Shown here in pieces: positions 1-64,000 of a stretch of 64,000 nt of DNA. Origin of the DNA: Halobacteriales archaeon YIM A00013 (GTDB lineage Archaea; Halobacteriota; Halobacteria; Halobacteriales; Haloarculaceae). Position numbers and translations under genes: made by a program. How positions within the stretch are numbered: position 1 is the first letter of the stretch; the number at the start of each line of letters is the position of its first letter. A model generated the notes under the pieces. The model worked only from the letters and a program-made list of their open reading frames with translations, did no database searches and had not been told where the DNA came from. The stretch is from NCBI GenBank assembly GCA_025041195.1, contig JAKCFM010000001.1, positions 2,294,001 to 2,358,000 on the forward strand, read 5' to 3'.

Positions 1-1
1 C

Positions 2-28
2 GTCCTCGATGCGCTCGAAAATCACTAA
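2..28 (+). CDS. possible 3' end of an upstream gene (partial)
   Basis: Read from base 2, the first 27 bases give eight residues ending in an acidic, Leu-rich stretch followed by TAA. This fits the C-terminus of a plus-strand gene that lies mostly outside the window. The piece is too short to identify, and chance cannot be excluded. Confidence 0.3.
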   Translation, partial: VLDALENH

Positions 29-120
29 CCTGCACGGCGATTCTACAGGGAGTCGACCTCCCGGCAGTCCTTCCTCCGTTCGAACGGAGAATGGATTCGT
101 GTTGCAGTCATGGTGATGGT

Positions 121-807
121 ATGACGCTGTTTGCCGAGATCGACATTCGCTGTGGAGCGTTACCACTGAGAGATGTCGCAGCAGCGATCCCGCAGGCTAC
201 AATATTACTCCGGATGCAGTACAACCACGGCCGGCGTCCGCCGTTCGTGGTGACGGTTACCCACGACGACCAGCCAGCGGTCGAGCGGGCGTTCGAGAAC
301 AGTGAGTTCGTCGACCAGAACGTGCTTCTGGGAATCGCGGGGACAACCCGACGGTACAAAATCGAACCCGCTCGGAGCGAAGCCGAACAGCTGAGCCGTG
401 AATTGGACGATCTCGATGGACTGAGAGCACTTGCGACCGCCGATGCAACGATCGAACGCATCGAGGTGACACCCACGGGCTGGCGTCAATCCGGCTGGTT
501 CGCCGATCGTTCAACCATCAAGGAGTTCGTCTCGTTCTGGAATCGCGAGGCTGCGATCAGCGTCCAACGACTCACTCCAATTGCGGAGGCCGCCACGGCC
601 GGTAATGGCCTGACCGATCCCCAGCACGAAGCATTGCGAGTCGCCTACGAACGTGGCTACTTTGCGGTGCCACGGGAGACGACGCTCGAAGCGATCGCCG
701 CAGAACTGGATATTGCACCATCGTCGTGCTCCGAGCGACTCCGTCGTGCACAAAAACATCTGCTCGAAACGACCATCGGAACGAGCTGGCCGCCACTCGC
801 CCGGTAA
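121..807 (+). CDS. bacterio-opsin activator-like HTH-10 transcriptional regulator
   Basis: 228 residues. The last ~55 residues have the haloarchaeal HTH_10 (bat-type) layout: a 'LTDPQHEALRVAYERGYF' entry helix, then 'ETTLEAIAAELDIAPSSCSERLRR' spread over the helix-turn-helix. The N-terminal ~165 residues form the poorly conserved mixed alpha/beta sensor region usual in this family. The start at 121 (protein begins MTLFAEIDI) is preferred to one 30 bases upstream because family members begin just before this first strand. Such proteins are thought to be DNA-binding regulators, but the target cannot be predicted. The alpha/beta hydrolase 57 bases downstream on the same strand could be co-transcribed or a target. 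Confidence 0.85.
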   Translation: MTLFAEIDIRCGALPLRDVAAAIPQATILLRMQYNHGRRPPFVVTVTHDDQPAVERAFENSEFVDQNVLLGIAGTTRRYKIEPARSEAEQLSRELDDLDGLRALATADATIERIEVTPTGWRQSGWFADRSTIKEFVSFWNREAAISVQRLTPIAEAATAGNGLTDPQHEALRVAYERGYFAVPRETTLEAIAAELDIAPSSCSERLRRAQKHLLETTIGTSWPPLAR

Positions 808-864
808 AAAAGCCCGTCACACTGCGAGAAAGCCACTTCCGGCGGCCAGAACAAAGACGACTCC

Positions 865-1647
865 ATGCAAACAGTTGCATCAGCAGATGGAACGACGATC
901 GCGTACGACAGCCAGGGCGACGGGCCACCGCTCTGTTGTCTCCACGGCGGTGGAACCCGCCGATTTTGGGAGCCACTGACCGACGCGCTCGCCGACGCCC
1001 ACTGCGTGATCCGCCCGGATCGACGCGGCCGTGGGGACAGCGGAGATGGACCCACCTACAGCATCGAACGAGAGATCGAAGATTGCTGTGCGGTCATTGA
1101 AGCGATCGATGGAACACCAACACTCATCGGTCACTCATTCGGCGGATTGCTCGCGCTAGAGGTTGCCCAGCGCCGTGCCGTCCAATCGGTTGTGGCGTAC
1201 GAACCGGCGTATCTTGTCGGAGAATACCGGAACGAAGCGTCGCTCTCTGAAACGATGCAACGGCTGCTCGATGATGGTCGACCGCGCGCGGCTGCAAAGG
1301 CGCACCTCCGGGAGGTAATTCATGGCGGCGACGCTCCACAGTTCGAGGCGTGGCTTGAGGAGTGGCCAGGATGGCCAGCCAGCGTCGCGTTCGTCGAAAA
1401 CAATCTCAGAATGGATCGGGCACTCGAATCGTTCGAACTCGACGACTCGCTCGAGATCGATGCGCCAGCACTGTTGCTCTCGGGGAACGATGGCCCACAA
1501 CACCTCAGAGACTCCATCCGTGTCGTCGACGAGCGTCTGCCGGACAGCGAATTCATCGAATTCGATGGTGTCGGCCACCTTGGACCAATTACCGCGCCGA
1601 ATCGGTTTCTCGACGCAGTCGGTCACCACCTTGAGACAGTCATGTGA
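865..1647 (+). CDS. alpha/beta hydrolase
   Basis: 260 residues with the complete alpha/beta hydrolase pattern: oxyanion-side 'CLHGGG' at ~25-30, a 'DRRGRGDS' loop at ~52-59, nucleophile elbow G-H-S-F-G-G with Ser91, an acid-turn region 'SGND', and a C-terminal catalytic His in 'GVGHLGP'. No signal peptide is visible, so it is probably cytoplasmic. The substrate is unknown; esterase, lactonase or haloalkane dehalogenase-like activities all occur in this fold. It follows a bat-type regulator on the same strand. Compare the hydrolase at 38104, which has lost its Ser. Confidence 0.85.
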   Translation: MQTVASADGTTIAYDSQGDGPPLCCLHGGGTRRFWEPLTDALADAHCVIRPDRRGRGDSGDGPTYSIEREIEDCCAVIEAIDGTPTLIGHSFGGLLALEVAQRRAVQSVVAYEPAYLVGEYRNEASLSETMQRLLDDGRPRAAAKAHLREVIHGGDAPQFEAWLEEWPGWPASVAFVENNLRMDRALESFELDDSLEIDAPALLLSGNDGPQHLRDSIRVVDERLPDSEFIEFDGVGHLGPITAPNRFLDAVGHHLETVM

Positions 1648-1714
1648 CCACAGACCGTATCGAACGCTGTTATCACGAAATATTGCCCACGGTTTCGGTT
1701 ATTGAAGAAAAAAG

Positions 1715-1727
1715 TTTATCAATATAA
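1715..1727 (+). promoter_or_regulatory. TATA-like promoter element for nadABC
   Basis: An AT-rich stretch about 35-47 bases before the nadA ATG stands out from GC-rich surroundings and has the A/T character of a haloarchaeal TATA box. It predicts a short 5' leader. The transcription start is not determined. Confidence 0.5.
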
Positions 1728-1761
1728 GCGATCCATGAATGAGTAACTTCGGTGCCGACCA

Positions 1762-2892
1762 ATGGCAGAAATGGAAACCACGGGGTTCGAGACGGAACTC
1801 AGCTTGTTCAAATACGATACGCTCGAACGCCTCCCACCGGCGTACCGCGATCTGTCGGCCGACGAGCGGACTGATCGCATCGAAACGGCCAAAGAACTCC
1901 TGGGTGATGACGTCATCATCCTGGGACACAACTATCAGCGCCGAGAGATCGTCGAGCACGCCGATTTCATCGGTGACTCCTATGAGCTATCGAAACGCGC
2001 GGCCGAGGCAGATGCTTCCTACGTGATCTTCTGTGGCGTCACGTTCATGGCAGAAAGCGCAGACATCATCACCGATGACGAACAGACGGTGATCCTCCCA
2101 TCCATGGAAGCGTCGTGTCCGATGGCTGGGATGGCAGAAGCGCTCCAGGTGGACGCCGCCTGGGCGAAAATAACCGAGAAGATTCCCGGCGAGGATATCA
2201 TTCCGATCACCTACATGAACTCGTACGCGGATCTGAAGGCGTTCTGTGCCGAGCAGGGCGGGCTGGTCTGTACCTCCTCGAACGCGCACAAAGCGTTCGA
2301 GTGGGCGTTTGAGCGCGGTGAGACAGTGTTGTTCCTGCCGGACAAACATCTCGGTGAGAACACGGCCCACCGGCTCGGAATGGCCGATTCGACCGTCGAG
2401 TGGAATCCGTGGGCACCAGAAAGCACTGATGGCGATGTTGCCGACGCTGATGTGGTGCTCTGGGACGGCTACTGTCAGGTGCACGAACGATTCCGCGTCG
2501 AACACATCGAGGAAGTCCGTAACCAACACGCCGACGCGAACGTGATCGTCCACCCCGAATGCAGGCGCGAGGTCGTCGAGGCAGCCGACGTGTCAGGATC
2601 GACGTCAACGATCTGCTCGACGATTGAGAACGCAGAGCCTGGTGAAACGTGGGCGATCGGAACCGAGATTCACCTCACGAACCACCTCCAGCGCTGGCAT
2701 CCCGACGTGAACGTCATCCCACTCTGTGGTGATTCGTGTATGGACTGCAATGCGATGCGCCAAATTGATCCGAACTATCTCACCTGGGTGCTCGAAGAGC
2801 TGCTCGAAGACCGCGAGCGAAACGTGATCTCGGTCGCACCCGATGAGGCAGAGCTTGCACAGGTTGCTCTCGATCGGATGCTGGAGGTGTGA
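1762..2892 (+). CDS. nadA: quinolinate synthase NadA
   Basis: 376 residues, usual for long-form NadA. It condenses iminoaspartate from NadB with dihydroxyacetone phosphate to quinolinate, using a [4Fe-4S] cluster. Family signatures visible include 'ILGHNYQR' (~54-60), 'GDSYELS' (~71-77), Cys91 in 'FCGVTFMAE', 'HPECRREVV', and the C-terminal 'CGDSCMDCNAM' Cys cluster. It is the first gene of nadA-nadB-nadC. nadB begins 4 bases after its stop, and the nadA 3' end carries the GGAGGTG that serves nadB. The ATG at 1762 gives a normal N-terminus; a second ATG two codons later is also possible. Confidence 0.96.
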   Translation: MAEMETTGFETELSLFKYDTLERLPPAYRDLSADERTDRIETAKELLGDDVIILGHNYQRREIVEHADFIGDSYELSKRAAEADASYVIFCGVTFMAESADIITDDEQTVILPSMEASCPMAGMAEALQVDAAWAKITEKIPGEDIIPITYMNSYADLKAFCAEQGGLVCTSSNAHKAFEWAFERGETVLFLPDKHLGENTAHRLGMADSTVEWNPWAPESTDGDVADADVVLWDGYCQVHERFRVEHIEEVRNQHADANVIVHPECRREVVEAADVSGSTSTICSTIENAEPGETWAIGTEIHLTNHLQRWHPDVNVIPLCGDSCMDCNAMRQIDPNYLTWVLEELLEDRERNVISVAPDEAELAQVALDRMLEV

Positions 2893-2896
2893 GTTG

Positions 2897-4381
2897 ATGG
2901 ACATTACAGAGACGACGGACGTGCTCGTGGTTGGCAGCGGTATCGGCGGTTGTGCAACGGCGCTTGCGGCCGCCAGAGCAGGGGCAGAGGTGACGCTAGC
3001 GACGAAAGCAACCGAGCCTGAACACGCCGCCTCGTGGTGGGCACAGGGCGGTATCGCGGTGACACGGACAGCCCCCGAATCGTTCAAAGCCGACATCCTC
3101 GCTGCCAGCGACGACACGGCTGATCCCGAAGCGGTGGAGCTGCTCGTCGAGAACGCAAAACCGGCCGTCGAGGACGTGCTGTTCGAGACGCTCTCGATCC
3201 CGTTTGATGGTGACGAAGAGGAGTATGCCTACGGTCGCGAAGCCGCCCACTCAAAACGGCGAATTCTCCACGTTGATGCCTCGACCGGCCGACACATTCT
3301 GGGACCGTTTCTCAACCACCTGTCGTCGCTCGAATCGGTGACGATCCATCAGGATACGGCCGCACTGGAACTGATAACCCACGAAGGGCGCGTCCACGGC
3401 GCGTATGTAGAACATGACGGTGACGTGCAGCCAGTCTTCGCCGGCGCAACCGTCCTGGCAACCGGTGGTGTTGGTGAGCTGTATCCCCAATCGACGAATC
3501 CCGACGGATCAACCGGCGACGGAATCGCCATGGCGGCGCTTGCTGGTGCTTCCGTCCGCGATATGGAGTACGTCCAGTTCCATCCGACCGTCTACACCGG
3601 CGACGATCCGTTCTTGCTCAGCGAAGCCGTCCGCGGGGAAGGTGCGTTTCTTCGGAATGGCGACGGCGAACGCTTCATGCCCGAGATTCACGCCGACGCA
3701 GAGCTTGCCCCCCGAGATGTGGTCGCCCGGGCAGTGGCCACTGAATACGAGCGAACCGGCGACGTTCTCCTCGATGTCTCGCCGCTCGATTTCGAAGATG
3801 AATTTCCGGATCTTGCCGCGATGTGTGCGGATCGAGCGATCGACTGGCGCGAGGGCATTCCAGTCTCACCCGCAGAGCACTTTCTCTGTGGCGGCATTGC
3901 AGTGGATACCGAGGGGAAGACCACACTCGATCGGCTGTTCGCAGTCGGTGAGTGTTCAGCAACCGGTGTCCACGGCGCGAACCGACTCGCCAGCACCAGC
4001 CTCCTCGAAGGGCTCGTCTGGGGACTGCGAGCGGGCGATGCTGCGGCTGGGTTCGAACCGGACCGAATCGAAGCCCCAGAGCTGCTCGACCGAGACCCGG
4101 CGCTCGCAGAGGGGTTCGGTGAGGACAAATCCGTCAGGCTGCGCCGTGTGATGGAGGAGTACGTCGGCCTTGAGCGCTCTCCGGAGGGCCTCCAACGCGC
4201 AACGGGTGTGCTCCGCCGCCTGAAGGGAGAGGTGGACGCATATATCCGAACCCGCACCTCACGTGAGCTGTACGAACTCCGCGGGAAGAGCGTCTCAGCG
4301 CTGTTGATCGCCAGAGCGGCCGCGGAAAACGAACGCTCAAAAGGCTGTCACTACTTGACGGAGCCAGCGCATGCTGATTGA
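2897..4381 (+). CDS. nadB: L-aspartate oxidase NadB
   Basis: 494 residues. FAD-dependent oxidation of L-aspartate to iminoaspartate, the first step of quinolinate synthesis. The N-terminal Rossmann motif is 'VVGSGIGGCATALAAARAG'. Also visible are the family's 'ASWWAQGGIA' loop (~54-63), 'VLATGGVGELY', 'YVQFHPT', 'LLSEAVRGEGA' and 'GVHGANRLASTSLLEGLVWG', all shared with succinate dehydrogenase/fumarate reductase flavoproteins. The ATG at 2897 has a strong Shine-Dalgarno (GGAGGTG, 2884-2890) within the end of nadA. An upstream in-frame extension into nadA is rejected because it precedes the FAD strand with no homology. It overlaps nadC by 11 bases. Confidence 0.96.
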   Translation: MDITETTDVLVVGSGIGGCATALAAARAGAEVTLATKATEPEHAASWWAQGGIAVTRTAPESFKADILAASDDTADPEAVELLVENAKPAVEDVLFETLSIPFDGDEEEYAYGREAAHSKRRILHVDASTGRHILGPFLNHLSSLESVTIHQDTAALELITHEGRVHGAYVEHDGDVQPVFAGATVLATGGVGELYPQSTNPDGSTGDGIAMAALAGASVRDMEYVQFHPTVYTGDDPFLLSEAVRGEGAFLRNGDGERFMPEIHADAELAPRDVVARAVATEYERTGDVLLDVSPLDFEDEFPDLAAMCADRAIDWREGIPVSPAEHFLCGGIAVDTEGKTTLDRLFAVGECSATGVHGANRLASTSLLEGLVWGLRAGDAAAGFEPDRIEAPELLDRDPALAEGFGEDKSVRLRRVMEEYVGLERSPEGLQRATGVLRRLKGEVDAYIRTRTSRELYELRGKSVSALLIARAAAENERSKGCHYLTEPAHAD

Positions 4382-5189
4382 GCGCCGGCAGATCGAAGCG
4401 TGGCTGGCCGAAGATCTCGGCCATCACGACGTGACGAATGCGGTTCCGGGGACAACGTTCGCCCAGTTGATTGCGAAAGATGATGGCGTGGTCGCCGGCA
4501 TCGATGTGGCCAGCGCGGTATTTTCCGTTCTCGATGCGGAGATCGCGGTCGAGCCGGCAGTAGCCGACGGTGAGCAGGTTGTTCCGGGCGACGTGCTGCT
4601 CACGGCGCGTGGGCCGGCCAAATCACTGCTTCGTGGCGAGCGGGTGGTGGTCAACGCCATCGGTCACGCGTGCGGTGTCGCCACACGAACACACCGGGCG
4701 GTTACCGCCGCTCGGGAGATTTCAGAGTCCGTTGCGATCGCGGGAACCAGAAAGACAACCCCCGGACTCCGCCGGCTCGAAAAGCGCGCTATCGTCGCCG
4801 GAGGCGGTGATACCCACCGGCTTGATCTTTCCCACATGGTGATGGTCAAGGACAACCACATCGCCGAGATGGGACTCGAAACCGCGATCGAGACCATGCG
4901 CGAACGTGCATCGTTCACAACGAAAATCGAGGTTGAGGTCGAATCACCCAGCAATGGCCCACGAGCAGCGGCTGCGGGTGCTGATATCGTTCTGTTCGAC
5001 AACATGGCTCCGGAGCTCGTCGCGCGCGGTGTTGAAGAACTGCCCGCAAACGTTCTGAGCGAGGCAAGCGGCGGAATCACGATCGAAACCGTGCCCGAGT
5101 ACGCCGACACAGGGGTCGACGTGATATCAATGGGGTCGCTAACCCATAGCGCGTCCGCCCTGGACCTTTCATTCCGAACGGGGGAATGA
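4371..5189 (+). CDS. nadC: nicotinate-nucleotide pyrophosphorylase NadC
   Basis: 272 residues. Converts quinolinate and PRPP to nicotinate mononucleotide, CO2 and pyrophosphate, closing the three-step de novo NAD branch encoded here. Typical motifs are 'EDLGHHDVT' near the N-terminus, 'GTRKTTPGLRRLEKRAI' (substrate-binding Arg/Lys/His region, ~125-141), 'HMVMVKDNHI', 'KIEVEVES' and 'DNMAPE'. The ATG lies inside the last codons of nadB (11-base overlap), which suggests translational coupling. The next gene starts 42 bases downstream on the same strand but is not obviously related in function. Confidence 0.96.
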   Translation: MLIERRQIEAWLAEDLGHHDVTNAVPGTTFAQLIAKDDGVVAGIDVASAVFSVLDAEIAVEPAVADGEQVVPGDVLLTARGPAKSLLRGERVVVNAIGHACGVATRTHRAVTAAREISESVAIAGTRKTTPGLRRLEKRAIVAGGGDTHRLDLSHMVMVKDNHIAEMGLETAIETMRERASFTTKIEVEVESPSNGPRAAAAGADIVLFDNMAPELVARGVEELPANVLSEASGGITIETVPEYADTGVDVISMGSLTHSASALDLSFRTGE

Positions 5190-5231
5190 ATCGCCCCCTA
5201 CGTTTTTCGCTCCAGATTGCCAACTGACGCT

Positions 5232-6455
5232 ATGGACAACGAACGCGAGCAGACCGAGTTGACGCCTGACGCTGTGGAGTACGAGCCCGTCCCAGTGAGC
5301 AGGCTGCTCGCGGAAATGAAAGATACAGCAGAGTTACAGATCGATCTCTGTTACTCGTCGGTGCTGTTCGGGAGTCAGTCCGTTGCTCAGGAGGTGCTGG
5401 CGCTTGAGCGCCACGTTGACACCGTCCAGCTTCAGGCGCGGATGAGCCTGTTGTTGTCGGCCAGGCGGCCCGCCGATGCAGAACAGCTGGCACCGGTTCT
5501 TGGCGTCGTTGCGGCCACGGAGATGGTCAGCGACGCGGCCGCCGACATCGCTAAAATCGTGACCGAAGCAATCGGCATTCCGGCGGCGATCCAGGCGGCG
5601 CTTCCCGATGCACTCGAAACACTGGTACGGTTGACCGTCCAATCCGATTCGTCGATTGCCGGACAGAGCCTTGGCGAGCGAAATCTCGAAACTGACACCG
5701 GCGTGCGCGTGATCGCGATCAATCGGGGCGGCGACTGGCTGTTGGATCCTGACCACGAGACCGTTATCCAGGCGGGTGATCGGGTGGTGTTGCGCGGCCC
5801 AACGGCGGGGATTGGATCCGTTTACACCGAGTTTTCTGGTGAGACGTACGAACCGCCAGAACTGCCACCTGGAACGATCGATGACGTCGATCGTGCGGTC
5901 GATACGATCATTTTGATGAAGAATATGAGCGAGTTGGCCGTCGATCTTGCCTACAGCTCCGTGTTGTTTGACAACGAATCACTCGCGAGAGAGGTGCGAG
6001 AGCTAGAGGTGGAGATGGACGCCTTACAGTCGCGGCTTGAGGCCTGGACGTTGCGCGCTGCGAAACAGCTCGATGATCCGATCGAGTTGCGCGGACTCAT
6101 GCATCTCGCTCGGGCCACGGAGGTGATTTCCGATGCAGCCCTGGAGATCAGTGATGGCGTGTTGCGCGGTCTTGAGACCCATCCCGTCATCGAGGCAGCC
6201 GTCGGCGAGAGCGTCGAAATCCTCGTTCGTACAATGATCGAATCCGGGAGTCAGCTCGCTGGGACGACACTCGGCGAGCAAACGCTGAGTACCAAGACTG
6301 GAATGCGGGTGATTGCCGTCCGTCGTGGCCAGGGTGCAGACGCTGAATGGATCGTCTCGCCAACGGCGTCGACGCGACTGAAGGCTGGTGATGTTGTTGT
6401 TGCCAAGGGAACCCGGACGGGTCGCGATCGGCTCGAAGCGTTGGCCCAGGGATGA
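5232..6455 (+). CDS. soluble PhoU-like/TrkA-C regulatory protein, internally duplicated
   Basis: 407 residues made of two similar halves. Each has a helical PhoU-like segment ('...SRLLAEMKDTAELQIDLCYSSVLFGS' and '...DTIILMKNMSELAVDLAYSSVLFDN') followed by a TrkA-C-like domain with 'GVRVIAINRG'/'GMRVIAVRRG' and 'IQAGDRVVLRG'/'LKAGDVVVAKG'. No membrane segment is seen, so it is probably a cytoplasmic ligand-binding regulator, perhaps of K+ or other cation channels encoded elsewhere; TrkA-C domains bind small ligands such as cyclic di-AMP. The ATG at 5232 is preferred to a TTG 15 bases upstream. Confidence 0.75.
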   Translation: MDNEREQTELTPDAVEYEPVPVSRLLAEMKDTAELQIDLCYSSVLFGSQSVAQEVLALERHVDTVQLQARMSLLLSARRPADAEQLAPVLGVVAATEMVSDAAADIAKIVTEAIGIPAAIQAALPDALETLVRLTVQSDSSIAGQSLGERNLETDTGVRVIAINRGGDWLLDPDHETVIQAGDRVVLRGPTAGIGSVYTEFSGETYEPPELPPGTIDDVDRAVDTIILMKNMSELAVDLAYSSVLFDNESLAREVRELEVEMDALQSRLEAWTLRAAKQLDDPIELRGLMHLARATEVISDAALEISDGVLRGLETHPVIEAAVGESVEILVRTMIESGSQLAGTTLGEQTLSTKTGMRVIAVRRGQGADAEWIVSPTASTRLKAGDVVVAKGTRTGRDRLEALAQG

Positions 6456-6495
6456 CGTCGTTTCATTCAAGAACCGGGCTGCTCCAGTGAGCCAT

Positions 6496-7185
6496 ATGTA
6501 CGCAGCCCCACCCGTGACGATCGATCGATTGCCTGCGGCTGAGCAGCATCGGTTGGGGTCGTTTTTCGGGGCGTATTTCGAGGGCGATGGGCCGTTGCAG
6601 CCGTTGTTGCGGTTTGCGCTCGTCATTGCCGGAGAGAAACCGGCCACCGTCGTGCAGGCCGAGTGGAACTGTGCGAACTCACCGTTCAGCACCGAGCGAG
6701 AGTTCATCCGGCTGTTTGAGCGGCTCGGCTGTACGACGCGGCGGTTCTCTGCACTCCACGGCTGGATCGTTGGCCACGCTCGTGGGCGATTTGATCTGCT
6801 GCCAACAACCTGGAACGTGGCCCACAATGCAGGGTGGCATCGGCGTCTCGGCGTGCTGTTTGGCTACCCAGCGTGCGATATTCGGCGATTTCTGGACGAC
6901 CGCGAGTGGATCAGGCCACGAGCGCGTGTCGAATCGGGGACGTTCACACCAGCGGAGGTGGCCAACACCGCGTTTCTCTGCCATCGGTTCGAGGATTCGA
7001 TCGACGGTTATCGACGGGCGATCGCGTGGGGCCGTCGGTTACACACTCGGTACCAGCAACTGGCCCAATCGTGGGAGCTGCCGATTCTCGCAGCGATTGC
7101 CGACCGGCAGTACGAGATTGCAGAAGCCGTTTATTCAGGAGAGAGGGCTGGATTTCGTGGCGAGGTGATGACCGTTGATGAGTGA
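6496..7185 (+). CDS. conserved haloarchaeal hypothetical protein
   Basis: 229 residues from the ATG at 6496. A longer reading begins inside the previous gene and is disfavoured. Not assigned to a function. The protein is soluble and unusually rich in Arg, Trp and Phe, with several His/Cys residues ('EWNCANSPF', 'RLGCTTRRF', 'FLCHRFEDS'), and is less acidic than its neighbours. It starts 40 bases after the PhoU/TrkA-C gene on the same strand and could be in its operon. Codon use resembles the core genes, which supports it as real. Confidence 0.65.
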   Translation: MYAAPPVTIDRLPAAEQHRLGSFFGAYFEGDGPLQPLLRFALVIAGEKPATVVQAEWNCANSPFSTEREFIRLFERLGCTTRRFSALHGWIVGHARGRFDLLPTTWNVAHNAGWHRRLGVLFGYPACDIRRFLDDREWIRPRARVESGTFTPAEVANTAFLCHRFEDSIDGYRRAIAWGRRLHTRYQQLAQSWELPILAAIADRQYEIAEAVYSGERAGFRGEVMTVDE

Positions 7186-7493
7186 GGCCACGAGTCGGTG
7201 ATCGGTACAAGCCCTTGCCCTCCTGCTCGATCGTCTGTGCCGTCCAGATGTCACATACCGAGTTTCAAATCTGGAGACGGACAAACAAGACCCACAAATC
7301 GGAGTGAAGGACTAGAAAGGAGCTCACCACCCATTCCATCTGTCACGCTCGTGACTCGACTTAGTTGGATTGGTGCAAACAAGCAATCCAGTATTTTGAT
7401 TTAGGGCCGAAAATCAAAATAAGGACTCAAATCGTGTCATAGTGAGCCAGACAGCCAGAAGAGAAATTTCAGCCACCCCACAACAACTGACAC
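7186..7493. other. intergenic region without a convincing gene
   Basis: 308 bases. A 68-residue open frame at 7198-7404 has a basic, low-complexity translation unlike a haloarchaeal protein and is not called. The 3' part (7390-7440) is AT-rich and probably holds the promoter for the phosphoesterase at 7494. No RNA gene or repeat was recognised. Confidence 0.5.
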
Positions 7494-8882
7494 ATGTCGT
7501 TTTCGATAGTGCAGTTCGCTGACCTGGAGTTTGCATACGACGATCCCGAGCAGATCGCTCGGTTCGTTGGAACTGTTCAAGCGCACAGCGACGATCCGTC
7601 GCTCGTCGTTGGCGTCGGCGACAACGTTGCACCGAGTGCGATCTCGCTGTGTACTGAAGGAGCAGCCGTGCAGCCGGTGTTCGAAGCGTGTACTGTGGCG
7701 TTCGACACCCTTGGCAACCACGATTTCGATTACGGGATTGAGACGCTCACGACAGCCATTGTGGAGGCTCCCCAGCAGTTTCTCTGTGCCAACGTGTTCG
7801 ACGCTGATGGCGATCGATTCGGAGCGCAGTCGGGCGTTCTCCCCTGGACGACGACGGAAATCGATGGTGTTCGGCTCGGCATCGTCGGTGTTGCTCACCC
7901 GTTGACGGCCGCAAAATCGCCACCAGCCGCTGACCTGACCGTGACCGATCCGATCGAGGCAGTCAATGAAGCGATCGACGCGCTCGAAGATTCTGGTGTC
8001 GATGAAATCGTCTGTCTGGCGCATCTCGGCGACGAGGAAAATCACGGCCAGGGCGAGGTTGATGACCTTGCCGAGCAGACTGATGTGGACGTGATTTGCG
8101 ACGGCCACACGCACGGCCAGCCGCGAATCGAGCAGATCAATGGGTCGCTCCTCTGTCGCACTGCAGGAACGGGCAGCGACGTGAACGTCCTCTCGTACGA
8201 CGGTAAGTGGAACGCCGAGCGGATTCCGTGCGGCGGTAGGGCGCCGGCAACGGCGATCGAACGCACATATCACCAGCTTCGGACGGAGTGTGGGCTGACC
8301 GAGGTGGTCGACACCGTCGAGAACCCGATCGAACGATCGCTCGAAACCCTCTTTTTCGGCGAGTCTCGTCTGGGGAATTTCGTGACCGACGCATATCGAT
8401 GGAATGGTTCGACAGCAGTGGCGCTCCAGCACAGCCCCGGAATGCGCCCGGGTGCTGCTCTCGACGGAGAGATCACGGTCGCAGAGCTGATCGGTGTCGT
8501 GCCGTTCGACACTGCGGTTGTTGTGGCGACGATGACTGACGAACAGCTCCGAGAGGTGCTCACTTTCGGTGGGGAAGTCCACATTCCGGAGCACCCAGAG
8601 TACTGGTTCCTGCACGTGAGCGGGGCGGCGGTGACGTTCGATTTCGCCGATCGAGAGATTGCCGAGCTGTCGGTTGGGGACAAGCCGGTCGACCCAGCCG
8701 AGCAGTATACGGTGGCGATGCCGGCGAACTGTCTGGAGTGGTTTCCGGTGGACGTGTCCGCCGAGCGCAGCCTCGGCCTGCAGTACGAAGTGGTGATGGA
8801 ATACGCCAGAGCGTGTGGGATCGACCCATCCATCGATGAGCGACTGACGATTGTGAATCGGAAATCTACTCCATCCGCTTGA
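7494..8882 (+). CDS. 5'-nucleotidase/UshA-like metallophosphoesterase
   Basis: 462 residues with two domains. The N-terminal calcineurin-like phosphoesterase (~1-230) has 'GVGDN', 'LGNHDFDYG', 'CLAHLGDEENHG' and 'CDGHTHGQP', the standard metal ligands. The C-terminal 5'-nucleotidase substrate domain (~260-450) has 'GESRLGNFVTDAYRWN', 'HSPGMRPG' and 'VVPFDTAVV'. The first motif reads D-L-E ('FADLEFAYDD') rather than the usual D-x-H. From memory this variant is common in haloarchaeal members. There is no signal peptide, so unlike periplasmic UshA it appears cytoplasmic; it probably hydrolyses nucleotides or nucleotide sugars. Its 3' end overlaps the convergent gene by 17 bases. Confidence 0.85.
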   Translation: MSFSIVQFADLEFAYDDPEQIARFVGTVQAHSDDPSLVVGVGDNVAPSAISLCTEGAAVQPVFEACTVAFDTLGNHDFDYGIETLTTAIVEAPQQFLCANVFDADGDRFGAQSGVLPWTTTEIDGVRLGIVGVAHPLTAAKSPPAADLTVTDPIEAVNEAIDALEDSGVDEIVCLAHLGDEENHGQGEVDDLAEQTDVDVICDGHTHGQPRIEQINGSLLCRTAGTGSDVNVLSYDGKWNAERIPCGGRAPATAIERTYHQLRTECGLTEVVDTVENPIERSLETLFFGESRLGNFVTDAYRWNGSTAVALQHSPGMRPGAALDGEITVAELIGVVPFDTAVVVATMTDEQLREVLTFGGEVHIPEHPEYWFLHVSGAAVTFDFADREIAELSVGDKPVDPAEQYTVAMPANCLEWFPVDVSAERSLGLQYEVVMEYARACGIDPSIDERLTIVNRKSTPSA

Positions 8883-9147
8883 CGGCCAGCGCAGCGGTCA
8901 TAACCGTGAGCACGGTGGTGACCAGTACGAACGTTCCGAACGCGAGCACGAACGCCAGACTCGCGTACAACAGCGGCGAACCAACCTCAGGAGCCGGTCC
9001 GAGCAGCTCGAACACTCGAATTGCCCACCAGCACAGCGCGAACGCGACGCCAACGATTGCACCGATGACCGCGTTCTGAAACGCGCCAATTTCGTCGAGA
9101 AAGGCCACCGTCGGCGAACGAGCGGGCTCCGTCGATCGGCTGGACAT
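8866..9147 (-). CDS. small two-span membrane protein
   Basis: 93 residues from the ATG at 9147 (protein begins MSSRSTEPARSP). After a ~20-residue polar N-terminus there are two long hydrophobic stretches, roughly residues 27-48 ('AVIGAIVGVAFALCWWAIRVF') and 57-86, ending in a short basic tail 'AVKRME'. It is probably an integral membrane protein of unknown function. It converges on and slightly overlaps the phosphoesterase, and is divergent from the deacylase gene at 9290, with a shared ~140-base promoter region between them. Confidence 0.7.
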   Translation of the reverse strand: MSSRSTEPARSPTVAFLDEIGAFQNAVIGAIVGVAFALCWWAIRVFELLGPAPEVGSPLLYASLAFVLAFGTFVLVTTVLTVMTAALAVKRME

Positions 9148-9289
9148 ACGTGGTGTACGCTGAGCGATCAAATAGGCGCTTTGGGACGATCCAACAGCGG
9201 TAATTAAACCAGAAATTCGCCTGCTTGATGGCGACCTTGGGTCCATAAAATCGAACGGTCTAAGAGTGTGGATTTACCGACTATACACA

Positions 9290-10246
9290 ATGACGACGCT
9301 CGGCACCGCAACCGCGTGTCCCGGTGAGATCGCCACGGGGCAGCTGACCGTCGGTGAAGCTCGCGATGGCAGCGACGTCTCGCTCCCGGTTGCGGTGATC
9401 AACGGACAGAACGACGGCAAAACGCTCTACATCCAGGCTGTAAGCGACGGTGACGAACTCAACGGACTGGGCGTGATCCAGCGACTGGTGCCACAGCTCG
9501 ACCCAGCGACAATCGATGGGCAGATTCTCATCGTTGGGATCGTCAACTACCACGCGTTTCACGTGAGCCAGCACCGCAATCCGATCGACGACACGAAGAT
9601 GAATCGGGCGTATCCGGGTGATCCAAACGGGATGTCTACCGAACGGATCGCACACGCCACGTTTCAGGCGGCGACCCGCGCGGATCTCGCACTCGATCTC
9701 CACCAGGGCTCGACCAGTCGCATGATCGACGAAACACGCGTCCGCTGTGGCTCGCGCCACCGGCTGCACAGCGACTGCCTTGAGCTGGCGAAGGTGTTTG
9801 ACTGTGGATTTATCCTTGATCAGAAAGGACCCGATGGCCAGCTTGCACGGGCAGCGCCAAACGAGGGCGTCCCCACAATCGATCCGGAGCTCGGCGGATC
9901 GGTCGGCTGGGATGGAGATAGCATCGAACGCGGGCTGCGTGGCATCGAGCGCGTGTTGAAATACTACGGCTTTCTCGAAGGGACGGTCGACATCAACCCG
10001 CAGACGCGTGCCAACGGCTTCGAACAGTACGGCGCGCCCGCGGGCGGTTTGACACGATTTCACGTCGAGCTCGGCGAGCACGTCGAACGAGGGAATCCGT
10101 TGTTCGATGTGACCGACCCGTTCGGACGGGTGAAATCCACCATCACCGCCGATTCGAAGGGGATATTCTGGCGGGCGCGTCGGCTTCCCCAGGTCGCAAC
10201 CGGCGAGTACGTCTGTTCTGTTGGGACTGATCTCGATGAGTATTGA
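9290..10246 (+). CDS. succinylglutamate desuccinylase/aspartoacylase family protein
   Basis: 318 residues of the zinc-dependent M14-like AstE/AspA family, which removes acyl groups from amino-acid N-termini or related amides. Visible are 'DGDELNGLGVIQRL' (the His/Glu zinc loop; the usual 'GdElnG' is present while the first ligand appears as Asp), 'GIVNYHAF', 'DTKMNRAYPGD' (substrate-binding Asn-Arg), 'ADLALDLHQG' with the second His ligand, and a C-terminal beta-sandwich ('FHVELGEHVERGNPLFDVTD'). The start at 9290 is preferred to one 24 bases upstream. The stop overlaps the threonine synthase-like gene by 11 bases, so the two are probably coupled. Confidence 0.85.
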   Translation: MTTLGTATACPGEIATGQLTVGEARDGSDVSLPVAVINGQNDGKTLYIQAVSDGDELNGLGVIQRLVPQLDPATIDGQILIVGIVNYHAFHVSQHRNPIDDTKMNRAYPGDPNGMSTERIAHATFQAATRADLALDLHQGSTSRMIDETRVRCGSRHRLHSDCLELAKVFDCGFILDQKGPDGQLARAAPNEGVPTIDPELGGSVGWDGDSIERGLRGIERVLKYYGFLEGTVDINPQTRANGFEQYGAPAGGLTRFHVELGEHVERGNPLFDVTDPFGRVKSTITADSKGIFWRARRLPQVATGEYVCSVGTDLDEY

Positions 10247-11300
10247 ACTGCGCTGTCCGGCCTGTGAGGCACGGTTCGACGATCGCTGGCGGTGTGGAGA
10301 CTGTCACTCGCCACTCGAATTTGCGTATTCGCAATCGCCGATCGATCGCGAGTCGCTCTCGCTTGCCGACGGTGTCTGGGGATTCTCGGAGCTGTTGGCC
10401 GTCGATCAAGCCGTCTCGCTCGGTGCGGGTGCCACGCCGCTAGTCGAATCGCCATGGAACTGTGAGTTCAAACTCGAATACGTTGCGCCGACGGGGAGTT
10501 TCAAAGACCGCGGTGCGACCACGGTGATCGCTCGCGCTGTGGACGTCGGTGCTGATGCGCTCATCGAGGATTCCTCAGGCAATGCCGGTGGTGCAGTCGC
10601 AACGTACGCTGGGCGGGCCGGGATGGACTGTACCATTTTCGTCCCGGAGAGTGCGCCAGAATCGAAAATTCAGCCAATCACGCGCAGCGGAGCCACCGTC
10701 GAGCGGATTGGGGGCTCGCGCCAAGACGTGGTCGATGCCTGCGTGGGAGCAGTCGAAGACGGTGCTGGCTGGTACGCCAGTCACGCCTGGAATCCCGCGT
10801 TTTTCGAGGGAACGGCAACCATGGCCTACGAAATTGCCATCCAGCGCGACTGGTCGCTCCCGGATGCGCTCATTATTCCGGTGGGCCACGGGACGCTGTT
10901 GCTCGGCGTCTATCGCGGGTTCAAACGATTGCAGGCGGCGGGGTTAATCGCGTCCGTTCCACGGTTGCTCGGCGTGCAGGCAGCCGGCTATGCGCCAATA
11001 GCCGACTCGCTCCACGAATCAGTTTCCGGGCACAACGACGTGGCTGACGGGATCCACATCACTGAACCCGTCCGGAACGACCAGCTCTTTACTGCGATCG
11101 AATCGACAGCTGGGGACTGCATCGCGATCGAACGCGAGCCCGTCGAGCGTGCGCTGAACGGGCTCCATGCAAACGGCTTCTACGTCGAACCGACGAGTGC
11201 GGTGGCGGTTGCTGGACTCGAACGCTATCGCAAACTGGGCGTGCTCGACCGTGACGACGACGTTGTCGTTCCGTTGACCGGGAGCGGTCTGAAAAAGTAG
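10236..11300 (+). CDS. threonine synthase-like PLP enzyme
   Basis: 354 residues. The N-terminal zinc ribbon has Cys7, Cys10, Cys20 and Cys23. The fold-type II PLP core follows, with the Schiff-base lysine in 'PTGSFKDRGA', phosphate-binding 'EDSSGNAGGAVATYAG', and a C-terminal 'VVPLTGSGLKK' Ser motif. Threonine synthase (O-phosphohomoserine to threonine) is the conventional call. At 354 residues it is short, and many haloarchaea carry several paralogues, so another beta-replacing or deaminating activity is possible. It overlaps the upstream deacylase by 11 bases, hinting at a shared amino-acid-derived substrate. Confidence 0.8.
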   Translation: MSIELRCPACEARFDDRWRCGDCHSPLEFAYSQSPIDRESLSLADGVWGFSELLAVDQAVSLGAGATPLVESPWNCEFKLEYVAPTGSFKDRGATTVIARAVDVGADALIEDSSGNAGGAVATYAGRAGMDCTIFVPESAPESKIQPITRSGATVERIGGSRQDVVDACVGAVEDGAGWYASHAWNPAFFEGTATMAYEIAIQRDWSLPDALIIPVGHGTLLLGVYRGFKRLQAAGLIASVPRLLGVQAAGYAPIADSLHESVSGHNDVADGIHITEPVRNDQLFTAIESTAGDCIAIEREPVERALNGLHANGFYVEPTSAVAVAGLERYRKLGVLDRDDDVVVPLTGSGLKK

Positions 11301-11331
11301 CCGGAAAACGCACAGCTGCTCGCCAGAGCTG

Positions 11332-11985
11332 TTAGAGTCGAGTGGTCTGGAGAATCTTGGACTCGGCCTTTCGGAGGTGTTCGGCTGCCGTACTCGGTGC
11401 ACAGTCGATCAGTGTTGCAATCTCCTCGACGGAGCCCTGTCGGGGGAGCTGGTAGTAGCCCACGTCCTTTGCGGCTTCGAGCGCCTGCCGTTGGCGTGTG
11501 GAGAGCAACGGTTCGGACACACCCGGTAGCCGTCCCATTCCGCTCACCTGCTCAACCGTCACCGCGAACGCGTCAGGAACGTGCTCAAGTGCCGATTGTA
11601 TCTCCTCGGTTGGTCCAAACAACGACACCGTCACTGAGCCATCGCCGTAGTTGTAGGGTGGAACCATTAGCAGGCTGCCAGCCGTGAGCGTAGCGAAGAG
11701 TTCTTTTGACGCCGCCGTCAGCTCGTTGTGGAAATACGTGTAGAAACTGTCCGCTCCGGTTGTCAGTATCTCGAAATCCAGGACGGATGGATGGGTTGAA
11801 ATCTGCGATCGAAACGCGTCGCTATCTCCCTCGATGTAAATCAACAGTCCAAGACGGTCGTCCGAAGCGTTCAGATGGAGCCCAACGACGTGGTCGAGAT
11901 ACGGTGCACTGGCGAGCACCTGGTACATTGAAGGGCTCTCATCGCGCCCGCCGACAGGTTCGATCGTCAGGCGGAGATGTTTCAT
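11332..11985 (-). CDS. bat-type HTH-10 transcriptional regulator
   Basis: 217 residues. The C-terminal HTH_10 domain (~160-215) has 'LSTRQRQALEAAKDVGYYQLPRQ' (split here as the conserved entry helix) and a recognition region 'VEEIATLIDCAPSTAAEHLRKAE'. The N-terminal ~150 residues are a beta-rich sensor resembling other bacterio-opsin activator-like proteins. It is divergent from the epimerase gene at 12074, with ~90 bases between the starts, so that gene is a plausible target. The effector is unknown. It is the second regulator of this type in the first 12 kb. Confidence 0.85.
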   Translation of the reverse strand: MKHLRLTIEPVGGRDESPSMYQVLASAPYLDHVVGLHLNASDDRLGLLIYIEGDSDAFRSQISTHPSVLDFEILTTGADSFYTYFHNELTAASKELFATLTAGSLLMVPPYNYGDGSVTVSLFGPTEEIQSALEHVPDAFAVTVEQVSGMGRLPGVSEPLLSTRQRQALEAAKDVGYYQLPRQGSVEEIATLIDCAPSTAAEHLRKAESKILQTTRL

Positions 11986-12073
11986 GGCAGTGGTTCCGCC
12001 GCATCAGCCTTTAAATCCCCCGTTGCAGTATTGCACCATCGCTACGACACAGGCCCTCCAAACACGAGTTACG

Positions 12074-13036
12074 ATGCAAGTGTTCATCGCTGGTGCGACT
12101 GGCGTGCTCGGCAAACGACTGGTTGCAGAGTTCTCCGAACACGGCTATTCCGTGGTCGGTCTCACACGGGACGGGCGGGGTGACGAGATCGTCGAATCAC
12201 GCGGCGGAGAACCCCGTCGCGGTGATCTGTTCGACGAAGCTTCGATCGTCGACGCCGCACGGGGAGCGGATGTCATCATTCACGCAGCGACTGCGATCCC
12301 GACCGACTCGCCCACGCCTGCGGCCTGGGAACGCAACGATCGCGTTCGGACGGAGGGGGCTCGGGCCCTCGTGAGGGCAGCTGACGAGGTTGGAGCGGAG
12401 CAGTTGCTCCAACAGAGCATCGTCTGGGTTGCCCGCCAGCCTGATGGCAGCAGCTATGACGAGCAGTCCCACCCACATCCTGAATCGTGGACAAAGTCCG
12501 CGCTCGACGCCGAGCTGATTGCACAAGATGGTGGCGAGGAGTACGGATTCGACGTGTCAGTGCTCCGGTGTGGCTACTTCTACGCCCCGGATTCGTACTA
12601 CACACGGGCTGACGGAGCCGGAATCGTCGATGGAGAGCGGCCAATCATCGACGGTTCAGATGGCGTTTTACTGTCGTATCTGCACGCCGACGATGCGGCG
12701 GGTGCGTTCCGCGCGGCCACAGATCACTCCTTGAGCGGGCTGTATCACGTCGTCGACGACACACCGGTCAGCGATACGGAGTTCGTCTCGACGCTCGCCA
12801 GAAACCTCGGCAGTACGCAGCCCGACGCAGTTTCGACCAAGCAGGCCAGCGCGGCGATGGGTGAGATCACCGTCGATCTGTTCACACACCCGATGGCCAC
12901 GACGAACGACGCGTTCAAGGCAGATACCGACTGGGAGCCACGATTTCCATCCTATACTGAAGGTCTGGCACAGGTCGTAGACGAATGGCAGTCAGAAGGG
13001 TATCTCGTAGATTCTCCGCAGAGCAACACTGACTGA
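12074..13036 (+). CDS. NAD(P)-dependent epimerase/dehydratase (extended SDR)
   Basis: 320 residues. The N-terminal Rossmann fold begins immediately with 'FIAGATGVLGKRLV' (Gly-rich motif, ~3-16), followed by 'GLTRD' and a 'VIIHAATAIP' strand. An atypical SDR active site is likely: 'QQSIVWVA' supplies the Ser region, but a clear YxxxK is not evident, so it may be an NmrA/NAD-binding or reductase-like member. The ATG at 12074 is chosen because it directly precedes the first strand. Divergent from a bat-type regulator. The substrate is unknown. The stop is ~100 bases from the AT-rich island. Confidence 0.8.
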   Translation: MQVFIAGATGVLGKRLVAEFSEHGYSVVGLTRDGRGDEIVESRGGEPRRGDLFDEASIVDAARGADVIIHAATAIPTDSPTPAAWERNDRVRTEGARALVRAADEVGAEQLLQQSIVWVARQPDGSSYDEQSHPHPESWTKSALDAELIAQDGGEEYGFDVSVLRCGYFYAPDSYYTRADGAGIVDGERPIIDGSDGVLLSYLHADDAAGAFRAATDHSLSGLYHVVDDTPVSDTEFVSTLARNLGSTQPDAVSTKQASAAMGEITVDLFTHPMATTNDAFKADTDWEPRFPSYTEGLAQVVDEWQSEGYLVDSPQSNTD

Positions 13037-13137
13037 TGATAGATCGGAATTATCGTCATTTCCGAACGTGGCTGCTCAGCTCCGGAGCGACGATGGTGAC
13101 ACGTGGGTGGTCAAATTTGACTGAAAAATGAGTAGTG

Positions 13138-14049
13138 CTAGTTTCCAACCAGTGAATTGAAAATCTCCTCAACAGACGCCTCACGTACGGAGAACGTCTC
13201 GATCGATATTCCTGAATTTTCGATCGATTCGAGGATTGAGCGGCGGTTGGATCGCCGGACCGACTTGACATGAATTTTCGATCCGTTGCGTGAGACATCA
13301 AGGATACCATCGATATCGTCGAGTGTCAAATCTATCGACTTCGAACGATCAGTGGTTTCGAAGATGAGTTCATCACTCACACCAGTTTCCTGTCGTAGAT
13401 CATCAACCGAGCCGGTTGCGACGATCTGACCTGCATTGAGAACACCAACACGATCACAGACGAGTGCGACCTGACCGAGGACATGGCTCGAAAAGAAAAC
13501 GGTAGTTCCCCGTTCATTTTCGGTGTAGACGATCTCTCGGATCAGGCGGGCACCTTCAGGATCGAGACCAGTAAATGGCTCGTCGAGAATCAGCAGTTCT
13601 GGGGAGCCAACGAGTGCCATTGCCACGGCAAGTCGTTGTTGCATCCCCTGTGAATACTCACCGACCGTTTTGGCTCCAACATCACCGAGACCAACGCGGT
13701 CTAGCAGCTTATCGGGGTCATCATTGCTGTGTTTGACATCGATCGCGTACTTCAGATGGGCATAGCCCGTTAGATTGTCGTAGCAACTGTAGCGATCCGG
13801 CAGAATGCCGATCTGCTGGTGGAGTTCACGAATGCTAGATTGTGGATCGAGACCGAGAACGCGGGCGGTTCCACTCGTCGGCGACGTGTAGTTCATCAAA
13901 ATGGCGATTGTAGTTGATTTCCCAGCTCCGTTAGGTCCAAGAAAGCCAAATATTTCACCATCTTCGACGGTCATATCAACTGCGTCGAGCGCTGTGTGTG
14001 AACTATACGTCTTTGTGATATTTGACAGTTCAATTGCGGGTGGTGTCAC
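13138..14049 (-). CDS. ABC transporter ATP-binding protein (island pair 1)
   Basis: 303 residues. Walker A 'GPNGAGKS' at ~38-45, signature 'YSQGMQQRLAVA', Walker B 'LLILDEP', D-loop and 'FFSSHVL' switch His are all intact, followed by a ~90-residue C-terminal extension typical of drug/peptide-export (CcmA/NatA/EcsA-like) ATPases. The ATG overlaps the stop of the permease at 14046 by 4 bases. With that permease it should form a full ABC-2 exporter. The genes here are markedly AT-richer than their neighbours. The likely role is export or extrusion of the Tat-precursor-derived product or protection against it (inferred from context). Confidence 0.9.
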   Translation of the reverse strand: MTPPAIELSNITKTYSSHTALDAVDMTVEDGEIFGFLGPNGAGKSTTIAILMNYTSPTSGTARVLGLDPQSSIRELHQQIGILPDRYSCYDNLTGYAHLKYAIDVKHSNDDPDKLLDRVGLGDVGAKTVGEYSQGMQQRLAVAMALVGSPELLILDEPFTGLDPEGARLIREIVYTENERGTTVFFSSHVLGQVALVCDRVGVLNAGQIVATGSVDDLRQETGVSDELIFETTDRSKSIDLTLDDIDGILDVSRNGSKIHVKSVRRSNRRSILESIENSGISIETFSVREASVEEIFNSLVGN

Positions 14050-14942
14050 GAGAGATCAGCCCTCCGGAAGCCAAGGTATCCGATCGCCGGTATGAGACAG
14101 ATCCACAGAGCCATGATGATGAGCCCAAACTCAGGTGTGAGATAGAATGGTGGTGGGCCAGAAAAAGTACCACCGTAGATCAGCGCAGTCGTTGAAATTC
14201 TTGATTCACCGCTAGCGATAACGGAAAAATACTGACTGGAACTGTTTTTCACACCGAGAATAGCGTTCGTCACCAGAAAATATGACGAATGCGGTGCTAA
14301 CCGGTCGAAGAGGAAAATCCATTGGACAGGCGGAGGATTGAGCGCATTTAATTCGTTGCCAGTAACAAAAGAATATAAAATATTTCTCACATTTTGCCAC
14401 ATGATTAGGAATATGAGAAGATATCCAAGCATGATTCCAACAGCACGTGGCGGTTGTGACACGAGCGCCGAAACGCCGTTGGCAATTGCGACGGAAAGGA
14501 GCACGTAGAGAAGCGTAGCGGCGAGAAATCCACTGAACACGAGCAACGAAAAGCCGCCATAAATCAACGTTCCTAGTACCCCTCCAATAAGCAATACACC
14601 CAAAACTGGAAGTGAAAGAGCTGCTGTCTGACCGAGAATTTTCCCAATAAGGATATCAGCTCTCGTCTGTGGAAATCCAGCGTCAAATTTGATTGATCCG
14701 GAGCGTCTCTGTCCTGCAATTGACCGATATGAGACGACAATCGCTGCTATCGGGATCAGGAGGCCGATCGGTTGCTGGAACGCCCCAAACGCTAGCCGGC
14801 CACCGAGCACTTGCTTGATGAATGGCTCTGGTGAAACTATTCTATTGAAGGAGTAGAAAAATAATAAAATTCCAAGTATCCAGTTCGTCTTTATCCTACG
14901 AAATGCACGAAATTCCTTTTTCGCAATTGGTTTCCAGTTCAT
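14046..14942 (-). CDS. ABC-2 type transporter permease (island pair 1)
   Basis: 298 residues with about six hydrophobic spans: one near ~20-35, then pairs around 55-75, 100-125, 130-155, 170-195 and a final one at ~270-290. A large hydrophilic, Ser/Asn-rich extracytoplasmic loop (~200-260) lies before the last span. The N-terminal 'MNWKPIAKKEFRAFRR' is the cytoplasmic amphipathic start common to ABC-2 permeases. It is coupled to the downstream ATPase by a 4-base overlap and lies 60 bases after the Tat-exported protein gene on the same strand, so all three are probably one transcript. Confidence 0.85.
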   Translation of the reverse strand: MNWKPIAKKEFRAFRRIKTNWILGILLFFYSFNRIVSPEPFIKQVLGGRLAFGAFQQPIGLLIPIAAIVVSYRSIAGQRRSGSIKFDAGFPQTRADILIGKILGQTAALSLPVLGVLLIGGVLGTLIYGGFSLLVFSGFLAATLLYVLLSVAIANGVSALVSQPPRAVGIMLGYLLIFLIMWQNVRNILYSFVTGNELNALNPPPVQWIFLFDRLAPHSSYFLVTNAILGVKNSSSQYFSVIASGESRISTTALIYGGTFSGPPPFYLTPEFGLIIMALWICLIPAIGYLGFRRADLS

Positions 14943-15001
14943 TAATGAAGTATTGTCATCAGTTGCTGCGAATACGTGAAAGTATCGGACAAGGGACTTA
15001 G

Positions 15002-15655
15002 TTATAAGTCGCTACTTGCGTCAACAACCGACCCAACACCGCTACCATTACCTTGTAGGTAAGAGTACGGATTGTATGTTTTATTAGCACAAGGATGCCT
15101 TACTTTTCCAACCTTATGCGAGATGAAATAACCAGATCCCGTTGAATACCACGAATTATCAATACCCTTGTAGTTCCAGCAAATTCCACCCGCATTGCCG
15201 TTGGTGGTCCCACTGTAACTCAGGACGTTGCCGTTGGAAATCGACCAGTTAATTGTATGTTCGAACTTGAACAATCGGCCAGTTGGACCACTCCCATAGA
15301 CAGTGTGACTATACGATCGAGGAACGGCCATCGTCGATGGACCGTCAGAGTCGTTTTGAGTGATTTCAGTTTCAATGGTGAGTAGCTCTTCTTCCATTTC
15401 AATCACTGCAGCTTCCTGCTCATCGGTTAATCCAGACCAGGCAGCGATAGCGGCATCCGAATCACTCGAATTGTAGAAATTCTCCAGGAAGCGTCTCACA
15501 GTCTCTGGGTCGTCAGGATCAACATCTTCTGGATTCGCATCCGTCCCTTTTGCGGTAACACTCATTGTTGGAAGCGTCGCAAGGGCAAGTCCTGTTCCGG
15601 AGAGTTTGAGCAAGTTCCGTCGGCTGATACTATCTGGGAAATTTCGTCGTCCCAT
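15002..15655 (-). CDS. Tat-exported small protein, candidate secreted peptide precursor
   Basis: 217 residues from the ATG at 15655; an upstream GTG would add four. The N-terminus is a clear Tat signal: S-R-R-N-L-L-K with Arg12-Arg13, then a hydrophobic 'GTGLALATLPTMSV' and an Ala-rich cleavage region near 35-40. Residues ~40-105 are highly acidic and helical (propeptide-like). Residues ~110-217 change character: Gly/Ser/Asn/Tyr/Trp-rich, beta-like, weakly charged, with only two cysteines (159 and 189). I do not recognise the family. The modular build resembles halocin precursors, but no specific halocin is matched. It is followed directly by an ABC-2 permease/ATPase pair. Confidence 0.8.
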   Translation of the reverse strand: MGRRNFPDSISRRNLLKLSGTGLALATLPTMSVTAKGTDANPEDVDPDDPETVRRFLENFYNSSDSDAAIAAWSGLTDEQEAAVIEMEEELLTIETEITQNDSDGPSTMAVPRSYSHTVYGSGPTGRLFKFEHTINWSISNGNVLSYSGTTNGNAGGICWNYKGIDNSWYSTGSGYFISHKVGKVRHPCANKTYNPYSYLQGNGSGVGSVVDASSDL

Positions 15656-15674
15656 AGTTCTCTGCACGTGATAG

Positions 15675-15688
15675 ATATATATATAAAT
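15675..15688 (-). promoter_or_regulatory. TATA box for the Tat-exported protein gene
   Basis: An alternating A/T run sits 20-33 bases before the ATG at 15655 on the minus strand. That spacing predicts a leaderless or nearly leaderless transcript for the Tat protein and the two ABC genes after it. Confidence 0.65.
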
Positions 15689-15967
15689 TAGCTACAATGC
15701 AGTATTCATTTGTTATTCGGTAACAACACTTATTATCACACCAAAAGTTAGCTGCAATTCATTTTCAACAACAATAGTCTAACACGTATTTTGAGGATAT
15801 ATACTTTATTCTCGTCGATATTGCTACCGTTAATAATGATTGCTCTAATCCAAATTAGGCGTAACTCAGTCCACTCGTCACAACCAGAGCATCGGAATGA
15901 AGTATACCAAGTTCACTCTTAAAATCAAGCGAAAAATGATATTCTAGAGAGCTATGAGTTCCAAACG
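15689..15967. other. AT-rich divergent intergenic region in the island
   Basis: About 280 bases between the divergent starts of the Tat protein gene and the small membrane protein gene. It is AT-rich with many short A/T runs and no credible open frame. It probably carries both promoters. A TATA-like 'GATATTC' lies ~25 bases before the start at 15968. Confidence 0.5.
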
Positions 15968-16237
15968 ATGATCATCCAACGGGTTACCCTCCAGGGATAT
16001 CTCGTATTGTTAGTTGGGTTACTGTTCATCGTCCAAAACACGCGCTCCGCGATCTCAACCGGTGTGTCCATCGCTGACGGCAGTGGTATTGTTCCCGGTC
16101 TTTTCGGAATCGGCAGCGGTGTGTTCGGATATCTCAGACCAAATCAACTCCCACGTGGGACCGAAGCCGCACCACCCTATCTGTACGCTCTGGCTTCCAT
16201 TGCGACTGTGGCGTTCGTCATCGTGATAGTCATATAA
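15968..16237 (+). CDS. small membrane protein in ABC/Tat island
   Basis: 89 residues with three hydrophobic stretches at about 9-23 ('GYLVLLVGLLFIV'), 38-52 (Gly-rich) and 71-89, ending in the membrane at 'VIVIVI'. The ATG at 15968 has no Shine-Dalgarno but a TATA-like element at the right distance for a leaderless transcript. The translation is hydrophobic and compositionally coherent, unlike the basic antisense frame. It is divergent from the Tat protein and convergent with ABC pair 2. By position it is a candidate self-protection (immunity) or accessory protein; nothing in the sequence proves this. Confidence 0.55.
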   Translation: MIIQRVTLQGYLVLLVGLLFIVQNTRSAISTGVSIADGSGIVPGLFGIGSGVFGYLRPNQLPRGTEAAPPYLYALASIATVAFVIVIVI

Positions 16238-16276
16238 ACTCCAAATCAACGACGCCCCACCAGAACAGTTCTTGAT

Positions 16277-17080
16277 TTAAATATCAGCTCTGGGGAACCA
16301 GTAGTATCCAACGGAAAATAGAACAATTGTCCATAGCAGGAGAACCAACACCATCACTGGCGTTGTGAGGAGTGGCCCAGAAACGGGGGCTCCATAGATC
16401 GCATGGGATGGGGTAACGATCTGGCTATACGCACCAAATGGACTCAACGTCCCGATAAAATGAGATATCGTCTCGGTCGTTGTGGGCTCTCCTAGCTGTG
16501 GGCCGTTGGGTTCGGCGATCTCACTGACCAGCTGTGGCCAGAACGCAGCCCAGATGTAAAATGCGATTGCAACCCCAACTGCTCGCAATCGGGTCGTTGC
16601 GACCGCAGATATTGCTGTCCCGATAGCGGTGTATGCCACACAGAGAAGAAACGTCGAACCAGCGAGTGGCCACAGCGTTCGCCACGATACAGTGATGATT
16701 GAAGTAAACGAAAGTAATTGTATAATGGTAAATGACACCGCTATTAACAATGAGATTGCAATAGATCGTGAAAGGAATACGCCTACAAAAAGATCTGCCT
16801 TGGTGATGGGAGCGCCGAATAGCAGTCTCAACCGCCCAGTTTCTCGATCCGCGACGATCGCTACTGCGGCGGTGAGCAACACTCCGAATGGGAGAACAGT
16901 CCCAACAACAAGCCACAAAGAGAGTCCGAGAGACTCACTGGTTACCGGTCCATTGGACAGAATATATCCAACAAGCGGGCCGCCAACTGTTGCTCCAAGT
17001 GCAATAGCGAGCAGAAATCGTCCAACGATCGTTCGTCGCAACACCGTGAAATCATGCCGGAGAACAGCTGAGACAGTCAT
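16277..17080 (-). CDS. ABC-2 type transporter permease (island pair 2)
   Basis: 267 residues with about six membrane spans: ~22-42, 57-80, 105-130, 140-165, 170-185 and 240-260. The loop carrying 'DRETGRLRLLFGAPITKADLFVG' is typical of ABC-2 permeases of the NosY/NatB-like group. The start (ATG, 17080) overlaps the stop of the upstream ATPase by 4 bases. Little sequence resemblance to the pair 1 permease is visible beyond topology, so the two transporters are likely distinct systems rather than a recent duplication. Confidence 0.85.
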   Translation of the reverse strand: MTVSAVLRHDFTVLRRTIVGRFLLAIALGATVGGPLVGYILSNGPVTSESLGLSLWLVVGTVLPFGVLLTAAVAIVADRETGRLRLLFGAPITKADLFVGVFLSRSIAISLLIAVSFTIIQLLSFTSIITVSWRTLWPLAGSTFLLCVAYTAIGTAISAVATTRLRAVGVAIAFYIWAAFWPQLVSEIAEPNGPQLGEPTTTETISHFIGTLSPFGAYSQIVTPSHAIYGAPVSGPLLTTPVMVLVLLLWTIVLFSVGYYWFPRADI

Positions 17081-18048
17081 TCTACGTCGCCTCTAACAGC
17101 AGTAGATTCGGCTGTTGATTTTGAGCCATCGACGTCTACAACCGCAGCAAACACATCTTCTAGTGCCGAACTATTCACTTCAAAATCAAGAACTGAACAC
17201 TCCTGGTGTATCAGCGCTATTGCATCTGCCTTGGCGATTGAAGAGTGGCAATCAATTGTCAATATGCAACCATCTGTGTGAACCGAGCTGATGGCATCAA
17301 TCGATCTGAGTTGTGAGAGCACAGAAGAATCTGCTTGCGTTTCAGTGAACAGTCGGAGTTGTTCGACAGTTCCCATTCTCTCCGACAGCGTCTCAACGTC
17401 CACAACGGACACGAGTTGTCCATCATTCAAAATGCCGACACGGTCACAAATGGCTGCAACTTCTGAGAGACGGTGACTGGCGAAAAAGATCGTCGTTCCA
17501 CTGGCAGCGTGATCTTCGATGAGCGTTCGAACGAGATCGATTCCGTGTGGATCCAGCCCCGACAGTGGCTCATCGAGAATGAGGAGCTCGGGATCTCCCA
17601 AGAGAGCCATCGCCAACACGAGTCGCTGTTGCATTCCTTTCGAGTATTCACCCGCAGGACGGTCGAACGCCTCAATAGCAAGGCCAACCTCATTTCGAAC
17701 TCGATCTAGATCATCGGAACCATTTTTTAGTCGAGCGATCGCCTGAAGCTGTTCTCTCCCGGTCATTGTGCGATATATCGAGTAGTCTTCAGGGAGAATG
17801 CCGATCCGCTGGCGAATGGATGCTGGATCAGATTCTACGTCCGTACCGAAAACGGATGCCCGACCGTCAGTCGGGGTTGTCAACCCGAGAAGAAGATCGA
17901 TTAGCGTCGTTTTGCCGGCCCCGTTCGGACCGAGAAGGCCAAACACCTCTCCAGTACGGACAGTAAGGTCGATATGATCGAGGGCTGTTATCGAAGCGAA
18001 TCGCTTTGAGAGCGATTCAATTTCGATCGCATGCTGCGTGTTCACCAC
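17077..18048 (-). CDS. ABC transporter ATP-binding protein (island pair 2)
   Basis: 323 residues. Intact Walker A 'GPNGAGKT', signature 'YSKGMQQRLVLA', Walker B 'LLILDEP' and 'FFASHRL'. The C-terminal ~100 residues form the variable regulatory extension found in multidrug/peptide-export ATPases. First gene of the ATPase-permease pair, coupled by a 4-base overlap. A TATA-like 'TCTTTACTAA' lies ~30 bases upstream at about 18080. It is AT-richer than core genes. It is related to the pair 1 ATPase (same 'EYS-GMQQRL-AMAL' core), as expected for the subfamily. Confidence 0.9.
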   Translation of the reverse strand: MVNTQHAIEIESLSKRFASITALDHIDLTVRTGEVFGLLGPNGAGKTTLIDLLLGLTTPTDGRASVFGTDVESDPASIRQRIGILPEDYSIYRTMTGREQLQAIARLKNGSDDLDRVRNEVGLAIEAFDRPAGEYSKGMQQRLVLAMALLGDPELLILDEPLSGLDPHGIDLVRTLIEDHAASGTTIFFASHRLSEVAAICDRVGILNDGQLVSVVDVETLSERMGTVEQLRLFTETQADSSVLSQLRSIDAISSVHTDGCILTIDCHSSIAKADAIALIHQECSVLDFEVNSSALEDVFAAVVDVDGSKSTAESTAVRGDVE

Positions 18049-18169
18049 TGTAATCGTGAATGATTAGCGGCAAAAATCTTTACTAACGTATCTATTCAAT
18101 GAACCATCAATAATGGCATGGAATGGCCGCATCTAGCTCGTTATCAGCGATCAAAGCCAACTAAATGCG

Positions 18170-19501
18170 TCACCGTTCGGGATGGGTCGCTCCGTCAAAT
18201 CCACCGCGAACGAGCGGTTTGGCAATATGTCGGCGGGCGCTTGGCGGCACCTCATACCAGCCCTCTTCCAGCTCACGATCGATCGGTTGTTCGACTTTTG
18301 CGGGCGCGCTCGTTCCACAGTCTCGACAGCGATATCCCTGGTCTGCACCGGCGCTTTTCATCCGGCGGCCACAGTCGGGACAAGTGGGCGTCACGCGTTC
18401 GGTATCGATGAGCGACCGGACCGCAAACTTTTCTAGCTTCAGGGTTCCACCCGAAACTTCCCCGCAGACGGTGCACTCATCGCCAACCCGAAGTTTTCTG
18501 ACGTGCGCTCTGAACCGTGCAGTCGGAGCGAACGCCACACAGTCGATCGTTCCAGTCGCGTCCATGAGTGTCGTAAACACGTGCCCCCCGCGCTTCGTTT
18601 CGGGTGCAGAATCAATCATGCCGTCAATTCGATAGGCGTGGCGATCGCCGAGCTCGTCGATCGAGCTGCCATCCTGGAGATGCGCATCGGTTCCCTGGTT
18701 CGTCACGAACAGCCGTCGCCCTGCGACGGGCTCGCTCTCGATTTCGCTGGCGACGCGTTCGCACTGGATGAGATCGTCGCCACGAATGCCATGTAAAATT
18801 GGACACGGGGTGTGTGGAACACAGACCAGCTCGTCACCGTCCGAATCGATCGTGTCCCAGACCGACGGATACGCGCCCGCAACAGCGGAGTGAACCGACG
18901 CACCGTCAACCTCGCGCGGGGTCCCCCAGCGATTTCGCTCGCGATAGGAGAGACACTCATACGTCCACTCGTCAAACGGCGGGGGAGCACGCACCCCCTC
19001 GGTGATCGACTGCTGGCGAGCGATCATCGCACCGATCGCCGCCAGCGCACCGATCCGACCGCGACCGTTCCCCCACCCAGTGTCGCGATAGCCGGCCACG
19101 TCGATCACGCGCTCGGCGTCGGCAATGGTCAGCTGCTCGGTGAGCGCCGACCGAGCGAACGCTAGTACGGCGTCGTGTGGGTCTAACGCCGTCCAATCGC
19201 CGTTTGGGGCAACAACCAGTCCTGGATTCGTCCGTGGATCGTCAACGACAGCCAACTTCTCAATGAGGGCCGTCGCAATCGACTGTGCCTGATCGGGATC
19301 GAGGGTGGTCTGCACTGCGAGTGCGCCGTTGCCGCGTGTCTTGTGCTCGACTGCGGGATTCAACCTGACGAGCAACGGCCGTCGCACAGCCGGCGGCGTG
19401 GCCTCTTCGTCTCGCAACCGCGTTATGAGCCGGTGGGCGACGTACGTTGTGCACATCCCATCGGCGCGCGAATCCGTATCATCAATCCCGATAACCGTCA
19501 C
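18170..19501 (-). CDS. tiaS: tRNA(Ile2) 2-agmatinylcytidine synthetase TiaS
   Basis: 443 residues. Converts C34 of the AUA-decoding tRNA-Ile to agmatidine using ATP and agmatine; essential in archaea. The N-terminal '[19 protein letters not shown]' is the family hallmark. '[16 protein letters not shown]' and '[20 protein letters not shown]' follow in the catalytic region. An OB-fold (~290-370) and a C-terminal zinc ribbon ('CPDCGRR...CRDCG') complete the usual order. The length fits the family. It is divergent from the HTH regulator at 19620 across a ~118-base promoter region. Confidence 0.93.
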
Positions 19502-19619
19502 AGCTGTGTTTGGCGTGCGCTCTTCAAACGGGTTTCGCCACGGCCGTTACCCACGAAAAATCGGCGAATTACGGCCGGCGACACAACGCATATATGGTTC
19601 GAATCTCCTACACCTATCT

Positions 19620-20588
19620 ATGTCTCGGTCTGCACTGGTCGGGAACGTGATAGCCATGCTTGAGGATGCGGGCTTTCTCGTGAGCGATCGGTGCGCTGTG
19701 CGACCAAAGAGCTTCGATGTGGCGGCCCGACGTGGAGCCGACGTTATTCTGGTGAAAATCCTTGGCAACATTGACTCGTTCGACACAGCCATTGGGACGG
19801 AAATGCGACGGCTCGGGCTGTATCTCGATGCCACGCCGCTGGTGATCGGCCTTCGAACGCGAGATGAACAGCTCGAACCGGGTGTCGTCTACTTCCGTCA
19901 CGGTGTTCCCGTGTTGAGTCCGGACACGGCACTGGATCTGTTCGTCGAAGAGGTTCCACCGTTGATTTACGCAGCCCCCGGTGGGCTGTACGTCAACATT
20001 GATGGCAGCGTGCTCGCCGACGCTCGCGAGGACCTGGATTTGAGCCTTGGACAGTTGGCGAGTGAACTCGGCGTCTCCCGACGAACGGTCTCGAAATACG
20101 AAGACGGGATGAACGCAAGCGTCGAGGTGGCGATCCAGCTCGAAGATCTGTTCGACGCGCCGCTTACGGATCCGGTCGACGTGTTCGAGCCCGATGATGT
20201 TCGCGACGAAGACTCGCCACCGGAAGACGTCGATGCCGACCCGGACGATCAGCCGCTTGTGTCTGTGCTTACGCGTGTGGGCTTTGACGTCCACCCCACG
20301 CTCCGGTCGCCGTTCAAAGCCGTCTCCGAACACGACGGCGAGCGCATAAAAATGCTCACCGGCCACTCGGCATTCACCCGAACGGCCGAAAAACGCGCCC
20401 GCATCATGAGCTCGGTTGGACGCGTCACGCAGACGACTTCGGTTTACGTCGTCGAAGAGACCAATCGTGAATCCGTCGAAGGAACGGCACTCATTCGACG
20501 AGAGGAGATCGAAGCGATCGACGATGGCGATTCACTCCGCGATCTCGTAGCTGAGCGCGTCGAAACCGATCGATCTGATTCGAACTAG
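19620..20588 (+). CDS. HTH-type transcriptional regulator, conserved archaeal family
   Basis: 322 residues from the ATG at 19620. A longer frame exists upstream but runs antisense through tiaS. The N-terminal ~110 residues ('[18 protein letters not shown]', '[18 protein letters not shown]') look like a restriction-endonuclease/Holliday-junction-like fold. A central XRE-type helix-turn-helix follows at ~128-180 ('[23 protein letters not shown]'), then an acidic C-terminal region. This matches the archaeal 'putative HTH-type transcriptional regulatory protein' family, whose targets are unknown. A TATA-like 'CATATATGG' lies 20-30 bases before the start, suggesting a leaderless message. The 3' end overlaps the convergent minD-like gene by 4 bases. 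Confidence 0.85.
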
Positions 20589-21715
20589 TCGAACAGTTTC
20601 CGGAGTCGGCCCAGGGCACTCGCTCGTTTTTCATCCCGACGCTCGTCACTGAAGAACGTCTCACTTTCAGACCGCCGTTCGTCGAACGCCGCCGTCGCTA
20701 CTGGGCCGCTCTCGGGGACCGATTCGTCGGACTCCGTGGTTGCTGGCAGCTCCTCTGACGATGTGTCCGCTTGTGACGAAGTATCGGTCTGCGGTGGTTT
20801 ATCGGCATGTGACGAAGTGGCTACCGGCGCCGGTGTGGAGCTCTCTGCTGGTTCTCCAGAGTCTTCAGCCGGTTCACTGAGTGGTTCCTCGGTTGATTGT
20901 GGCTCGGGGGGAGCGGTCGATTCGCTCTCCTCGTCGGAATCTGGTTCGGATTCCGTGGTTGGAGAGGTGTCTGTGGACTCAGTAACCGACTGTTGCGTTG
21001 CATACTGCCCGTCAATCTCTTCGAGTACCTCCTCACCGACCAGCGTCGCCGCAAGATCCGAAAATGAACGTGCCGCCTCGCTCACGGGTTGAGCGATGAT
21101 GTTCGACATCGTGATCCGCTCGTCGTTCGGAATTGCGGTGAGTACCTCATCACCGAGCTCGTCGATCAGCTCTTCCGTTTGTGGATCATCGCGCGCGCGA
21201 TTGACGGCAACGCCTTCGACGGCGCCACCAACGCGAGCTGTCAGTTCTCCTGTCTTTGCTGCGTCGCGGATCGCCACGACATCCGGCGTCGTGACGAGCA
21301 CCACACTGTCGGCCAGCTGCAATGGGGCGATGACTTCGTCCGACAAACCAGCACTCAGATCCAACAGAATAATCTCATACTCATCAGTCAACGGTCCGGT
21401 TGCATACTGCAAGCGAGATGGATCGGCACCGGCGTACTCATCGAGCGCCTGGGTGCCAGGAATGACCGCGAAGCCACGATCGGTCGTGTAGGTGGCTTCT
21501 TTGATGCCCGCATCGCCCGCGAGCACGTTATGGATGGTCGCTCCATCATCAGGTTGAATATCGAGAACCGGTCCGAGATTCGCCATCCCGAGATCGACAT
21601 CTACGGCGACGACGTCGTAACCGGCTGCCGAGAGCGCGGTGGCGAGATTGGCGACGGTGGTCGTTTTGCCGACGCCGCCTTTTCCGCCCGCGATCGCGTA
21701 AACCCGCCCACTCAT
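20585..21715 (-). CDS. minD: MinD/ParA-family P-loop ATPase
   Basis: 376 residues. Deviant Walker A '[11 protein letters not shown]' at 10-20, '[10 protein letters not shown]' switch I and 'LLDLSAGL' Walker B define the MinD/ParA ATPase domain (~1-245). The last ~130 residues are a low-complexity Ser/Glu/Pro/Thr-rich acidic tail ending in a short basic segment '[13 protein letters not shown]', which could be an amphipathic membrane- or partner-binding helix. Haloarchaea have several MinD paralogues that position surface machinery rather than FtsZ; which one this is cannot be told here. Confidence 0.85.
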
Positions 21716-21798
21716 ATTATGCTATTCTCAGTGAGTGAGACACAAAACTCTTCCCACGGTGCAAAGAGTACTTAGGCTCGATCCGTCTATTCCCACCA

Positions 21799-23043
21799 AT
21801 GAATGATGACGCCCAGTCGGACCGTCGGAAATACGAGTTCCGAAAGGTCATCGAAGAGCTGACCGAGTATTCCGGTTCGGGCACGCAGCTCGTTTCCATC
21901 TACGTTCCCCCAGACCGACAGCTCAGCGACGTGGTCGCCCACGTCACCCAGGAGCACTCAGAAGCCGCGAACATCAAATCGAAGCAGACCAGAACCGCCG
22001 TCCAGGACGCACTCACGTCAATCAAAGACCGACTGCGCTACTACGATAATCCGCCGGAAAACGGAATGGTGCTGTTTTCCGGGGCGATCAACACCGGCGG
22101 CGGCCAGACGGACATGGTCACGCGCGTGCTTGAGGACCCTCCCGAGCCGATTCAGTCATTCATTTATCATTGTGATTCTGATTTCCTGACTGAGCCGCTC
22201 GCAGAGATGCTCGGCGACAAGGGATTGTTCGGGTTGGTCGTCCTCGACCGGCGGGAAGCGAACGTCGGGTGGCTGAAAGGAAAGCGCATCGAGGCGGTCA
22301 AAAGTGCATCGTCGCTCGTGCCGGGCAAACAGCGCAAAGGTGGCCAGTCCGCCCAGCGATTCGCCCGGTTGCGTCTTGAGGCGATCGATAACTTCTACCA
22401 GGAAGTCGCCGGGATGGCAAACGATCTGTTCGTCCCAAAGCGCCACGAGATGGACGGCGTCCTCGTTGGCGGTCCCTCACCCACGAAAGACGAGTTCCTC
22501 GATGGCGAGTATCTCCATCACGAGCTCCAGGACATCGTTATCGGCAAGTTCGACGTTTCCTACACCGACGAATCCGGGCTTTCGGATCTCGTCGATGCGG
22601 CAGGGGAGGCGCTGGCCGAAACGGAGATGATGAAGGACAAAACCCAGATGGATGAGTTCTTCAAAGAGCTTCACCAGGGAGAGCTGGCTACCTACGGCTT
22701 CGATGCAACCCGACAGAATCTGATCATGGGTGCCGTCGATCGGCTGCTGCTCAGCGAGGATCTCCGCCAGGATGTGGTCACCTACGTCTGCGCGAACGAC
22801 CATGAGGAACGAGTGCTCATCAACCGGCGCAAGAACACCACCGATCACGAGTGTGAGGAGTGTGGGGACGTGGTGCCCGCCGGGGACGGAACCCGAGAGG
22901 ATGTCATCGAACATCTGATGGCGATTGCCGAACAGCGCGGCACCGAGACGAAGCTCATTTCGACGGACTTCGAAGAAGGTGAACAGCTGATGAACGCCTT
23001 CGGAGGGATTGGCGGGATTTTGCGCTACTCCACTGGGATCTAA
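21799..23043 (+). CDS. prf1: peptide chain release factor aRF1
   Basis: 414 residues, the usual aRF1 length. Domain 1 carries the stop-codon-reading N-I-K-S motif at residues 58-61. Domain 2 has the catalytic G-G-Q in 'GKQRKGGQSAQRF', which triggers peptidyl-tRNA hydrolysis in the ribosome. Domain 3 includes a C-terminal zinc-ribbon-like 'CEECGDVVPAGDG'. It recognises all three stop codons. Transcribed divergently from minD with ~83 bases between starts. No anomalies were noticed. Confidence 0.96.
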   Translation: MNDDAQSDRRKYEFRKVIEELTEYSGSGTQLVSIYVPPDRQLSDVVAHVTQEHSEAANIKSKQTRTAVQDALTSIKDRLRYYDNPPENGMVLFSGAINTGGGQTDMVTRVLEDPPEPIQSFIYHCDSDFLTEPLAEMLGDKGLFGLVVLDRREANVGWLKGKRIEAVKSASSLVPGKQRKGGQSAQRFARLRLEAIDNFYQEVAGMANDLFVPKRHEMDGVLVGGPSPTKDEFLDGEYLHHELQDIVIGKFDVSYTDESGLSDLVDAAGEALAETEMMKDKTQMDEFFKELHQGELATYGFDATRQNLIMGAVDRLLLSEDLRQDVVTYVCANDHEERVLINRRKNTTDHECEECGDVVPAGDGTREDVIEHLMAIAEQRGTETKLISTDFEEGEQLMNAFGGIGGILRYSTGI

Positions 23044-23579
23044 GCATAGAGCGTTACAGTTACAGGTCATTGATCGACCATCTACGTCAAATTCTACCTA
23101 TTATTTCGGGTGAAGGGTATGCACACGCCTATCGATTTGTTCGACAGCAGCACCGTGTCTCGAAATCCCCGATAAGAATCTTATAAAGGTAAACTACAGG
23201 ACAATGTATACACGCTATATATCCAAATTTATTGGCGTATTTATGCAGACAACCATCCAAATTTCGTGGAAGGAAGCGAAGCTCTGTGGTTTCTCTTTGA
23301 TCCGCAGGGGTATTCGACGAGATTGGTCACGTACATAGCAGAATGTTTGACCAGAACAAATCGATAGGGGTGTGTCTGTGTCGACGCCCACTGTGCTTGG
23401 CTGCGTTACACTGATCCAAAGAGGGCACTGGGACGCAGTACCCAGGGCAATGCAAAACGGGCCGCATATCACTTGCAGCTAGTAACAAATCGTCTGTCGC
23501 AGCCTGAGCGAGCGCTCAATACAAAGCTTCCTGTGAAAAGCGGTTCGCAGAGCCGACGTAATATCGACAGTGTACCGAC
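23044..23579. other. 536-base region without a convincing gene
   Basis: Longest gap in the window. The best open frame (minus, 23215-23472) is Cys/Ile-rich, not acidic, and lacks haloarchaeal codon bias, so it is not called. 'ATCCAAATTT' occurs twice (near 23220 and 23248). No tRNA, stem-loop RNA or transposon end was recognised. It may be a decayed insertion. Confidence 0.45.
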
Positions 23580-23969
23580 TCAGATAACGCGGTTCTGCAG
23601 GTAGTCGAGGTGCTTTGCGTTGTAGACGATCTGGACCTCATCGGCTGCTGGTGAGCCAATGCAGGTCAGCCGGACGTTACGATCCTGGACTTCCTCGTCC
23701 GAGAGGATCTGCTGCATGTCCATGTCGATGTCGCCTTCCGTGACGATTGCCGCACAGTTTGCACACGCGCCAGCACGGCACGAGAACGGCCAGTCGTAGC
23801 CCTGTGCCTCTGCGGCTTCAAGGATGTACTCCCCTGCGTTAACGTCGATCGTTCCGTAGTCCTCTTCGTCGAAGTCCTCACCGGCAGCCTTCTCGAAGAG
23901 ATCGTCGTCCTCAAGCGACCAGCCGTGGTCGTCGAGTACTTCGTAGTTCAGGTATTCGACAGTGGGCAT
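23580..23969 (-). CDS. fdx: haloarchaeal 2Fe-2S ferredoxin
   Basis: 129 residues, the size of halobacterial plant-type ferredoxins, which carry a ~30-residue acidic N-terminal insertion. Cluster ligands are Cys64, Cys69, Cys72 ('CRAGACANC') and Cys103 in 'LTCIGSP'. The protein is extremely acidic, as expected for a cytoplasmic halophilic electron carrier. It serves 2-oxoacid:ferredoxin oxidoreductases and other redox enzymes. The ATG at 23969 gives the canonical '[10 protein letters not shown]' start; the longer frame upstream is not supported. Confidence 0.96.
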
Positions 23970-24146
23970 CAAACGGCGGTTTGACGGCCACCGTGTTAGG
24001 CCTTGCTGTTGCAGGTGCACAAACGCTAACGGTTGTAAATGAACAAATCGGGAATTGAGCCCGACTGACGAGTGGCCGACTGAACGGACCGAGCAAATGG
24101 TGGCCGTATCCAACTGCTTTTTTCGTGGGGCCACCCAGTCCGAGTC

Positions 24147-24875
24147 ATGTTTCCGGCATTCGAGGTGATTCCGGCCGTCGACATCCAGGACGGACAGGCC
24201 GTCCAGCTCGTCGGCGGAGAACGCGACACCGAGACGGCGTACGGCGACCCCGAACGGGCTGCTCGCCGGTGGATCGATGCCGGTGCAGAAACGATCCACT
24301 GCGTCGATCTCGACGGTGCGTTCGACGGTGAACGACAGAACGAAGCCGCCATTCAGGCGATCGTTGACACCCAGGCAACAGTACAGGTCGGAGGTGGGAT
24401 TCGGAGTCCGGAGGCGGCGATATCGCTGCTTGAGTCCGGCGTCGATCGCGTGATACTCGGTACCCTTGCCATCGAAGAGCCCGCTGTCGTCGAGACGATC
24501 AGCGATCAGTATCCAGATGGCGTGCTGGTGAGCGTCGACGCACGCGATGGCGCGGTCGTTGTCGAGGGCTGGACCGAACGGACGGAAATCGACCCCGCAA
24601 CCGCCGCTAAACGATACGAATCGCTCGGAGCAGCCGGAATTCTCTTCACCGATGTCGATGTCGAGGGACAGCTCGACGGCGTCAGAGCCGACCCTGTCGA
24701 ACGCGTGGCTGGAGCCGTCGACATTCCCGTCATCGCCAGCGGTGGCGTCTCCACACTGGATGACATCAGAACATTGTCAAAAACAACCGCTGGCGCTGTT
24801 GTCGTCGGTACCGCACTGTACGAACAGGCGTTCACCCTCCAGTCGGCCATCGAGGCCGCGAACAACCAGGAGTGA
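24147..24875 (+). CDS. hisA: phosphoribosylformimino-AICAR ribotide isomerase HisA
   Basis: 242 residues. Isomerises ProFAR to PRFAR in histidine biosynthesis. A half-barrel-duplicated (beta/alpha)8 fold is evident from '[15 protein letters not shown]' (catalytic Asp8 region), 'VGGGIRS' and '[12 protein letters not shown]' phosphate-binding loops, and the second Asp in '[13 protein letters not shown]'. Transcribed away from the ferredoxin gene across ~177 bases. No other his gene is adjacent, as is usual for scattered archaeal his genes. Confidence 0.95.
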
Positions 24876-24992
24876 ATATTTCCGATCCTGATCGAATTTT
24901 ATTCGAAAGGAGTTCCGATTTGATGGTCGATTCTGGTTACAACCCAACCATGAGCATACAATCCATACTCCTATACCATAATTAAAAAGTTA

Positions 24993-25000
24993 CTTTAAAT
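24993..25000 (+). promoter_or_regulatory. TATA box for the small membrane protein gene
   Basis: CTTTAAAT lies 20-27 bases before the ATG at 25020 in an AT-rich stretch, a textbook haloarchaeal TATA position for a leaderless transcript. Confidence 0.6.
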
Positions 25001-25019
25001 AGCAGCCTAATGAATATTT

Positions 25020-25346
25020 ATGGTCGCATACAAGACCATCCAGTTGACCCAGGCTGTTGTGGTTCTGGCCCTCCCCGCGTCGCTGTGTGTACTCGGCTTT
25101 CTCGGCGTCGGTCCGCTCTCAACCACGGGGAGCATCCTGTTGATTGCCCTGTTGGGGGCAGTGCTCGCAGCTGCTGATCGAGCAGTTGTTTCGGCCCTGA
25201 GTGCGCTGATATTTGCTGGGGGATACGTTACGATTCACTACAACGTCGATCCAAGCGTGGCCTACGTCGTCTTCGGTGCCGTGTTGTTCTGTATCGGTGG
25301 AATCTACCACGTTGGCCACCGGATGGAACAGCTCACGACTGCCTGA
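25020..25346 (+). CDS. small three- to four-span membrane protein
   Basis: 108 residues, almost entirely hydrophobic: segments at ~11-32, 37-52, 55-70 and 78-96, with a short polar tail. A TATA element at the correct distance supports expression from the ATG at 25020. No recognisable family. It lies on the same strand as the R2lox-type oxidase starting 58 bases later, so co-transcription is possible. Confidence 0.7.
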   Translation: MVAYKTIQLTQAVVVLALPASLCVLGFLGVGPLSTTGSILLIALLGAVLAAADRAVVSALSALIFAGGYVTIHYNVDPSVAYVVFGAVLFCIGGIYHVGHRMEQLTTA

Positions 25347-25404
25347 ATCGAGTGTTTGTTTCCTTCAATTACCTATTTCGTTGTTCGTTACAAATAGATA
25401 TTTG

Positions 25405-26358
25405 ATGCCACAAATCGAGGACACGACCCGAAACTATCGGCTTGATCCGGATTCATTTGCCGGCGGATACTTCAGAAATGCGGTGTATCGCCACTGGGAT
25501 CCGTACGAGGACATTCCCCAGTCGATGCTCGAAGCCGATCGATCACGCTTGCGTGGTGATGATATCGATCAGGCGGAGTTTGAGAGCCTTCGTCGGACGC
25601 TCGCGCTTTTTGGAGCCGGGGAGGAGGCGGTGACGGAGGATCTCACCCCGCTGTTGCAGGTGACGTCGGACGTCGATCGGGAGCTGTTTCTCACCTCTCA
25701 GCTGTATGAAGAAGCGAAGCACACGCAGTTTTTCGACCGATACTGGCGGGAGGTGATCGATCCGGTGGCACGGGACCGCGGATTCGAGGTGACAAATCCG
25801 ACCGACCAGCGCTACTTTTCAGAGGATTACGTGGCACTGTTTGAGAAAACAGCGACGGCGATGGAGCGGCTGTTGTCGGAGGACAGCCCGACGAACCGGG
25901 CGCGAGCGTACTGTCATTACCACCTGATCGTCGAGAGCGTGTTGGCACAAACTGGCTACTATGGGCTGCAGTCGACGTTCAGTCCGACCGGCGCTGACCG
26001 AACTGGCGAGAACCACATCGATCTTGATGGATTGATCGAGGGGATCACCCGCGTTCGCAGCGATGAGGGACGCCACGTTGGGTTTGGTATGCACGAGGTC
26101 CAGCGGCTGATCGGCGAGGAGGAGGTCGATCCGGGCGTGGTGCAGTCCACACTCACGGAGCTGTTGGGACACGTTGTTGGCATTCTCCAGGCCGGAGAGG
26201 AGCTTGAGGAGCCTGCGGTTTCAAACGAGGCGCTGACCAAATACGCCACCGAGAAAACGAGCCGGCGAATCGAGATCATCACCGACGCGGCGGCTGAACT
26301 GCCACCCGTTGACGAGCTCGTTCGGATCGAAGGCGGTCGCGAGGACACCAGCGCCTGA
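25405..26358 (+). CDS. R2-like ligand-binding oxidase (R2lox), ribonucleotide reductase R2 fold
   Basis: 317 residues of the ferritin-like R2 superfamily. Metal ligands appear in order: Glu74, Glu103-x-x-His106 ('EEAKHTQFF'), Glu177, and Glu221-x-x-His224 ('DEGRHVGFG'). It also has Val76 two residues after the first Glu and Tyr172 five residues before Glu177. These are the positions that form the Val-Tyr ether crosslink of Mn/Fe R2lox proteins (established for Mycobacterium Rv0233 and Geobacillus). That favours R2lox over a true RNR beta subunit, as does the absence of nrdA nearby. It is probably a cytoplasmic oxidase acting on a fatty-acid-like ligand. Confidence 0.85.
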   Translation: MPQIEDTTRNYRLDPDSFAGGYFRNAVYRHWDPYEDIPQSMLEADRSRLRGDDIDQAEFESLRRTLALFGAGEEAVTEDLTPLLQVTSDVDRELFLTSQLYEEAKHTQFFDRYWREVIDPVARDRGFEVTNPTDQRYFSEDYVALFEKTATAMERLLSEDSPTNRARAYCHYHLIVESVLAQTGYYGLQSTFSPTGADRTGENHIDLDGLIEGITRVRSDEGRHVGFGMHEVQRLIGEEEVDPGVVQSTLTELLGHVVGILQAGEELEEPAVSNEALTKYATEKTSRRIEIITDAAAELPPVDELVRIEGGREDTSA

Positions 26359-26444
26359 CCCGTTCGTTTCCAGTGGAGCTGTGGATCGGTGCGTCGTGAA
26401 CGCTCATCCTGCGAACGTTCTTCTGCGATGCGATTGCACACAAG

Positions 26445-27191
26445 ATGATGAAACTCGGTACCACGGTTGGTCCGCATCGGTGGCTGGTAGACGGTGACAC
26501 GAGGGCGTTTGCCTTTGTTGAACCAGCATTGAATCCACGGGATGGACCCGTTGGGAAAATCGATGGCGAGGCATTCGGTGACCGACTTGACGAGGCTGGA
26601 CTCGAAAGCACGGTTCATCTCCCGCATTTTCCGCAGCTGGCGAGTGGAGTTGCGGAACTCGACCGTGCAATGCGAGCGTATCAACGGCGAGCGATCGAAA
26701 CCGCTGCCACCTTCGATGCCACTGTTGGCGTGGTTCATGGGGCCACAATACGTCACTCGGATCGGCTCCGAGAAGCGTTCACTGAACAGGTGCAATGGGT
26801 CGCAGAGTGCTGTGAACAACACGAACTGATCCTGGCCGTCGAAAATGTGGGGCACACAAACCGAGGCTACCCGTTCGAGACCCTCGTTGAGATCGTCCAA
26901 GAGACGTCGGCAACGATCTGTTTCGACGTTGGCCACGCCTATCGAGAAGGAGGACAGTCACTGGTTGAGACGGGACTCGACGAACACGGCGAGCTGATCA
27001 GTCACCTGCACATCCACGACGCCCGCAAGCGTGGCGATGACCACATTCCGATCGGCACCGGCGAGATAGATTTCCAACCAGTGATGGAATGGGCAACCGG
27101 CCGTGACGTGACCGTAGCGATTGAGCTGCTAACCGACGACTTCGAGCATCAACGCAACGGTATCCGAACGCTCCGCGAGCTAGCCCGCTAG
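26445..27191 (+). CDS. sugar phosphate isomerase/epimerase family TIM-barrel protein
   Basis: 248 residues of the xylose-isomerase-like (AP_endonuc_2) fold. Conserved metal/substrate positions are visible in 'LAVENVGHT' (Glu), 'ICFDVGHAYREGG' (Asp, His), 'HLHIHDARKRGDDHIPIGTGEID' (spread over the His/Asp loop) and 'VAIELLTDDF' (terminal Glu). Probably a metal-dependent isomerase or epimerase; the substrate is unknown. A start one codon later (26448) is equally possible. Its stop is one base from the convergent Rieske gene. Confidence 0.85.
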   Translation: MMKLGTTVGPHRWLVDGDTRAFAFVEPALNPRDGPVGKIDGEAFGDRLDEAGLESTVHLPHFPQLASGVAELDRAMRAYQRRAIETAATFDATVGVVHGATIRHSDRLREAFTEQVQWVAECCEQHELILAVENVGHTNRGYPFETLVEIVQETSATICFDVGHAYREGGQSLVETGLDEHGELISHLHIHDARKRGDDHIPIGTGEIDFQPVMEWATGRDVTVAIELLTDDFEHQRNGIRTLRELAR

Positions 27192-27192
27192 C

Positions 27193-27612
27193 TCAGTACT
27201 GAACGTTCGAACTCGATTCTAGCGCCGCCGGATCCGTTTTAATCGGGCCAGCGTGATCGAACGCATAGCCCGTCTCGGTCAACCAGACGGTGCCGTCGTC
27301 GGTCGTCACGTCGATCGACTCCAAAACGGCTCCCGGACACGGACCGTAGGTGCACTCACCAGAGTCGGCGTTGAACATCGCGCCGTGGTTCACGCAGACG
27401 ATCTCGTCGTCACGCATGCTCGCGCCCGAGCCCTTATCGAGCGCCACATCCGTGAGATGCTGACAGTAGTTGAACCAGCCCGCGATCCCATCACCAGCTC
27501 GAACCAGGATCGCCTCTCGTTGTGTGTCAGTGTCAACCTCCCGAACAGTGAACAAAAATGTGCTCTCGTCGGGAACCGAATCGGTGCCGACGATCGCCTC
27601 ACGCGCAGCCAT
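27193..27612 (-). CDS. Rieske-type [2Fe-2S] protein
   Basis: 139 residues with a complete Rieske cluster site: Cys50-x-His52 and Cys73-x-x-His76. A 'CTYGPCPG' loop (Cys87, Cys92) takes the place of the stabilising disulfide segment. There is no signal peptide or membrane anchor, so it is a soluble, cytoplasmic Rieske protein, most like ferredoxin components of ring-hydroxylating or nitrite-reductase small-subunit-like systems. No oxygenase partner lies nearby, so the electron acceptor is unknown. Confidence 0.88.
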   Translation of the reverse strand: MAAREAIVGTDSVPDESTFLFTVREVDTDTQREAILVRAGDGIAGWFNYCQHLTDVALDKGSGASMRDDEIVCVNHGAMFNADSGECTYGPCPGAVLESIDVTTDDGTVWLTETGYAFDHAGPIKTDPAALESSSNVQY

Positions 27613-27735
27613 TAGTACACACTCTAGGATGAAATCACGTTAACACTTCGAACTGTCAACGAGTATGCCTGCTGGTAGCAATCAGCACGAGTTTATTCCA
27701 TGTACACTGGGACCGGACGCGCCGTTGGGTTTGGC

Positions 27736-30246
27736 CTACACCGCAGCCTGTGTCTGCCACTCCCGAATGCGATCTTCGCTCACGCCAGAGACCTCTCCGG
27801 CGAGCTCGTCGGCAACGGCGTCGCGGAGATCCTCCAGCGATTCGATGCCCGCCGCTTCGAGTTTTGCTGCGGTTTTCTCGCCAACGCCGTCGAGGTCTTC
27901 GAGCGAGGAGACGGAGTGTCGTTCTTGATACTCCTCATAATTACAGATCGGACAGCCAAGCTCCCACGGATCGTCGTCCTCGCCGTCGTCTTCGTCGTGC
28001 ACCTCAAGGAACGGGAGATCGTGGGTCTCACAGAGTTCGTCCGTGACGACGATCTCGCCGTGGCGGGGCAGCGGCAAGGAGTACTCACAGTCGGGATACC
28101 GCGTACAGCCGACCAGCCGTGAGCCGGTCCGGAGCTGCTTGATGGCGAGCTCGCCACCGTCCTCCTCGCCGCAGGCTGGACAGTCGCCGATGATCCGATC
28201 CTCAGTGGCTTCTGCTCTCTCTACCGCACACTGCGGACAGCCGTGAACGAACGTGTCTCGGCCGTCGAGAATCTTCACGAAGTGGAGATCGTGCTCTTCA
28301 CACACCTCGTCCATGATGACGGGTTCGCCCCGGTTTGGCAACGGAAGCGTGTGATCACAGTCCGGATACCCATCACAGCCGATGAAATGCGAGCCGTGTC
28401 GAGAACGACGGAGCAACAACATATCGTCGCTTTCGGGACACGGCCCGACCGTCTTATCAGCCTTCAGCGATTTTCGCAATCGGTCGCCAATCTCCTCGTG
28501 TGAGCCAGACAGCGACTCGAACACGCGCGCTAAGACGTCTCGCGACTCGTCAGTGACGGCATTGAGCGTCGCCTCCCCATTCGCGATCGCCGTCATGTCG
28601 TCTTCGAGTTCGGCCGTCATCGATTCGCTGACGATCAGATCGGCGAACTCCTCGGCGGCGGCCACCACTCCCATCGCCAGCTCGGTCGGTTGCGGCGGAT
28701 CGCCCTCGATGTAGCCCCGATCGTAGAGCTTCTGCAGCGTGTTGTGTCGGGTAGACTTCGTCCCGATGCCGAGCTTCTCCATCGTCTCGATGAGTCGCGA
28801 CTGCCCGCGGCGACGGGGGGGCTGGGTCTGTTTCGCCGCAAGCCGAACGTCCTCGATCGTGAGTTCGTCGCCCTCCTCGACGGGCGGAACGTAGTTCTCC
28901 GTCGTCGAATGATACGGATAGACGTCGTGATAGCCGGGCTCTGTGAGCCGCTTGCCGTTTGCCTTCAGACGATGGTCGTTCGCGAGCGCCACAACCTTCA
29001 GATGCGCCCAGGTTGCGGGCTCGGCGACTGTCGCGAAAAAGCGTCGGACAATGAGCTCGTAGATCTGCTGTTCATCCTCACCGAGATTGTCGGGAAACTC
29101 GCCGGTCGGATGGATTGGCGGGTGATCGGTCGTCTCGGTGTCACCTGCCGTCGGCTCGATATCGTCCCCTTCGAGCAACGCCGTGGCGTCGTCTCCAAAC
29201 GTCCGGTGGGCAGTAAACGTCTCCAGGAGCGCTTCTGGATCGAGATCGTCCGGATAGACGGTGTTGTCGGTCCGTGGATAGGTGACAAAACCAGCAGTAT
29301 AGAGCTCCTCGGCGAGGCTCATGGCTCGCTGTGCCGAAAAGCCAAGCGAGCCGGCCGCACGGATGTACTGTGTGGTGTTGAACGGCTCCGGTGGATCGTC
29401 GGTCCGGGTCCGTCGACTAACCGTCTCGACGAGGGCTCCACCAGCGTCACGAAGGTCGGTGTCGACGGCCTCGGCCCGCGATTCGTCCCAAAGGCGTTCG
29501 GTTTCGGTGCCGTCCTCGCGATGGAAATACTGCGCCTCGAACGATTCGCCGGCCGTCAGATCGGCGAACAGCTCCCAGTAATCTTCGGGGTCAAACGCCT
29601 TGATCTCACGCTCTCGATCGACGATCAGCTTGAGCGTTGGCGATTGCACGCGACCAACGCTGATGAAATCGTTGCCGAGCTGCTTTGCAGAGAGCGATAA
29701 ATATCGCGTCAACGACGCTCCCCACAACAGATCGATGATCTGTCGGGCTTCGCCGGCGGCCGCCAGATCGAAATCAATCGATTCCGGGCTGGCAAACGCC
29801 TCTTTGACCTCTCGGTCGGTGATCGAGGAGAATCGAACCCGCTCGATCGGCCCTGCAATTTCCGCGTCGATGAGCTCGTACGCCTCTTTGCCGATGAGCT
29901 CTCCTTCGCGATCGTAGTCTGTGGCGATCACGGCCGAATCTGCGTCGCGGGCGAGCGACCGCAGTGCGGCAACGATGTTTTCTCTCGTTTCTGTTTTTAC
30001 AATCTCTGCGTCAACCAACTCACCGGGACGAACATCTCGCCAGTCGGCATACTCCGATGGGAAATCGATGCCGACGACGTGTCCCGAGAGCCCGATACAG
30101 CGACGATTGCCCCACCGATAGACGTTGACGCCGTTGTGGCGCTCGGCGGTGGCGCTGCCGTCGCTCAGAATCTCTGCGATTCGACGGGCTGCATTCTCTT
30201 TCTCAGTGATGATAAGCTCCACTTGGCTGTTCCCTCTCGTTATCAT
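27736..30246 (-). CDS. topA: DNA topoisomerase I (type IA)
   Basis: 836 residues. The N-terminal TOPRIM domain has 'EKENAARRIAEIL' and 'ATDYDREGELIG' (acidic Mg-binding residues). The catalytic tyrosine lies in 'GFVTYPRTDNTVYP'. After the toroidal domain the C-terminus carries four Cys-rich zinc ribbons ('CPESDD', 'CEEHDL', 'CPACGEEDGG', 'CETHDL'). It ends in a helix-hairpin-helix repeat region 'LDGVGEKTAAKLEAAGI'. Relaxes negative supercoils. The ATG is chosen at 30246. Read as a single transcript, with the S8 protease 70 bases upstream on the same strand. Confidence 0.95.
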   Translation of the reverse strand: MITRGNSQVELIITEKENAARRIAEILSDGSATAERHNGVNVYRWGNRRCIGLSGHVVGIDFPSEYADWRDVRPGELVDAEIVKTETRENIVAALRSLARDADSAVIATDYDREGELIGKEAYELIDAEIAGPIERVRFSSITDREVKEAFASPESIDFDLAAAGEARQIIDLLWGASLTRYLSLSAKQLGNDFISVGRVQSPTLKLIVDREREIKAFDPEDYWELFADLTAGESFEAQYFHREDGTETERLWDESRAEAVDTDLRDAGGALVETVSRRTRTDDPPEPFNTTQYIRAAGSLGFSAQRAMSLAEELYTAGFVTYPRTDNTVYPDDLDPEALLETFTAHRTFGDDATALLEGDDIEPTAGDTETTDHPPIHPTGEFPDNLGEDEQQIYELIVRRFFATVAEPATWAHLKVVALANDHRLKANGKRLTEPGYHDVYPYHSTTENYVPPVEEGDELTIEDVRLAAKQTQPPRRRGQSRLIETMEKLGIGTKSTRHNTLQKLYDRGYIEGDPPQPTELAMGVVAAAEEFADLIVSESMTAELEDDMTAIANGEATLNAVTDESRDVLARVFESLSGSHEEIGDRLRKSLKADKTVGPCPESDDMLLLRRSRHGSHFIGCDGYPDCDHTLPLPNRGEPVIMDEVCEEHDLHFVKILDGRDTFVHGCPQCAVERAEATEDRIIGDCPACGEEDGGELAIKQLRTGSRLVGCTRYPDCEYSLPLPRHGEIVVTDELCETHDLPFLEVHDEDDGEDDDPWELGCPICNYEEYQERHSVSSLEDLDGVGEKTAAKLEAAGIESLEDLRDAVADELAGEVSGVSEDRIREWQTQAAV

Positions 30247-30316
30247 TGGGCTAAGCTGAGTCGTTACCTAACCCTTTCGCCGATTCGTGAGAGGGAGTTT
30301 CTCCCACGGGTGTGGG

Positions 30317-31870
30317 TCACTCTGGCGGACAGGACAGTTCGTCATCCGCCGTCGTACAGCCCACTGCACGCGATGCGTTCAGTAGCCCCGTCCCAGAGCG
30401 TGTCGCGTTCGTATCCGTTCCGACATCGTCTGTGCTTGCGAGCAGCCGAGTGCGAACGGTGGCGGGATCGATCGAACGGTCAGCTGCCATCACGAGCGCG
30501 CCAACACCCCCAACGTAGGGCGCTGCAAACGAGGTGCCGCCAGTGACCGACAGGCCATCAACGGCAACTGCTGCGGGTGCAACCAGCGAGGGATTGGAGA
30601 CGCTGTGGTCTGGCACCGACTCGTCCGTGTAGCTCCCAACGGAGAGCACGGGGTCGACGATTGCTGGCGACGCCGGCCTCGCCGGTGAGCGATAGCCCAA
30701 CTCGCGAGTGGCAAACAGCTCAAGTGCGGTTAAAGCGGAGGCATTCTGCGTCGAGGCTGTCCGTTCAATTGAGACGTAGTACGTGCCGTGTGGGACCGTC
30801 GTCTGCAGCTGGGCAACGGAATCGTTCCCAGTTCCGGTTGTCTCTGCGACTATCGCGTCAGTGCCAGGCTGGCGGCGATACAACGACAGCTCATACTCGG
30901 GGGCAGTTCGATTCCACCGAAGCGTGAGCGACACGGAGCCACTAAACGGTTGACCGTCGTTGAGCGGATTTACCTGCGTGTTGTTCGCAATCGACACCCA
31001 TTTTCCCGTGGTGTGTGTGCCGTTCCAGTACCGAAGGCGGTGGTTGCCAACGGAGGTGACAAACAGGGTGTCATCGGCCGTCGAGCGGACGATACGATCG
31101 ATCGCGCCCGAGCCGTTGGCGGGCTGACTGTAGTAACTTCCGGCGTCGATGATGATGTCCACACCCGATTGGTTGAGCCAACTGACTGCGCGTTGATACT
31201 CGGTTGGAGTCGTCTCCGCACCGATTGCTGCCAGCGCCAGGCTCGCGTTCGGCGCGGTGTCCGTGGCAACGCTCGCGACGGCAGTGCCGTGTTCTGCGTC
31301 AGTTGGCTGTCCAAATCTGGCGTATGAGTCGACGTTGCCGGCGATTTCTGGATGGCTTGGGCGAAACCCACTGTCGATGATCCCGACGGTGACGTTCTCG
31401 CCAGTAATGCCGTGCTCGTGGACCGCTGTTGCGTTGACGCGCGCTATCCCTGCCGCCTGATGGCCACTCGTTCGCCTGGGACCATTGCGTATCTGCACTG
31501 TTGTGGCGTTCGTCGCCCGCATGAACGGTCGTATCGAGCCCATCGGAATCGAACCGTAGACGACCCGTGTATCGTTGTGCTGAACGATCCGGTGGAGTTG
31601 AAACGTGCCTTGCGGTGCGCCACCGGTTGAAATGCTTTCGAGCACGCCAGATTCGCTCGCCGTCGTAATGGCCACGTCAACGCGTGTATCAACTGCTGGT
31701 ACCGATGCGTTGTGCTCAAGAAGCGCCGTGTGATCGAACGGGTCAGTCCCGAACGACTGCCATTCAGTTGTCGTAGCTGAGAGCTGCTGGGGTGGGCCAA
31801 GCGAAAATGAGAGAATCACCGTCGAGATGACGACCAGTACGAGTGCGGACCGCACTCGATGGTGAGTCAT
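30317..31870 (-). CDS. secreted subtilisin-like (S8) serine protease
   Basis: 517 residues. The N-terminus has a Sec-type signal ('RSALVLVVISTVILSFSLG', ~7-25) with no twin-arginine motif, unlike most haloarchaeal halolysins. Catalytic triad: Asp166 ('GIIDSG'), His194 ('EHGTAVAS'), Ser447 ('GGTSFAAPYVGG'), with oxyanion Asn276 in 'SVGNH'. A ~150-residue beta-rich insertion between Asn and Ser (PPC-like, 'GSVSLTLRWN...YYVSIERTA') is present. The region before the Asp is a probable propeptide. Expected to act outside the cell. The same-strand neighbour topA is functionally unrelated. Confidence 0.88.
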   Translation of the reverse strand: MTHHRVRSALVLVVISTVILSFSLGPPQQLSATTTEWQSFGTDPFDHTALLEHNASVPAVDTRVDVAITTASESGVLESISTGGAPQGTFQLHRIVQHNDTRVVYGSIPMGSIRPFMRATNATTVQIRNGPRRTSGHQAAGIARVNATAVHEHGITGENVTVGIIDSGFRPSHPEIAGNVDSYARFGQPTDAEHGTAVASVATDTAPNASLALAAIGAETTPTEYQRAVSWLNQSGVDIIIDAGSYYSQPANGSGAIDRIVRSTADDTLFVTSVGNHRLRYWNGTHTTGKWVSIANNTQVNPLNDGQPFSGSVSLTLRWNRTAPEYELSLYRRQPGTDAIVAETTGTGNDSVAQLQTTVPHGTYYVSIERTASTQNASALTALELFATRELGYRSPARPASPAIVDPVLSVGSYTDESVPDHSVSNPSLVAPAAVAVDGLSVTGGTSFAAPYVGGVGALVMAADRSIDPATVRTRLLASTDDVGTDTNATRSGTGLLNASRAVGCTTADDELSCPPE

Positions 31871-31918
31871 CGCCGCTCAGAACGGGGAATCGACGGTGTC
31901 GACCCCCACCGGCAATGA

Positions 31919-32542
31919 TTAGCCATTGAGCGATCTCGATCCCTGGAGTCTGTGGCCCAGTACGAACAGGCCAACGACGAGCAAGCCACCAGCGAGAAAG
32001 ATTACTCCCGGCGGGAGACCGAACAGCGTCGAGGCCGTCGAATCGGACGGCCCGACCGCATCTCCAACACGCGGGAGCTGCTCAGAGGGTGAGCGATCGA
32101 TCGTTGGCGTCACGAACCACTCCACCAGCAGGCTTGCCAGCCCGAGAACGGTGAGAATCGGAATGAGGCGTCGAAGCGAGTCGAAAAACCCCTGTTTCCC
32201 GTCTTCGCGGCCAACAAACACTACCAGGGGCTCCTCGCTTGGGGCATAGACGGTCATTTCACGGCCTTTCTCCGAAAATCGGGTGTCTGCGGTCCTGATC
32301 GCGCCGACCGTTTCAAGCTTCGAGAGATGATGACGAGCGTTCTGTAACGATGTGTCGACACGAGCGGCCACCTCCGAGGCGGTTTTCGGTCCATCGTGGA
32401 GTTCACTGAGAATAGCACGGGCAGTGTCCGAAGAGAGCGAAGACAACACGGCACCAGTATCATCACTGTCCAACCAGAGCGTCCGAGGTTCGCCGTTCTG
32501 CTCCGAACTAGCGCTCGTGCCAGTCGGCAACAGCCCTGACAT
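31919..32542 (-). CDS. membrane-anchored winged-helix regulator
   Basis: 207 residues. An ArsR-like winged helix occupies ~25-95 ('LSSDTARAILSELHDGPKTASEVAARVDTS' over helices 1-3, wing in 'TADTRFSEKGREM'). The C-terminal half has two hydrophobic spans (~128-148 and ~180-197) and ends in a short basic tail. This layout occurs in several haloarchaeal membrane-tethered regulators. It lies 48 bases upstream of the secreted subtilase on the same strand and might control it (inference). Confidence 0.8.
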   Translation of the reverse strand: MSGLLPTGTSASSEQNGEPRTLWLDSDDTGAVLSSLSSDTARAILSELHDGPKTASEVAARVDTSLQNARHHLSKLETVGAIRTADTRFSEKGREMTVYAPSEEPLVVFVGREDGKQGFFDSLRRLIPILTVLGLASLLVEWFVTPTIDRSPSEQLPRVGDAVGPSDSTASTLFGLPPGVIFLAGGLLVVGLFVLGHRLQGSRSLNG

Positions 32543-32595
32543 TAACTGCCAATATTCGCTGCAAATACAAATAGTTGCGGTAAGTATTTCCGTTC

Positions 32596-32618
32596 GGACC
32601 GATAGCTCAGCTGGTTAG
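32596..32618 (+). repeat. tRNA 5'-half-like fragment at the end of gatB
   Basis: Twenty-three bases read like the 5' part of a tRNA gene: a seven-base acceptor strand, TA, a GCTC D-stem strand and a D-loop AGCTGGTTAG. After that the similarity stops; there is no anticodon arm, T-arm or 3' acceptor strand. It overlaps the last codons and stop of gatB on the other strand. It could be a relic of a tRNA-targeted insertion or a coincidence. Confidence 0.35.
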
Positions 32619-34085
32619 TTTTTCTTCGAGCAACTGGTTAACGGTCTGTGGATCGGCAGACCCACCGGTTTCCGCCATCACCTGTCCGACAAGATAGTTG
32701 AGTGCTCCGTCCTCGCCGGCGTGAAAGTCCGCTACTGCTTCGGGATGGTTGTCGATCGCCGTCGCGACGGCTGTTGCCACAGCATCGGCGTCGGTTTTTC
32801 CGAGCCCTTCGCGTTCAACGATCGTCTCCGGATGGTCGCCATCGTCGAGCATCGATCTGAGAACGACCTCTGCGCCGTTTTTCTCGGTAATCGTCTCTGT
32901 CGCAACGAGTTCGAGGAGATCCGCGAACGCCTCGCGATCGACCGATTCGACCGAGCGGTCTCGGTAATTGAGCTCACCGAGCAACACGTCCCCAGTCCAG
33001 GTGGCGACGAAATCGGGATCGAACTGTCCGACGAGCGATTCGTAGAAATCGGCGACCGCTTTGGTGGCGGTGAGCTTACTCGCCGTTTCATCCGAGAGAT
33101 CGAACTCCGTGCCGAATCGCTCCCGGCGGGCGTCGGGAAGCTCTGGAATCGAAATTTGCTCTTTCCAGCCGGCGACCCGCAGCGGGGGAATGTCGGCCTC
33201 TCGGAAGTATCGATAATCCTTTTCTGCTTCTTTTGAGCGCATTGAGACGGTGACGCCTCGGCTTTCGTCCCAGTGACGGGTCTCTTGTTCGACGGCACGG
33301 CCACGGCGAATCGCATTCCGCTGGCGGGTGATCTCATACGCCAATGCTTTTTGTGCGCCCTTGTGACTGGAGATGTTCTTCACTTCCGTCCGGTTTGTGT
33401 CTTCGAGGGTAGCCACAGCAATTGAGTCGTCTTCGGCAACCGCGTCCGCAGACACCATCGAAATGTTCGCGTCCACGCGAAGTGAGCCGTCGCGGTCGGC
33501 ATCGAAGACGCCGAGATACTCAAGTACCTCGGTGAGTTTCTCAAGGAAGGCTCGGACCTCTTCAGGACCACGAAAGTCCGGGCGCGTGACGATCTCCATC
33601 AGGGGCATTCCCGCCCGGTTGTAATCAATCAGCGTGTACTCTGCCTGATCGATCGAGCCGCCCGCGTGTTTCAGACTGCCTGGATCCTCCTCAAGATGCG
33701 CTCGTTCGATCTCGATCAGTCGGTCGCTGTCCTCGACAGTGATTTCGAGTTCACCGTGCTGACAGATCGGGTTGTCGTACTGCGTGATCTGGAAATCCTT
33801 CGGGAGATCGGGATAGAAGTAGTTCTTCCGGTGGAATCGGGTCTGCTCGGGGATCGTTGCGTCGAGGGCTTTCCCAACTTTCACAGCCATCTCGACGGCG
33901 GCTTCGTTGATCACGGGGAGTGCTCCCGGGAGTCCGAGACAGACCGGACAGGTGTGTGTGTTCGGGGCGGCGTCAGCGGTGTCAGTCGAACAGCCACAGA
34001 AGATCTTCGTTTGTGTTTCGAGCTGGACGTGTACTTCGAGCCCAATGACAGGAATGAGCTCGCGCGTACGGGCGGCCTGGGTCAT
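32607..34085 (-). CDS. gatB: Asp/Glu-tRNA amidotransferase subunit B
   Basis: 492 residues. Kinase/transferase subunit of GatCAB, which converts mischarged Asp-tRNA-Asn and/or Glu-tRNA-Gln to the amide form. Signatures: 'VIGLEVHVQLET', 'FCGCSTDTADAAPNTHTCPVCLGLPGALP' (zinc cysteines, spread), 'IERAHLEEDPGSLKH', 'DYNRAGMPLMEIVTRPD', and the C-terminal GatB_Yqey tail (~340-490). GatA and GatC are not in the window. The ATG at 34085 is divergent from rfcS across 103 bases. Confidence 0.96.
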   Translation of the reverse strand: MTQAARTRELIPVIGLEVHVQLETQTKIFCGCSTDTADAAPNTHTCPVCLGLPGALPVINEAAVEMAVKVGKALDATIPEQTRFHRKNYFYPDLPKDFQITQYDNPICQHGELEITVEDSDRLIEIERAHLEEDPGSLKHAGGSIDQAEYTLIDYNRAGMPLMEIVTRPDFRGPEEVRAFLEKLTEVLEYLGVFDADRDGSLRVDANISMVSADAVAEDDSIAVATLEDTNRTEVKNISSHKGAQKALAYEITRQRNAIRRGRAVEQETRHWDESRGVTVSMRSKEAEKDYRYFREADIPPLRVAGWKEQISIPELPDARRERFGTEFDLSDETASKLTATKAVADFYESLVGQFDPDFVATWTGDVLLGELNYRDRSVESVDREAFADLLELVATETITEKNGAEVVLRSMLDDGDHPETIVEREGLGKTDADAVATAVATAIDNHPEAVADFHAGEDGALNYLVGQVMAETGGSADPQTVNQLLEEKLTS

Positions 34086-34158
34086 TACTGGGTGAAACCG
34101 CCCGCGAACGCTAAAGGGTATCGGGAGCCACGAACCGGGTCGAACAGGACTGCAAGCC

Positions 34159-34165
34159 AGTTAAG
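34159..34165 (+). promoter_or_regulatory. TATA-like element for rfcS
   Basis: AGTTAAG sits 24-30 bases before the rfcS ATG in the gatB/rfcS divergent region. The spacing indicates a leaderless transcript. Confidence 0.5.
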
Positions 34166-34188
34166 TCCGAACGGCCTCTGGGGTGCGT

Positions 34189-35154
34189 ATGAGCGAGACC
34201 GCACCCCAGGGACGGGAGGTCTGGACCGAAAAATATCGTCCCGAATCACTTGCGGAGGTTGCCGGCCACGAATCGATCGTCGACCGGCTAGAAAGTTACA
34301 TTTCACGCAATGAGCTGCCACATCTGTTGTTTGCCGGTCCCGCCGGCGTTGGCAAAACCACGTGCGCTGTTGCCATCGCAAAGGAAATCTTCGGCGAGGA
34401 GTGGGAGGCGAACTTCCTTGAGCTGAACGCCTCCGACCAGCGCGGGATCGACGTTGTGCGCGATCGGATCAAGAGCTTCGCTCGATCGAGTTTCGGTGGC
34501 TTCGACTACCGGATCATCTTTCTCGATGAGGCTGACGCACTGACCTCCGATGCACAGAGCGCGCTCCGCCGGACGATGGAGCAGTTTTCTCACAACACCC
34601 GATTCATCCTCTCGTGTAACTACTCAAGTAAGATCATCGATCCAATCCAGTCCAGATGTACGGTGTTTCGGTTCTCCCCGCTGGCTGATGACGCAATCGC
34701 TGGCCAGCTACGAACGATCGCCGACACCGAGGGCATCGCGATCACTGATGACGGGATCGACGCGCTGATCTACGCCGCCGGCGGCGACATGCGAACGGCC
34801 GTCAACGACCTCCAGGCAGCCGGTGTGCTCGATGATACGGTCGATGAAGATGCGGTGTTTGCGATCGCCAGCAGTGCTCGCCCCGAAGCGATTGAAGAGA
34901 TGGTGACGCTCGCAATCGATGGCGACTTCACCGCCGCACGGTCGATCTGCGAGCGCCTGGTCACTGAAGAGGGGATCTCCGGCGACGATATCATCGACCA
35001 GCTCCATCGAACCGTCTGGGAGTACGATCTCGATGACCAGCAGGCAGTCGCTTTGATGGACCGCATCGGCGAAGCGGACTATCGACTCACTATCGGTGCA
35101 AACGAGCGCGTGCAGCTCGAGGCAATGCTCGCAAGTCTCGCGCTCGAACAGTAG
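34189..35154 (+). CDS. rfcS: replication factor C small subunit
   Basis: 321 residues, normal for RfcS. An AAA+ clamp-loader subunit that with RfcL loads PCNA onto primed DNA. 'WTEKYRP' (RFC box), Walker A 'GPAGVGKTT', Walker B 'FLDEADAL', SRC motif '[16 protein letters not shown]' and the sensor-2 region '[11 protein letters not shown]' are in order. No intein is present, although rfc genes of some archaea carry one. A start six bases upstream (GTG) is possible; the ATG is preferred by TATA spacing. Confidence 0.96.
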
Positions 35155-35270
35155 CCGCGGTTGTGTGATAGTACCACACAATTCATGCGTTAAACCAATG
35201 TTTCCACATATTTCATAGATATATCTAAAAATATAATACAAAGATTCGTCTAACACGGTTGTTCGGAAGG

Positions 35271-35278
35271 GTTTTACC
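35271..35278 (+). promoter_or_regulatory. TATA-like element for alaS
   Basis: A GTTTTACC element lies 25-32 bases before the alaS ATG. A second, longer AT-rich block at 35195-35240 could add an upstream promoter. No leader structure was recognised. Confidence 0.5.
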
Positions 35279-35302
35279 CGGTGGTCGGCCAATTGCAATC
35301 CA

Positions 35303-38098
35303 ATGAGTGAACTCGACGAGGAGTATCAGCTCGAGTATTTCGAGCGTGAGGGGTTCACACGGAAGACGTGTCCTTCCTGTGGCGCCCACTTCTGGACCCG
35401 CGATGCGTCGCGGACGACGTGTGGTGAGCCACCCTGCGAACAGTACAGTTTCATCGATAATCCGGGGTTCGACGAGGCGTACAGCCTCACAGAGATGCGT
35501 GAGGAATTTCTCTCGTTTTTCGAAGCGCATGACCACGAGCGGATTGATCCGTATCCGGTTGCCGCAAACCGCTGGCGCGACGACGTGTTGTTGACCCAGG
35601 CTTCTATTTATGATTTCCAGCCACTCGTGACCAGCGGCCAGGCGCCACCACCGGCGAATCCGCTCTGTATCAGCCAGCCCTCAATTCGGATGGGTGACAT
35701 CGAGAACGTCGGGAAGACCGGCCGACACACGATGGCGTTCGAGATGATGGCCCACCACGCGTTCAACACGCAACCGGACGCCGAGGGATACGCGTACCAT
35801 GGCGAGGTCTACTGGAAAGACGAGACCGTCGAATACTGCGATCAGTTCTTCGAATCGATGGGGGCGGATCTCTCCGAGATCGTCTACATTGAGGATCCGT
35901 GGGTCGGCGGCGGCAACGCCGGACCGGCGATTGAGGTCATCTATCGCGGCGTGGAGCTGGCGACGCTGGTGTTCATGTCGATGGAGCAAGACCCCGACGG
36001 CGAGTTCGAGATGAAAGACGGGAACCGGTACTCGAAGATGGATACGTACGTCGTCGACACCGGCTACGGGTTAGAGCGCTGGACGTGGGTAAGCCAGGGG
36101 ACGCCCACGGTGTATGAGGCGGTGTATCCCGAAATGATCGACTACCTCAAATCGAACGCCGGGATTGAGCTCAGCGAAACTGAGGCGACGTTGGTCCACG
36201 AGGCAGCCGCGCTTGCAGGCGCACTTGATATCGAAGAGGCAGAGGATATGGAGAGCGCTAGAGCCGAGATCGCAACTGAGCTCGGTGTGGATGTCGACCG
36301 GCTGAGTGGGCTGATGGAGCCGTTAGAGACGATCTACGCGATCGCAGATCACTCTCGGACCCTGGCGTATATGCTCGGCGATGGGATCGTTCCGAGCAAC
36401 GTTGAGTCGGGCTATCTCGTTCGGATGGTGTTGCGCCGAACGAAGCGTCTGGCAGATACGGTCGGCGTGAGTGCACCGATCGACGAGCTGGTCGATATGC
36501 AGGCAGATCGACTCGGCTACACGAACCGCGATACGATACGGGAGATCGTTCGGACCGAGCTCGAAAAATACGCCGAAACGCTAGAGCGAGGCGGGCGACG
36601 GGTTCGACAGCTCGCCAGAGAACACGCCGACAGGGATGCGCCGATTTCGACGGCACAGCTCCTTGAGCTGTACGATTCACACGGCCTCCAACCCGATATG
36701 GTCGCAGAGATCGCCACGGAAGAGGGCGCTGCAGTGTCCGTTCCGGAGGATTTCTTCGCGAGGGTTGCCGCACGCCATACCGACAGCTCAGAGAGTGAGG
36801 CGAAAAGCGAGACTTCGACGGCCACCACGTCGGTCGACGATCGAATCAGCGAGCTGCCACCGACCGAGCGGCTCTACTACGACGACCAGGATCGGATGCA
36901 GTTCGAGGCGGTCGTCCTCGACGTGATCGAACGAGAAGAGGGGTACGATGTGGTGCTCGATCAGACCATGTTCTACCCGGAAGGGGGAGGCCAGCCCGCA
37001 GATCATGGTAGCCTGAGCACGGATGACAGTTCAGTCGACGTGCTCGACGTCCAGCGCACCGATGATGTGATTCTCCACCGGACGAACGGCGATCCCGGGA
37101 AGGGTGAGTTCGTCAGCGGACAGCTCGATGGACAGCGACGCCGGCAGCTGATGGCCCACCACACCGCGACCCATATCATCGGACATGCGACACGAGAAGT
37201 TCTCGGCGACCACATCCGACAGGCCGGTGCACAGAAAGGCATTGAGAGTTCGCGTTTCGACGTGACCCATTATCGGCGAATTGATCGCGCCGACCGGGAG
37301 AAAATCGAGTTGCTCGCTAACCGTATCGTCCAGCAGAACATCCCGGTCGTGCAGGAATGGCCGGACCGTAACGTTGCCGAATCGCAGTATGGCTTCGACA
37401 TCTATCAGGGTGGCATTCCGCCAGGATCGAACGTCCGCCTGATTCACGTTGGCGATGACGTTCAGGCCTGTGCCGGAACGCACGTCAATCGAACCGGTGA
37501 CATCGGCTGTATCAAGATTCTCGGCACTGAACGCGTCCAGGACGGGGTCGAGCGAATCGTCTTTGGAGCTGGTGATGCCGCCATCAGGGCAGTACAGCAA
37601 ACGGAATCCGATCTGGCGGCCGCCGCAGACGTGCTGGATGTGGCACCCGCAGGCGTCCCCGAAACGGCAGAGCGATTTTTCGAGGAGTGGAAAGCCCGTG
37701 GAAAGCGGATCGAGTCGCTCAAAGAAGAGCTGGCCGAGCTGCGCGCTTCAGGCAGTGCAACCGAGGAAATTACGATTGATGGCAACGGAACGACGGCCGT
37801 CATCGAGCGCATCGATGGCGACGTTGACGAGCTCCGAGCGACGGCAACCGCCATTGCAGACGACAACACGGTGGCCGTCCTCGCGAGCGGTGGTGACAGC
37901 GCACAGTTTGTCGTCGCCGTTCCGGACGACGTGGGAGTCAATGCCGGCGAGGTGGTTAGCGAGCTGGCAGCCCGGGTCGGTGGTGGTGGTGGTGGCCCAC
38001 CGGACTTTGCACAGGGAGGCGGCCCGGACGTTTCCGCGCTCGAAGCTGCGCTTGAAGACGCACCGTCGATACTTGAGCAGAAGTTGAACGTGCAGTGA
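35303..38098 (+). CDS. alaS: alanyl-tRNA synthetase (archaeal type)
   Basis: 931 residues. The archaeal N-terminal extension has 'CPSCGAHFW' and 'CGEPPCEQY'. The class II catalytic core has '[14 protein letters not shown]'. The editing domain zinc motif is 'HHTATHI' plus '[13 protein letters not shown]'. The C-terminal DHHA1 domain ends in a Gly-rich '[16 protein letters not shown]'. It charges tRNA-Ala and clears mischarged Ser/Gly. An acidic Ser/Glu-rich linker (~490-515) separates the aminoacylation and editing regions. The next gene starts 5 bases after its stop. Confidence 0.96.
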
Positions 38099-38103
38099 GC
38101 CCT

Positions 38104-38865
38104 ATGCCACGGGTGCAGACTGATGATGGCGAGCTCCGATACGAAACGACGGGAAGCGGGCCGACGGTCGTCTTTGTGAACGATCTGGCGTTTGGCGTCT
38201 GGCAGTGGGCTTTCCAACAACCAGCACTCGCTGGACCGTTCGAAACGCTGGCATTCGATTACCGCGGCACCGGGGCGTCAACCGGTGGCCCCAGCAGAAG
38301 GGTGGCCGAATTTGTCGACGACCTGGCAGCGGTGCTCGCAGACCATGGCGCAAGGCGCGTCCAACTCGTCGGAGCTGGACTGGGAGGGATGGTGGCACTC
38401 GAATACGCCAGGGAGTTTGGTCGAGCCAAAAGCCTCGCGTTGTTCGGGACTCCCCTATCGGGAGACACAATCAACACTGACGCAGTCGAAACGCTGTGTG
38501 CAAATGATGAGCGTGCGCTCGATCCGTGTCTCGACCGGGAGGCGCTCACGGAGGCACCCGAAATCAACGCACAGATTCGGCGCTGGAGAGAGCGTGACGA
38601 CGCGACGGGGGAGATTCGTGACGGCCAGCTGGCGGCAATGAAAGCATTTTCGCTCGATCGCCCGTACGAAATCGATCAGCACGCACTCATCGTTCACGGC
38701 TCCGCAGATCCGGTGGTGCCGGTCGATGCCGGCCGAGAGCTGGCAGCTGCGCTTCCACGTGGCACGTTCGAACCGATCGATGGAAAACACATGGCGAGAG
38801 TCGAGAACGCAGCCCACGCGAACGACCTGCTCGTTGGATTTCTCGAATCACACGCAGATCTGTGA
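38104..38865 (+). CDS. alpha/beta hydrolase-fold protein lacking the catalytic serine
   Basis: 253 residues. The fold is clear: 'FDYRGTGAS' loop (~51-59), nucleophile-elbow position, acid turn 'HGSADPVVPV' and terminal His in 'DGKHMARVENAAH'. The elbow reads G-A-G-L-G-G, however, with Gly92 where Ser, Cys or Asp normally sits. The protein may therefore be non-hydrolytic (binding or scaffold role) or use another chemistry. It starts 5 bases after alaS on the same strand and may be co-transcribed. The canonical hydrolase at 865 is a useful contrast. Confidence 0.8.
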   Translation: MPRVQTDDGELRYETTGSGPTVVFVNDLAFGVWQWAFQQPALAGPFETLAFDYRGTGASTGGPSRRVAEFVDDLAAVLADHGARRVQLVGAGLGGMVALEYAREFGRAKSLALFGTPLSGDTINTDAVETLCANDERALDPCLDREALTEAPEINAQIRRWRERDDATGEIRDGQLAAMKAFSLDRPYEIDQHALIVHGSADPVVPVDAGRELAAALPRGTFEPIDGKHMARVENAAHANDLLVGFLESHADL

Positions 38866-38874
38866 GTCAGTGCG

Positions 38875-39990
38875 TCACTCAGTAGAACTGCCATTCGACG
38901 GCGTGTAGACCCGGGACGTGAGCACGACGCCGAGCAGACTGACAAACACACCAGCGAAGACGAATACGAGCAGCCGCGTGCGGGCGAGTAATCTGACCGA
39001 CGTCGTGGTGAGTGGGCCGATTGCCATCGACGGAACGATCAGCGGCGCTATCATTGCCTGGTTCTCTAGCAAAAATGCGCTGAATCCCCTGCCAACCAGG
39101 CCGAGCGCCAGAATGGCAAACGGGGCGTTGAACAGCGTCGCACGAACCTGTTCGTGGCCGAACAGCCCGTCGAACAGCCGACCAGTCGTGGCCGTTAGCG
39201 CACCGAGGGTGAGCCACGGGATCGCGTTGAAGAGAAACGCAACCGCCATGAAGAGGCCTGGTTCATACTCCTGAACCGCGATTGCGCCCAGGAAACAGCC
39301 AATGAGTGCCAGTCCAGCCCCCACAACGTACGTGACGAACGACACCTGGCCGGAGTAAAACGCCGACCGAACGATTGCTGGTACCCTGGCGAGCGCGTCA
39401 TCCAGGCCCATGCCTTTATAAAGTAAGTAGCCACCAATAGTGGCTGTGATGACGGCAACGGCGACCGTCATCGTGTTGGTGACTGAAAGAATCACTGGCA
39501 TCGCCAACAGCACGGCCCCAATTGGGGTGAACAGCGTCCGGCGCAGCTCTTCATCCACGATGAGGCGTTTGAGGAGATAGTAGGTCGATTCGATGTCGCG
39601 GGCTTGCTGGACGATGACGCGATCGACCGCATCCACACGGAGTCTGCTTTCGACAACTGGAACGGCGAGCTCGTCGGCAACGCTGTCAACGACAACGACG
39701 GCCGCGTCTGGCTCGAACTCCGTTACGAGATCGTCAAGCTGTGTTGCGATTGCACGGTCAACCCCAACGGACTCGCCCGCACCCGAAACGACGACTGGAA
39801 CCGCCTGCGTACACGAATCCGACAGCGAGCGGGCGACGCGAACGGTTTCGAGAAGACAGTTGACCCGACTGTCCTCGGGATCCTCAAGGCCGGCCGTTCG
39901 CAACAACTCGAACAGTGATTCCTCTCCGACCACCGGCTGCTCGATGGCGAAATCACCGTCTCGGTCGACACAGACGACCAGCGTACTCAC
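38875..39990 (-). CDS. DUF373 family membrane protein
   Basis: 371 residues. The N-terminal ~130 residues are soluble and begin 'MSTLVVCVDRDGD', the hallmark of archaeal DUF373, with acidic 'EDSRVNC' and 'VVVDSVADE' segments. The rest contains about six membrane spans (~155-175, 180-195, 220-245, 250-275, 290-310 and 335-360). Conserved across haloarchaea; function unknown. It follows sppA by 31 bases on the same strand, so a link to membrane-protein quality control is possible but unproved. Confidence 0.85.
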   Translation of the reverse strand: MSTLVVCVDRDGDFAIEQPVVGEESLFELLRTAGLEDPEDSRVNCLLETVRVARSLSDSCTQAVPVVVSGAGESVGVDRAIATQLDDLVTEFEPDAAVVVVDSVADELAVPVVESRLRVDAVDRVIVQQARDIESTYYLLKRLIVDEELRRTLFTPIGAVLLAMPVILSVTNTMTVAVAVITATIGGYLLYKGMGLDDALARVPAIVRSAFYSGQVSFVTYVVGAGLALIGCFLGAIAVQEYEPGLFMAVAFLFNAIPWLTLGALTATTGRLFDGLFGHEQVRATLFNAPFAILALGLVGRGFSAFLLENQAMIAPLIVPSMAIGPLTTTSVRLLARTRLLVFVFAGVFVSLLGVVLTSRVYTPSNGSSTE

Positions 39991-40021
39991 GTGCGAGAAG
40001 AGGATCTACCGAAACAAAAGC

Positions 40022-41038
40022 TTATAGCCGAATGTCGAACGCGTCACCGTACCGACCAGACAGCCCGGCACCGAGTGCATACGCCGTTGCCAGCACCCCA
40101 CTCTGGAGCCGATCACGAAGTCCGTACTCGGGGGTGAACTCCTCGACGACAGGGGGGCGATCGAGTTTCGATTCGAGTTCCGTAAGGAGCGCATCCCGCG
40201 TGCCGAGATGATCGACGAGACCGCGGTCGACGGCATCTGCGCCGAGATACACGCGCGCTTCGGTGTCGCGAACGGCCGCCGCATCTAGCTCGCGACCAGC
40301 TGCAACACGTTCGACGAAATGGTCGTAATAGTCGTCGATGAGTCCCTGGAGATAGGCACGATCGTCGTCGTCAAGCGACTTGAGTGGCGTACCCGCGTCT
40401 TTGTACTCCCCGGCAGTGAACTGCTCATAGCTGAGTCCGAGCCGGTCTGCGAGGTCGCTCGCGTTCACGCGAGAGCCGATCACGCCGATCGAACCGATCA
40501 GCGTCGCTTCGCGTGCCCAGATGCTGTCACAACCACTGGCAATCCAGTAGCCGCCGCTTGCGCAGGTGTCGGTCGCATACGCGATCGTCGGCCCATCGAA
40601 TGATGACGCAGCGTTCCGGATATCTTCGCTCGGAACAACCTCTCCACCGGGCGTATTCAACCGAACGATCAGCGCCTCGACGGCACGGTCGGCGTCGGCG
40701 CGTTCGATCTGCTCGACGATTGCATCCGCACCGGCCGTCTGTGAGCCCGTTGGCATCGAACCGTACAGTCCGTCCCTGGTGATCGGTCCGCTAACTGTTA
40801 CCTCTGCGACGGTGTACGTCGGTAACAATCCGCCGACAATGCGGCTGGCGAGCTGTCCAGCGAAGACGCCCGAGAGGATAACGAGTACCACCCCAAACAC
40901 GGTTCGCCTCCCTGGAAGAAATACGAACAACGCCCAGCCAAGCACTACGCCGAGACTGAGACCAATGAGTGCAATCCCCGCCCTGAGAAGGCCGGTGAGT
41001 CGACGATCCGATGACATCACCGTGTCGAAAGCTGACAT
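40022..41038 (-). CDS. sppA: signal peptide peptidase SppA (S49 family)
   Basis: 338 residues from the ATG at 41038; one seven codons later is also possible. Two hydrophobic spans near the N-terminus (~20-40 and 46-72) anchor it. The Ser/Lys dyad is visible: Ser161 in 'CASGGYW' and Lys213 in 'GEYKDAGTP', 52 residues apart, the spacing of the archaeal enzyme (Ser162/Lys214 in Thermococcus). 'RLNTPGGEV' and 'LIGSIGVIGS' complete the S49 core. Degrades leftover signal peptides in the membrane. TATA-like TTTTACG lies ~25 bases upstream. Confidence 0.92.
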   Translation of the reverse strand: MSAFDTVMSSDRRLTGLLRAGIALIGLSLGVVLGWALFVFLPGRRTVFGVVLVILSGVFAGQLASRIVGGLLPTYTVAEVTVSGPITRDGLYGSMPTGSQTAGADAIVEQIERADADRAVEALIVRLNTPGGEVVPSEDIRNAASSFDGPTIAYATDTCASGGYWIASGCDSIWAREATLIGSIGVIGSRVNASDLADRLGLSYEQFTAGEYKDAGTPLKSLDDDDRAYLQGLIDDYYDHFVERVAAGRELDAAAVRDTEARVYLGADAVDRGLVDHLGTRDALLTELESKLDRPPVVEEFTPEYGLRDRLQSGVLATAYALGAGLSGRYGDAFDIRL

Positions 41039-41101
41039 ACAACAGGTACTAAAAGAGCGCGTAAAACGATACTGGAATCGGAAAAACACGGCAATATCCG
41101 C

Positions 41102-41350
41102 CTAGTCTTCGTCTGGTGCCCACGAGAGCGTCAACGTTATCGTCTGGTTGTCCTTGCCGATCATCCGCGACCGCTCTGTTATCTCTGTTTCGCAGTCGAT
41201 CGTCGGTGACGGCTGCAATGTCACCTCCTTGTTCCCCACTGTCACTCGCATCGGGGACGACTCGTCATCGAACTCGGCAGCGATATCGCGAAGATATCTG
41301 GCAACGTCTCCCCGACTGAGATCGTCCTTGAATCGCGTCGTATCAGCCAT
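41102..41350 (-). CDS. amphi-Trp domain protein
   Basis: 82 residues from the ATG at 41350; the longer frame upstream is not supported. The pattern 'LSRGDVARYLRDIAAEF', then 'VTLQPSP', and C-terminal 'TITLTLSWAPDED' with the single Trp matches the small haloarchaeal amphi-Trp family, of unknown function. It is divergent from tfs with ~177 bases between. It lies downstream of the intergenic region of sppA, tail to head on the same strand. Confidence 0.8.
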   Translation of the reverse strand: MADTTRFKDDLSRGDVARYLRDIAAEFDDESSPMRVTVGNKEVTLQPSPTIDCETEITERSRMIGKDNQTITLTLSWAPDED

Positions 41351-41527
41351 CAGTACCACCGGAGGAAACGTTGTGCACCGAGCCATAAATACTGAAACCA
41401 CCAGATTGCTGTCCACTACTACCTGCTTCAGTGTGCATTGGTACCAATCCACCGACAGCGATGTTGCTCTGTCGGTCCAAGATACACAATCCAGGCGTTT
41501 ATACAGTCCGAACAACTGCTGACTGAT

Positions 41528-41848
41528 ATGAAGTTCTGCGACGAGTGCGGCTCGATTATGCACAAAGATGGCGGGATCTGGAAGTGTCGTTCCTGTGGAT
41601 TTGAAACGGGGGGCGACAAAGCCGAGGAAGCTGCGATGATCACTACAGAACAGCAAGAGGACGGCGGGATCATCGACGTGAGCGACGCCGAAGACAAAGG
41701 ACTTCCAACGACGTCTGTCGTCTGTCCGGAGTGTGAAAACGACCGGGCGTACTACTACATGCAACAGATCCGGTCCGCTGACGAGTCCGAAACACGATTT
41801 TTCATCTGTACTGAATGTGAACACCGCTGGCGGGAAGACGACCACTGA
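41528..41848 (+). CDS. tfs: transcription factor S (TFIIS/RPA12-like)
   Basis: 106 residues. Two zinc ribbons: N-terminal Cys4/Cys7/Cys20/Cys23 and C-terminal 'CPECEND...CTECEHRW'. The inserted hairpin has the acidic 'RSADESETRFF' (Asp-Glu), which reaches the RNA polymerase active site and stimulates cleavage of backtracked RNA. An acidic linker joins the domains. Because the Asp-Glu pair is intact, it is predicted to be cleavage-active rather than an inhibitory paralogue. Confidence 0.94.
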   Translation: MKFCDECGSIMHKDGGIWKCRSCGFETGGDKAEEAAMITTEQQEDGGIIDVSDAEDKGLPTTSVVCPECENDRAYYYMQQIRSADESETRFFICTECEHRWREDDH

Positions 41849-41981
41849 CAGTCGTCCCCCAGTCAGCTCATTCGTCCGATAAACCGACATTTTGATTACA
41901 GGCTACTCCGATACCTGTTAGCAGTAATGGACAATATTCCGAATTCTTTCTCCCATCGTCTTGAGCGGGTAGTAGCCTAGA

Positions 41982-42554
41982 GTGGTGCAGACGGAGGAGA
42001 CAGCCTCTCACGTGACGATTGATGCTGGCGTTCACGAAGTAGAAAACGGTCGATACGCCGAGGCTGGACGGACTGTCACCGATCACCGCTGGCAGTCAGT
42101 CTCATTCGACCACGGCTTCGACATCACGCCGCTCGTTTTCTGTCAGGCTGAAACTGTCCAAGGCGGACAGGCAATCGTCACACGAGTCCGGAGCGTCTCT
42201 CGCTCTGGCTTCGACGTTCGCTTGCAAGAATCCGAGCGCTTTGGAGGGCACAAAACCGAATCGATCGGCTACATCGCCATCGAACCGGCAACCAACGCGA
42301 TCGGGAAGAGGCCCGCAGAGCTTGGGGTTGTTGCCGTGGATGATGGCTGGACGACCGTGAACTTCGATCGATCCTACGAACAACCGGTGTTCGTCGCGTG
42401 TATGCAAACCACCATCGGCGGAAATACTGTGGGACTCAGGCGGATGAATCTCACTGGCAAAAGTGTTGCACTCATGGCCGAAGAAGAGACCAGCCGTGAC
42501 TCCGAGACGGCACACGTTTCCGAGCAAGTTGGCTATCTCGTATTTGAAGAATAA
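41982..42554 (+). CDS. tandem H-type-lectin-like domain protein
   Basis: 190 residues, beginning at GTG (41982 or 41985) just after an in-frame stop at 41973; no ATG is available. Two repeats of ~90 residues share W-[QT]-[ST]-V-[SN]-F-D, then 'PLVFCQAET'/'PVFVACMQT', 'GG' and 'GYIAIE'/'GYLVFE'. The pattern resembles H-type lectin/discoidin-like beta-sandwich domains (inference). No signal peptide is seen. Abuts the convergent trmI gene. The role is unknown; carbohydrate or structural-protein binding is possible. Confidence 0.7.
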   Translation: MVQTEETASHVTIDAGVHEVENGRYAEAGRTVTDHRWQSVSFDHGFDITPLVFCQAETVQGGQAIVTRVRSVSRSGFDVRLQESERFGGHKTESIGYIAIEPATNAIGKRPAELGVVAVDDGWTTVNFDRSYEQPVFVACMQTTIGGNTVGLRRMNLTGKSVALMAEEETSRDSETAHVSEQVGYLVFEE

Positions 42555-42557
42555 CCC

Positions 42558-43283
42558 TCAGCGCCGTGCGAAAACGAGATAGCCGGTGTGACCGACGCCG
42601 GCCGTTTGTGGGCGAGTGCCTCGTTCGCCAACGTCCATCGTCCGCTGAATCGTTTCGTACGTCTCGATCGACTGCAATCCTGCTTCGCGCGCCGCTTCGA
42701 CCACGTCTCGGGTCCCCTCCACGAACGGAACGTAGGCGGCGACGAACCCGCCGGGAACCAACAGCTGCGGAGCCTGTTCGACGACCGTCGACGCATCCGC
42801 AGTATCGAGCGTGAGACAATCAAAGGGGGGTTCTGCAACGAGCGTATCGAGCGCCTGCGTCACATCATCCGTTCTGATCGTCACGGCGTCTGCGACGCCG
42901 GCCATCGCCATGTTCTCACGAGCGACATCGGCGAACTCCGGATCGGTTTCGTAGCTCGTTACCTCCGCGCCGGCGCGGGCGAGATACGCGCTTAACACAC
43001 CAGTGCCGGTGCCGGCATCGAGCACGCGATCGCCATCGCTGATGCCAGTGTGGCCCATCACGAGGCCAATATCCCGGGGCATCATCGGGGCACCCGTTCG
43101 GTCGAAATGGGTGAACAGATCCGGCCCGCGAAGTGCTTGTGCGGTGAATTCAGTCCCGAGATGCGTCTCGACGATGTCACCGGGTTCGACGCCATCAGGT
43201 ACCTCAAGGACGCCCAGATCAGTTTCTAAGGTTTCACCGGGCGAAAGCAGATACTCCCGGTTGTCGGAAACGAGGCGAATCAC
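42558..43283 (-). CDS. trmI: tRNA (adenine-N1)-methyltransferase TrmI
   Basis: 241 residues. SAM-dependent m1A methyltransferase for tRNA position 57/58. An N-terminal beta-barrel (~1-60) precedes a Rossmann methyltransferase with '[16 protein letters not shown]' (motif I) and '[15 protein letters not shown]'. The C-terminal '[11 protein letters not shown]' motif is typical. '[21 protein letters not shown]' (split) is the family's cap region. The ATG overlaps the stop of the NAC gene by 4 bases, giving the PUA-NAC-trmI operon common in haloarchaea. Confidence 0.93.
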
Positions 43284-43633
43284 TCGAGGCGAGCAATTGC
43301 CGCGGCGAGATCGCCGTCTTCTGCTTCGAGCGCGTTTTTGGCGTCAGACTCGCTCACACCTGCTCGCTCTGCGACAATGTCGATATCAGATTGCGGAATC
43401 GACTCGTCATCGTCTGCGGATTCGGATGGGGCACGGGTGTCTGGCTCACCCACGATCTGGTAAGTTTCCTGGCCCTGTGCGGAAATGCGCTGGACCTCTG
43501 GGTTCGAAAAGACGAGATCTTCGTCGGCCGTCCGAATAACGACCTCCTCGGCGTCGATATCGTCCGTATCGATCCCCATCTGTTCCATCATCTGTTGCAT
43601 CTTTCGCGGATCGAGACCGCCTCCACCAAACAT
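43280..43633 (-). CDS. nac: nascent polypeptide-associated complex protein
   Basis: 117 residues from the ATG at 43633 ('[18 protein letters not shown]', the standard archaeal NAC start). The NAC domain spans ~25-65 and the C-terminal UBA domain ~80-117 ('[20 protein letters not shown]'). It binds emerging chains at the ribosomal exit as a homodimer. Very acidic. Lies between the PUA protein gene and trmI on the same strand. Confidence 0.95.
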
Positions 43634-43673
43634 ATCTATCCCGAGCGGTGGGAGTGCCAAAAACATACTGCTC

Positions 43674-44147
43674 TCAGTCGGCACGCAAGGCTGGATTGCC
43701 GGCGCGAACGGAGACCGCAACGCCCGTCTCGAACGCATCCATCGCCTCGGCACCGAGTTCGGCACGCCCAACGGCGAGTAAGGACTCATCGCAGGTGACG
43801 AGCACTTCGTCGCCCGGGCGAATGGTCGGGTCCACCCGCTGGACGAACTTTGCGAACGCGTTTTTTCCCTCCGTGACGAACGGGATCGATTCGGTTCCGA
43901 CCGCGACGGCCGGCCCACCAAGTGCTCCAAACAGCCGACGCCCGCCGGCGACCCCCAGCGTGAACCGACCATCGACACCGTAAGAAACGAGCCGTTCGCC
44001 GGTGGGGGCCGAAATCTGCTGGGGACGTCCCGAAGAGGTTCGCAGGACTGACAGCGTCTCGTCGTCGGGAAAGAGTGTGGTTCCCGCCCCAGCACCGAAC
44101 TGATACGCAGCAATTGTCTGCAGACGTTGTCGCTCCTGACCGTCCAT
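43674..44147 (-). CDS. PUA domain protein
   Basis: 157 residues from the ATG at 44147. The C-terminal half is a PUA RNA-binding domain: '[17 protein letters not shown]', '[16 protein letters not shown]', '[14 protein letters not shown]'. The N-terminal half ('[14 protein letters not shown]') is characteristic of the archaeal PUA protein located next to NAC. Probably binds tRNA or rRNA; exact role unknown. First gene of the operon PUA-NAC-trmI. Confidence 0.85.
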
Positions 44148-44242
44148 ACTGATACCAGCCAGTCGATCGCCAAAACCCTCTCGACACTGATGTCGAATCA
44201 ATTTGGTGACGCTTATACGTCCGAAGTGAAGAGTGTACAGTA

Positions 44243-44422
44243 ATGTCGAACCTACTCTCACGCATCGGAGCCGGTGGAGTACTCATCGCTGCGAGCACCG
44301 CACTGATACTGGGTGTCGCCGTCTCAAGCGCCATCCCTGCCCCGATTGCCGGTGTGGCGTCGCTGACGATGGCAGCTGGGGCACTTATTCTCGGGCTGTC
44401 AGAAGACGGCGCTGGAGTGTGA
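44243..44422 (+). CDS. small membrane protein, 59 residues
   Basis: Starts at ATG 44243 with two hydrophobic segments (~10-30 'GGVLIAASTALILGVAVSS' and ~33-52 'PIAGVASLTMAAGALILG') and a short acidic tail. The TGA lies directly beside the convergent glutamine synthetase stop. Codon composition and hydrophobicity are coherent, and the region is otherwise empty, so it is likely a real gene. Function unknown. Confidence 0.65.
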   Translation: MSNLLSRIGAGGVLIAASTALILGVAVSSAIPAPIAGVASLTMAAGALILGLSEDGAGV

Positions 44423-45724
44423 TCAGTAGACCCGGCTGAATCGTTCGCGTTCCCACCTGGCAGTCGCCTCGGTAAAGGCCTGCCACTGCCGACGTTTTAC
44501 TGCGAGATAGCAGTCGGTGAGTGTCTCTCCGAGCACGTCAGTGATAATTGGGTCCGATTCGAGTGCTGTAAGGGCCTCGATCATCGTTGCTGGGAGTCGA
44601 TCACCGGGAGCCGTTTCGGAATCACGCCCGGTGTTATGGGGGGCGTCGATCGGTGGTGGTGGGGTGAGATTTCGTTCAATGCCGTCAATTCCTGCCCGCA
44701 GCAACCCTGCAATCGCCAGATACGGGTTCATCGTTGGATCTGCGCCCCTGAATTCGAGTTCGAGGGCTGTGCTCTCAGTCGGCAGCTGGGCAGGAAGTCG
44801 AATGAGAGCTCGCCGATCGTCACGACTCCAGCAGACGTGCGTTGGGCCATCACCCGCAGGATGAAATCGTGCATAGGAATTTACGGTCCCGGTTGTGAGT
44901 CCGAGCAGTCCGCGGGCGTGATCGAGTACGCCGGCGAGAAATGCGTGCGCCAGTCGACTCGGTCGGCCAGACGATGCAAACCGATCATTCGATTCGTCTC
45001 CAAGCGAGAGCCTGATCCGACAGCCGTTGGTCGCCGCTTTCGTTGGATAGGGCAACATTGTCGCCGAAAAGCCACGATTGGCCGCAATCGAGTGAATCGT
45101 TTCTTCTGCAAACACCTGCTGGTCAGCCGCCGTGAGTGCTGGCACACGACCGAGAGAGAGCACGTGTTCGTCCGTTCCCCACTCTGGACGATACTCCGCA
45201 ACGGAGATCCCTTGCTGGTCAAGCCCCGACCTGACGGCTGTGACGAACTCGTGAGATGTGAGTGGGACAGCCTCCTCGTTGCGTGAGTCGTCGTCGGCAT
45301 CTGATTCGTCGCGAATCAGGTGGAACTCGCTTTCGAGTGCAACAGTCGGGCGAAGGCCGCGTTCTGTCACGGTGTGTGCGTACCGTCGAAGCACACCCCG
45401 TGGATCGCCAGGCCAGGGTGTCCCATCCGGAACGCTGACAGTGCAGACCAGTCCGCCGCAGTTGTTAGCGAACGGAAACTGTCTGAAAGTTTGTATATCT
45501 GGCTGTAGCGACAGCGTTCGATTTGGGGCATCGGCGACAGTGTCACCGAGCGCAGTCTGCCAGTGAACCCGTTCGTCGATCTCGACGCCGTCATTGATGG
45601 CTGTTCTTGTCTCAGCACCTGCTATCGATTCCGCGCGCACGACGCCGTTTGGCGTCACAAACAGCAGTCGAAGCAGATCAATATCTACAGGAAGCGACTC
45701 GGAAGAACGGTCGAGTTTGGTCAT
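44423..45724 (-). CDS. glutamine synthetase-family protein, atypical
   Basis: 433 residues from the ATG at 45724. The GS fold is clear: 'VALESEFHLIR' (metal Glu), 'WSRDDRRALIRLP' (ATP/glutamate Arg), 'LELEFRGADPTMNPYLAIAGLLRAGIDGI' (C-terminal, spread). The usual 'NGSGMH' loop instead reads N-G-C-R-I-R, so the metal-binding His (His269 in bacterial GS numbering) is replaced by Arg and the Ser-Gly are lost. It is therefore probably not the housekeeping GlnA; a gamma-glutamylpolyamine synthetase-like or regulatory paralogue is more likely. No polyamine genes are adjacent. Confidence 0.82.
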   Translation of the reverse strand: MTKLDRSSESLPVDIDLLRLLFVTPNGVVRAESIAGAETRTAINDGVEIDERVHWQTALGDTVADAPNRTLSLQPDIQTFRQFPFANNCGGLVCTVSVPDGTPWPGDPRGVLRRYAHTVTERGLRPTVALESEFHLIRDESDADDDSRNEEAVPLTSHEFVTAVRSGLDQQGISVAEYRPEWGTDEHVLSLGRVPALTAADQQVFAEETIHSIAANRGFSATMLPYPTKAATNGCRIRLSLGDESNDRFASSGRPSRLAHAFLAGVLDHARGLLGLTTGTVNSYARFHPAGDGPTHVCWSRDDRRALIRLPAQLPTESTALELEFRGADPTMNPYLAIAGLLRAGIDGIERNLTPPPPIDAPHNTGRDSETAPGDRLPATMIEALTALESDPIITDVLGETLTDCYLAVKRRQWQAFTEATARWERERFSRVY

Positions 45725-45779
45725 GGTGGTGGTGCACGAACCACCGTAACAAAACTGCCTACTCAAGATCCGCAACTTT

Positions 45780-45965
45780 TCAGTGCGTTGCCCGATACTC
45801 GCCGTGTTGGACGCCAATCCAGAACACCAGCACACCAAAGACGAGCAGACCTGCACTGATCATCAGCGAGAGGGAGGTCCCCATTGGACTCGAAATCGTC
45901 CCACCGATCAGCAGTGCCAACAACACGACGAGCGCACCGACAGCGTTGGTTTGCGTAAACTCCAT
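45780..45965 (-). CDS. small membrane protein, 61 residues
   Basis: Two membrane spans, ~8-25 ('AVGALVVLLALLIGGTI') and ~33-52 ('LMISAGLLVFGVLVFWIGV'), followed by a short tail 'QHGEYRATH'. It sits 55 bases upstream of the atypical glutamine synthetase gene on the same strand. Resembles many small haloarchaeal membrane proteins; function unknown. Confidence 0.7.
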   Translation of the reverse strand: MEFTQTNAVGALVVLLALLIGGTISSPMGTSLSLMISAGLLVFGVLVFWIGVQHGEYRATH

Positions 45966-46005
45966 GGCGGTCGTTTGTGCGAATCCTGGTTAAGGGTTGT
46001 GCGGG

Positions 46006-46845
46006 TTACCAGGAGCTGGGAGCGAACGATGGATCTACCAGTCTCTTTTCGTGGTCAATCGCGTCAATCGTAGCCACTTGCTCTTGAGTAAGCGATAGCG
46101 ACGTTGCCGCGAAGTTGTCGACGATGTGGTCGCGACCCGTCGCCTTGGGAATCGAGCAGACGTCGTGGGCGTCAAGCCAGGCGAGGCTAACCTGCGCTTC
46201 GCTGACGCCGTGCGCGTCGGCGATGTTGGTGAGTTCTGGGATGTCGAAAACGTCGCCGCGTGCGAGCGGAGAGTACGCCACCAGCTCGATGTCGTGGCGC
46301 GCACAGTACTCTCTGAGTGCGTCTTGTTGTAACAGCGGATGGCACTCAACCTGAACGGCGTCGATCTCCACGGGCGCAGTCTCCTGGACCGCGTCTAGCA
46401 GTTCGGGAGTGAAGTTGCTGAGTCCCACGTGCTTGATCAGCCCTCGCTCTTGGAGCTCGGCAAACGCCGACAGCGTCGTCTCCGGGTCGAAACTGTCGAC
46501 CGGCCAGTGGACGTACAACAGATCGACGTACGCAACCCCGAGTCGATCGAGGCTCTCCTCGGTTGAAGAGATCACGTCATCGTGAGCGAGATTGTCGTTC
46601 CACACCTTTGTCGCCAGGACGATATCCTCCCGATCGACGGCGGCCTGTTCGATGCCAGCACCGACAGCGGCCTCGTTGCGATAAATTTGTGCGGTGTCAA
46701 TGTGTCGATAGCCCAGCTCAAGCGCCTGTTTTACGCTCTCAGAGCACTGGTCGGAGTCATCGTTCTGCCACGTGCCGAGACCAAGCGGTGGCAGCGACTG
46801 AATGGTACGGCCGCTCTGTGGAGCGCCAGTTGAATCAGCAGTCAT
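46006..46845 (-). CDS. aldo/keto reductase
   Basis: 279 residues from the ATG at 46845. The AKR tetrad is complete: Asp50, Tyr55 ('DTAQIYRNE'), Lys80 ('ATKVWND') and His113 ('YVHWP'). 'GLSNFTPE', 'QVECHPLLQ' and a C-terminal 'SIPKATGRDHIVDN' NADP-binding segment follow. Probably a cytoplasmic NADPH-dependent carbonyl reductase of the diketogluconate reductase group; substrate unknown. The upstream in-frame extension is not homologous and is rejected. Confidence 0.9.
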   Translation of the reverse strand: MTADSTGAPQSGRTIQSLPPLGLGTWQNDDSDQCSESVKQALELGYRHIDTAQIYRNEAAVGAGIEQAAVDREDIVLATKVWNDNLAHDDVISSTEESLDRLGVAYVDLLYVHWPVDSFDPETTLSAFAELQERGLIKHVGLSNFTPELLDAVQETAPVEIDAVQVECHPLLQQDALREYCARHDIELVAYSPLARGDVFDIPELTNIADAHGVSEAQVSLAWLDAHDVCSIPKATGRDHIVDNFAATSLSLTQEQVATIDAIDHEKRLVDPSFAPSSW

Positions 46846-46936
46846 GCACGAGTCTTTCGGGTGGAGCGAAAAAAGGGGTTGTGGATGCGAGTGCCGTCCA
46901 TCGAGTGACAATCGCACGAAGGCGTGGTGATGGGTG

Positions 46937-48310
46937 TCAGTATTTCGGATCTGCACCCGTGATTTCATACACCTCGTCCAGGACGTCGTCACGGCGCTGT
47001 TGCCAGTCGGCCAGTCCACTCGCAGTCGTCGGATAGTCGTCGTAGATTGTCTTCAACTCGGTTGCTTTCTGGTTGACGCGGTGGAGATCGTACAGCATGC
47101 CCCAGTGACCAAACGTCTTGACCGCCGTTTTGACCTTCGTGGCCATGCCCATCGCCGTTGAGCCGCTTTTGGCCACGGTTTCGGCGAAATGTTCGGCTGG
47201 AAGCTTCGTGACCACGTCGAGAATCTCGTCGAGTTCCGTGCCGCTCCCCCAGATGTTGTACAGATCCATGGCGGCGAATCGCTTGCCGAAACCGGTCATC
47301 ACCTGGTGGTTGTACTCCCAGAGCGCGTCTTCGTCGTCGGGCGTACCCGCCTCGATGGCCGCAATTGCGGCGTTAGCCGCCCAGTAACCGGCGTTTGCAG
47401 CACCAGGAATTCCACCACCCGTGATTGGGTTGACGTGGGCAGCCGCATCGCCGACGGCGAGATAGCCAGGGGCAACAGCAGAATCATACGGCCGCCGGGT
47501 CGGGAGCGCCGCACCGAGTTTGTTTTTCACGCGCGCGCCAGCGAACTCGGCGCGCTTTTTGAGATCGTCTTTGAGCACCTCGACAAGTTTCATCGGCGGT
47601 TTGTTCATCTGAAAGCCGAGCCCGACGTTGATTTCCGTGGCCGACCGTGGGAAATACCAGAGGTAGCCGAGCTCTTCGGTAGGTTTGAAAACGAGCGTGT
47701 CGGCCCAGTCGACGGGCTCATCTAGCTCAATGACTTCGCGATACGCCGAGCAGAACTGCGTGTAGTTGACGTTGGTGTCGAAGGTGGACTCTGAGAAATC
47801 AGCCTTGTCCTGGAGCAACGAGAGCGCACCGGCCGCATCGATGACGATCTCTGCCTCGTAGTTGGTGACCGAGCCGTTGCGCGTTGCTTTGACACCACGA
47901 ACGCGATCGTCCTGAATGACGTCGTGGACGACCGTGTCGTAGTTGATAGTAGCACCTTGGCGATCAGTCTCTTCGAGCAACACCTCGCCGTAGCGTTTGC
48001 GATCGACAACCGCTCCAGTGACGCCACCGAAGCCGAAATCGAGCGATTCGCCGCTCTGTGGATTCTCGAACCGGGCACTCGTGATCGATTCGTTCGTGAA
48101 TGACTCCTCACGGAGGTAGTCGAGATCGATCGTGTCCGGAAACGTACTTTTTCCTTTGACGGCATCGCCACAAGCTATGTGCCCCCGCTCGTCCTCGCTC
48201 TTGCGCTCTAACAGCGCAACCGACAGCCCCTCGCTGGCAACAGTCGCTGCAGCAAATGCCCCCGCCGTCCCACCACCGACGACGATTACATCATAGGCTT
48301 CCGCAGGCAT
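46937..48310 (-). CDS. digeranylgeranylglycerophospholipid reductase-family flavoprotein
   Basis: 457 residues. The N-terminal FAD-binding motif is 'VIVVGGGTAGAFAAATVA', with 'ACGDAVKGKS' and the C-terminal 'YLAVGDAAAHVNPITGGGIPGA' typical of geranylgeranyl reductases. It saturates isoprenoid chains of archaeal membrane lipids (or menaquinone side chains). Haloarchaea carry several paralogues, so the exact substrate is uncertain. Ends ~90 bases before the aldo-keto reductase start on the same strand. Confidence 0.88.
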   Translation of the reverse strand: MPAEAYDVIVVGGGTAGAFAAATVASEGLSVALLERKSEDERGHIACGDAVKGKSTFPDTIDLDYLREESFTNESITSARFENPQSGESLDFGFGGVTGAVVDRKRYGEVLLEETDRQGATINYDTVVHDVIQDDRVRGVKATRNGSVTNYEAEIVIDAAGALSLLQDKADFSESTFDTNVNYTQFCSAYREVIELDEPVDWADTLVFKPTEELGYLWYFPRSATEINVGLGFQMNKPPMKLVEVLKDDLKKRAEFAGARVKNKLGAALPTRRPYDSAVAPGYLAVGDAAAHVNPITGGGIPGAANAGYWAANAAIAAIEAGTPDDEDALWEYNHQVMTGFGKRFAAMDLYNIWGSGTELDEILDVVTKLPAEHFAETVAKSGSTAMGMATKVKTAVKTFGHWGMLYDLHRVNQKATELKTIYDDYPTTASGLADWQQRRDDVLDEVYEITGADPKY

Positions 48311-48496
48311 GTATCGGATTTATGTTTACCACCATAAAAATCGGTCGTATGGACGCCCAGCGGACGCTACAGCAAACCGACGGGTTGTGGCGAATTTTGT
48401 GGTGGAAATCTGCTCTCTCGGTCCAGTGATTCGGTTGTCGTTTCGAAGGCGCTTCATTCGATTAGTTTATGTTAAGATATTAGATACTAAAAATAG

Positions 48497-48922
48497 ATGG
48501 CAGATAAAAGCCCAATTGGCTCAGCTATCGTTCTACTAATTGGCGTAATAATTGCGATATGGCTTCCAGTTCGCATCTACGAGGTCTGGACCGGAACGAG
48601 ATCTTCTCCTCCAGTGACAATCGAAAAAACATTTCTTGGTGTTACAACGTTCAAATTGACTGGTAGAAATTTTCCAATGGCCGGGATCGGATTCATGTTC
48701 GGCGTCGTTGTATTCGCTGTTGGGTTGGGGTTAGAGGGTGTGTTAAGCACAATCTTCGGGGTGCAGATCGACGCGATTGTGAAACCGGTCGTGGTCGGCG
48801 GCATCCTTCTCGGTAACTTCTTTGGGCTCATCGCCCAGATGCAGTTCTGGGTCGGCCATCCACGGTTGCTCATGCCCCCACATCTCCGGGATGAGAACGA
48901 GGACAGTGAGCAGACGGACTGA
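48497..48922 (+). CDS. membrane protein of unknown function
   Basis: 141 residues with hydrophobic spans at ~8-27 ('IGSAIVLLIGVIIAIWLPV'), ~61-82 and ~98-118. The C-terminus is acidic. The N-terminal part is AT-richer than neighbours (upstream 48470-48500 is AT-rich and promoter-like), which may signal recent acquisition or simply membrane codons. No family recognised. Confidence 0.65.
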   Translation: MADKSPIGSAIVLLIGVIIAIWLPVRIYEVWTGTRSSPPVTIEKTFLGVTTFKLTGRNFPMAGIGFMFGVVVFAVGLGLEGVLSTIFGVQIDAIVKPVVVGGILLGNFFGLIAQMQFWVGHPRLLMPPHLRDENEDSEQTD

Positions 48923-48998
48923 GATCCGTGCAATCTCTCGGGAACGAGTTTTTCGATCGTGAGTAAATTATTTCATCCAGGAGCTCCTACAGTGGTGT

Positions 48999-49292
48999 AT
49001 GTGTGTGCGGGTCGAACTGAACGGCGTGCTAACCGTGCGAACAGGGGTTGAGCGATCGAGCGTTGAGATTCCGGATGATGCGACGCCTGTTGACATCGTT
49101 GAGGCGCTGGAACGCGAATGTGGCCCGCAGATTCGTCCAGCACTGTTGAAGGGCGACCGACTTCGCTCGGATACGGTTGCTATTCGAACCTCCACCGATG
49201 GCTCTCAGCAGCTCACCAGTCAGAGCACGATCCGCAACGGCGACACGGTTCGCTTCGAGTTCGAAGATCCCGATCTGCCGGCATTTAACTGA
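48999..49292 (+). CDS. MoaD/ThiS-like beta-grasp protein without terminal Gly-Gly
   Basis: 97 residues. The pattern 'VRVELNGVLTVRTG', 'VDIVEALERECG' and 'STIRNGDTVRFEFED' looks like a ubiquitin-fold MoaD/ThiS/SAMP-type protein. The C-terminus ends 'DLPAFN' rather than the Gly-Gly needed for sulphur transfer or protein conjugation. It may be a decoy, a regulatory paralogue, or a fold match only. ATG at 48999. Confidence 0.6.
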   Translation: MCVRVELNGVLTVRTGVERSSVEIPDDATPVDIVEALERECGPQIRPALLKGDRLRSDTVAIRTSTDGSQQLTSQSTIRNGDTVRFEFEDPDLPAFN

Positions 49293-49360
49293 ACGACTCG
49301 ATTCCGCAGGAATTCGCAGTGGAATCGAACGTCTGCTGGTACTGTGAGCTGTTATTCGGG

Positions 49361-49723
49361 CTACGTTTCGCGTTCGTCCACGCGGGCGTCTGGTTCTCCC
49401 TCGTTGTCGAGTGCGTCGAGCAGATCCCACTCGAACTTCGTCAAGGCCTGGGCGGCTTCGCTCTCTTTGTTAATTTGATACATCGTACTGTTGCCAGCAT
49501 CGCGGGTGATCTTGATCAGACCATAGTCAAGCAACTCATCAATGTGATCGTAAAACGTCGATCGTTCGATCCCAGCCATGCGTGCGATGTCGCTGGCGGT
49601 GAGGTCCTGAGTGTGGTCCCCAATCATTACGGCAAGAATCTTTGTTTTGGAGTGTCCACCGAGTGCGTCCGTGAGTGCTCTGTCCTCTGCAAAATTTTCG
49701 TCGGTGGTGGTTTTGGCTGCCAT
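49361..49723 (-). CDS. winged-helix transcriptional regulator
   Basis: 120 residues. Winged helix in the middle: 'SKTKILAVMIGDHTQDLTASDIARMAGIERSTFYDHIDELLDYGLI' (spread across helices 1-3), wing 'KITRDAGNSTMYQIN'. Typical of small haloarchaeal MarR/ArsR-like regulators. It is divergent from the 91-residue gene at 49848, which it may control. Confidence 0.85.
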   Translation of the reverse strand: MAAKTTTDENFAEDRALTDALGGHSKTKILAVMIGDHTQDLTASDIARMAGIERSTFYDHIDELLDYGLIKITRDAGNSTMYQINKESEAAQALTKFEWDLLDALDNEGEPDARVDERET

Positions 49724-49847
49724 GGGCTATTCTCTTCTACACTCCGTACCATAATAAATCCGTTGTCTGAAATTAGTTTCTCTGTGGTTTCAATCCAACA
49801 GAGTTATGCTGTGGGGTTTTGTGGAAATGAATGCCGAGGAGACTATA

Positions 49848-50123
49848 ATGAAAGGAGATGATAAACTGAAACTCGATATCATTGAAAAGCTCGCACGAAA
49901 AGGGGTCGTTGGCGGACACACGAAGCAAGTCGACACCGTAAAAAACTGGTTCAAATCGTCAGCTCAAGGCCGCATCGAGAATTTAATTCGTGAATTGAGC
50001 ACCGACACGAACGCGCCCGTCATCGCCGTTGGTGGTGGGGCAAGAGATACAGTAACGTTGACGAGTATCGCGGATGCGAAAGAATGGTTGGCGGACAGAG
50101 ACCGAGACCTCTGGTGGCTCTGA
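49848..50123 (+). CDS. small hypothetical protein
   Basis: 91 residues from the ATG at 49848, chosen because GAGGAG lies 8 bases upstream; two earlier in-frame starts (49806, 49827) are weaker. Predicted helical, with Lys/Arg-rich N-terminal 'DIIEKLARKGVVGGHTKQVDTV' and a beta-like 'APVIAVGGGARDTVTL' segment. It is less acidic than most neighbours and could bind nucleic acid. No family recognised. Confidence 0.65.
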   Translation: MKGDDKLKLDIIEKLARKGVVGGHTKQVDTVKNWFKSSAQGRIENLIRELSTDTNAPVIAVGGGARDTVTLTSIADAKEWLADRDRDLWWL

Positions 50124-50280
50124 GAAGTCCCACTCGTCCCCCGTTCGCCATCGCTGCGGGATTCGACAATCGCCGTCGATCACGACCAGTCATCGATGCG
50201 TCGTCGCACGTCACACGGCCGCGAAACCGGGATCGACGATCGAGGGTGCCGACAGCTATTTGTCGGGTCTCGCTGATGCT

Positions 50281-50880
50281 ATGGCGATGACTGGGACAAC
50301 TATCCACTGTTGTTTGTTCGATGGAGTCGACGAGCTGGACGTTCTCGGACCGTATGAGGTGTTTTCGTGTGCTCAGCGAACTGGTGCATCGATCGAACCG
50401 ACAGTCGTCGGGCTCGATTCGACGGCCCCAATTCAAGCGAATCACGGCACGACGATCGAGCCACAGGCGACGCTGGGCACTCCGGACGTGGTCGTGGTTC
50501 CGGGTGGCGGCTGGAGCGACGACGAGGGTGGCGTTCGTGTGCAGGTCGAAGACGGCGCGCTCGGCGACCGACTCGTCCAGCTTCACGGGAACGGGACCGT
50601 AATTGCGTCGGTGTGTACTGGGGCGATGGTTCTCGCGCACGCGGGCTTGCTCGATGGAAAAACGGCGACGACACACGAGACTGCAAAAAGGGATCTGGAG
50701 GCGTTCGATGCCATCACCGTGAGCGAGGACCGGTTTGTTGATGCGGACGACGTGCTCACCGCCGGCGGTGTCACTTCCGGTATCGATCTTGCGCTGCATC
50801 TCACCGAGCGGTTTGGCGACGAAACGACAGCCGAGACGGTGGCCAGCGAACTCGCCTACGATCGGGCCCGTTCGGTTTAA
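50281..50880 (+). CDS. DJ-1/PfpI family protein
   Basis: 199 residues from the ATG at 50281; the upstream extension is non-homologous. The nucleophile elbow Cys112 is in 'ASVCTGAMVLAHAG', the conserved acidic residue in 'VDELDVLGPYEVF', and 'VVVPGGGW' and 'TAGGVTSGIDLALHL' are present. The last matches the ThiJ/AraC-N isonitrile-hydratase-like subgroup. Could be a glyoxalase, chaperone or hydratase; not decidable here. The next gene starts 25 bases downstream. Confidence 0.85.
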   Translation: MAMTGTTIHCCLFDGVDELDVLGPYEVFSCAQRTGASIEPTVVGLDSTAPIQANHGTTIEPQATLGTPDVVVVPGGGWSDDEGGVRVQVEDGALGDRLVQLHGNGTVIASVCTGAMVLAHAGLLDGKTATTHETAKRDLEAFDAITVSEDRFVDADDVLTAGGVTSGIDLALHLTERFGDETTAETVASELAYDRARSV

Positions 50881-50905
50881 CCAGCCTGAACACCAATGAA
50901 ATCCA

Positions 50906-51757
50906 ATGGGTGAGACCCGCTCATCGAGTGAAGCGTTCCAGCCGCTTGGAAACGAACAGCGGACGGCGGTGATTGAAGCGCTCTACGACGACGGCCCCGA
51001 AACGCGATCGTTTTCCGCGCTGGCCGAGGCAACCGAGGCCGACACAACTGCCGGATTTGCCTATCATCTCCGGCAGCTTACGGGCCATTATCTCCGGGAA
51101 ACGGAGCATGGCTATACGCTGACCGACGCCGGCGTCCGGGTTGCACGGGCGATCGAATCCGGTGCGTTCACCGAAAGCATCGATCGGTCACCCACGGCGA
51201 TCGACGACCCCTGTCCGTTCTGTGGAACACACACGCTGGAGGCACGGACTCACGACAACACCGTCACAGTGCAGTGTTCGTCTTGTGACGCCAGCCTCCT
51301 CCGACTGTCATTTCCACCAGGAGGTCACCGCACCCACACGGACGACACGATTCCAACGGCCGTCAACCGGCTCTATCGCCATCGGATCAACACGCTCTGC
51401 GATGGGTTCTGTCCGACGTGTGGGGCAACCGCACAGGCGACGATGAACCACCGATCCGTCGGTGAGCGTGAACGCGCGCAAGTCAACTGCTCCTGTACGC
51501 GGTGTGGCTATCAGATCGACTGTCCGGTGACCGCGACCGTGCTCAATCATCCCGCCGTCGTTTCGTTTTACTACGAACGCGGAGAAAGCCTTGAGAATCG
51601 ACCGCTGTGGAACGTCGGCACCGAGTGGGGAGAGCGCGTGCTCAGCGATGATCCCTGGTGTGTGCAGGTGACAACCTCTATCGATGACGACGAGCTCGCG
51701 TTGCTGGTTGGCGAGGATACGACCGTCGTCTCGGTCACAGAAACGAGTGGGAGCTGA
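50906..51757 (+). CDS. ArsR-like HTH/zinc-ribbon regulator
   Basis: 283 residues. The N-terminal winged helix (~10-75: 'LGNEQRTAVIEALYDDG' and 'FAYHLRQL') is followed by paired CxxC zinc ribbons ('CPFCG...CSSCD' ~101-125, 'CPTCG...CTRCG' ~170-198) and a C-terminal beta-rich domain. It resembles the DUF7351-type haloarchaeal regulators (inference from pattern). The stop directly abuts the convergent psmA stop. Confidence 0.82.
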   Translation: MGETRSSSEAFQPLGNEQRTAVIEALYDDGPETRSFSALAEATEADTTAGFAYHLRQLTGHYLRETEHGYTLTDAGVRVARAIESGAFTESIDRSPTAIDDPCPFCGTHTLEARTHDNTVTVQCSSCDASLLRLSFPPGGHRTHTDDTIPTAVNRLYRHRINTLCDGFCPTCGATAQATMNHRSVGERERAQVNCSCTRCGYQIDCPVTATVLNHPAVVSFYYERGESLENRPLWNVGTEWGERVLSDDPWCVQVTTSIDDDELALLVGEDTTVVSVTETSGS

Positions 51758-52462
51758 TCAGACGAGCGCTTCGACGGCGTCGCGATCGAGCGTCCGAAAG
51801 CCTTCGTCGTCGATCACGGCGACGGAAACGTTCTCTGCGTCCATCGAATCATCGTCGTCATCGAGCAGTACGGAAACGGCGAGTTCGGCCGCTTCGTCGG
51901 TGTCGACCTCTGGGTCGTACTCCGTCTCAAGCGTCGATTCGATTTCGTCGCTGCTGCCACCGATGGCGATTGCCTGCCACTCGTAGGAGGTGCCCGACGG
52001 ATCCGTCTCGAAGAGCTGTGGGCGGCCGTCAACGTAGCCACCGACGAGCAGGGCTGCGCCGAACGGGCGGGTGTGGCCGGCCTGAGTGAACTCCTGGATG
52101 TGTTCACTGATCTCGCTGGTGAGCTGTTCGGGCGTTATCGGCTGGTCGTAGCTGAGGCGTTCGATCTGTGCGGTCTGGCGCGCCTCTTCGACGAGCTGTC
52201 GAGCGTCTGCAACGTGGCCCGCGCTGGCAACACCGTTGTGCTCATCGATTTTGTGGAGCTTTTCAATGCTGCGTGGTTCGAGCAGTGGCGAGCGAATGCG
52301 TCGTTCGGCGGCGAGAACGACGCCATCGGTCGCACGAACTCCAACGCTTGCCCCGCCACGACGAACCGCCTCCCGGGCGTATTCGACCTGGTATAAGCGA
52401 CCGTCGGGCGAAAAGAGGCTCGTCCCGCGATCGTACGCCTGCCGATCGTCTTGTCCCCGCAT
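51758..52462 (-). CDS. psmA: 20S proteasome alpha subunit
   Basis: 234 residues, slightly short for haloarchaeal alpha (~250). The N-terminal 'RQAYDRGTSLFSPDGRLYQVEYAREAV' (split) is the alpha-subunit gate and signature. Forms the heptameric outer rings that gate substrate entry and bind PAN ATPases. The start overlaps the stop of psmB by one base (TGATG-type junction), so the two subunits are translated together. Very acidic C-terminus. Confidence 0.94.
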   Translation of the reverse strand: MRGQDDRQAYDRGTSLFSPDGRLYQVEYAREAVRRGGASVGVRATDGVVLAAERRIRSPLLEPRSIEKLHKIDEHNGVASAGHVADARQLVEEARQTAQIERLSYDQPITPEQLTSEISEHIQEFTQAGHTRPFGAALLVGGYVDGRPQLFETDPSGTSYEWQAIAIGGSSDEIESTLETEYDPEVDTDEAAELAVSVLLDDDDDSMDAENVSVAVIDDEGFRTLDRDAVEALV

Positions 52463-53085
52463 TAGGCCACCTCCGTAGACTCCGTGTACGAGTCGATCAT
52501 CACGTTTTCGGAGGTAATACGCGCAACGGTGATACCATTACCGCTTGCGGTATCTCGTTCGGTCGCGCTTTCGACTGCGTTTGCGGCGGCGATAGCGCCG
52601 TCATCCATGGAAAGGCCCTCCTCGAACCGCCCTTCGAGCGCGCCGATCGCGAGTTGCATCCCGCTGCCACTGGCCGTGTAGGGCGCTTCAGTGACGGCAC
52701 CCGCTGGATCGATCGAGAAGATTCGCGGGCCATCTTCATCAACGCCGCCCAGCACAGGCATCGAACGAGTGCCGCGGAGAAGGCGACCGGCAGTTTGTGC
52801 GAGCGCATCCATCCCCATCAGCTCGCCACGACGAGCCTCGTACAGATCCGCCGTCGAGCGAAGCTGGCGGATGAATGACTGCGCACCACCAACGGAACCA
52901 GACATCGTCACCGCGGCCGACGGATGGACTTTCTCGATTTTCATGGCCTGTTTGTTCGAGACGAACCTCCCACCAAGGCTGGCACGCCGGTCAGCAGCCA
53001 GGACGACGCCATCGGCTGTTTCCAGGCCGACTGTCGTCGTTCCAGTTTTCTGGATCGGTGTCTCGGATCCATCATTGGATTGCAT
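52462..53085 (-). CDS. psmB: 20S proteasome beta subunit
   Basis: 207 residues. A 15-residue propeptide ends in Gly15; autocleavage would expose Thr16 ('TTTVGLETADGVVLAADRRAS', split) as the catalytic N-terminal Thr. Lys, Asp and Ser partners follow in 'DRRAS', 'KIEKVH' and 'GSGMQLA'. Forms the inner catalytic rings. Upstream and overlapping psmA; order psmB-psmA. The propeptide is short compared with some haloarchaeal beta subunits. Confidence 0.94.
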   Translation of the reverse strand: MQSNDGSETPIQKTGTTTVGLETADGVVLAADRRASLGGRFVSNKQAMKIEKVHPSAAVTMSGSVGGAQSFIRQLRSTADLYEARRGELMGMDALAQTAGRLLRGTRSMPVLGGVDEDGPRIFSIDPAGAVTEAPYTASGSGMQLAIGALEGRFEEGLSMDDGAIAAANAVESATERDTASGNGITVARITSENVMIDSYTESTEVA

Positions 53086-53190
53086 ACCTGAACGGAGTGG
53101 CTCGGTTCAGAAAAGGGCTCGCTAAAATATTCTGTAGCAAGCGGGTGGATCGATCAGGAGGGTTTTTGTCTGGGCCATCGTATTCGTTCC

Positions 53191-54027
53191 ATGCTCGATA
53201 CCGAGGCCACGGAGTGGCGACTCATCCCCGAAGAGAGTCGCCCTGGGCCGATGTGTATGGCACTGGACGCGGTCGCGGCCGAAACCGCCGCTGCTGGCGG
53301 TCCACGGACCGTTCGCGTCTATCAGTGGGAGCCGGCCACGCTCTCGCTAGGCTACCACCAGGACGAAGACACGATCGACTGGGAGTACTGTTCTGAACAG
53401 AACATCACCGTCACCAGACGGCCCACTGGTGGCGGGGCGATCTACCACGACGCGTATGGTGACATCTCCTATTCGATCATTGCGCCGGCTGACGAGCTGC
53501 CCGGCGATCTGATGACCTGTTATGAACAGCTCTGTCAGCCATTGTTGACGGCGTGTGCCTCAATGGGCGTGCCAGCCGATTTTGCCGAAAAACAACGAGA
53601 GGCACTCTTTGAACCCGCGTGTTATCTCCGGGATATCCATCCCGCCCACGATATCGTCTACGACGGGAGAAAGGTGAGCGGGAACGCACAATATCGACGA
53701 CGCGACAGCGTGATTCAGCACGGCTCGCTCACCTACCAGGCGACACCGGAGCGAACGCGGTCGTGTTTCGTCGAGCCCGCAACGTCGGTTGGGGCCGTCG
53801 AATCTCGAATTACCGGGATTGACGAGCACGTTGCGCTCGATCGAGCAGACTGCGTGCGTGCGCTTGAATCCGCACTCGGCGAGTGGGCACACGCGGAGAG
53901 GGGAGCCTGGACCGAAGAGGAACTGGAGCGAGCACACACGATCGCGAACGAAAAGTTCGACGCCGACGCCTGGAACCGATCGGGGACCGATCCGCTGGCC
54001 GATACCGTCACACAACGAAGCGGATAA
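53191..54027 (+). CDS. lplA: lipoate-protein ligase A family protein
   Basis: 278 residues. 'RPTGGGAIYHD' (lipoyl-AMP binding Gly-rich loop) and 'YDGRKVSGNAQ' (catalytic Lys) are intact, placing it in the LplA/LipM superfamily. The C-terminal 'TEEELERAHTIANEKF' matches the LplA small domain. It transfers lipoate or octanoate to lipoyl domains of 2-oxoacid dehydrogenase or glycine cleavage H protein; which donor is used is unclear. Starts ~105 bases from divergent psmB. Confidence 0.88.
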   Translation: MLDTEATEWRLIPEESRPGPMCMALDAVAAETAAAGGPRTVRVYQWEPATLSLGYHQDEDTIDWEYCSEQNITVTRRPTGGGAIYHDAYGDISYSIIAPADELPGDLMTCYEQLCQPLLTACASMGVPADFAEKQREALFEPACYLRDIHPAHDIVYDGRKVSGNAQYRRRDSVIQHGSLTYQATPERTRSCFVEPATSVGAVESRITGIDEHVALDRADCVRALESALGEWAHAERGAWTEEELERAHTIANEKFDADAWNRSGTDPLADTVTQRSG

Positions 54028-54051
54028 CCGCGCGCAGTGGCTACTGTGAAT

Positions 54052-54882
54052 ATGATCAGAGTCGGTGCGCACGTTTCAATCGCCGGCGGGGTCGACAACG
54101 CCGTCGGGAACGAACTCGATGTTGGTGGGAACTGTGGACAGATTTTCACACACTCTCCACAGGTGTGGCAGGATCCCAATATCGGTTCCCAGGAGGCTGA
54201 AACGTTCCGAACCCAGACTGATGCGGAGCTCGATGGGCCGTGGGTGATCCACAGCTCGTATCTGGTGAATCTCTGTACGCCAAAACCGGACCTCCGTGAG
54301 AAATCTGCCGCCAGCATGCAGGCCGAGATCGATGCAGCGAGCACGCTCGACATCGAATACGTCAACGTTCATCTCGGTGCGCACACTGGCGCAGGCGTCG
54401 ATGCAGGCCTCGAAAACGCGGTTTCCGTCCTTGATGGGCTATCAATTCCGGACGACGTCACCGTGCTCATCGAAAGCGATGCCGGAAGCGGAACGAAACT
54501 CGGTGGCGAGTTCGAACATCTCGCGACCGTGCTCGAACAATCCGAGCAGGAACTCGATGTCTGTCTCGACACGGCCCACGCGTTTGCTGCGGGCTACGAT
54601 CTCTCCTCGGCAGATGCCGTCGAAACGACGATCGCTACCTTTGACGATGTGGTTGGTCTCGAACACCTGCGCTGTATCCATCTGAACGATTCGAAACACG
54701 CGCTTGGCACACACAAGGATGAACACGCCCACATCGGCGAGGGCGAGATCGGCGAGGAGGGAATGCGCGCACTCATCAATCATCCTGCACTCGAAACGAT
54801 CCCCTTCGTGTTAGAGACCCCGTCGGAGGATGGGAAAGGGTTCGAGTGGAACATCGAACGGGTTCGCACCCTTCGTAACTAG
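54052..54882 (+). CDS. nfo: endonuclease IV (AP endonuclease)
   Basis: 276 residues from the ATG at 54052. TIM barrel with the three-zinc site: '[10 protein letters not shown]', '[11 protein letters not shown]' (His), 'LIESDAG' (Glu), '[12 protein letters not shown]' (Asp, His), '[21 protein letters not shown]' (spread), and a terminal Glu in 'LETPSED'. Cleaves 5' to abasic sites in base-excision repair. Follows lplA by 24 bases. Its 3' end overlaps the methyltransferase frame by up to 53 bases. Confidence 0.95.
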
Positions 54883-55684
54883 ACTCGTGCGACGGTTCTC
54901 CGCGAGCTATCTCGAAGACACGCGTCAGGGGATGTGGGAGGATTCGAGGGACGCACTCGAACTCTTAGCGCTCGAAAGCCACGAGTTGATCGTCGACGTT
55001 GGCGCAGGAACTGGTGAGCTCAGTGGTGTCCTCTCTGCTGAGAGTCCGGCCACCGTCGTCGCCGTTGATCGCGATCGGTCGTTGTTACAATCGGTCGACG
55101 GAGCCGGAGTTCAATCCGACGCGATGGCGCTCGGGATGGCAGACAATATCGCCGATCTGGTGGTGTGTCAGGCACTGTTGATCAATCTCCCCGACCCAGA
55201 GAGCGCGCTCAGGGAGTTTCTGCGGTGTAGCAACGACCGCGTTGGTGCGATTGAGCCGGACAACAGCCAGGTTCGCGTCGAATCATCCGTCGCTGCCGAA
55301 ACGCGACTCACCCGAACCGCACGGACAGCGTACATCGAGGGCGTTTCGACTGACGTTACGTTAGGCGAGGCACGCAGCCTGTTCGAAGGCGTTGGATTCG
55401 AAAACATAGCCACGCGTCGATACACCCTCGTTCGGACGATTGAGCCGCCCTACGATGAGCGAGCGATCCGTGCGGCCAAGCGAAAGGCGACGGCATCCCG
55501 GCTCGCACAGCAGAGAGAGACGTTACTCGCCGGCGGGATGACAGTCCAGGAGTACGAACAGCTCCGGGCGGAGTGGCGATCAATGGGCCGAGCAATCATC
55601 ACCGCGATGCAAAACGAGGCCTACAGTCGGAAAGAAACGATTCCATTCTACGTGACGGCCGGAACCGTTCCCGAAAGCGCCTAG
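54830..55684 (+). CDS. class I SAM-dependent methyltransferase
   Basis: 284 residues. Motif I '[15 protein letters not shown]' (~54-68), motif II 'VAVDRD', and '[20 protein letters not shown]' define a Rossmann methyltransferase. The substrate is unknown; the C-terminal helical part is rich in Arg/Lys. The ATG at 54830 overlaps nfo by 53 bases. A GTG near 54887 would remove the overlap but drop the conserved '[14 protein letters not shown]' lead-in, so the ATG is preferred. Overlaps the convergent oxidase gene by 4 bases. Confidence 0.8.
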
Positions 55685-57435
55685 TCGCCACCGAGTTCGG
55701 CTCGCCGTTGTTCGAGTCGCTCTTCGAACCACTGCCATTCAGGGGTAAACTGATCGATTGGCTTGAGATTCCACACATCAGCATCGAGAACGATCGGGCC
55801 GATGCGAGCGGACTGGACCATATTGTAGAGCCAGATGACGGTGCCAAACAAGAGCAGATACGAGCCCGCCGTTGCGAGCTGGTGGATGAGTGCGTACTCT
55901 TGTGGATACGTGGCATACCGGCGTGGGAGTCCGAGTATACCAAGCAACAACAGCAGGCCGAACGTGAGTAAGACGCCAACTATGCTGAGCCAGACGTGGG
56001 CTTTCGCCAGTAGCGTGTCGTACATTCGCCCGGTGAGAATTGGATACCAGTAGTAGCTGGCTGCAAACGCTGCGAACGTGATCACCCCCATCACGATGAA
56101 GTGGAAATGCCCGACCACGTAGTAGGTGTCGTGATAGAGTAGATCGACGGGGACTGACGCCAGAAACACGCCAGTCACCCCGCCAATGATGAAATAGCCG
56201 ACGCCAGAGACACAAAACAGCATTGGGGCGGTCAGTCTGATATCACCGTTCCAGAGCGTCGTCATCCAGTTGAACGTCTTGACCGCACTCGGCACCGCGA
56301 TCGCCAGCGAGATTGCCATGAAACTGGCTCGAATCCGTGGATCGATTCCGGTCGTAAACATGTGGTGTGCCCAGACGCCAAACGACAGCACGCCGATCGC
56401 CAGCGTCGAATAAACCACGAACTTGAACCCAAACAGCTTCCGGCCCGCAAACTTCGGCAGTATCAGGCTGACGAGCCCGAACGCCGGGAGGACGAGAATG
56501 TACACTTCGGGATGGCCGAAAAACCAGAACAGATGCTGAAATAAGAGCGGTCCACCGCCATCAACGGTGTAGAACGTCGTCGAGAAATTGCGATCCAGCA
56601 ACAGCATGATCAGCGTCGAGCCTAGCAGTGGAAACGCAAACAGGATCACAGAACTTGCGGTGAGCATCGTCCACGTGAAGATATCAAGGGTGGCCCAGTT
56701 CACCGATTTTGCGCGTTCGGTGAAGATCGTCACCAGGAAATTTATCGCCCCCAGTACGGTCGCCAGGCCGCTGAGATGGAGTCCCAACAGCAGGAGATTG
56801 ATCTGTGGATTTTTTAACTGCAGCGAGAGCGGGGTGTAGAGCGTCCAGCCCAGTGCCGGTGGTTCAAGCGCCCACAACACGGCGACGTCGATGCCTCCGA
56901 GCGCGAGACCCTTCGCAATCACCTCCGTGATCAATCCTGCCCGAACGATCAGATACGCCGGCGGGAGTATCCAGAACGCAATCGCGTTGATCCGTGGATA
57001 GGCCATGTCGTCGGCACCGACCAGGAGTGGAATGAAGTAGTTTCCGAGCGCGTAGAACGCCGGCGTTGCGAAAAAGAGCAACATCGTCAGCCCGTGTTGT
57101 GTGAACAGCGCGTTGTACGTCCCTGGTTCCCAGGGGCCTGCGGTCGGTGTGAGCAGCTCCGTCCGGATCATGATCGCATCGATCGCACCCCACAGGGCGG
57201 TTGCAATCCCAAACACCGCGTACAAAATTCCGATATCCTTGTGATCAACCGTCGTCAGCCACCGCCCCAACCCCGTCGGTTTGGTCGATACTGACGATGT
57301 TGGCATTCCAGTCGAAACACCCCCGTCTGAACGCGTTCTGGCTGGGCGCCAGCCTGAGATGACCAACAGCACACAGAGAAGACCCAGCACGAAACAACTG
57401 ACGACGACCCCAGGTACGGTAGCGTTTCCGATCAT
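55681..57435 (-). CDS. coxA: heme-copper oxidase subunit I
   Basis: 584 residues from the ATG at 57435; a GTG at 57444 is an alternative. Twelve core spans plus an extra N-terminal span (~8-28). Heme and CuB ligands: 'FTQHGLTMLL' (His), 'FFGHPEVYILVLPAFG' (His-Tyr pair and A1-type Glu), 'WAHHMFTTG' (two CuB His), 'VVGHFHFIVMG' (heme a3 and a His). Reduces O2 with proton pumping in the cell membrane. No subunit II gene adjoins it; a DUF6789-like membrane gene lies upstream on the same strand. Confidence 0.93.
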   Translation of the reverse strand: MIGNATVPGVVVSCFVLGLLCVLLVISGWRPARTRSDGGVSTGMPTSSVSTKPTGLGRWLTTVDHKDIGILYAVFGIATALWGAIDAIMIRTELLTPTAGPWEPGTYNALFTQHGLTMLLFFATPAFYALGNYFIPLLVGADDMAYPRINAIAFWILPPAYLIVRAGLITEVIAKGLALGGIDVAVLWALEPPALGWTLYTPLSLQLKNPQINLLLLGLHLSGLATVLGAINFLVTIFTERAKSVNWATLDIFTWTMLTASSVILFAFPLLGSTLIMLLLDRNFSTTFYTVDGGGPLLFQHLFWFFGHPEVYILVLPAFGLVSLILPKFAGRKLFGFKFVVYSTLAIGVLSFGVWAHHMFTTGIDPRIRASFMAISLAIAVPSAVKTFNWMTTLWNGDIRLTAPMLFCVSGVGYFIIGGVTGVFLASVPVDLLYHDTYYVVGHFHFIVMGVITFAAFAASYYWYPILTGRMYDTLLAKAHVWLSIVGVLLTFGLLLLLGILGLPRRYATYPQEYALIHQLATAGSYLLLFGTVIWLYNMVQSARIGPIVLDADVWNLKPIDQFTPEWQWFEERLEQRRAELGGD

Positions 57436-57591
57436 AACTGACACTGACTGGTTCTCAAAAAATACACGACCATAGTAGAAATATTTGTGTGTTTTACGTA
57501 CTTTTAGTTTATTTATTGTTCATTTGTTCTGGTGGGTACGGAAGGGGTGTGGTGATCACAGGGCCATGACGGTACTGGTAGTGTACGGTTC

Positions 57592-58011
57592 TCACGCAGT
57601 AGTTCCCCGGAGGTTGGCGTAGACGACACCCAGGGTGAATCCGTATGCGATGTGCGCAATGAGCGACAGAGCCCCAAAGACGACCAGCAATGGGAGTTCG
57701 AGATCGCCACGGCCCGTGATAACGAACACAACCCAGAGGACAAGTCCCAGAAAGACGCCTCTCGTTGCCGGATCTCGATCTCCACCCATCGATTGTTCGA
57801 GAGCGACAAACAACAGTGGCCACGCCAGAACACCGGCCACTACGAACAGTGCGAAGCCGACAAACACCTTTCCGGGGAGCCCGACGAACCGCGCGATCAC
57901 GTCGAACGTTCCGATCTGACTTCGTGTCTGTACCTCCGTTAGAATCATGAGCAACGAGAGGACCGCCGTCCCAGCAACACCACCAGCGACAGCACTCAAT
58001 GGCCGATTCAT
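57592..58011 (-). CDS. four-span membrane protein (DUF6789-like)
   Basis: 139 residues from the ATG at 58011. Spans at ~8-25, ~47-68, ~85-103 and ~107-130. It resembles the DUF6789-type protein often found beside haloarchaeal heme-copper oxidase genes (recalled pattern, not searched). Lies ~156 bases upstream of coxA on the same strand, so it may belong to the oxidase operon and help assembly. Divergent from the ABC pair at 58145. Confidence 0.72.
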   Translation of the reverse strand: MNRPLSAVAGGVAGTAVLSLLMILTEVQTRSQIGTFDVIARFVGLPGKVFVGFALFVVAGVLAWPLLFVALEQSMGGDRDPATRGVFLGLVLWVVFVITGRGDLELPLLVVFGALSLIAHIAYGFTLGVVYANLRGTTA

Positions 58012-58118
58012 CTCGATCGCTTCAACGATGGCCGGGCGCAAAAACCTGGCTTGGAAGCCATTCGAGCAGTTTTTCAAACATATCGGTTATAGTGATCATT
58101 CCAGATGAAATTGAAAGT

Positions 58119-58124
58119 CTTATT
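58119..58124 (+). promoter_or_regulatory. TATA-like element for ABC pair 3
   Basis: CTTATT lies 21-26 bases before the ATG at 58145, in an AT-rich stretch. The position fits a leaderless transcript. Confidence 0.45.
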
Positions 58125-58144
58125 CATCTCTTGAGAGTAGCACT

Positions 58145-59098
58145 ATGCGATTAACTGTGTCTGTGATTCGGCTTGAAAACGTGCGAAAGGAGTATGGAGA
58201 GCTGACAGCTCTTGATGGCGTGAATTTATCGGTTGAGTCAGGTGAGGTGTATGGCTTTCTCGGCCCAAACGGGGCCGGAAAATCCACGACGATTAATATA
58301 ATCCTGGATTTCGCTCGACCGACGGCCGGGACGGCGACAGTATTCGGGATGGACGCCACCGAAGAGAGTCAGGCGATCCGCGACCGAATCGGCGTGTTGC
58401 CCGAGGGACTCGACCTGTACGGTCGGTTGACCGCTCGACAGCATCTCGAATTCGTTCGCGAGTCCAAGGGTGTGCCGTCCGAAGCGATCGACTTCGAAGC
58501 GATCGTCGAGCGGGTTGGCATTCCCGAGGCAATCGACCGGAAGGTCAGTGGCTTCTCGAAGGGAATGCAACAGCGGTTGGCGCTCGGTGCAGCCCTTATC
58601 GGCGATCCGGAGCTGATCATCTTGGATGAGCCGTCATCCGGGTTGGATCCAGAAGGCGTCCGCACGATGCGAAAAATCATTCTTGAGGAGGTCGACCGGG
58701 GCGCAACGGTGTTTTTCTCAAGCCACATCCTGGACCAGGTTGAGGCCGTCTGTGATCGGGTTGGCATTCTTCGCGATGGAGAGCTTGTGGCGCAGGGGCC
58801 AATCAGCGAACTGCAATCATCAATGGGCGGCGAGGCGGTGTTGGAGATCGAAACTGCAGACAGCCAGTCAGGGGCTATTTCGGCGGTTGAGTCGGTTGCT
58901 GGTGTCTCGAATGTAAGCACGAACAACGGCACGGTGACCGTTCAGTGTTCGCCTCCGGCAAAGATCGACGTGCTGAACACGATTCAGGAGGCCGGTGTAA
59001 CTGTCGAAGACTTCTCACTCGATGAACAGTCGCTCGAATCGCTGTTCATGTCGTACACAAACGGTGAGTCGGCTGAAAAGACGGAGGTGCGCGCATGA
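58145..59098 (+). CDS. ABC transporter ATP-binding protein (pair 3)
   Basis: 317 residues. Walker A 'GPNGAGKST', signature 'FSKGMQQRLALG', Walker B 'LIILDEP' and 'FFSSHIL' are intact; the C-terminal extension (~215-317) matches the island ATPases in type. Base composition is like core genes, unlike the 13-18 kb pairs. Overlaps its permease by 4 bases. The exported substrate is unknown; the NatA/NosF-like group includes Na+ and multidrug exporters. Confidence 0.9.
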   Translation: MRLTVSVIRLENVRKEYGELTALDGVNLSVESGEVYGFLGPNGAGKSTTINIILDFARPTAGTATVFGMDATEESQAIRDRIGVLPEGLDLYGRLTARQHLEFVRESKGVPSEAIDFEAIVERVGIPEAIDRKVSGFSKGMQQRLALGAALIGDPELIILDEPSSGLDPEGVRTMRKIILEEVDRGATVFFSSHILDQVEAVCDRVGILRDGELVAQGPISELQSSMGGEAVLEIETADSQSGAISAVESVAGVSNVSTNNGTVTVQCSPPAKIDVLNTIQEAGVTVEDFSLDEQSLESLFMSYTNGESAEKTEVRA

Positions 59099-59919
59099 GT
59101 ACGCTCACCGTAGCCAAGAAGGATTTCCAGGATGCAGCCCGCTCGCGACTGCTCGCCGGGCTGATCGTGGTGTTTGCGCTCTTTCAGGTGGGGATCGTCT
59201 ACTGGATGACACAAGTTTCTGCAGGGGGCGAGCCGATCGAAATGGCGAGCGTCCTGGATCTAATGGTTATTCCTACCTACATTCTATTGCCGATCATCGG
59301 CACAATGATAGGGTATAAATCAATCGTCGGAGAGCGAAATTCAGGGAGTTTGAAGTTCCTGCTCGGGCTTCCACACTCCCGGCAAGATGTAGTGCTTGGA
59401 AAGTTCCTCGGGCGTGGATTACTCGTTACTGTTGCCGTTCTGGTTGGCTTCATCGTCGGCGGTGGGCTGTTGTTTGCGTCCACGTCATCGTTCGATCCAA
59501 CAGTCTTCGTGGGCTACGTGCTCACGACAATTTTGCTCGGGGTCACGTTCGTCGCGGTCGCAGTGGCGTTTTCCTCGGTGACGAAATCTACCTCGATTGC
59601 AACCAGTGGGGCAATCGCGCTCGTGATGGTATTTTTATTCCTCTGGGACGTGGTCATGATGATTGCCAGTGAGATTGCCATCAGGGCAAGCCTGATGGAT
59701 CGATTACAGCCAGGAGAGATCCCACCAGATTGGTATCTGTTATTGGGGAATCTGAATCCCAGGAACGCGTACGCGAACGTGATCGCCTCGCTGGTCGGGA
59801 ATTCCAATCCAATAGACAGCGTCTTCACACAAGACTGGTTCAGCCTGCTGGTGCTGGGTGGCTGGATCGTCGTGATGATCGGACTCGCCCTGATTAAATT
59901 CGAGCGAGTCGATCTGTAG
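59095..59919 (+). CDS. ABC-2 type transporter permease (pair 3)
   Basis: 274 residues with six hydrophobic spans (~20-40, 55-75, 103-128, 137-160, 170-195 and 250-270). 'GERNSGSLKFLLGLPHSRQDVVLGKFLGR' (split) is the standard ABC-2 cytoplasmic loop. Coupled to the upstream ATPase by a 4-base overlap. Pair 3 is likely a complete exporter. Confidence 0.88.
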   Translation: MSTLTVAKKDFQDAARSRLLAGLIVVFALFQVGIVYWMTQVSAGGEPIEMASVLDLMVIPTYILLPIIGTMIGYKSIVGERNSGSLKFLLGLPHSRQDVVLGKFLGRGLLVTVAVLVGFIVGGGLLFASTSSFDPTVFVGYVLTTILLGVTFVAVAVAFSSVTKSTSIATSGAIALVMVFLFLWDVVMMIASEIAIRASLMDRLQPGEIPPDWYLLLGNLNPRNAYANVIASLVGNSNPIDSVFTQDWFSLLVLGGWIVVMIGLALIKFERVDL

Positions 59920-59966
59920 CTGTCGCGGTCGGCAGCTACAAGCCAGGCGCGCCAGTAACTGTTGGC

Positions 59967-60590
59967 ATGACAGACGCTTCGTTCGAAGACGAGCTTCGCG
60001 ACGAGCACGCAACTGAACTCTCACGGCTTGGTTCCTCGAAGGCGCTGTACGCCGATACCGCCGGTGAGATGGAAGCAGAGACCGTCCTCGCTGCGGTTGC
60101 TGACGCAGAGTATGCGGCCGCAGAGACGTTCGACTCGTGGGGGTCCTCAGAGGCTGACGCGGTGGCATCGGTGTTTGCAGACGTCGCCACACAGGAGCGC
60201 AATCACTACGAAACAGTCATCGATGCAATTGACGGGAACCACGAGCCGGCGAGCGAGCCGTCCGCCCTGCAAGCAACGCTGCGTGTGCAGAGCAACACGT
60301 TCGAACGGATCGGTTCCTTTATCGGTCGGACGATCGTGGCCGAAAAATCGAAAGAACAGGTAACTGGCTTTTTTGTCGGTCAGGCAGACCCACAGACCGC
60401 ACAGACGTTTCGATCGATGCGATCGGAGCTGGACGAACAGCTCGAAAGCGGAGCCACACTGCTGGAGGACGCTGACGAATCCGATCGGAAACGGGCGTTC
60501 AACGCCGCGAGCGATGCTATTACTGCAGCGTACGATGAGTACACGGAACAGCTAGAATCGATGGGTGTCAATCCAAAACCCGTCTGTTGA
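59967..60590 (+). CDS. rubrerythrin-like (ferritin-fold) protein
   Basis: 207 residues, mainly helical and very acidic. Possible diiron ligands come in ferritin-like order: Glu in 'EDELRDEHATELSRLG', Glu in 'EMEAETVLAAVADAEYAAAETF' (spread), and E-x-x-H in 'TQERNHYETV'. A C-terminal four-helix half follows without clear metal residues. Peroxide protection is the family association; haloarchaeal members are uncharacterised. ATG at 59967; 47 bases after the ABC permease. Confidence 0.7.
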   Translation: MTDASFEDELRDEHATELSRLGSSKALYADTAGEMEAETVLAAVADAEYAAAETFDSWGSSEADAVASVFADVATQERNHYETVIDAIDGNHEPASEPSALQATLRVQSNTFERIGSFIGRTIVAEKSKEQVTGFFVGQADPQTAQTFRSMRSELDEQLESGATLLEDADESDRKRAFNAASDAITAAYDEYTEQLESMGVNPKPVC

Positions 60591-60654
60591 ACGGATTGAC
60601 CTCGGCCATATCTTCACCGTATCGCCAGAAAAAGTTACGAGAGCAAAAGATCGA

Positions 60655-61344
60655 TTAGAGATCCGGAAGCGACGAATCCCGGTCCGGATTGCGCCCATAC
60701 GCGACGCCATGCAGCTCCTGTTCGTCCAGTTGTTCTTTGAGCACCCGACGGAGTCGGTTGAGGCTCGTGGTGTCGAGACCGGCTCGCTCACAGAGCCCCT
60801 GAAACGCTGGATCGTCGGTCAGTGAGGTGAACTGCTCGTACAACGTGGCCATTCGGTCTGGACTCTGTGACTGTATCCAATCTGTGTCATCGAGTCCGAG
60901 ATATCGTTTGCGGTCAGTGTCGACGACGTGTCGGATCACGACGAGTGCGACGGTCTCAATCGCTCGGCGGCTTCCAAACGCCGTCAGTTCCAGCTCAATC
61001 ATGACGCCAATCGCCCGATCGCGTTGCCATGGCGTCAGCGACAGCGAGCTGGTTAATGCGTGGGTGATTCGGAGCTTATCGAGGCGGTGCGCCCGTTCGC
61101 TGTAGCCTTCCATTGCCGGATGGCGCTCTTCGTGAAGCCGTCGAATATCGTCCGAAAGATCGCCATCGGGGCTGTCTGGGCGGCCAATTCGTGTTGCGCT
61201 TGGGGTGACGAGCCCCCACCGACGGACGGTTGCATCACGCGCCAGCGCTGCCCGCGAGACGGTGCCATCACCTGGCCGGCGACTGATCGATGGCGGCCCA
61301 GGTGGCTCCCCTGTTGGTTCGTCCGACGACTCGCTCTCTCCCAT
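60655..61344 (-). CDS. rpoeps: haloarchaeal RNA polymerase subunit epsilon (annotated family)
   Basis: 229 residues. 'PPGPPSISRRPGDG', 'VTPSATRIGRPDSPDGDLSDDIRRLHEERHPAM' (split) and 'GYSERAHRLDKLRITHAL' match the haloarchaeal protein annotated as DNA-directed RNA polymerase subunit epsilon. The central region ('LTPWQRDRAIGVM', 'AFGSRRAIETVALVVIRHVVD') has the helix spacing of a TFB cyclin-like repeat (inference). C-terminus conserved. Biochemical evidence for the subunit is limited. Confidence 0.78.
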   Translation of the reverse strand: MGESESSDEPTGEPPGPPSISRRPGDGTVSRAALARDATVRRWGLVTPSATRIGRPDSPDGDLSDDIRRLHEERHPAMEGYSERAHRLDKLRITHALTSSLSLTPWQRDRAIGVMIELELTAFGSRRAIETVALVVIRHVVDTDRKRYLGLDDTDWIQSQSPDRMATLYEQFTSLTDDPAFQGLCERAGLDTTSLNRLRRVLKEQLDEQELHGVAYGRNPDRDSSLPDL

Positions 61345-61395
61345 GTCTTTCAGTTGACTGACTACAGGGTAAAAGCTGTGGACGATCGGGCGACC

Positions 61396-61974
61396 CTAGA
61401 AATCGCAGCTGACCGAGCCATCGTCGTTGAGATGGATCGAGCCATCGAACAGTTCGCTGAACTCATCGACGACCGAATCACTGTGTACCGACGCTGCAAC
61501 GTGAAACAGGCCAACCGCGTCGTGGCGGTCGATGAGCGAGACAATCCGTTCGATTGCGTTCACGGTGCGCTGTTCGTTTGAGTAGTAGGCCATCTCCGTA
61601 ACGGAGTCGATGCTGATCCGCAACTTTCCATCGTGACCCTCCAAAAAGGTCTGAATTGCGTCGATCATCCCATCGAGATCTTCGGGCGAGGGCACATACC
61701 GGACGTTGGACGATGAGCGACGGGAGTACCCGCGCTCAATCGAAAGCGTGTCGAGAATGACCGCCTTCGACGCGTCAACATCGTAGTGGTCCAGTTTCTG
61801 TTTTACCTCACGCGCGGTCGTCCGGGTGGACAAGATGAACAGATGGTCGGTGTCGGTTTTGAAAAAATCAGTGTCGACGCGGTCCGTTTCTCCTGTGCTG
61901 GGATGTAACAACATCAGGCTCGTTCCTGCCGGGACGGTTTCTGGTGCGGCCGTTATTGCGAGTCGATAATCCAT
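61396..61974 (-). CDS. RecA/KaiC-like protein with degenerate P-loop
   Basis: 192 residues from the ATG at 61974. The strand order and 'AVILDTLSIERG', 'LRISIDSVTEMAYYS' and 'GLFHVAAS' segments resemble haloarchaeal DUF7504-type KaiC/RecA-like proteins. The expected Walker A reads 'LLHPSTGETDRV', lacking G-K-[ST], so nucleotide binding is doubtful. Function unknown. Lies 51 bases upstream of rpoeps on the same strand. Confidence 0.7.
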   Translation of the reverse strand: MDYRLAITAAPETVPAGTSLMLLHPSTGETDRVDTDFFKTDTDHLFILSTRTTAREVKQKLDHYDVDASKAVILDTLSIERGYSRRSSSNVRYVPSPEDLDGMIDAIQTFLEGHDGKLRISIDSVTEMAYYSNEQRTVNAIERIVSLIDRHDAVGLFHVAASVHSDSVVDEFSELFDGSIHLNDDGSVSCDF

Positions 61975-62084
61975 AATGTCGTACCTGATCGCCACCCCAT
62001 TAACCTTTTGTCAATCAGATGTTTTTTCTATCAATTCGGGTTCGGAGGTGGGCGTTCACGAGGCGTACAGTTACTACGCTATTC

Positions 62085-62864
62085 CTAGGATGTAAGTTTA
62101 TCGAAGGTTTTTTCGGCCCAAACGATACCGAACTCTGGCCCTTCTTCCCGGTAGGCAGCGCTGTCAAGCACGCTGAACGGGGTTGGGATTGTTACGTCGT
62201 GTTTGATGGCACCACAGGCGAGCTCTGCGGCGTCAGTAACGCTCGTTCTGCCGGTGGCAACCTCCCGGGAAAGATCGTCGAGTCGGGGTTCGACGCGCTC
62301 GCCAGCGTCTTTCCAGGCGGTAAACAGCGCTAGGTGGTCGTCAGCGAACCGTTCGAACTGGGGTTGGGTGTAGAGCCCTCGATAGGCATCGAAGAGGGCA
62401 ACGGCCAGCTGGTACGTGTCGGTTGGTCCAAGCGGGACTGCCGCGTCGAGATCGAGATAGGCCTCGCGGAAAAATCCCAGGCAGTTTTCTGGCAGAGACT
62501 CGCCGATCTCACACAGCGCTTCGGCGATCAGAAACTCCACAAACGACGGTGGCGACCCTTCGAGTCTGTCCTTCACGAAAACGACCGGCGGCTCCGTCTG
62601 TTTCGTCCAGGCGACACCGCCATCGCCAGGGAGTCCGATCGAAAACGGTGTTTCGAGCGTCGTTCGGAGCTGTGCTGGAGCGCTCTCTGGGAGCCATGCT
62701 GGATCGTAAGCAATCGGCTCGATTCTATCAACCACCAAGCCCAGCTCCTCCGCTCTGGCGGTTTGTAACGTCTGAAAATCGGGCGTGTTAACGATGAGTG
62801 CTCCTGGCGCAGTCGACGATCTGACGGCGTCTACTGGTTGCGATACGTCTCGCCGGTCAAACAT
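62085..62864 (-). CDS. conserved haloarchaeal hypothetical protein
   Basis: 259 residues, soluble, acidic, no signal peptide. Segments 'ALIVNTPDFQTLQTARAEELGL', 'FVEFLIAEALCEIGE' and 'TDTYQLAVALFDAYRGLY' indicate a helical protein; no catalytic motif is recognised. The start (ATG at 62864) overlaps the stop of the 28-residue upstream micropeptide by one base, a coupling typical of stable gene pairs. It may be the DUF7089 family (memory only). Confidence 0.75.
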   Translation of the reverse strand: MFDRRDVSQPVDAVRSSTAPGALIVNTPDFQTLQTARAEELGLVVDRIEPIAYDPAWLPESAPAQLRTTLETPFSIGLPGDGGVAWTKQTEPPVVFVKDRLEGSPPSFVEFLIAEALCEIGESLPENCLGFFREAYLDLDAAVPLGPTDTYQLAVALFDAYRGLYTQPQFERFADDHLALFTAWKDAGERVEPRLDDLSREVATGRTSVTDAAELACGAIKHDVTIPTPFSVLDSAAYREEGPEFGIVWAEKTFDKLTS

Positions 62865-62950
62865 CAGGCGAACAGTACTCCAACGACGACGAGCGACAGG
62901 ATCAATGATCCACTAACTGTCCCAAGGACGACCTTCGTTGCCATGCTCAT
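62864..62950 (-). CDS. 28-residue single-span membrane micropeptide
   Basis: Starts at ATG 62950 and ends with a TGA that overlaps the ATG of the next gene (TGATG). After five residues it is a single hydrophobic helix (~7-28, 'VVLGTVSGSLILSLVVVGV' spread). The stop-start overlap and coherent hydrophobicity make it a likely real micropeptide. The function, perhaps translational control of or partnership with the downstream protein, is unknown. Confidence 0.6.
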   Translation of the reverse strand: MSMATKVVLGTVSGSLILSLVVVGVLFA

Positions 62951-63062
62951 ACGCCCAACTCACACTCCTTGCGGCTAACTATGTTGTGGTTCGATACCAT
63001 CCTCGATCGTGTATCCTCGGAGATAGTTTTTCATACGATAGGTTATTGGTATTACTACACGG

Positions 63063-63479
63063 ATGAGAAATTCGAGTGAGAATGCGGTGGTGTCCGTCTG
63101 TGACCGCGATCAGAGTTCATGGGGACCCACTCGGTTCATGGCCGTGGGGACGCCCGTTCAGATCGGCGTGGCAGAGGCAGAACAGGTGCTCTGTAGCGGA
63201 CCGATATCGATCGCGCAGCTGATTACAATCGGCCTGGGACTAATATCGACGTATTTGATACTCAAAGGAGTCCTTCGGTTGATGGTGGGTGTCGACAACG
63301 CGGGCGCGACGGAACTCGTTGGCAGCGATGGAATCCGACGGACCAAAGCCGCGCCGGCCTACGGTCGTCGGCAGGCTCGCGGCGGGATCTACTCTGTTGT
63401 TGCTGCACTGTTGCCAACAATCGTCCCGGTGGTGCTGGGAGTGATGGGAATCAATGTGATTAGCTGTCTGTTTCCGTGA
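63063..63479 (+). CDS. two-span membrane protein of unknown function
   Basis: 138 residues from the ATG at 63063; an ATG at 63138 would give a 113-residue form that fits the hydrophobic core better. Spans at ~50-72 ('IAQLITIGLGLISTYLILKGV') and ~112-134 ('VVAALLPTIVPVVLGVMGI'). Between them is a basic loop with 'GRRQARGG'. Divergent from the micropeptide gene; the ~112 bases between hold the shared promoters. No family recognised. Confidence 0.62.
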   Translation: MRNSSENAVVSVCDRDQSSWGPTRFMAVGTPVQIGVAEAEQVLCSGPISIAQLITIGLGLISTYLILKGVLRLMVGVDNAGATELVGSDGIRRTKAAPAYGRRQARGGIYSVVAALLPTIVPVVLGVMGINVISCLFP

Positions 63480-63498
63480 TGGGATTGAAAAAATTGGG

Positions 63499-63547
63499 TT
63501 TCGTTCGATAGCCAGGTTTCTCAGTTTTCGTTCGATAGCCAGGTTTC
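63499..63547. repeat. tandem 22-base repeat, 27-base period
   Basis: TTTCGTTCGATAGCCAGGTTTC occurs at 63499-63520 and again at 63526-63547. The second copy encodes the last residues of the gene at 63521; the first lies just beyond its stop, in the same reading frame (minus strand). Confidence 0.85.
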
Positions 63548-63958
63548 GGGCATCTGAATGACGTAATGGCCGTTTTCCTGGAGGGCAATGATATACTCTT
63601 CTCTGCCGTAGAGTTCCATCAAATTGAGCTCATACTGCCCGGGTTCGACGATCTTGATCGACTCGAACTGATCGTTGAGTTCGGCTCTGAGTTCGGCGAG
63701 ATCGGGTTGTTCACCGGTCGGTTCGCGAATCACGCGCCCGTCGCTTGGCGGCGGTGATGGTCCTGTCGGAGTGGAATCGTCGGTCTCGGGGAGTTGATCA
63801 GGATGGACGAACTCGGATCGAGCCGTTGCCTGTGCCGAATCTTCGGGTCGTTCGGGAGCAGCGGACGCAGACTCAGATTGTTCTGTCTCTGTAGTGTCGC
63901 TGGACTCAGTGTGCTGTCCAGTCATCAACTCTCGCATCATCGACGTGGCACGGCCCAC
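63521..63958 (-). CDS. acidic hypothetical protein
   Basis: 145 residues. The N-terminal ~85 residues are low-complexity, rich in Ser, Glu, Thr and Pro (disordered). The C-terminal ~60 are ordered ('FESIKIVEPGQYELNLMELYGREEYIIALQENGHYVI', split). No family recognised. The C-terminus is encoded by one copy of a tandem repeat. ATG at 63958; MM at residues 7-8 gives alternative starts. Confidence 0.62.
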   Translation of the reverse strand: MGRATSMMRELMTGQHTESSDTTETEQSESASAAPERPEDSAQATARSEFVHPDQLPETDDSTPTGPSPPPSDGRVIREPTGEQPDLAELRAELNDQFESIKIVEPGQYELNLMELYGREEYIIALQENGHYVIQMPETWLSNEN

Positions 63959-64000
63959 GTGGGTACCGACGGCTCCTCCCCTGGGTTGGGGTGGTTCTTC

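What the first reader, a model, noticed from the sequence alone, without database searches (positions are those of the whole stretch)
13138..18048. AT-rich island: Tat-exported precursor, small membrane protein and two ABC-2 exporters
Five genes in ~4.9 kb form a compact unit: a Tat-signalled small protein with an acidic propeptide-like section and a distinct C-terminal module, directly followed by a permease and ATPase; a divergent 89-residue membrane protein; and a second ATPase/permease pair pointing the same way. Composition is clearly AT-richer than the flanks. This is the layout of secreted antimicrobial or signalling peptide loci with dedicated export and immunity transporters, but no known halocin is recognisable. 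It could be a new haloarchaeal bacteriocin-like system.
Basis: partly seen in the sequence, partly recalled or inferred. Interest (0 to 1): 0.72.

Follow-up and report, generated by a model that had tools for sequence, protein, structure and literature searches.

The report
Candidate haloarchaeal secreted toxin-immunity island
A small, AT-rich, horizontally acquired gene island in a salt-loving archaeon encodes a Tat-secreted protein of an undescribed, patchily spread family together with membrane pumps that repeatedly travel with it, most likely a bacteriocin-like weapon with its self-protection, although no activity has been shown.

Summary
A congeneric genome has the flanking genes next to each other with about 87 bp between them, so the 5.1-kb block was gained (or, less likely, lost) as a unit.

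The Tat protein belongs to an unnamed family found only in Halobacteria: 32 of 391 genomes, 17 of 86 genera, some members on plasmids. No Pfam, NCBIfam or PDB relative covers its mature part. An ABC-2 permease/ATPase pair lies within about 2.1 kb in 17 of 37 loci (about 1 expected by chance). Gene order varies, and the pairs come from several ABC lineages. In five loci the Tat gene is truncated or broken but the pair is intact. Loci without the pair often have a second short Tat beta-protein, or a small membrane protein or CPBP protease, nearby.

Best reading: a halocin-like secreted effector with ABC-2 self-immunity. Tat already exports the protein, so the pair is more likely protection than export. 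The 89-residue membrane protein and the second ABC pair are not conserved partners. Activity is inferred, not shown.

The parts
13038..18169 (.). AT-rich island between convergent SDR/epimerase and tiaS genes
   Evidence: Absent in congener G183, where the 92%-identical flanks are separated by about 87 bp; G+C 48.5% vs 58.8%
15002..15667 (-). Tat-exported precursor: signal with RR at 16-17, acidic helical section about 46-95, 8-strand beta domain about 97-219; no lipobox visible. ATG at 15655 is the likely start
   Evidence: start inferred from a TATA box
15680..15687 (-). TTTATATA box centred about 28 nt upstream of ATG 15655 (probable leaderless promoter; inference)
   Evidence: sequence
14046..14942 (-). 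ABC-2 permease 1 (PF12679), 60 bp downstream of the Tat gene, same strand
   Evidence: adjacency of this kind recurs in 17 of 37 family loci
13138..14049 (-). ABC-2 ATPase 1 (DrrA-like), overlapping permease 1 by 4 bp
15968..16237 (+). 89-aa two-TM membrane protein; member of a free-standing haloarchaeal family, not a conserved partner
16277..17080 (-). ABC-2 permease 2 (PF12679)
   Evidence: relative alone elsewhere in G277
17077..18048 (-). ABC-2 ATPase 2
   Evidence: relative alone elsewhere in G277
12065..13036 (+). left flank: SDR/epimerase-family gene, shared with G183
18170..19501 (-). right flank: tiaS (tRNA-Ile2 agmatinylcytidine synthetase)

Best explanation
The core is a three-gene cassette, Tat protein - ABC-2 permease - ABC-2 ATPase (15667 down to 13138). 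The Tat protein is a secreted, non-enzymatic effector that acts on rival haloarchaea. It is exported folded by Tat, with an acidic helical section ahead of a beta-sheet module, and that section is probably shed. The ABC-2 pair gives the producer self-immunity by removing the effector, or the damage it causes, from the membrane. SHOWN: Tat signal, family, synteny, mobility, and intact pairs beside truncated or broken Tat genes. INFERRED: antagonistic activity, processing, immunity role. The second ABC pair and the 89-aa protein are extra cargo of the same island and need not take part.
For: Family: 32 of 391 Halobacteria genomes, 17 of 86 genera, and none outside the window's order among 393 phylum genomes. 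Co-localisation: complete ABC-2 pair within about 2.1 kb in 17 of 37 loci, plus a permease alone in 2; 16 PF12679 hits per 3.7-Mb genome would give about 1. The linkage survives different gene orders and orientations and involves several ABC-2 lineages, so it is not just shared descent. Mobility: precise empty site in G183, aberrant G+C, relatives on plasmids of Halobacterium hubeiense and Natribaculum breve. Intact pairs stand beside truncated or broken Tat genes in L033, L082, L086, L097 and a second L078 locus, and a related pair stands without any Tat gene in G277, as expected of retained immunity. Loci without the pair carry other candidate partners: a CPBP/Rce1-like protease (L034), a 109-aa 3-TM protein (L035, L037), small TM proteins (L087, L091, L092). 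No conserved Cys, His, Met or acidic catalytic site; conserved residues are Trp, Gly, Leu, Gln. Halocin C8 is likewise a Tat-exported precursor that is cleaved outside the cell (PMC11509114).
Against: No activity is known for any member; annotated members seen are 'hypothetical protein'. 18 of 37 loci have no ABC-2 pair. The most conserved part is the C-terminal beta half, whereas toxins in arms races are often hypervariable there. The window protein shares only about 20-27% identity with its relatives. The own-genome second copy (L080) has an intact Tat gene but only a degenerate permease and no ATPase. Orphan ABC-2 pairs are common in any case, so persistence beside truncated or broken Tat genes is weak evidence.
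Confidence: 0.5

Rival explanations
1. The Tat protein and the ABC-2 pair form one envelope machine of the NosD-NosFY type: the exported protein is not a toxin but works with, or is driven by, the transporter to load, extract or mature another envelope component.
For: Pair 1 is of the PF12679 type, the permease family to which NosY belongs (own knowledge); tight operon with a 4-bp overlap.
Against: No conserved metal ligands, patchy distribution in 8% of genomes, mobile island, loci lacking the pair, pairs from several lineages; no NosD-like domain in Pfam.
Confidence: 0.2
2. The secreted protein is a signalling or self-recognition factor and the ABC-2 pair senses or clears it.
For: Secreted, non-enzymatic and variable between strains; tandem short Tat beta-proteins in five loci could be ligand/partner pairs.
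Against: No linked sensor kinase or regulator was recognised in the window island; no direct evidence.
Confidence: 0.12
3. The island is a chance pile-up of unrelated accessory genes (orphan ABC-2 pairs, a small membrane protein, a secreted protein) at a permissive convergent intergenic site.
For: Pair 2 and the 89-aa protein have no conserved link to the Tat gene; relatives of both pairs sit apart in G277.
Against: The Tat gene/ABC-2 link itself recurs in 17 of 37 loci against about 1 expected.
Confidence: 0.13

Closest known systems
Halocin C8 (ProC8/HalI)
   Same: Haloarchaeal precursor exported by Tat and matured outside the cell, with a pro-section ahead of the C-terminal module (PMC11509114)
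   Different: ProC8 carries its own immunity peptide (HalI) and a 76-aa mature C8 that I recall as Cys-rich; here the C-terminal beta domain has 0-3 Cys, no family model matches, and candidate immunity is an ABC-2 pair
Lactococcin 972-type bacteriocin loci
   Same: Small secreted beta-rich protein next to a membrane protein and an ABC ATPase (from own knowledge)
   Different: Sec-secreted, about 66 aa, other sequence; neither Pfam nor NCBIfam placed any of 33 members there
Lantibiotic protection ABC (LanFEG) and DrrAB
   Same: ATPases 1 and 2 score best against DrrA and well against the lantibiotic-protection model
   Different: Both are far below the curated cut-offs (about 230 vs 312; about 168 vs 310 bits), so similarity of type only
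HmHapP (HFX_0892) of Haloferax mediterranei
   Same: Secreted haloarchaeal precursor; proteolysis frees a helical N-terminal antagonistic peptide (PMC12893001)
   Different: Sequence not available here, so homology not tested; no ABC partner is mentioned in that paper
Listeria Zea (lmo2686, 4k15) and BAS0735 (3c5p), fold only
   Same: Best VIA-align matches over the whole beta domain: Z 7.3 (93 residues, 3.5 A) and 6.6 (99 residues, 2.8 A); next Z 5.3
   Different: Z under 8 may be only a common arrangement; Foldseek not significant; Zea is a secreted RNA-binding protein (PMC6907008)

Membership tests
Halocin C8 family | Tat-exported precursor | tested here: met
   RR motif in 30 of 33 members, hydrophobic stretch after it
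Halocin C8 family | Cys-rich C-terminal peptide of about 76 aa | tested here: not met
   2 Cys in the last 100 residues of the window protein, 0-3 in relatives
Halocins in general | Killing of related haloarchaea | not testable with these tools
   needs a culture assay
Halocin H4 | Sequence homology to HalH4 | not tested
   the Haloferax mediterranei plasmid record was not held under the accessions tried
Lactococcin 972 family | Match to a curated lactococcin 972 model | tested here: not met
   no such hit among 33 members at E up to 1 in Pfam or NCBIfam
LanFEG / DrrA ABC transporters | ATPase above the curated model cut-off | tested here: not met
   TIGR01188 229.8 and 226.4 vs 312.45; TIGR03740 167.7 and 168.4 vs 309.75 bits
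ABC-2 transporters | ABC_tran ATPase plus ABC2_membrane permease in one operon | tested here: met
   PF00005 and PF12679 above cut-off for both pairs
NosDFY-type systems | Exported protein with conserved metal ligands or a NosD-type domain | tested here: not met
   no Cys, His or Met (beyond the initiator) conserved in 55% or more of members; no Pfam domain
Polymorphic toxin systems | Conserved N-terminus with variable C-terminal toxin | tested here: not met
   in most related pairs the C-terminal beta half is as conserved as, or more conserved than, the pro-section
Zea-like secreted beta fold | Significant structural match | tested here: inconclusive
   Foldseek E 0.1; VIA-align Z 7.3

The most novel reading that the evidence does not exclude
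A previously undescribed class of haloarchaeal protein bacteriocin: a Tat-exported, beta-sheet effector of unrecognised fold with interchangeable protection modules (ABC-2 pair of several lineages, a second short Tat beta-protein, or small membrane proteins/CPBP protease), spread on islands and plasmids.
Probability: 0.4. Interest if true: 0.72.

Novelty: new variant of a known kind. Interest (0 to 1): 0.5.

Why it matters
Halocins are thought to be nearly universal among haloarchaea (review PMC11509114), yet few have sequenced genes, and the best known carries immunity within its own precursor. A conserved effector/ABC-2 module would give a sequence handle to find many more, supply an ABC-type immunity candidate, and make archaeal antagonism testable by gene deletion in culturable named strains (Natrialba, Halopiger, Natrinema, Halobacterium).

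Tried and rejected
Single-protein scan of genome contigs with the window protein: no relative; the family needs a profile. A full-length profile with the Tat signal gave 263 of 391 genomes 'with a match', mostly signal-only; replaced by a mature-part profile. Hits L041, L045 and L046 were set aside as unrelated larger proteins. Wider alignments were too divergent for pattern search. Viral contigs: none. Plasmid tblastn with the window protein: none; with a relative: two records. Foldseek against PDB and viral models: nothing at E <= 0.001. The Halopiger relative gave a poor model (pLDDT 51) and was not searched. Direct repeats at the island ends: nothing over 9 bp. The 89-aa protein as immunity partner: rejected as a conserved feature. 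No held paper describing this family was found; Makarova et al. 2019 (mBio), the most relevant survey, is not held, so prior description there cannot be excluded.

Full report
OBSERVATION. The six genes are real and placed as described. Both ABC pairs are above Pfam cut-offs (PF00005, PF12679). The Tat protein has only a weak TAT_signal hit and the 89-aa protein none. The block is 48.5% G+C against 58.8% elsewhere, about 7 SD below other windows of that size.

THE ISLAND IS MOBILE. A DNA search of the seven genomes of the genus shows congener G183 with the same flanks (window 9001-13037 at 92.4%, window 18170-22000 at 90.5%). There the SDR/epimerase gene and tiaS are separated by about 87 bp and the 5.1-kb block is absent. 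The site lies between two convergent genes. No direct repeat over 9 bp and no recombinase was seen, so the mechanism of entry is unknown. Aberrant composition favours gain over loss in G183.

THE TAT PROTEIN DEFINES A FAMILY. A single-sequence search found 19 of 391 Halobacteria genomes with weak matches, some of them false. A profile of the mature part finds members in 32 of 391 genomes and 17 of 86 genera. Among 393 genomes of the phylum, all matches are in the window's order. None of 33 members matches a Pfam or NCBIfam family other than signal-type or chance hits, nor a PDB chain beyond the signal region. Members seen in annotated records are 'hypothetical protein'. Conserved features: twin Arg, an FDP motif, L80, Q84, W141, G168 and G210 in window numbering. 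No Cys, His, Met or acidic residue that could be catalytic is conserved.

ANATOMY. The AlphaFold model of the window protein (mean pLDDT 74.5, mostly above 80 for residues 51-220) has three helices (54-95) followed by eight strands (97-219). The helical section is strongly acidic (-0.27 net charge per residue), the beta domain neutral (+0.02); the family means are -0.15 and -0.08. In five loci (L035, L037, L081, L083, L084) a second, shorter member with (or, in L035, as recovered, lacking) its own Tat signal, and without the helical section, lies beside the long one, so the beta domain is an independent module. Foldseek finds no significant match. VIA-align's two best rows (Listeria Zea 4k15, Z 7.3; BAS0735 3c5p, Z 6.6) cover the whole beta domain and stand above the rest (5.3 and below) but remain under the level that the tool's note calls trustworthy. 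A TTTATATA box sits about 28 nt before ATG 15655, suggesting a leaderless transcript from that ATG rather than GTG 15667 (inference).

SYNTENY. In 17 of 37 loci a complete ABC-2 permease/ATPase pair lies within about 2.1 kb of the Tat gene. In the own-genome paralogue (L080) and its G183 counterpart (L043) only a diverged or decayed permease is left. With 16 PF12679 hits per 3.73-Mb genome I estimate about 1 by chance. The order varies: Tat-permease-ATPase; Tat-ATPase with the permease opposed; Tat with the pair opposed or on both sides. The linked permeases and ATPases do not form one clade. Both facts argue for selection on the association. The 18 other loci (5 close, 13 divergent) lack the pair. 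Five of them have the tandem short Tat protein, one (L034) a CPBP/Rce1-like membrane protease, and several a small membrane protein beside the Tat gene (L035, L037, L087, L091, L092).

DECAY PATTERN. In L033, L082, L097 and a second L078 locus only the C-terminal part of the Tat protein remains; in L086 it is split between frames. The neighbouring pair is full length in each. In G277 a relative of pair 1 (permease 49%, ATPase 62% identity) stands without a recognisable Tat gene, and a relative of pair 2 (59%, 58%) stands at another site. Retained pairs without the secreted protein fit an immunity role, though orphan ABC-2 pairs are common.

WHAT DOES NOT BELONG. The 89-aa protein has relatives in some 10-20 genomes, but the ten loci examined share no neighbour and none has a Tat family gene. 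Pair 2 has no demonstrated link to the family. Both may be separate cargo.

INTERPRETATION. The Tat signal means the precursor needs no ABC exporter; this is established for Tat substrates in general (own knowledge) and for ProC8 specifically (PMC11509114). The pair is therefore more likely protective than exporting. Together with patchiness, mobility, divergence, alternative neighbours and decay, the most likely function is a secreted antagonistic protein with self-immunity, at about 0.5. A NosD-NosFY-like machine (0.2), a signalling factor (0.12) and a chance assembly (0.13) remain.

STATUS OF NOVELTY. I found no held paper describing the family, but the main survey of archaeal antimicrobial genes (Makarova et al. 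2019) is not in the library, so prior mention is possible. If it is an archaeocin, it is a new variant: Tat precursor known, beta effector and ABC-2 immunity not known to me in haloarchaea.

Noticed in passing
L083:9778-10254, L084:8647-9120, L081:8887-9345, L037:8551-8991, L035:7367-7666: Short (about 100-158 aa) proteins, all but L035 with a Tat signal and consisting of the beta domain alone, lie next to the long family member in loci that lack the ABC pair; a possible two-component arrangement.
   Followed up: partly
L080:9506-10147 (G000 C1 about 317 kb): Second family member in the same genome, syntenic with congener G183 (L043), with a degenerate permease and no ATPase.
   Followed up: partly
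window 15968-16237; L152-L161: The 89-aa two-TM protein belongs to a free-standing small membrane protein family with no Pfam model and no conserved neighbours.
   Followed up: yes
L098 / L078 (Halobacterium hubeiense plasmid pSTJ001): One plasmid holds two full family members and a remnant of a third beside an intact ABC pair.
   Followed up: partly
window 58211-59916: A third ABC-2 ATPase/permease pair in the window (PF00005 and PF12679 hits), outside the island.
   Followed up: no
window 41001-42000 and 48001-50000: Further AT-rich dips (52-53% G+C) that may mark other acquired genes.
   Followed up: no
model mf96ecc4011e0, residues 114-221: Weak fold resemblance of the beta domain to Listeria Zea (4k15) and BAS0735 (3c5p).
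   Followed up: partly
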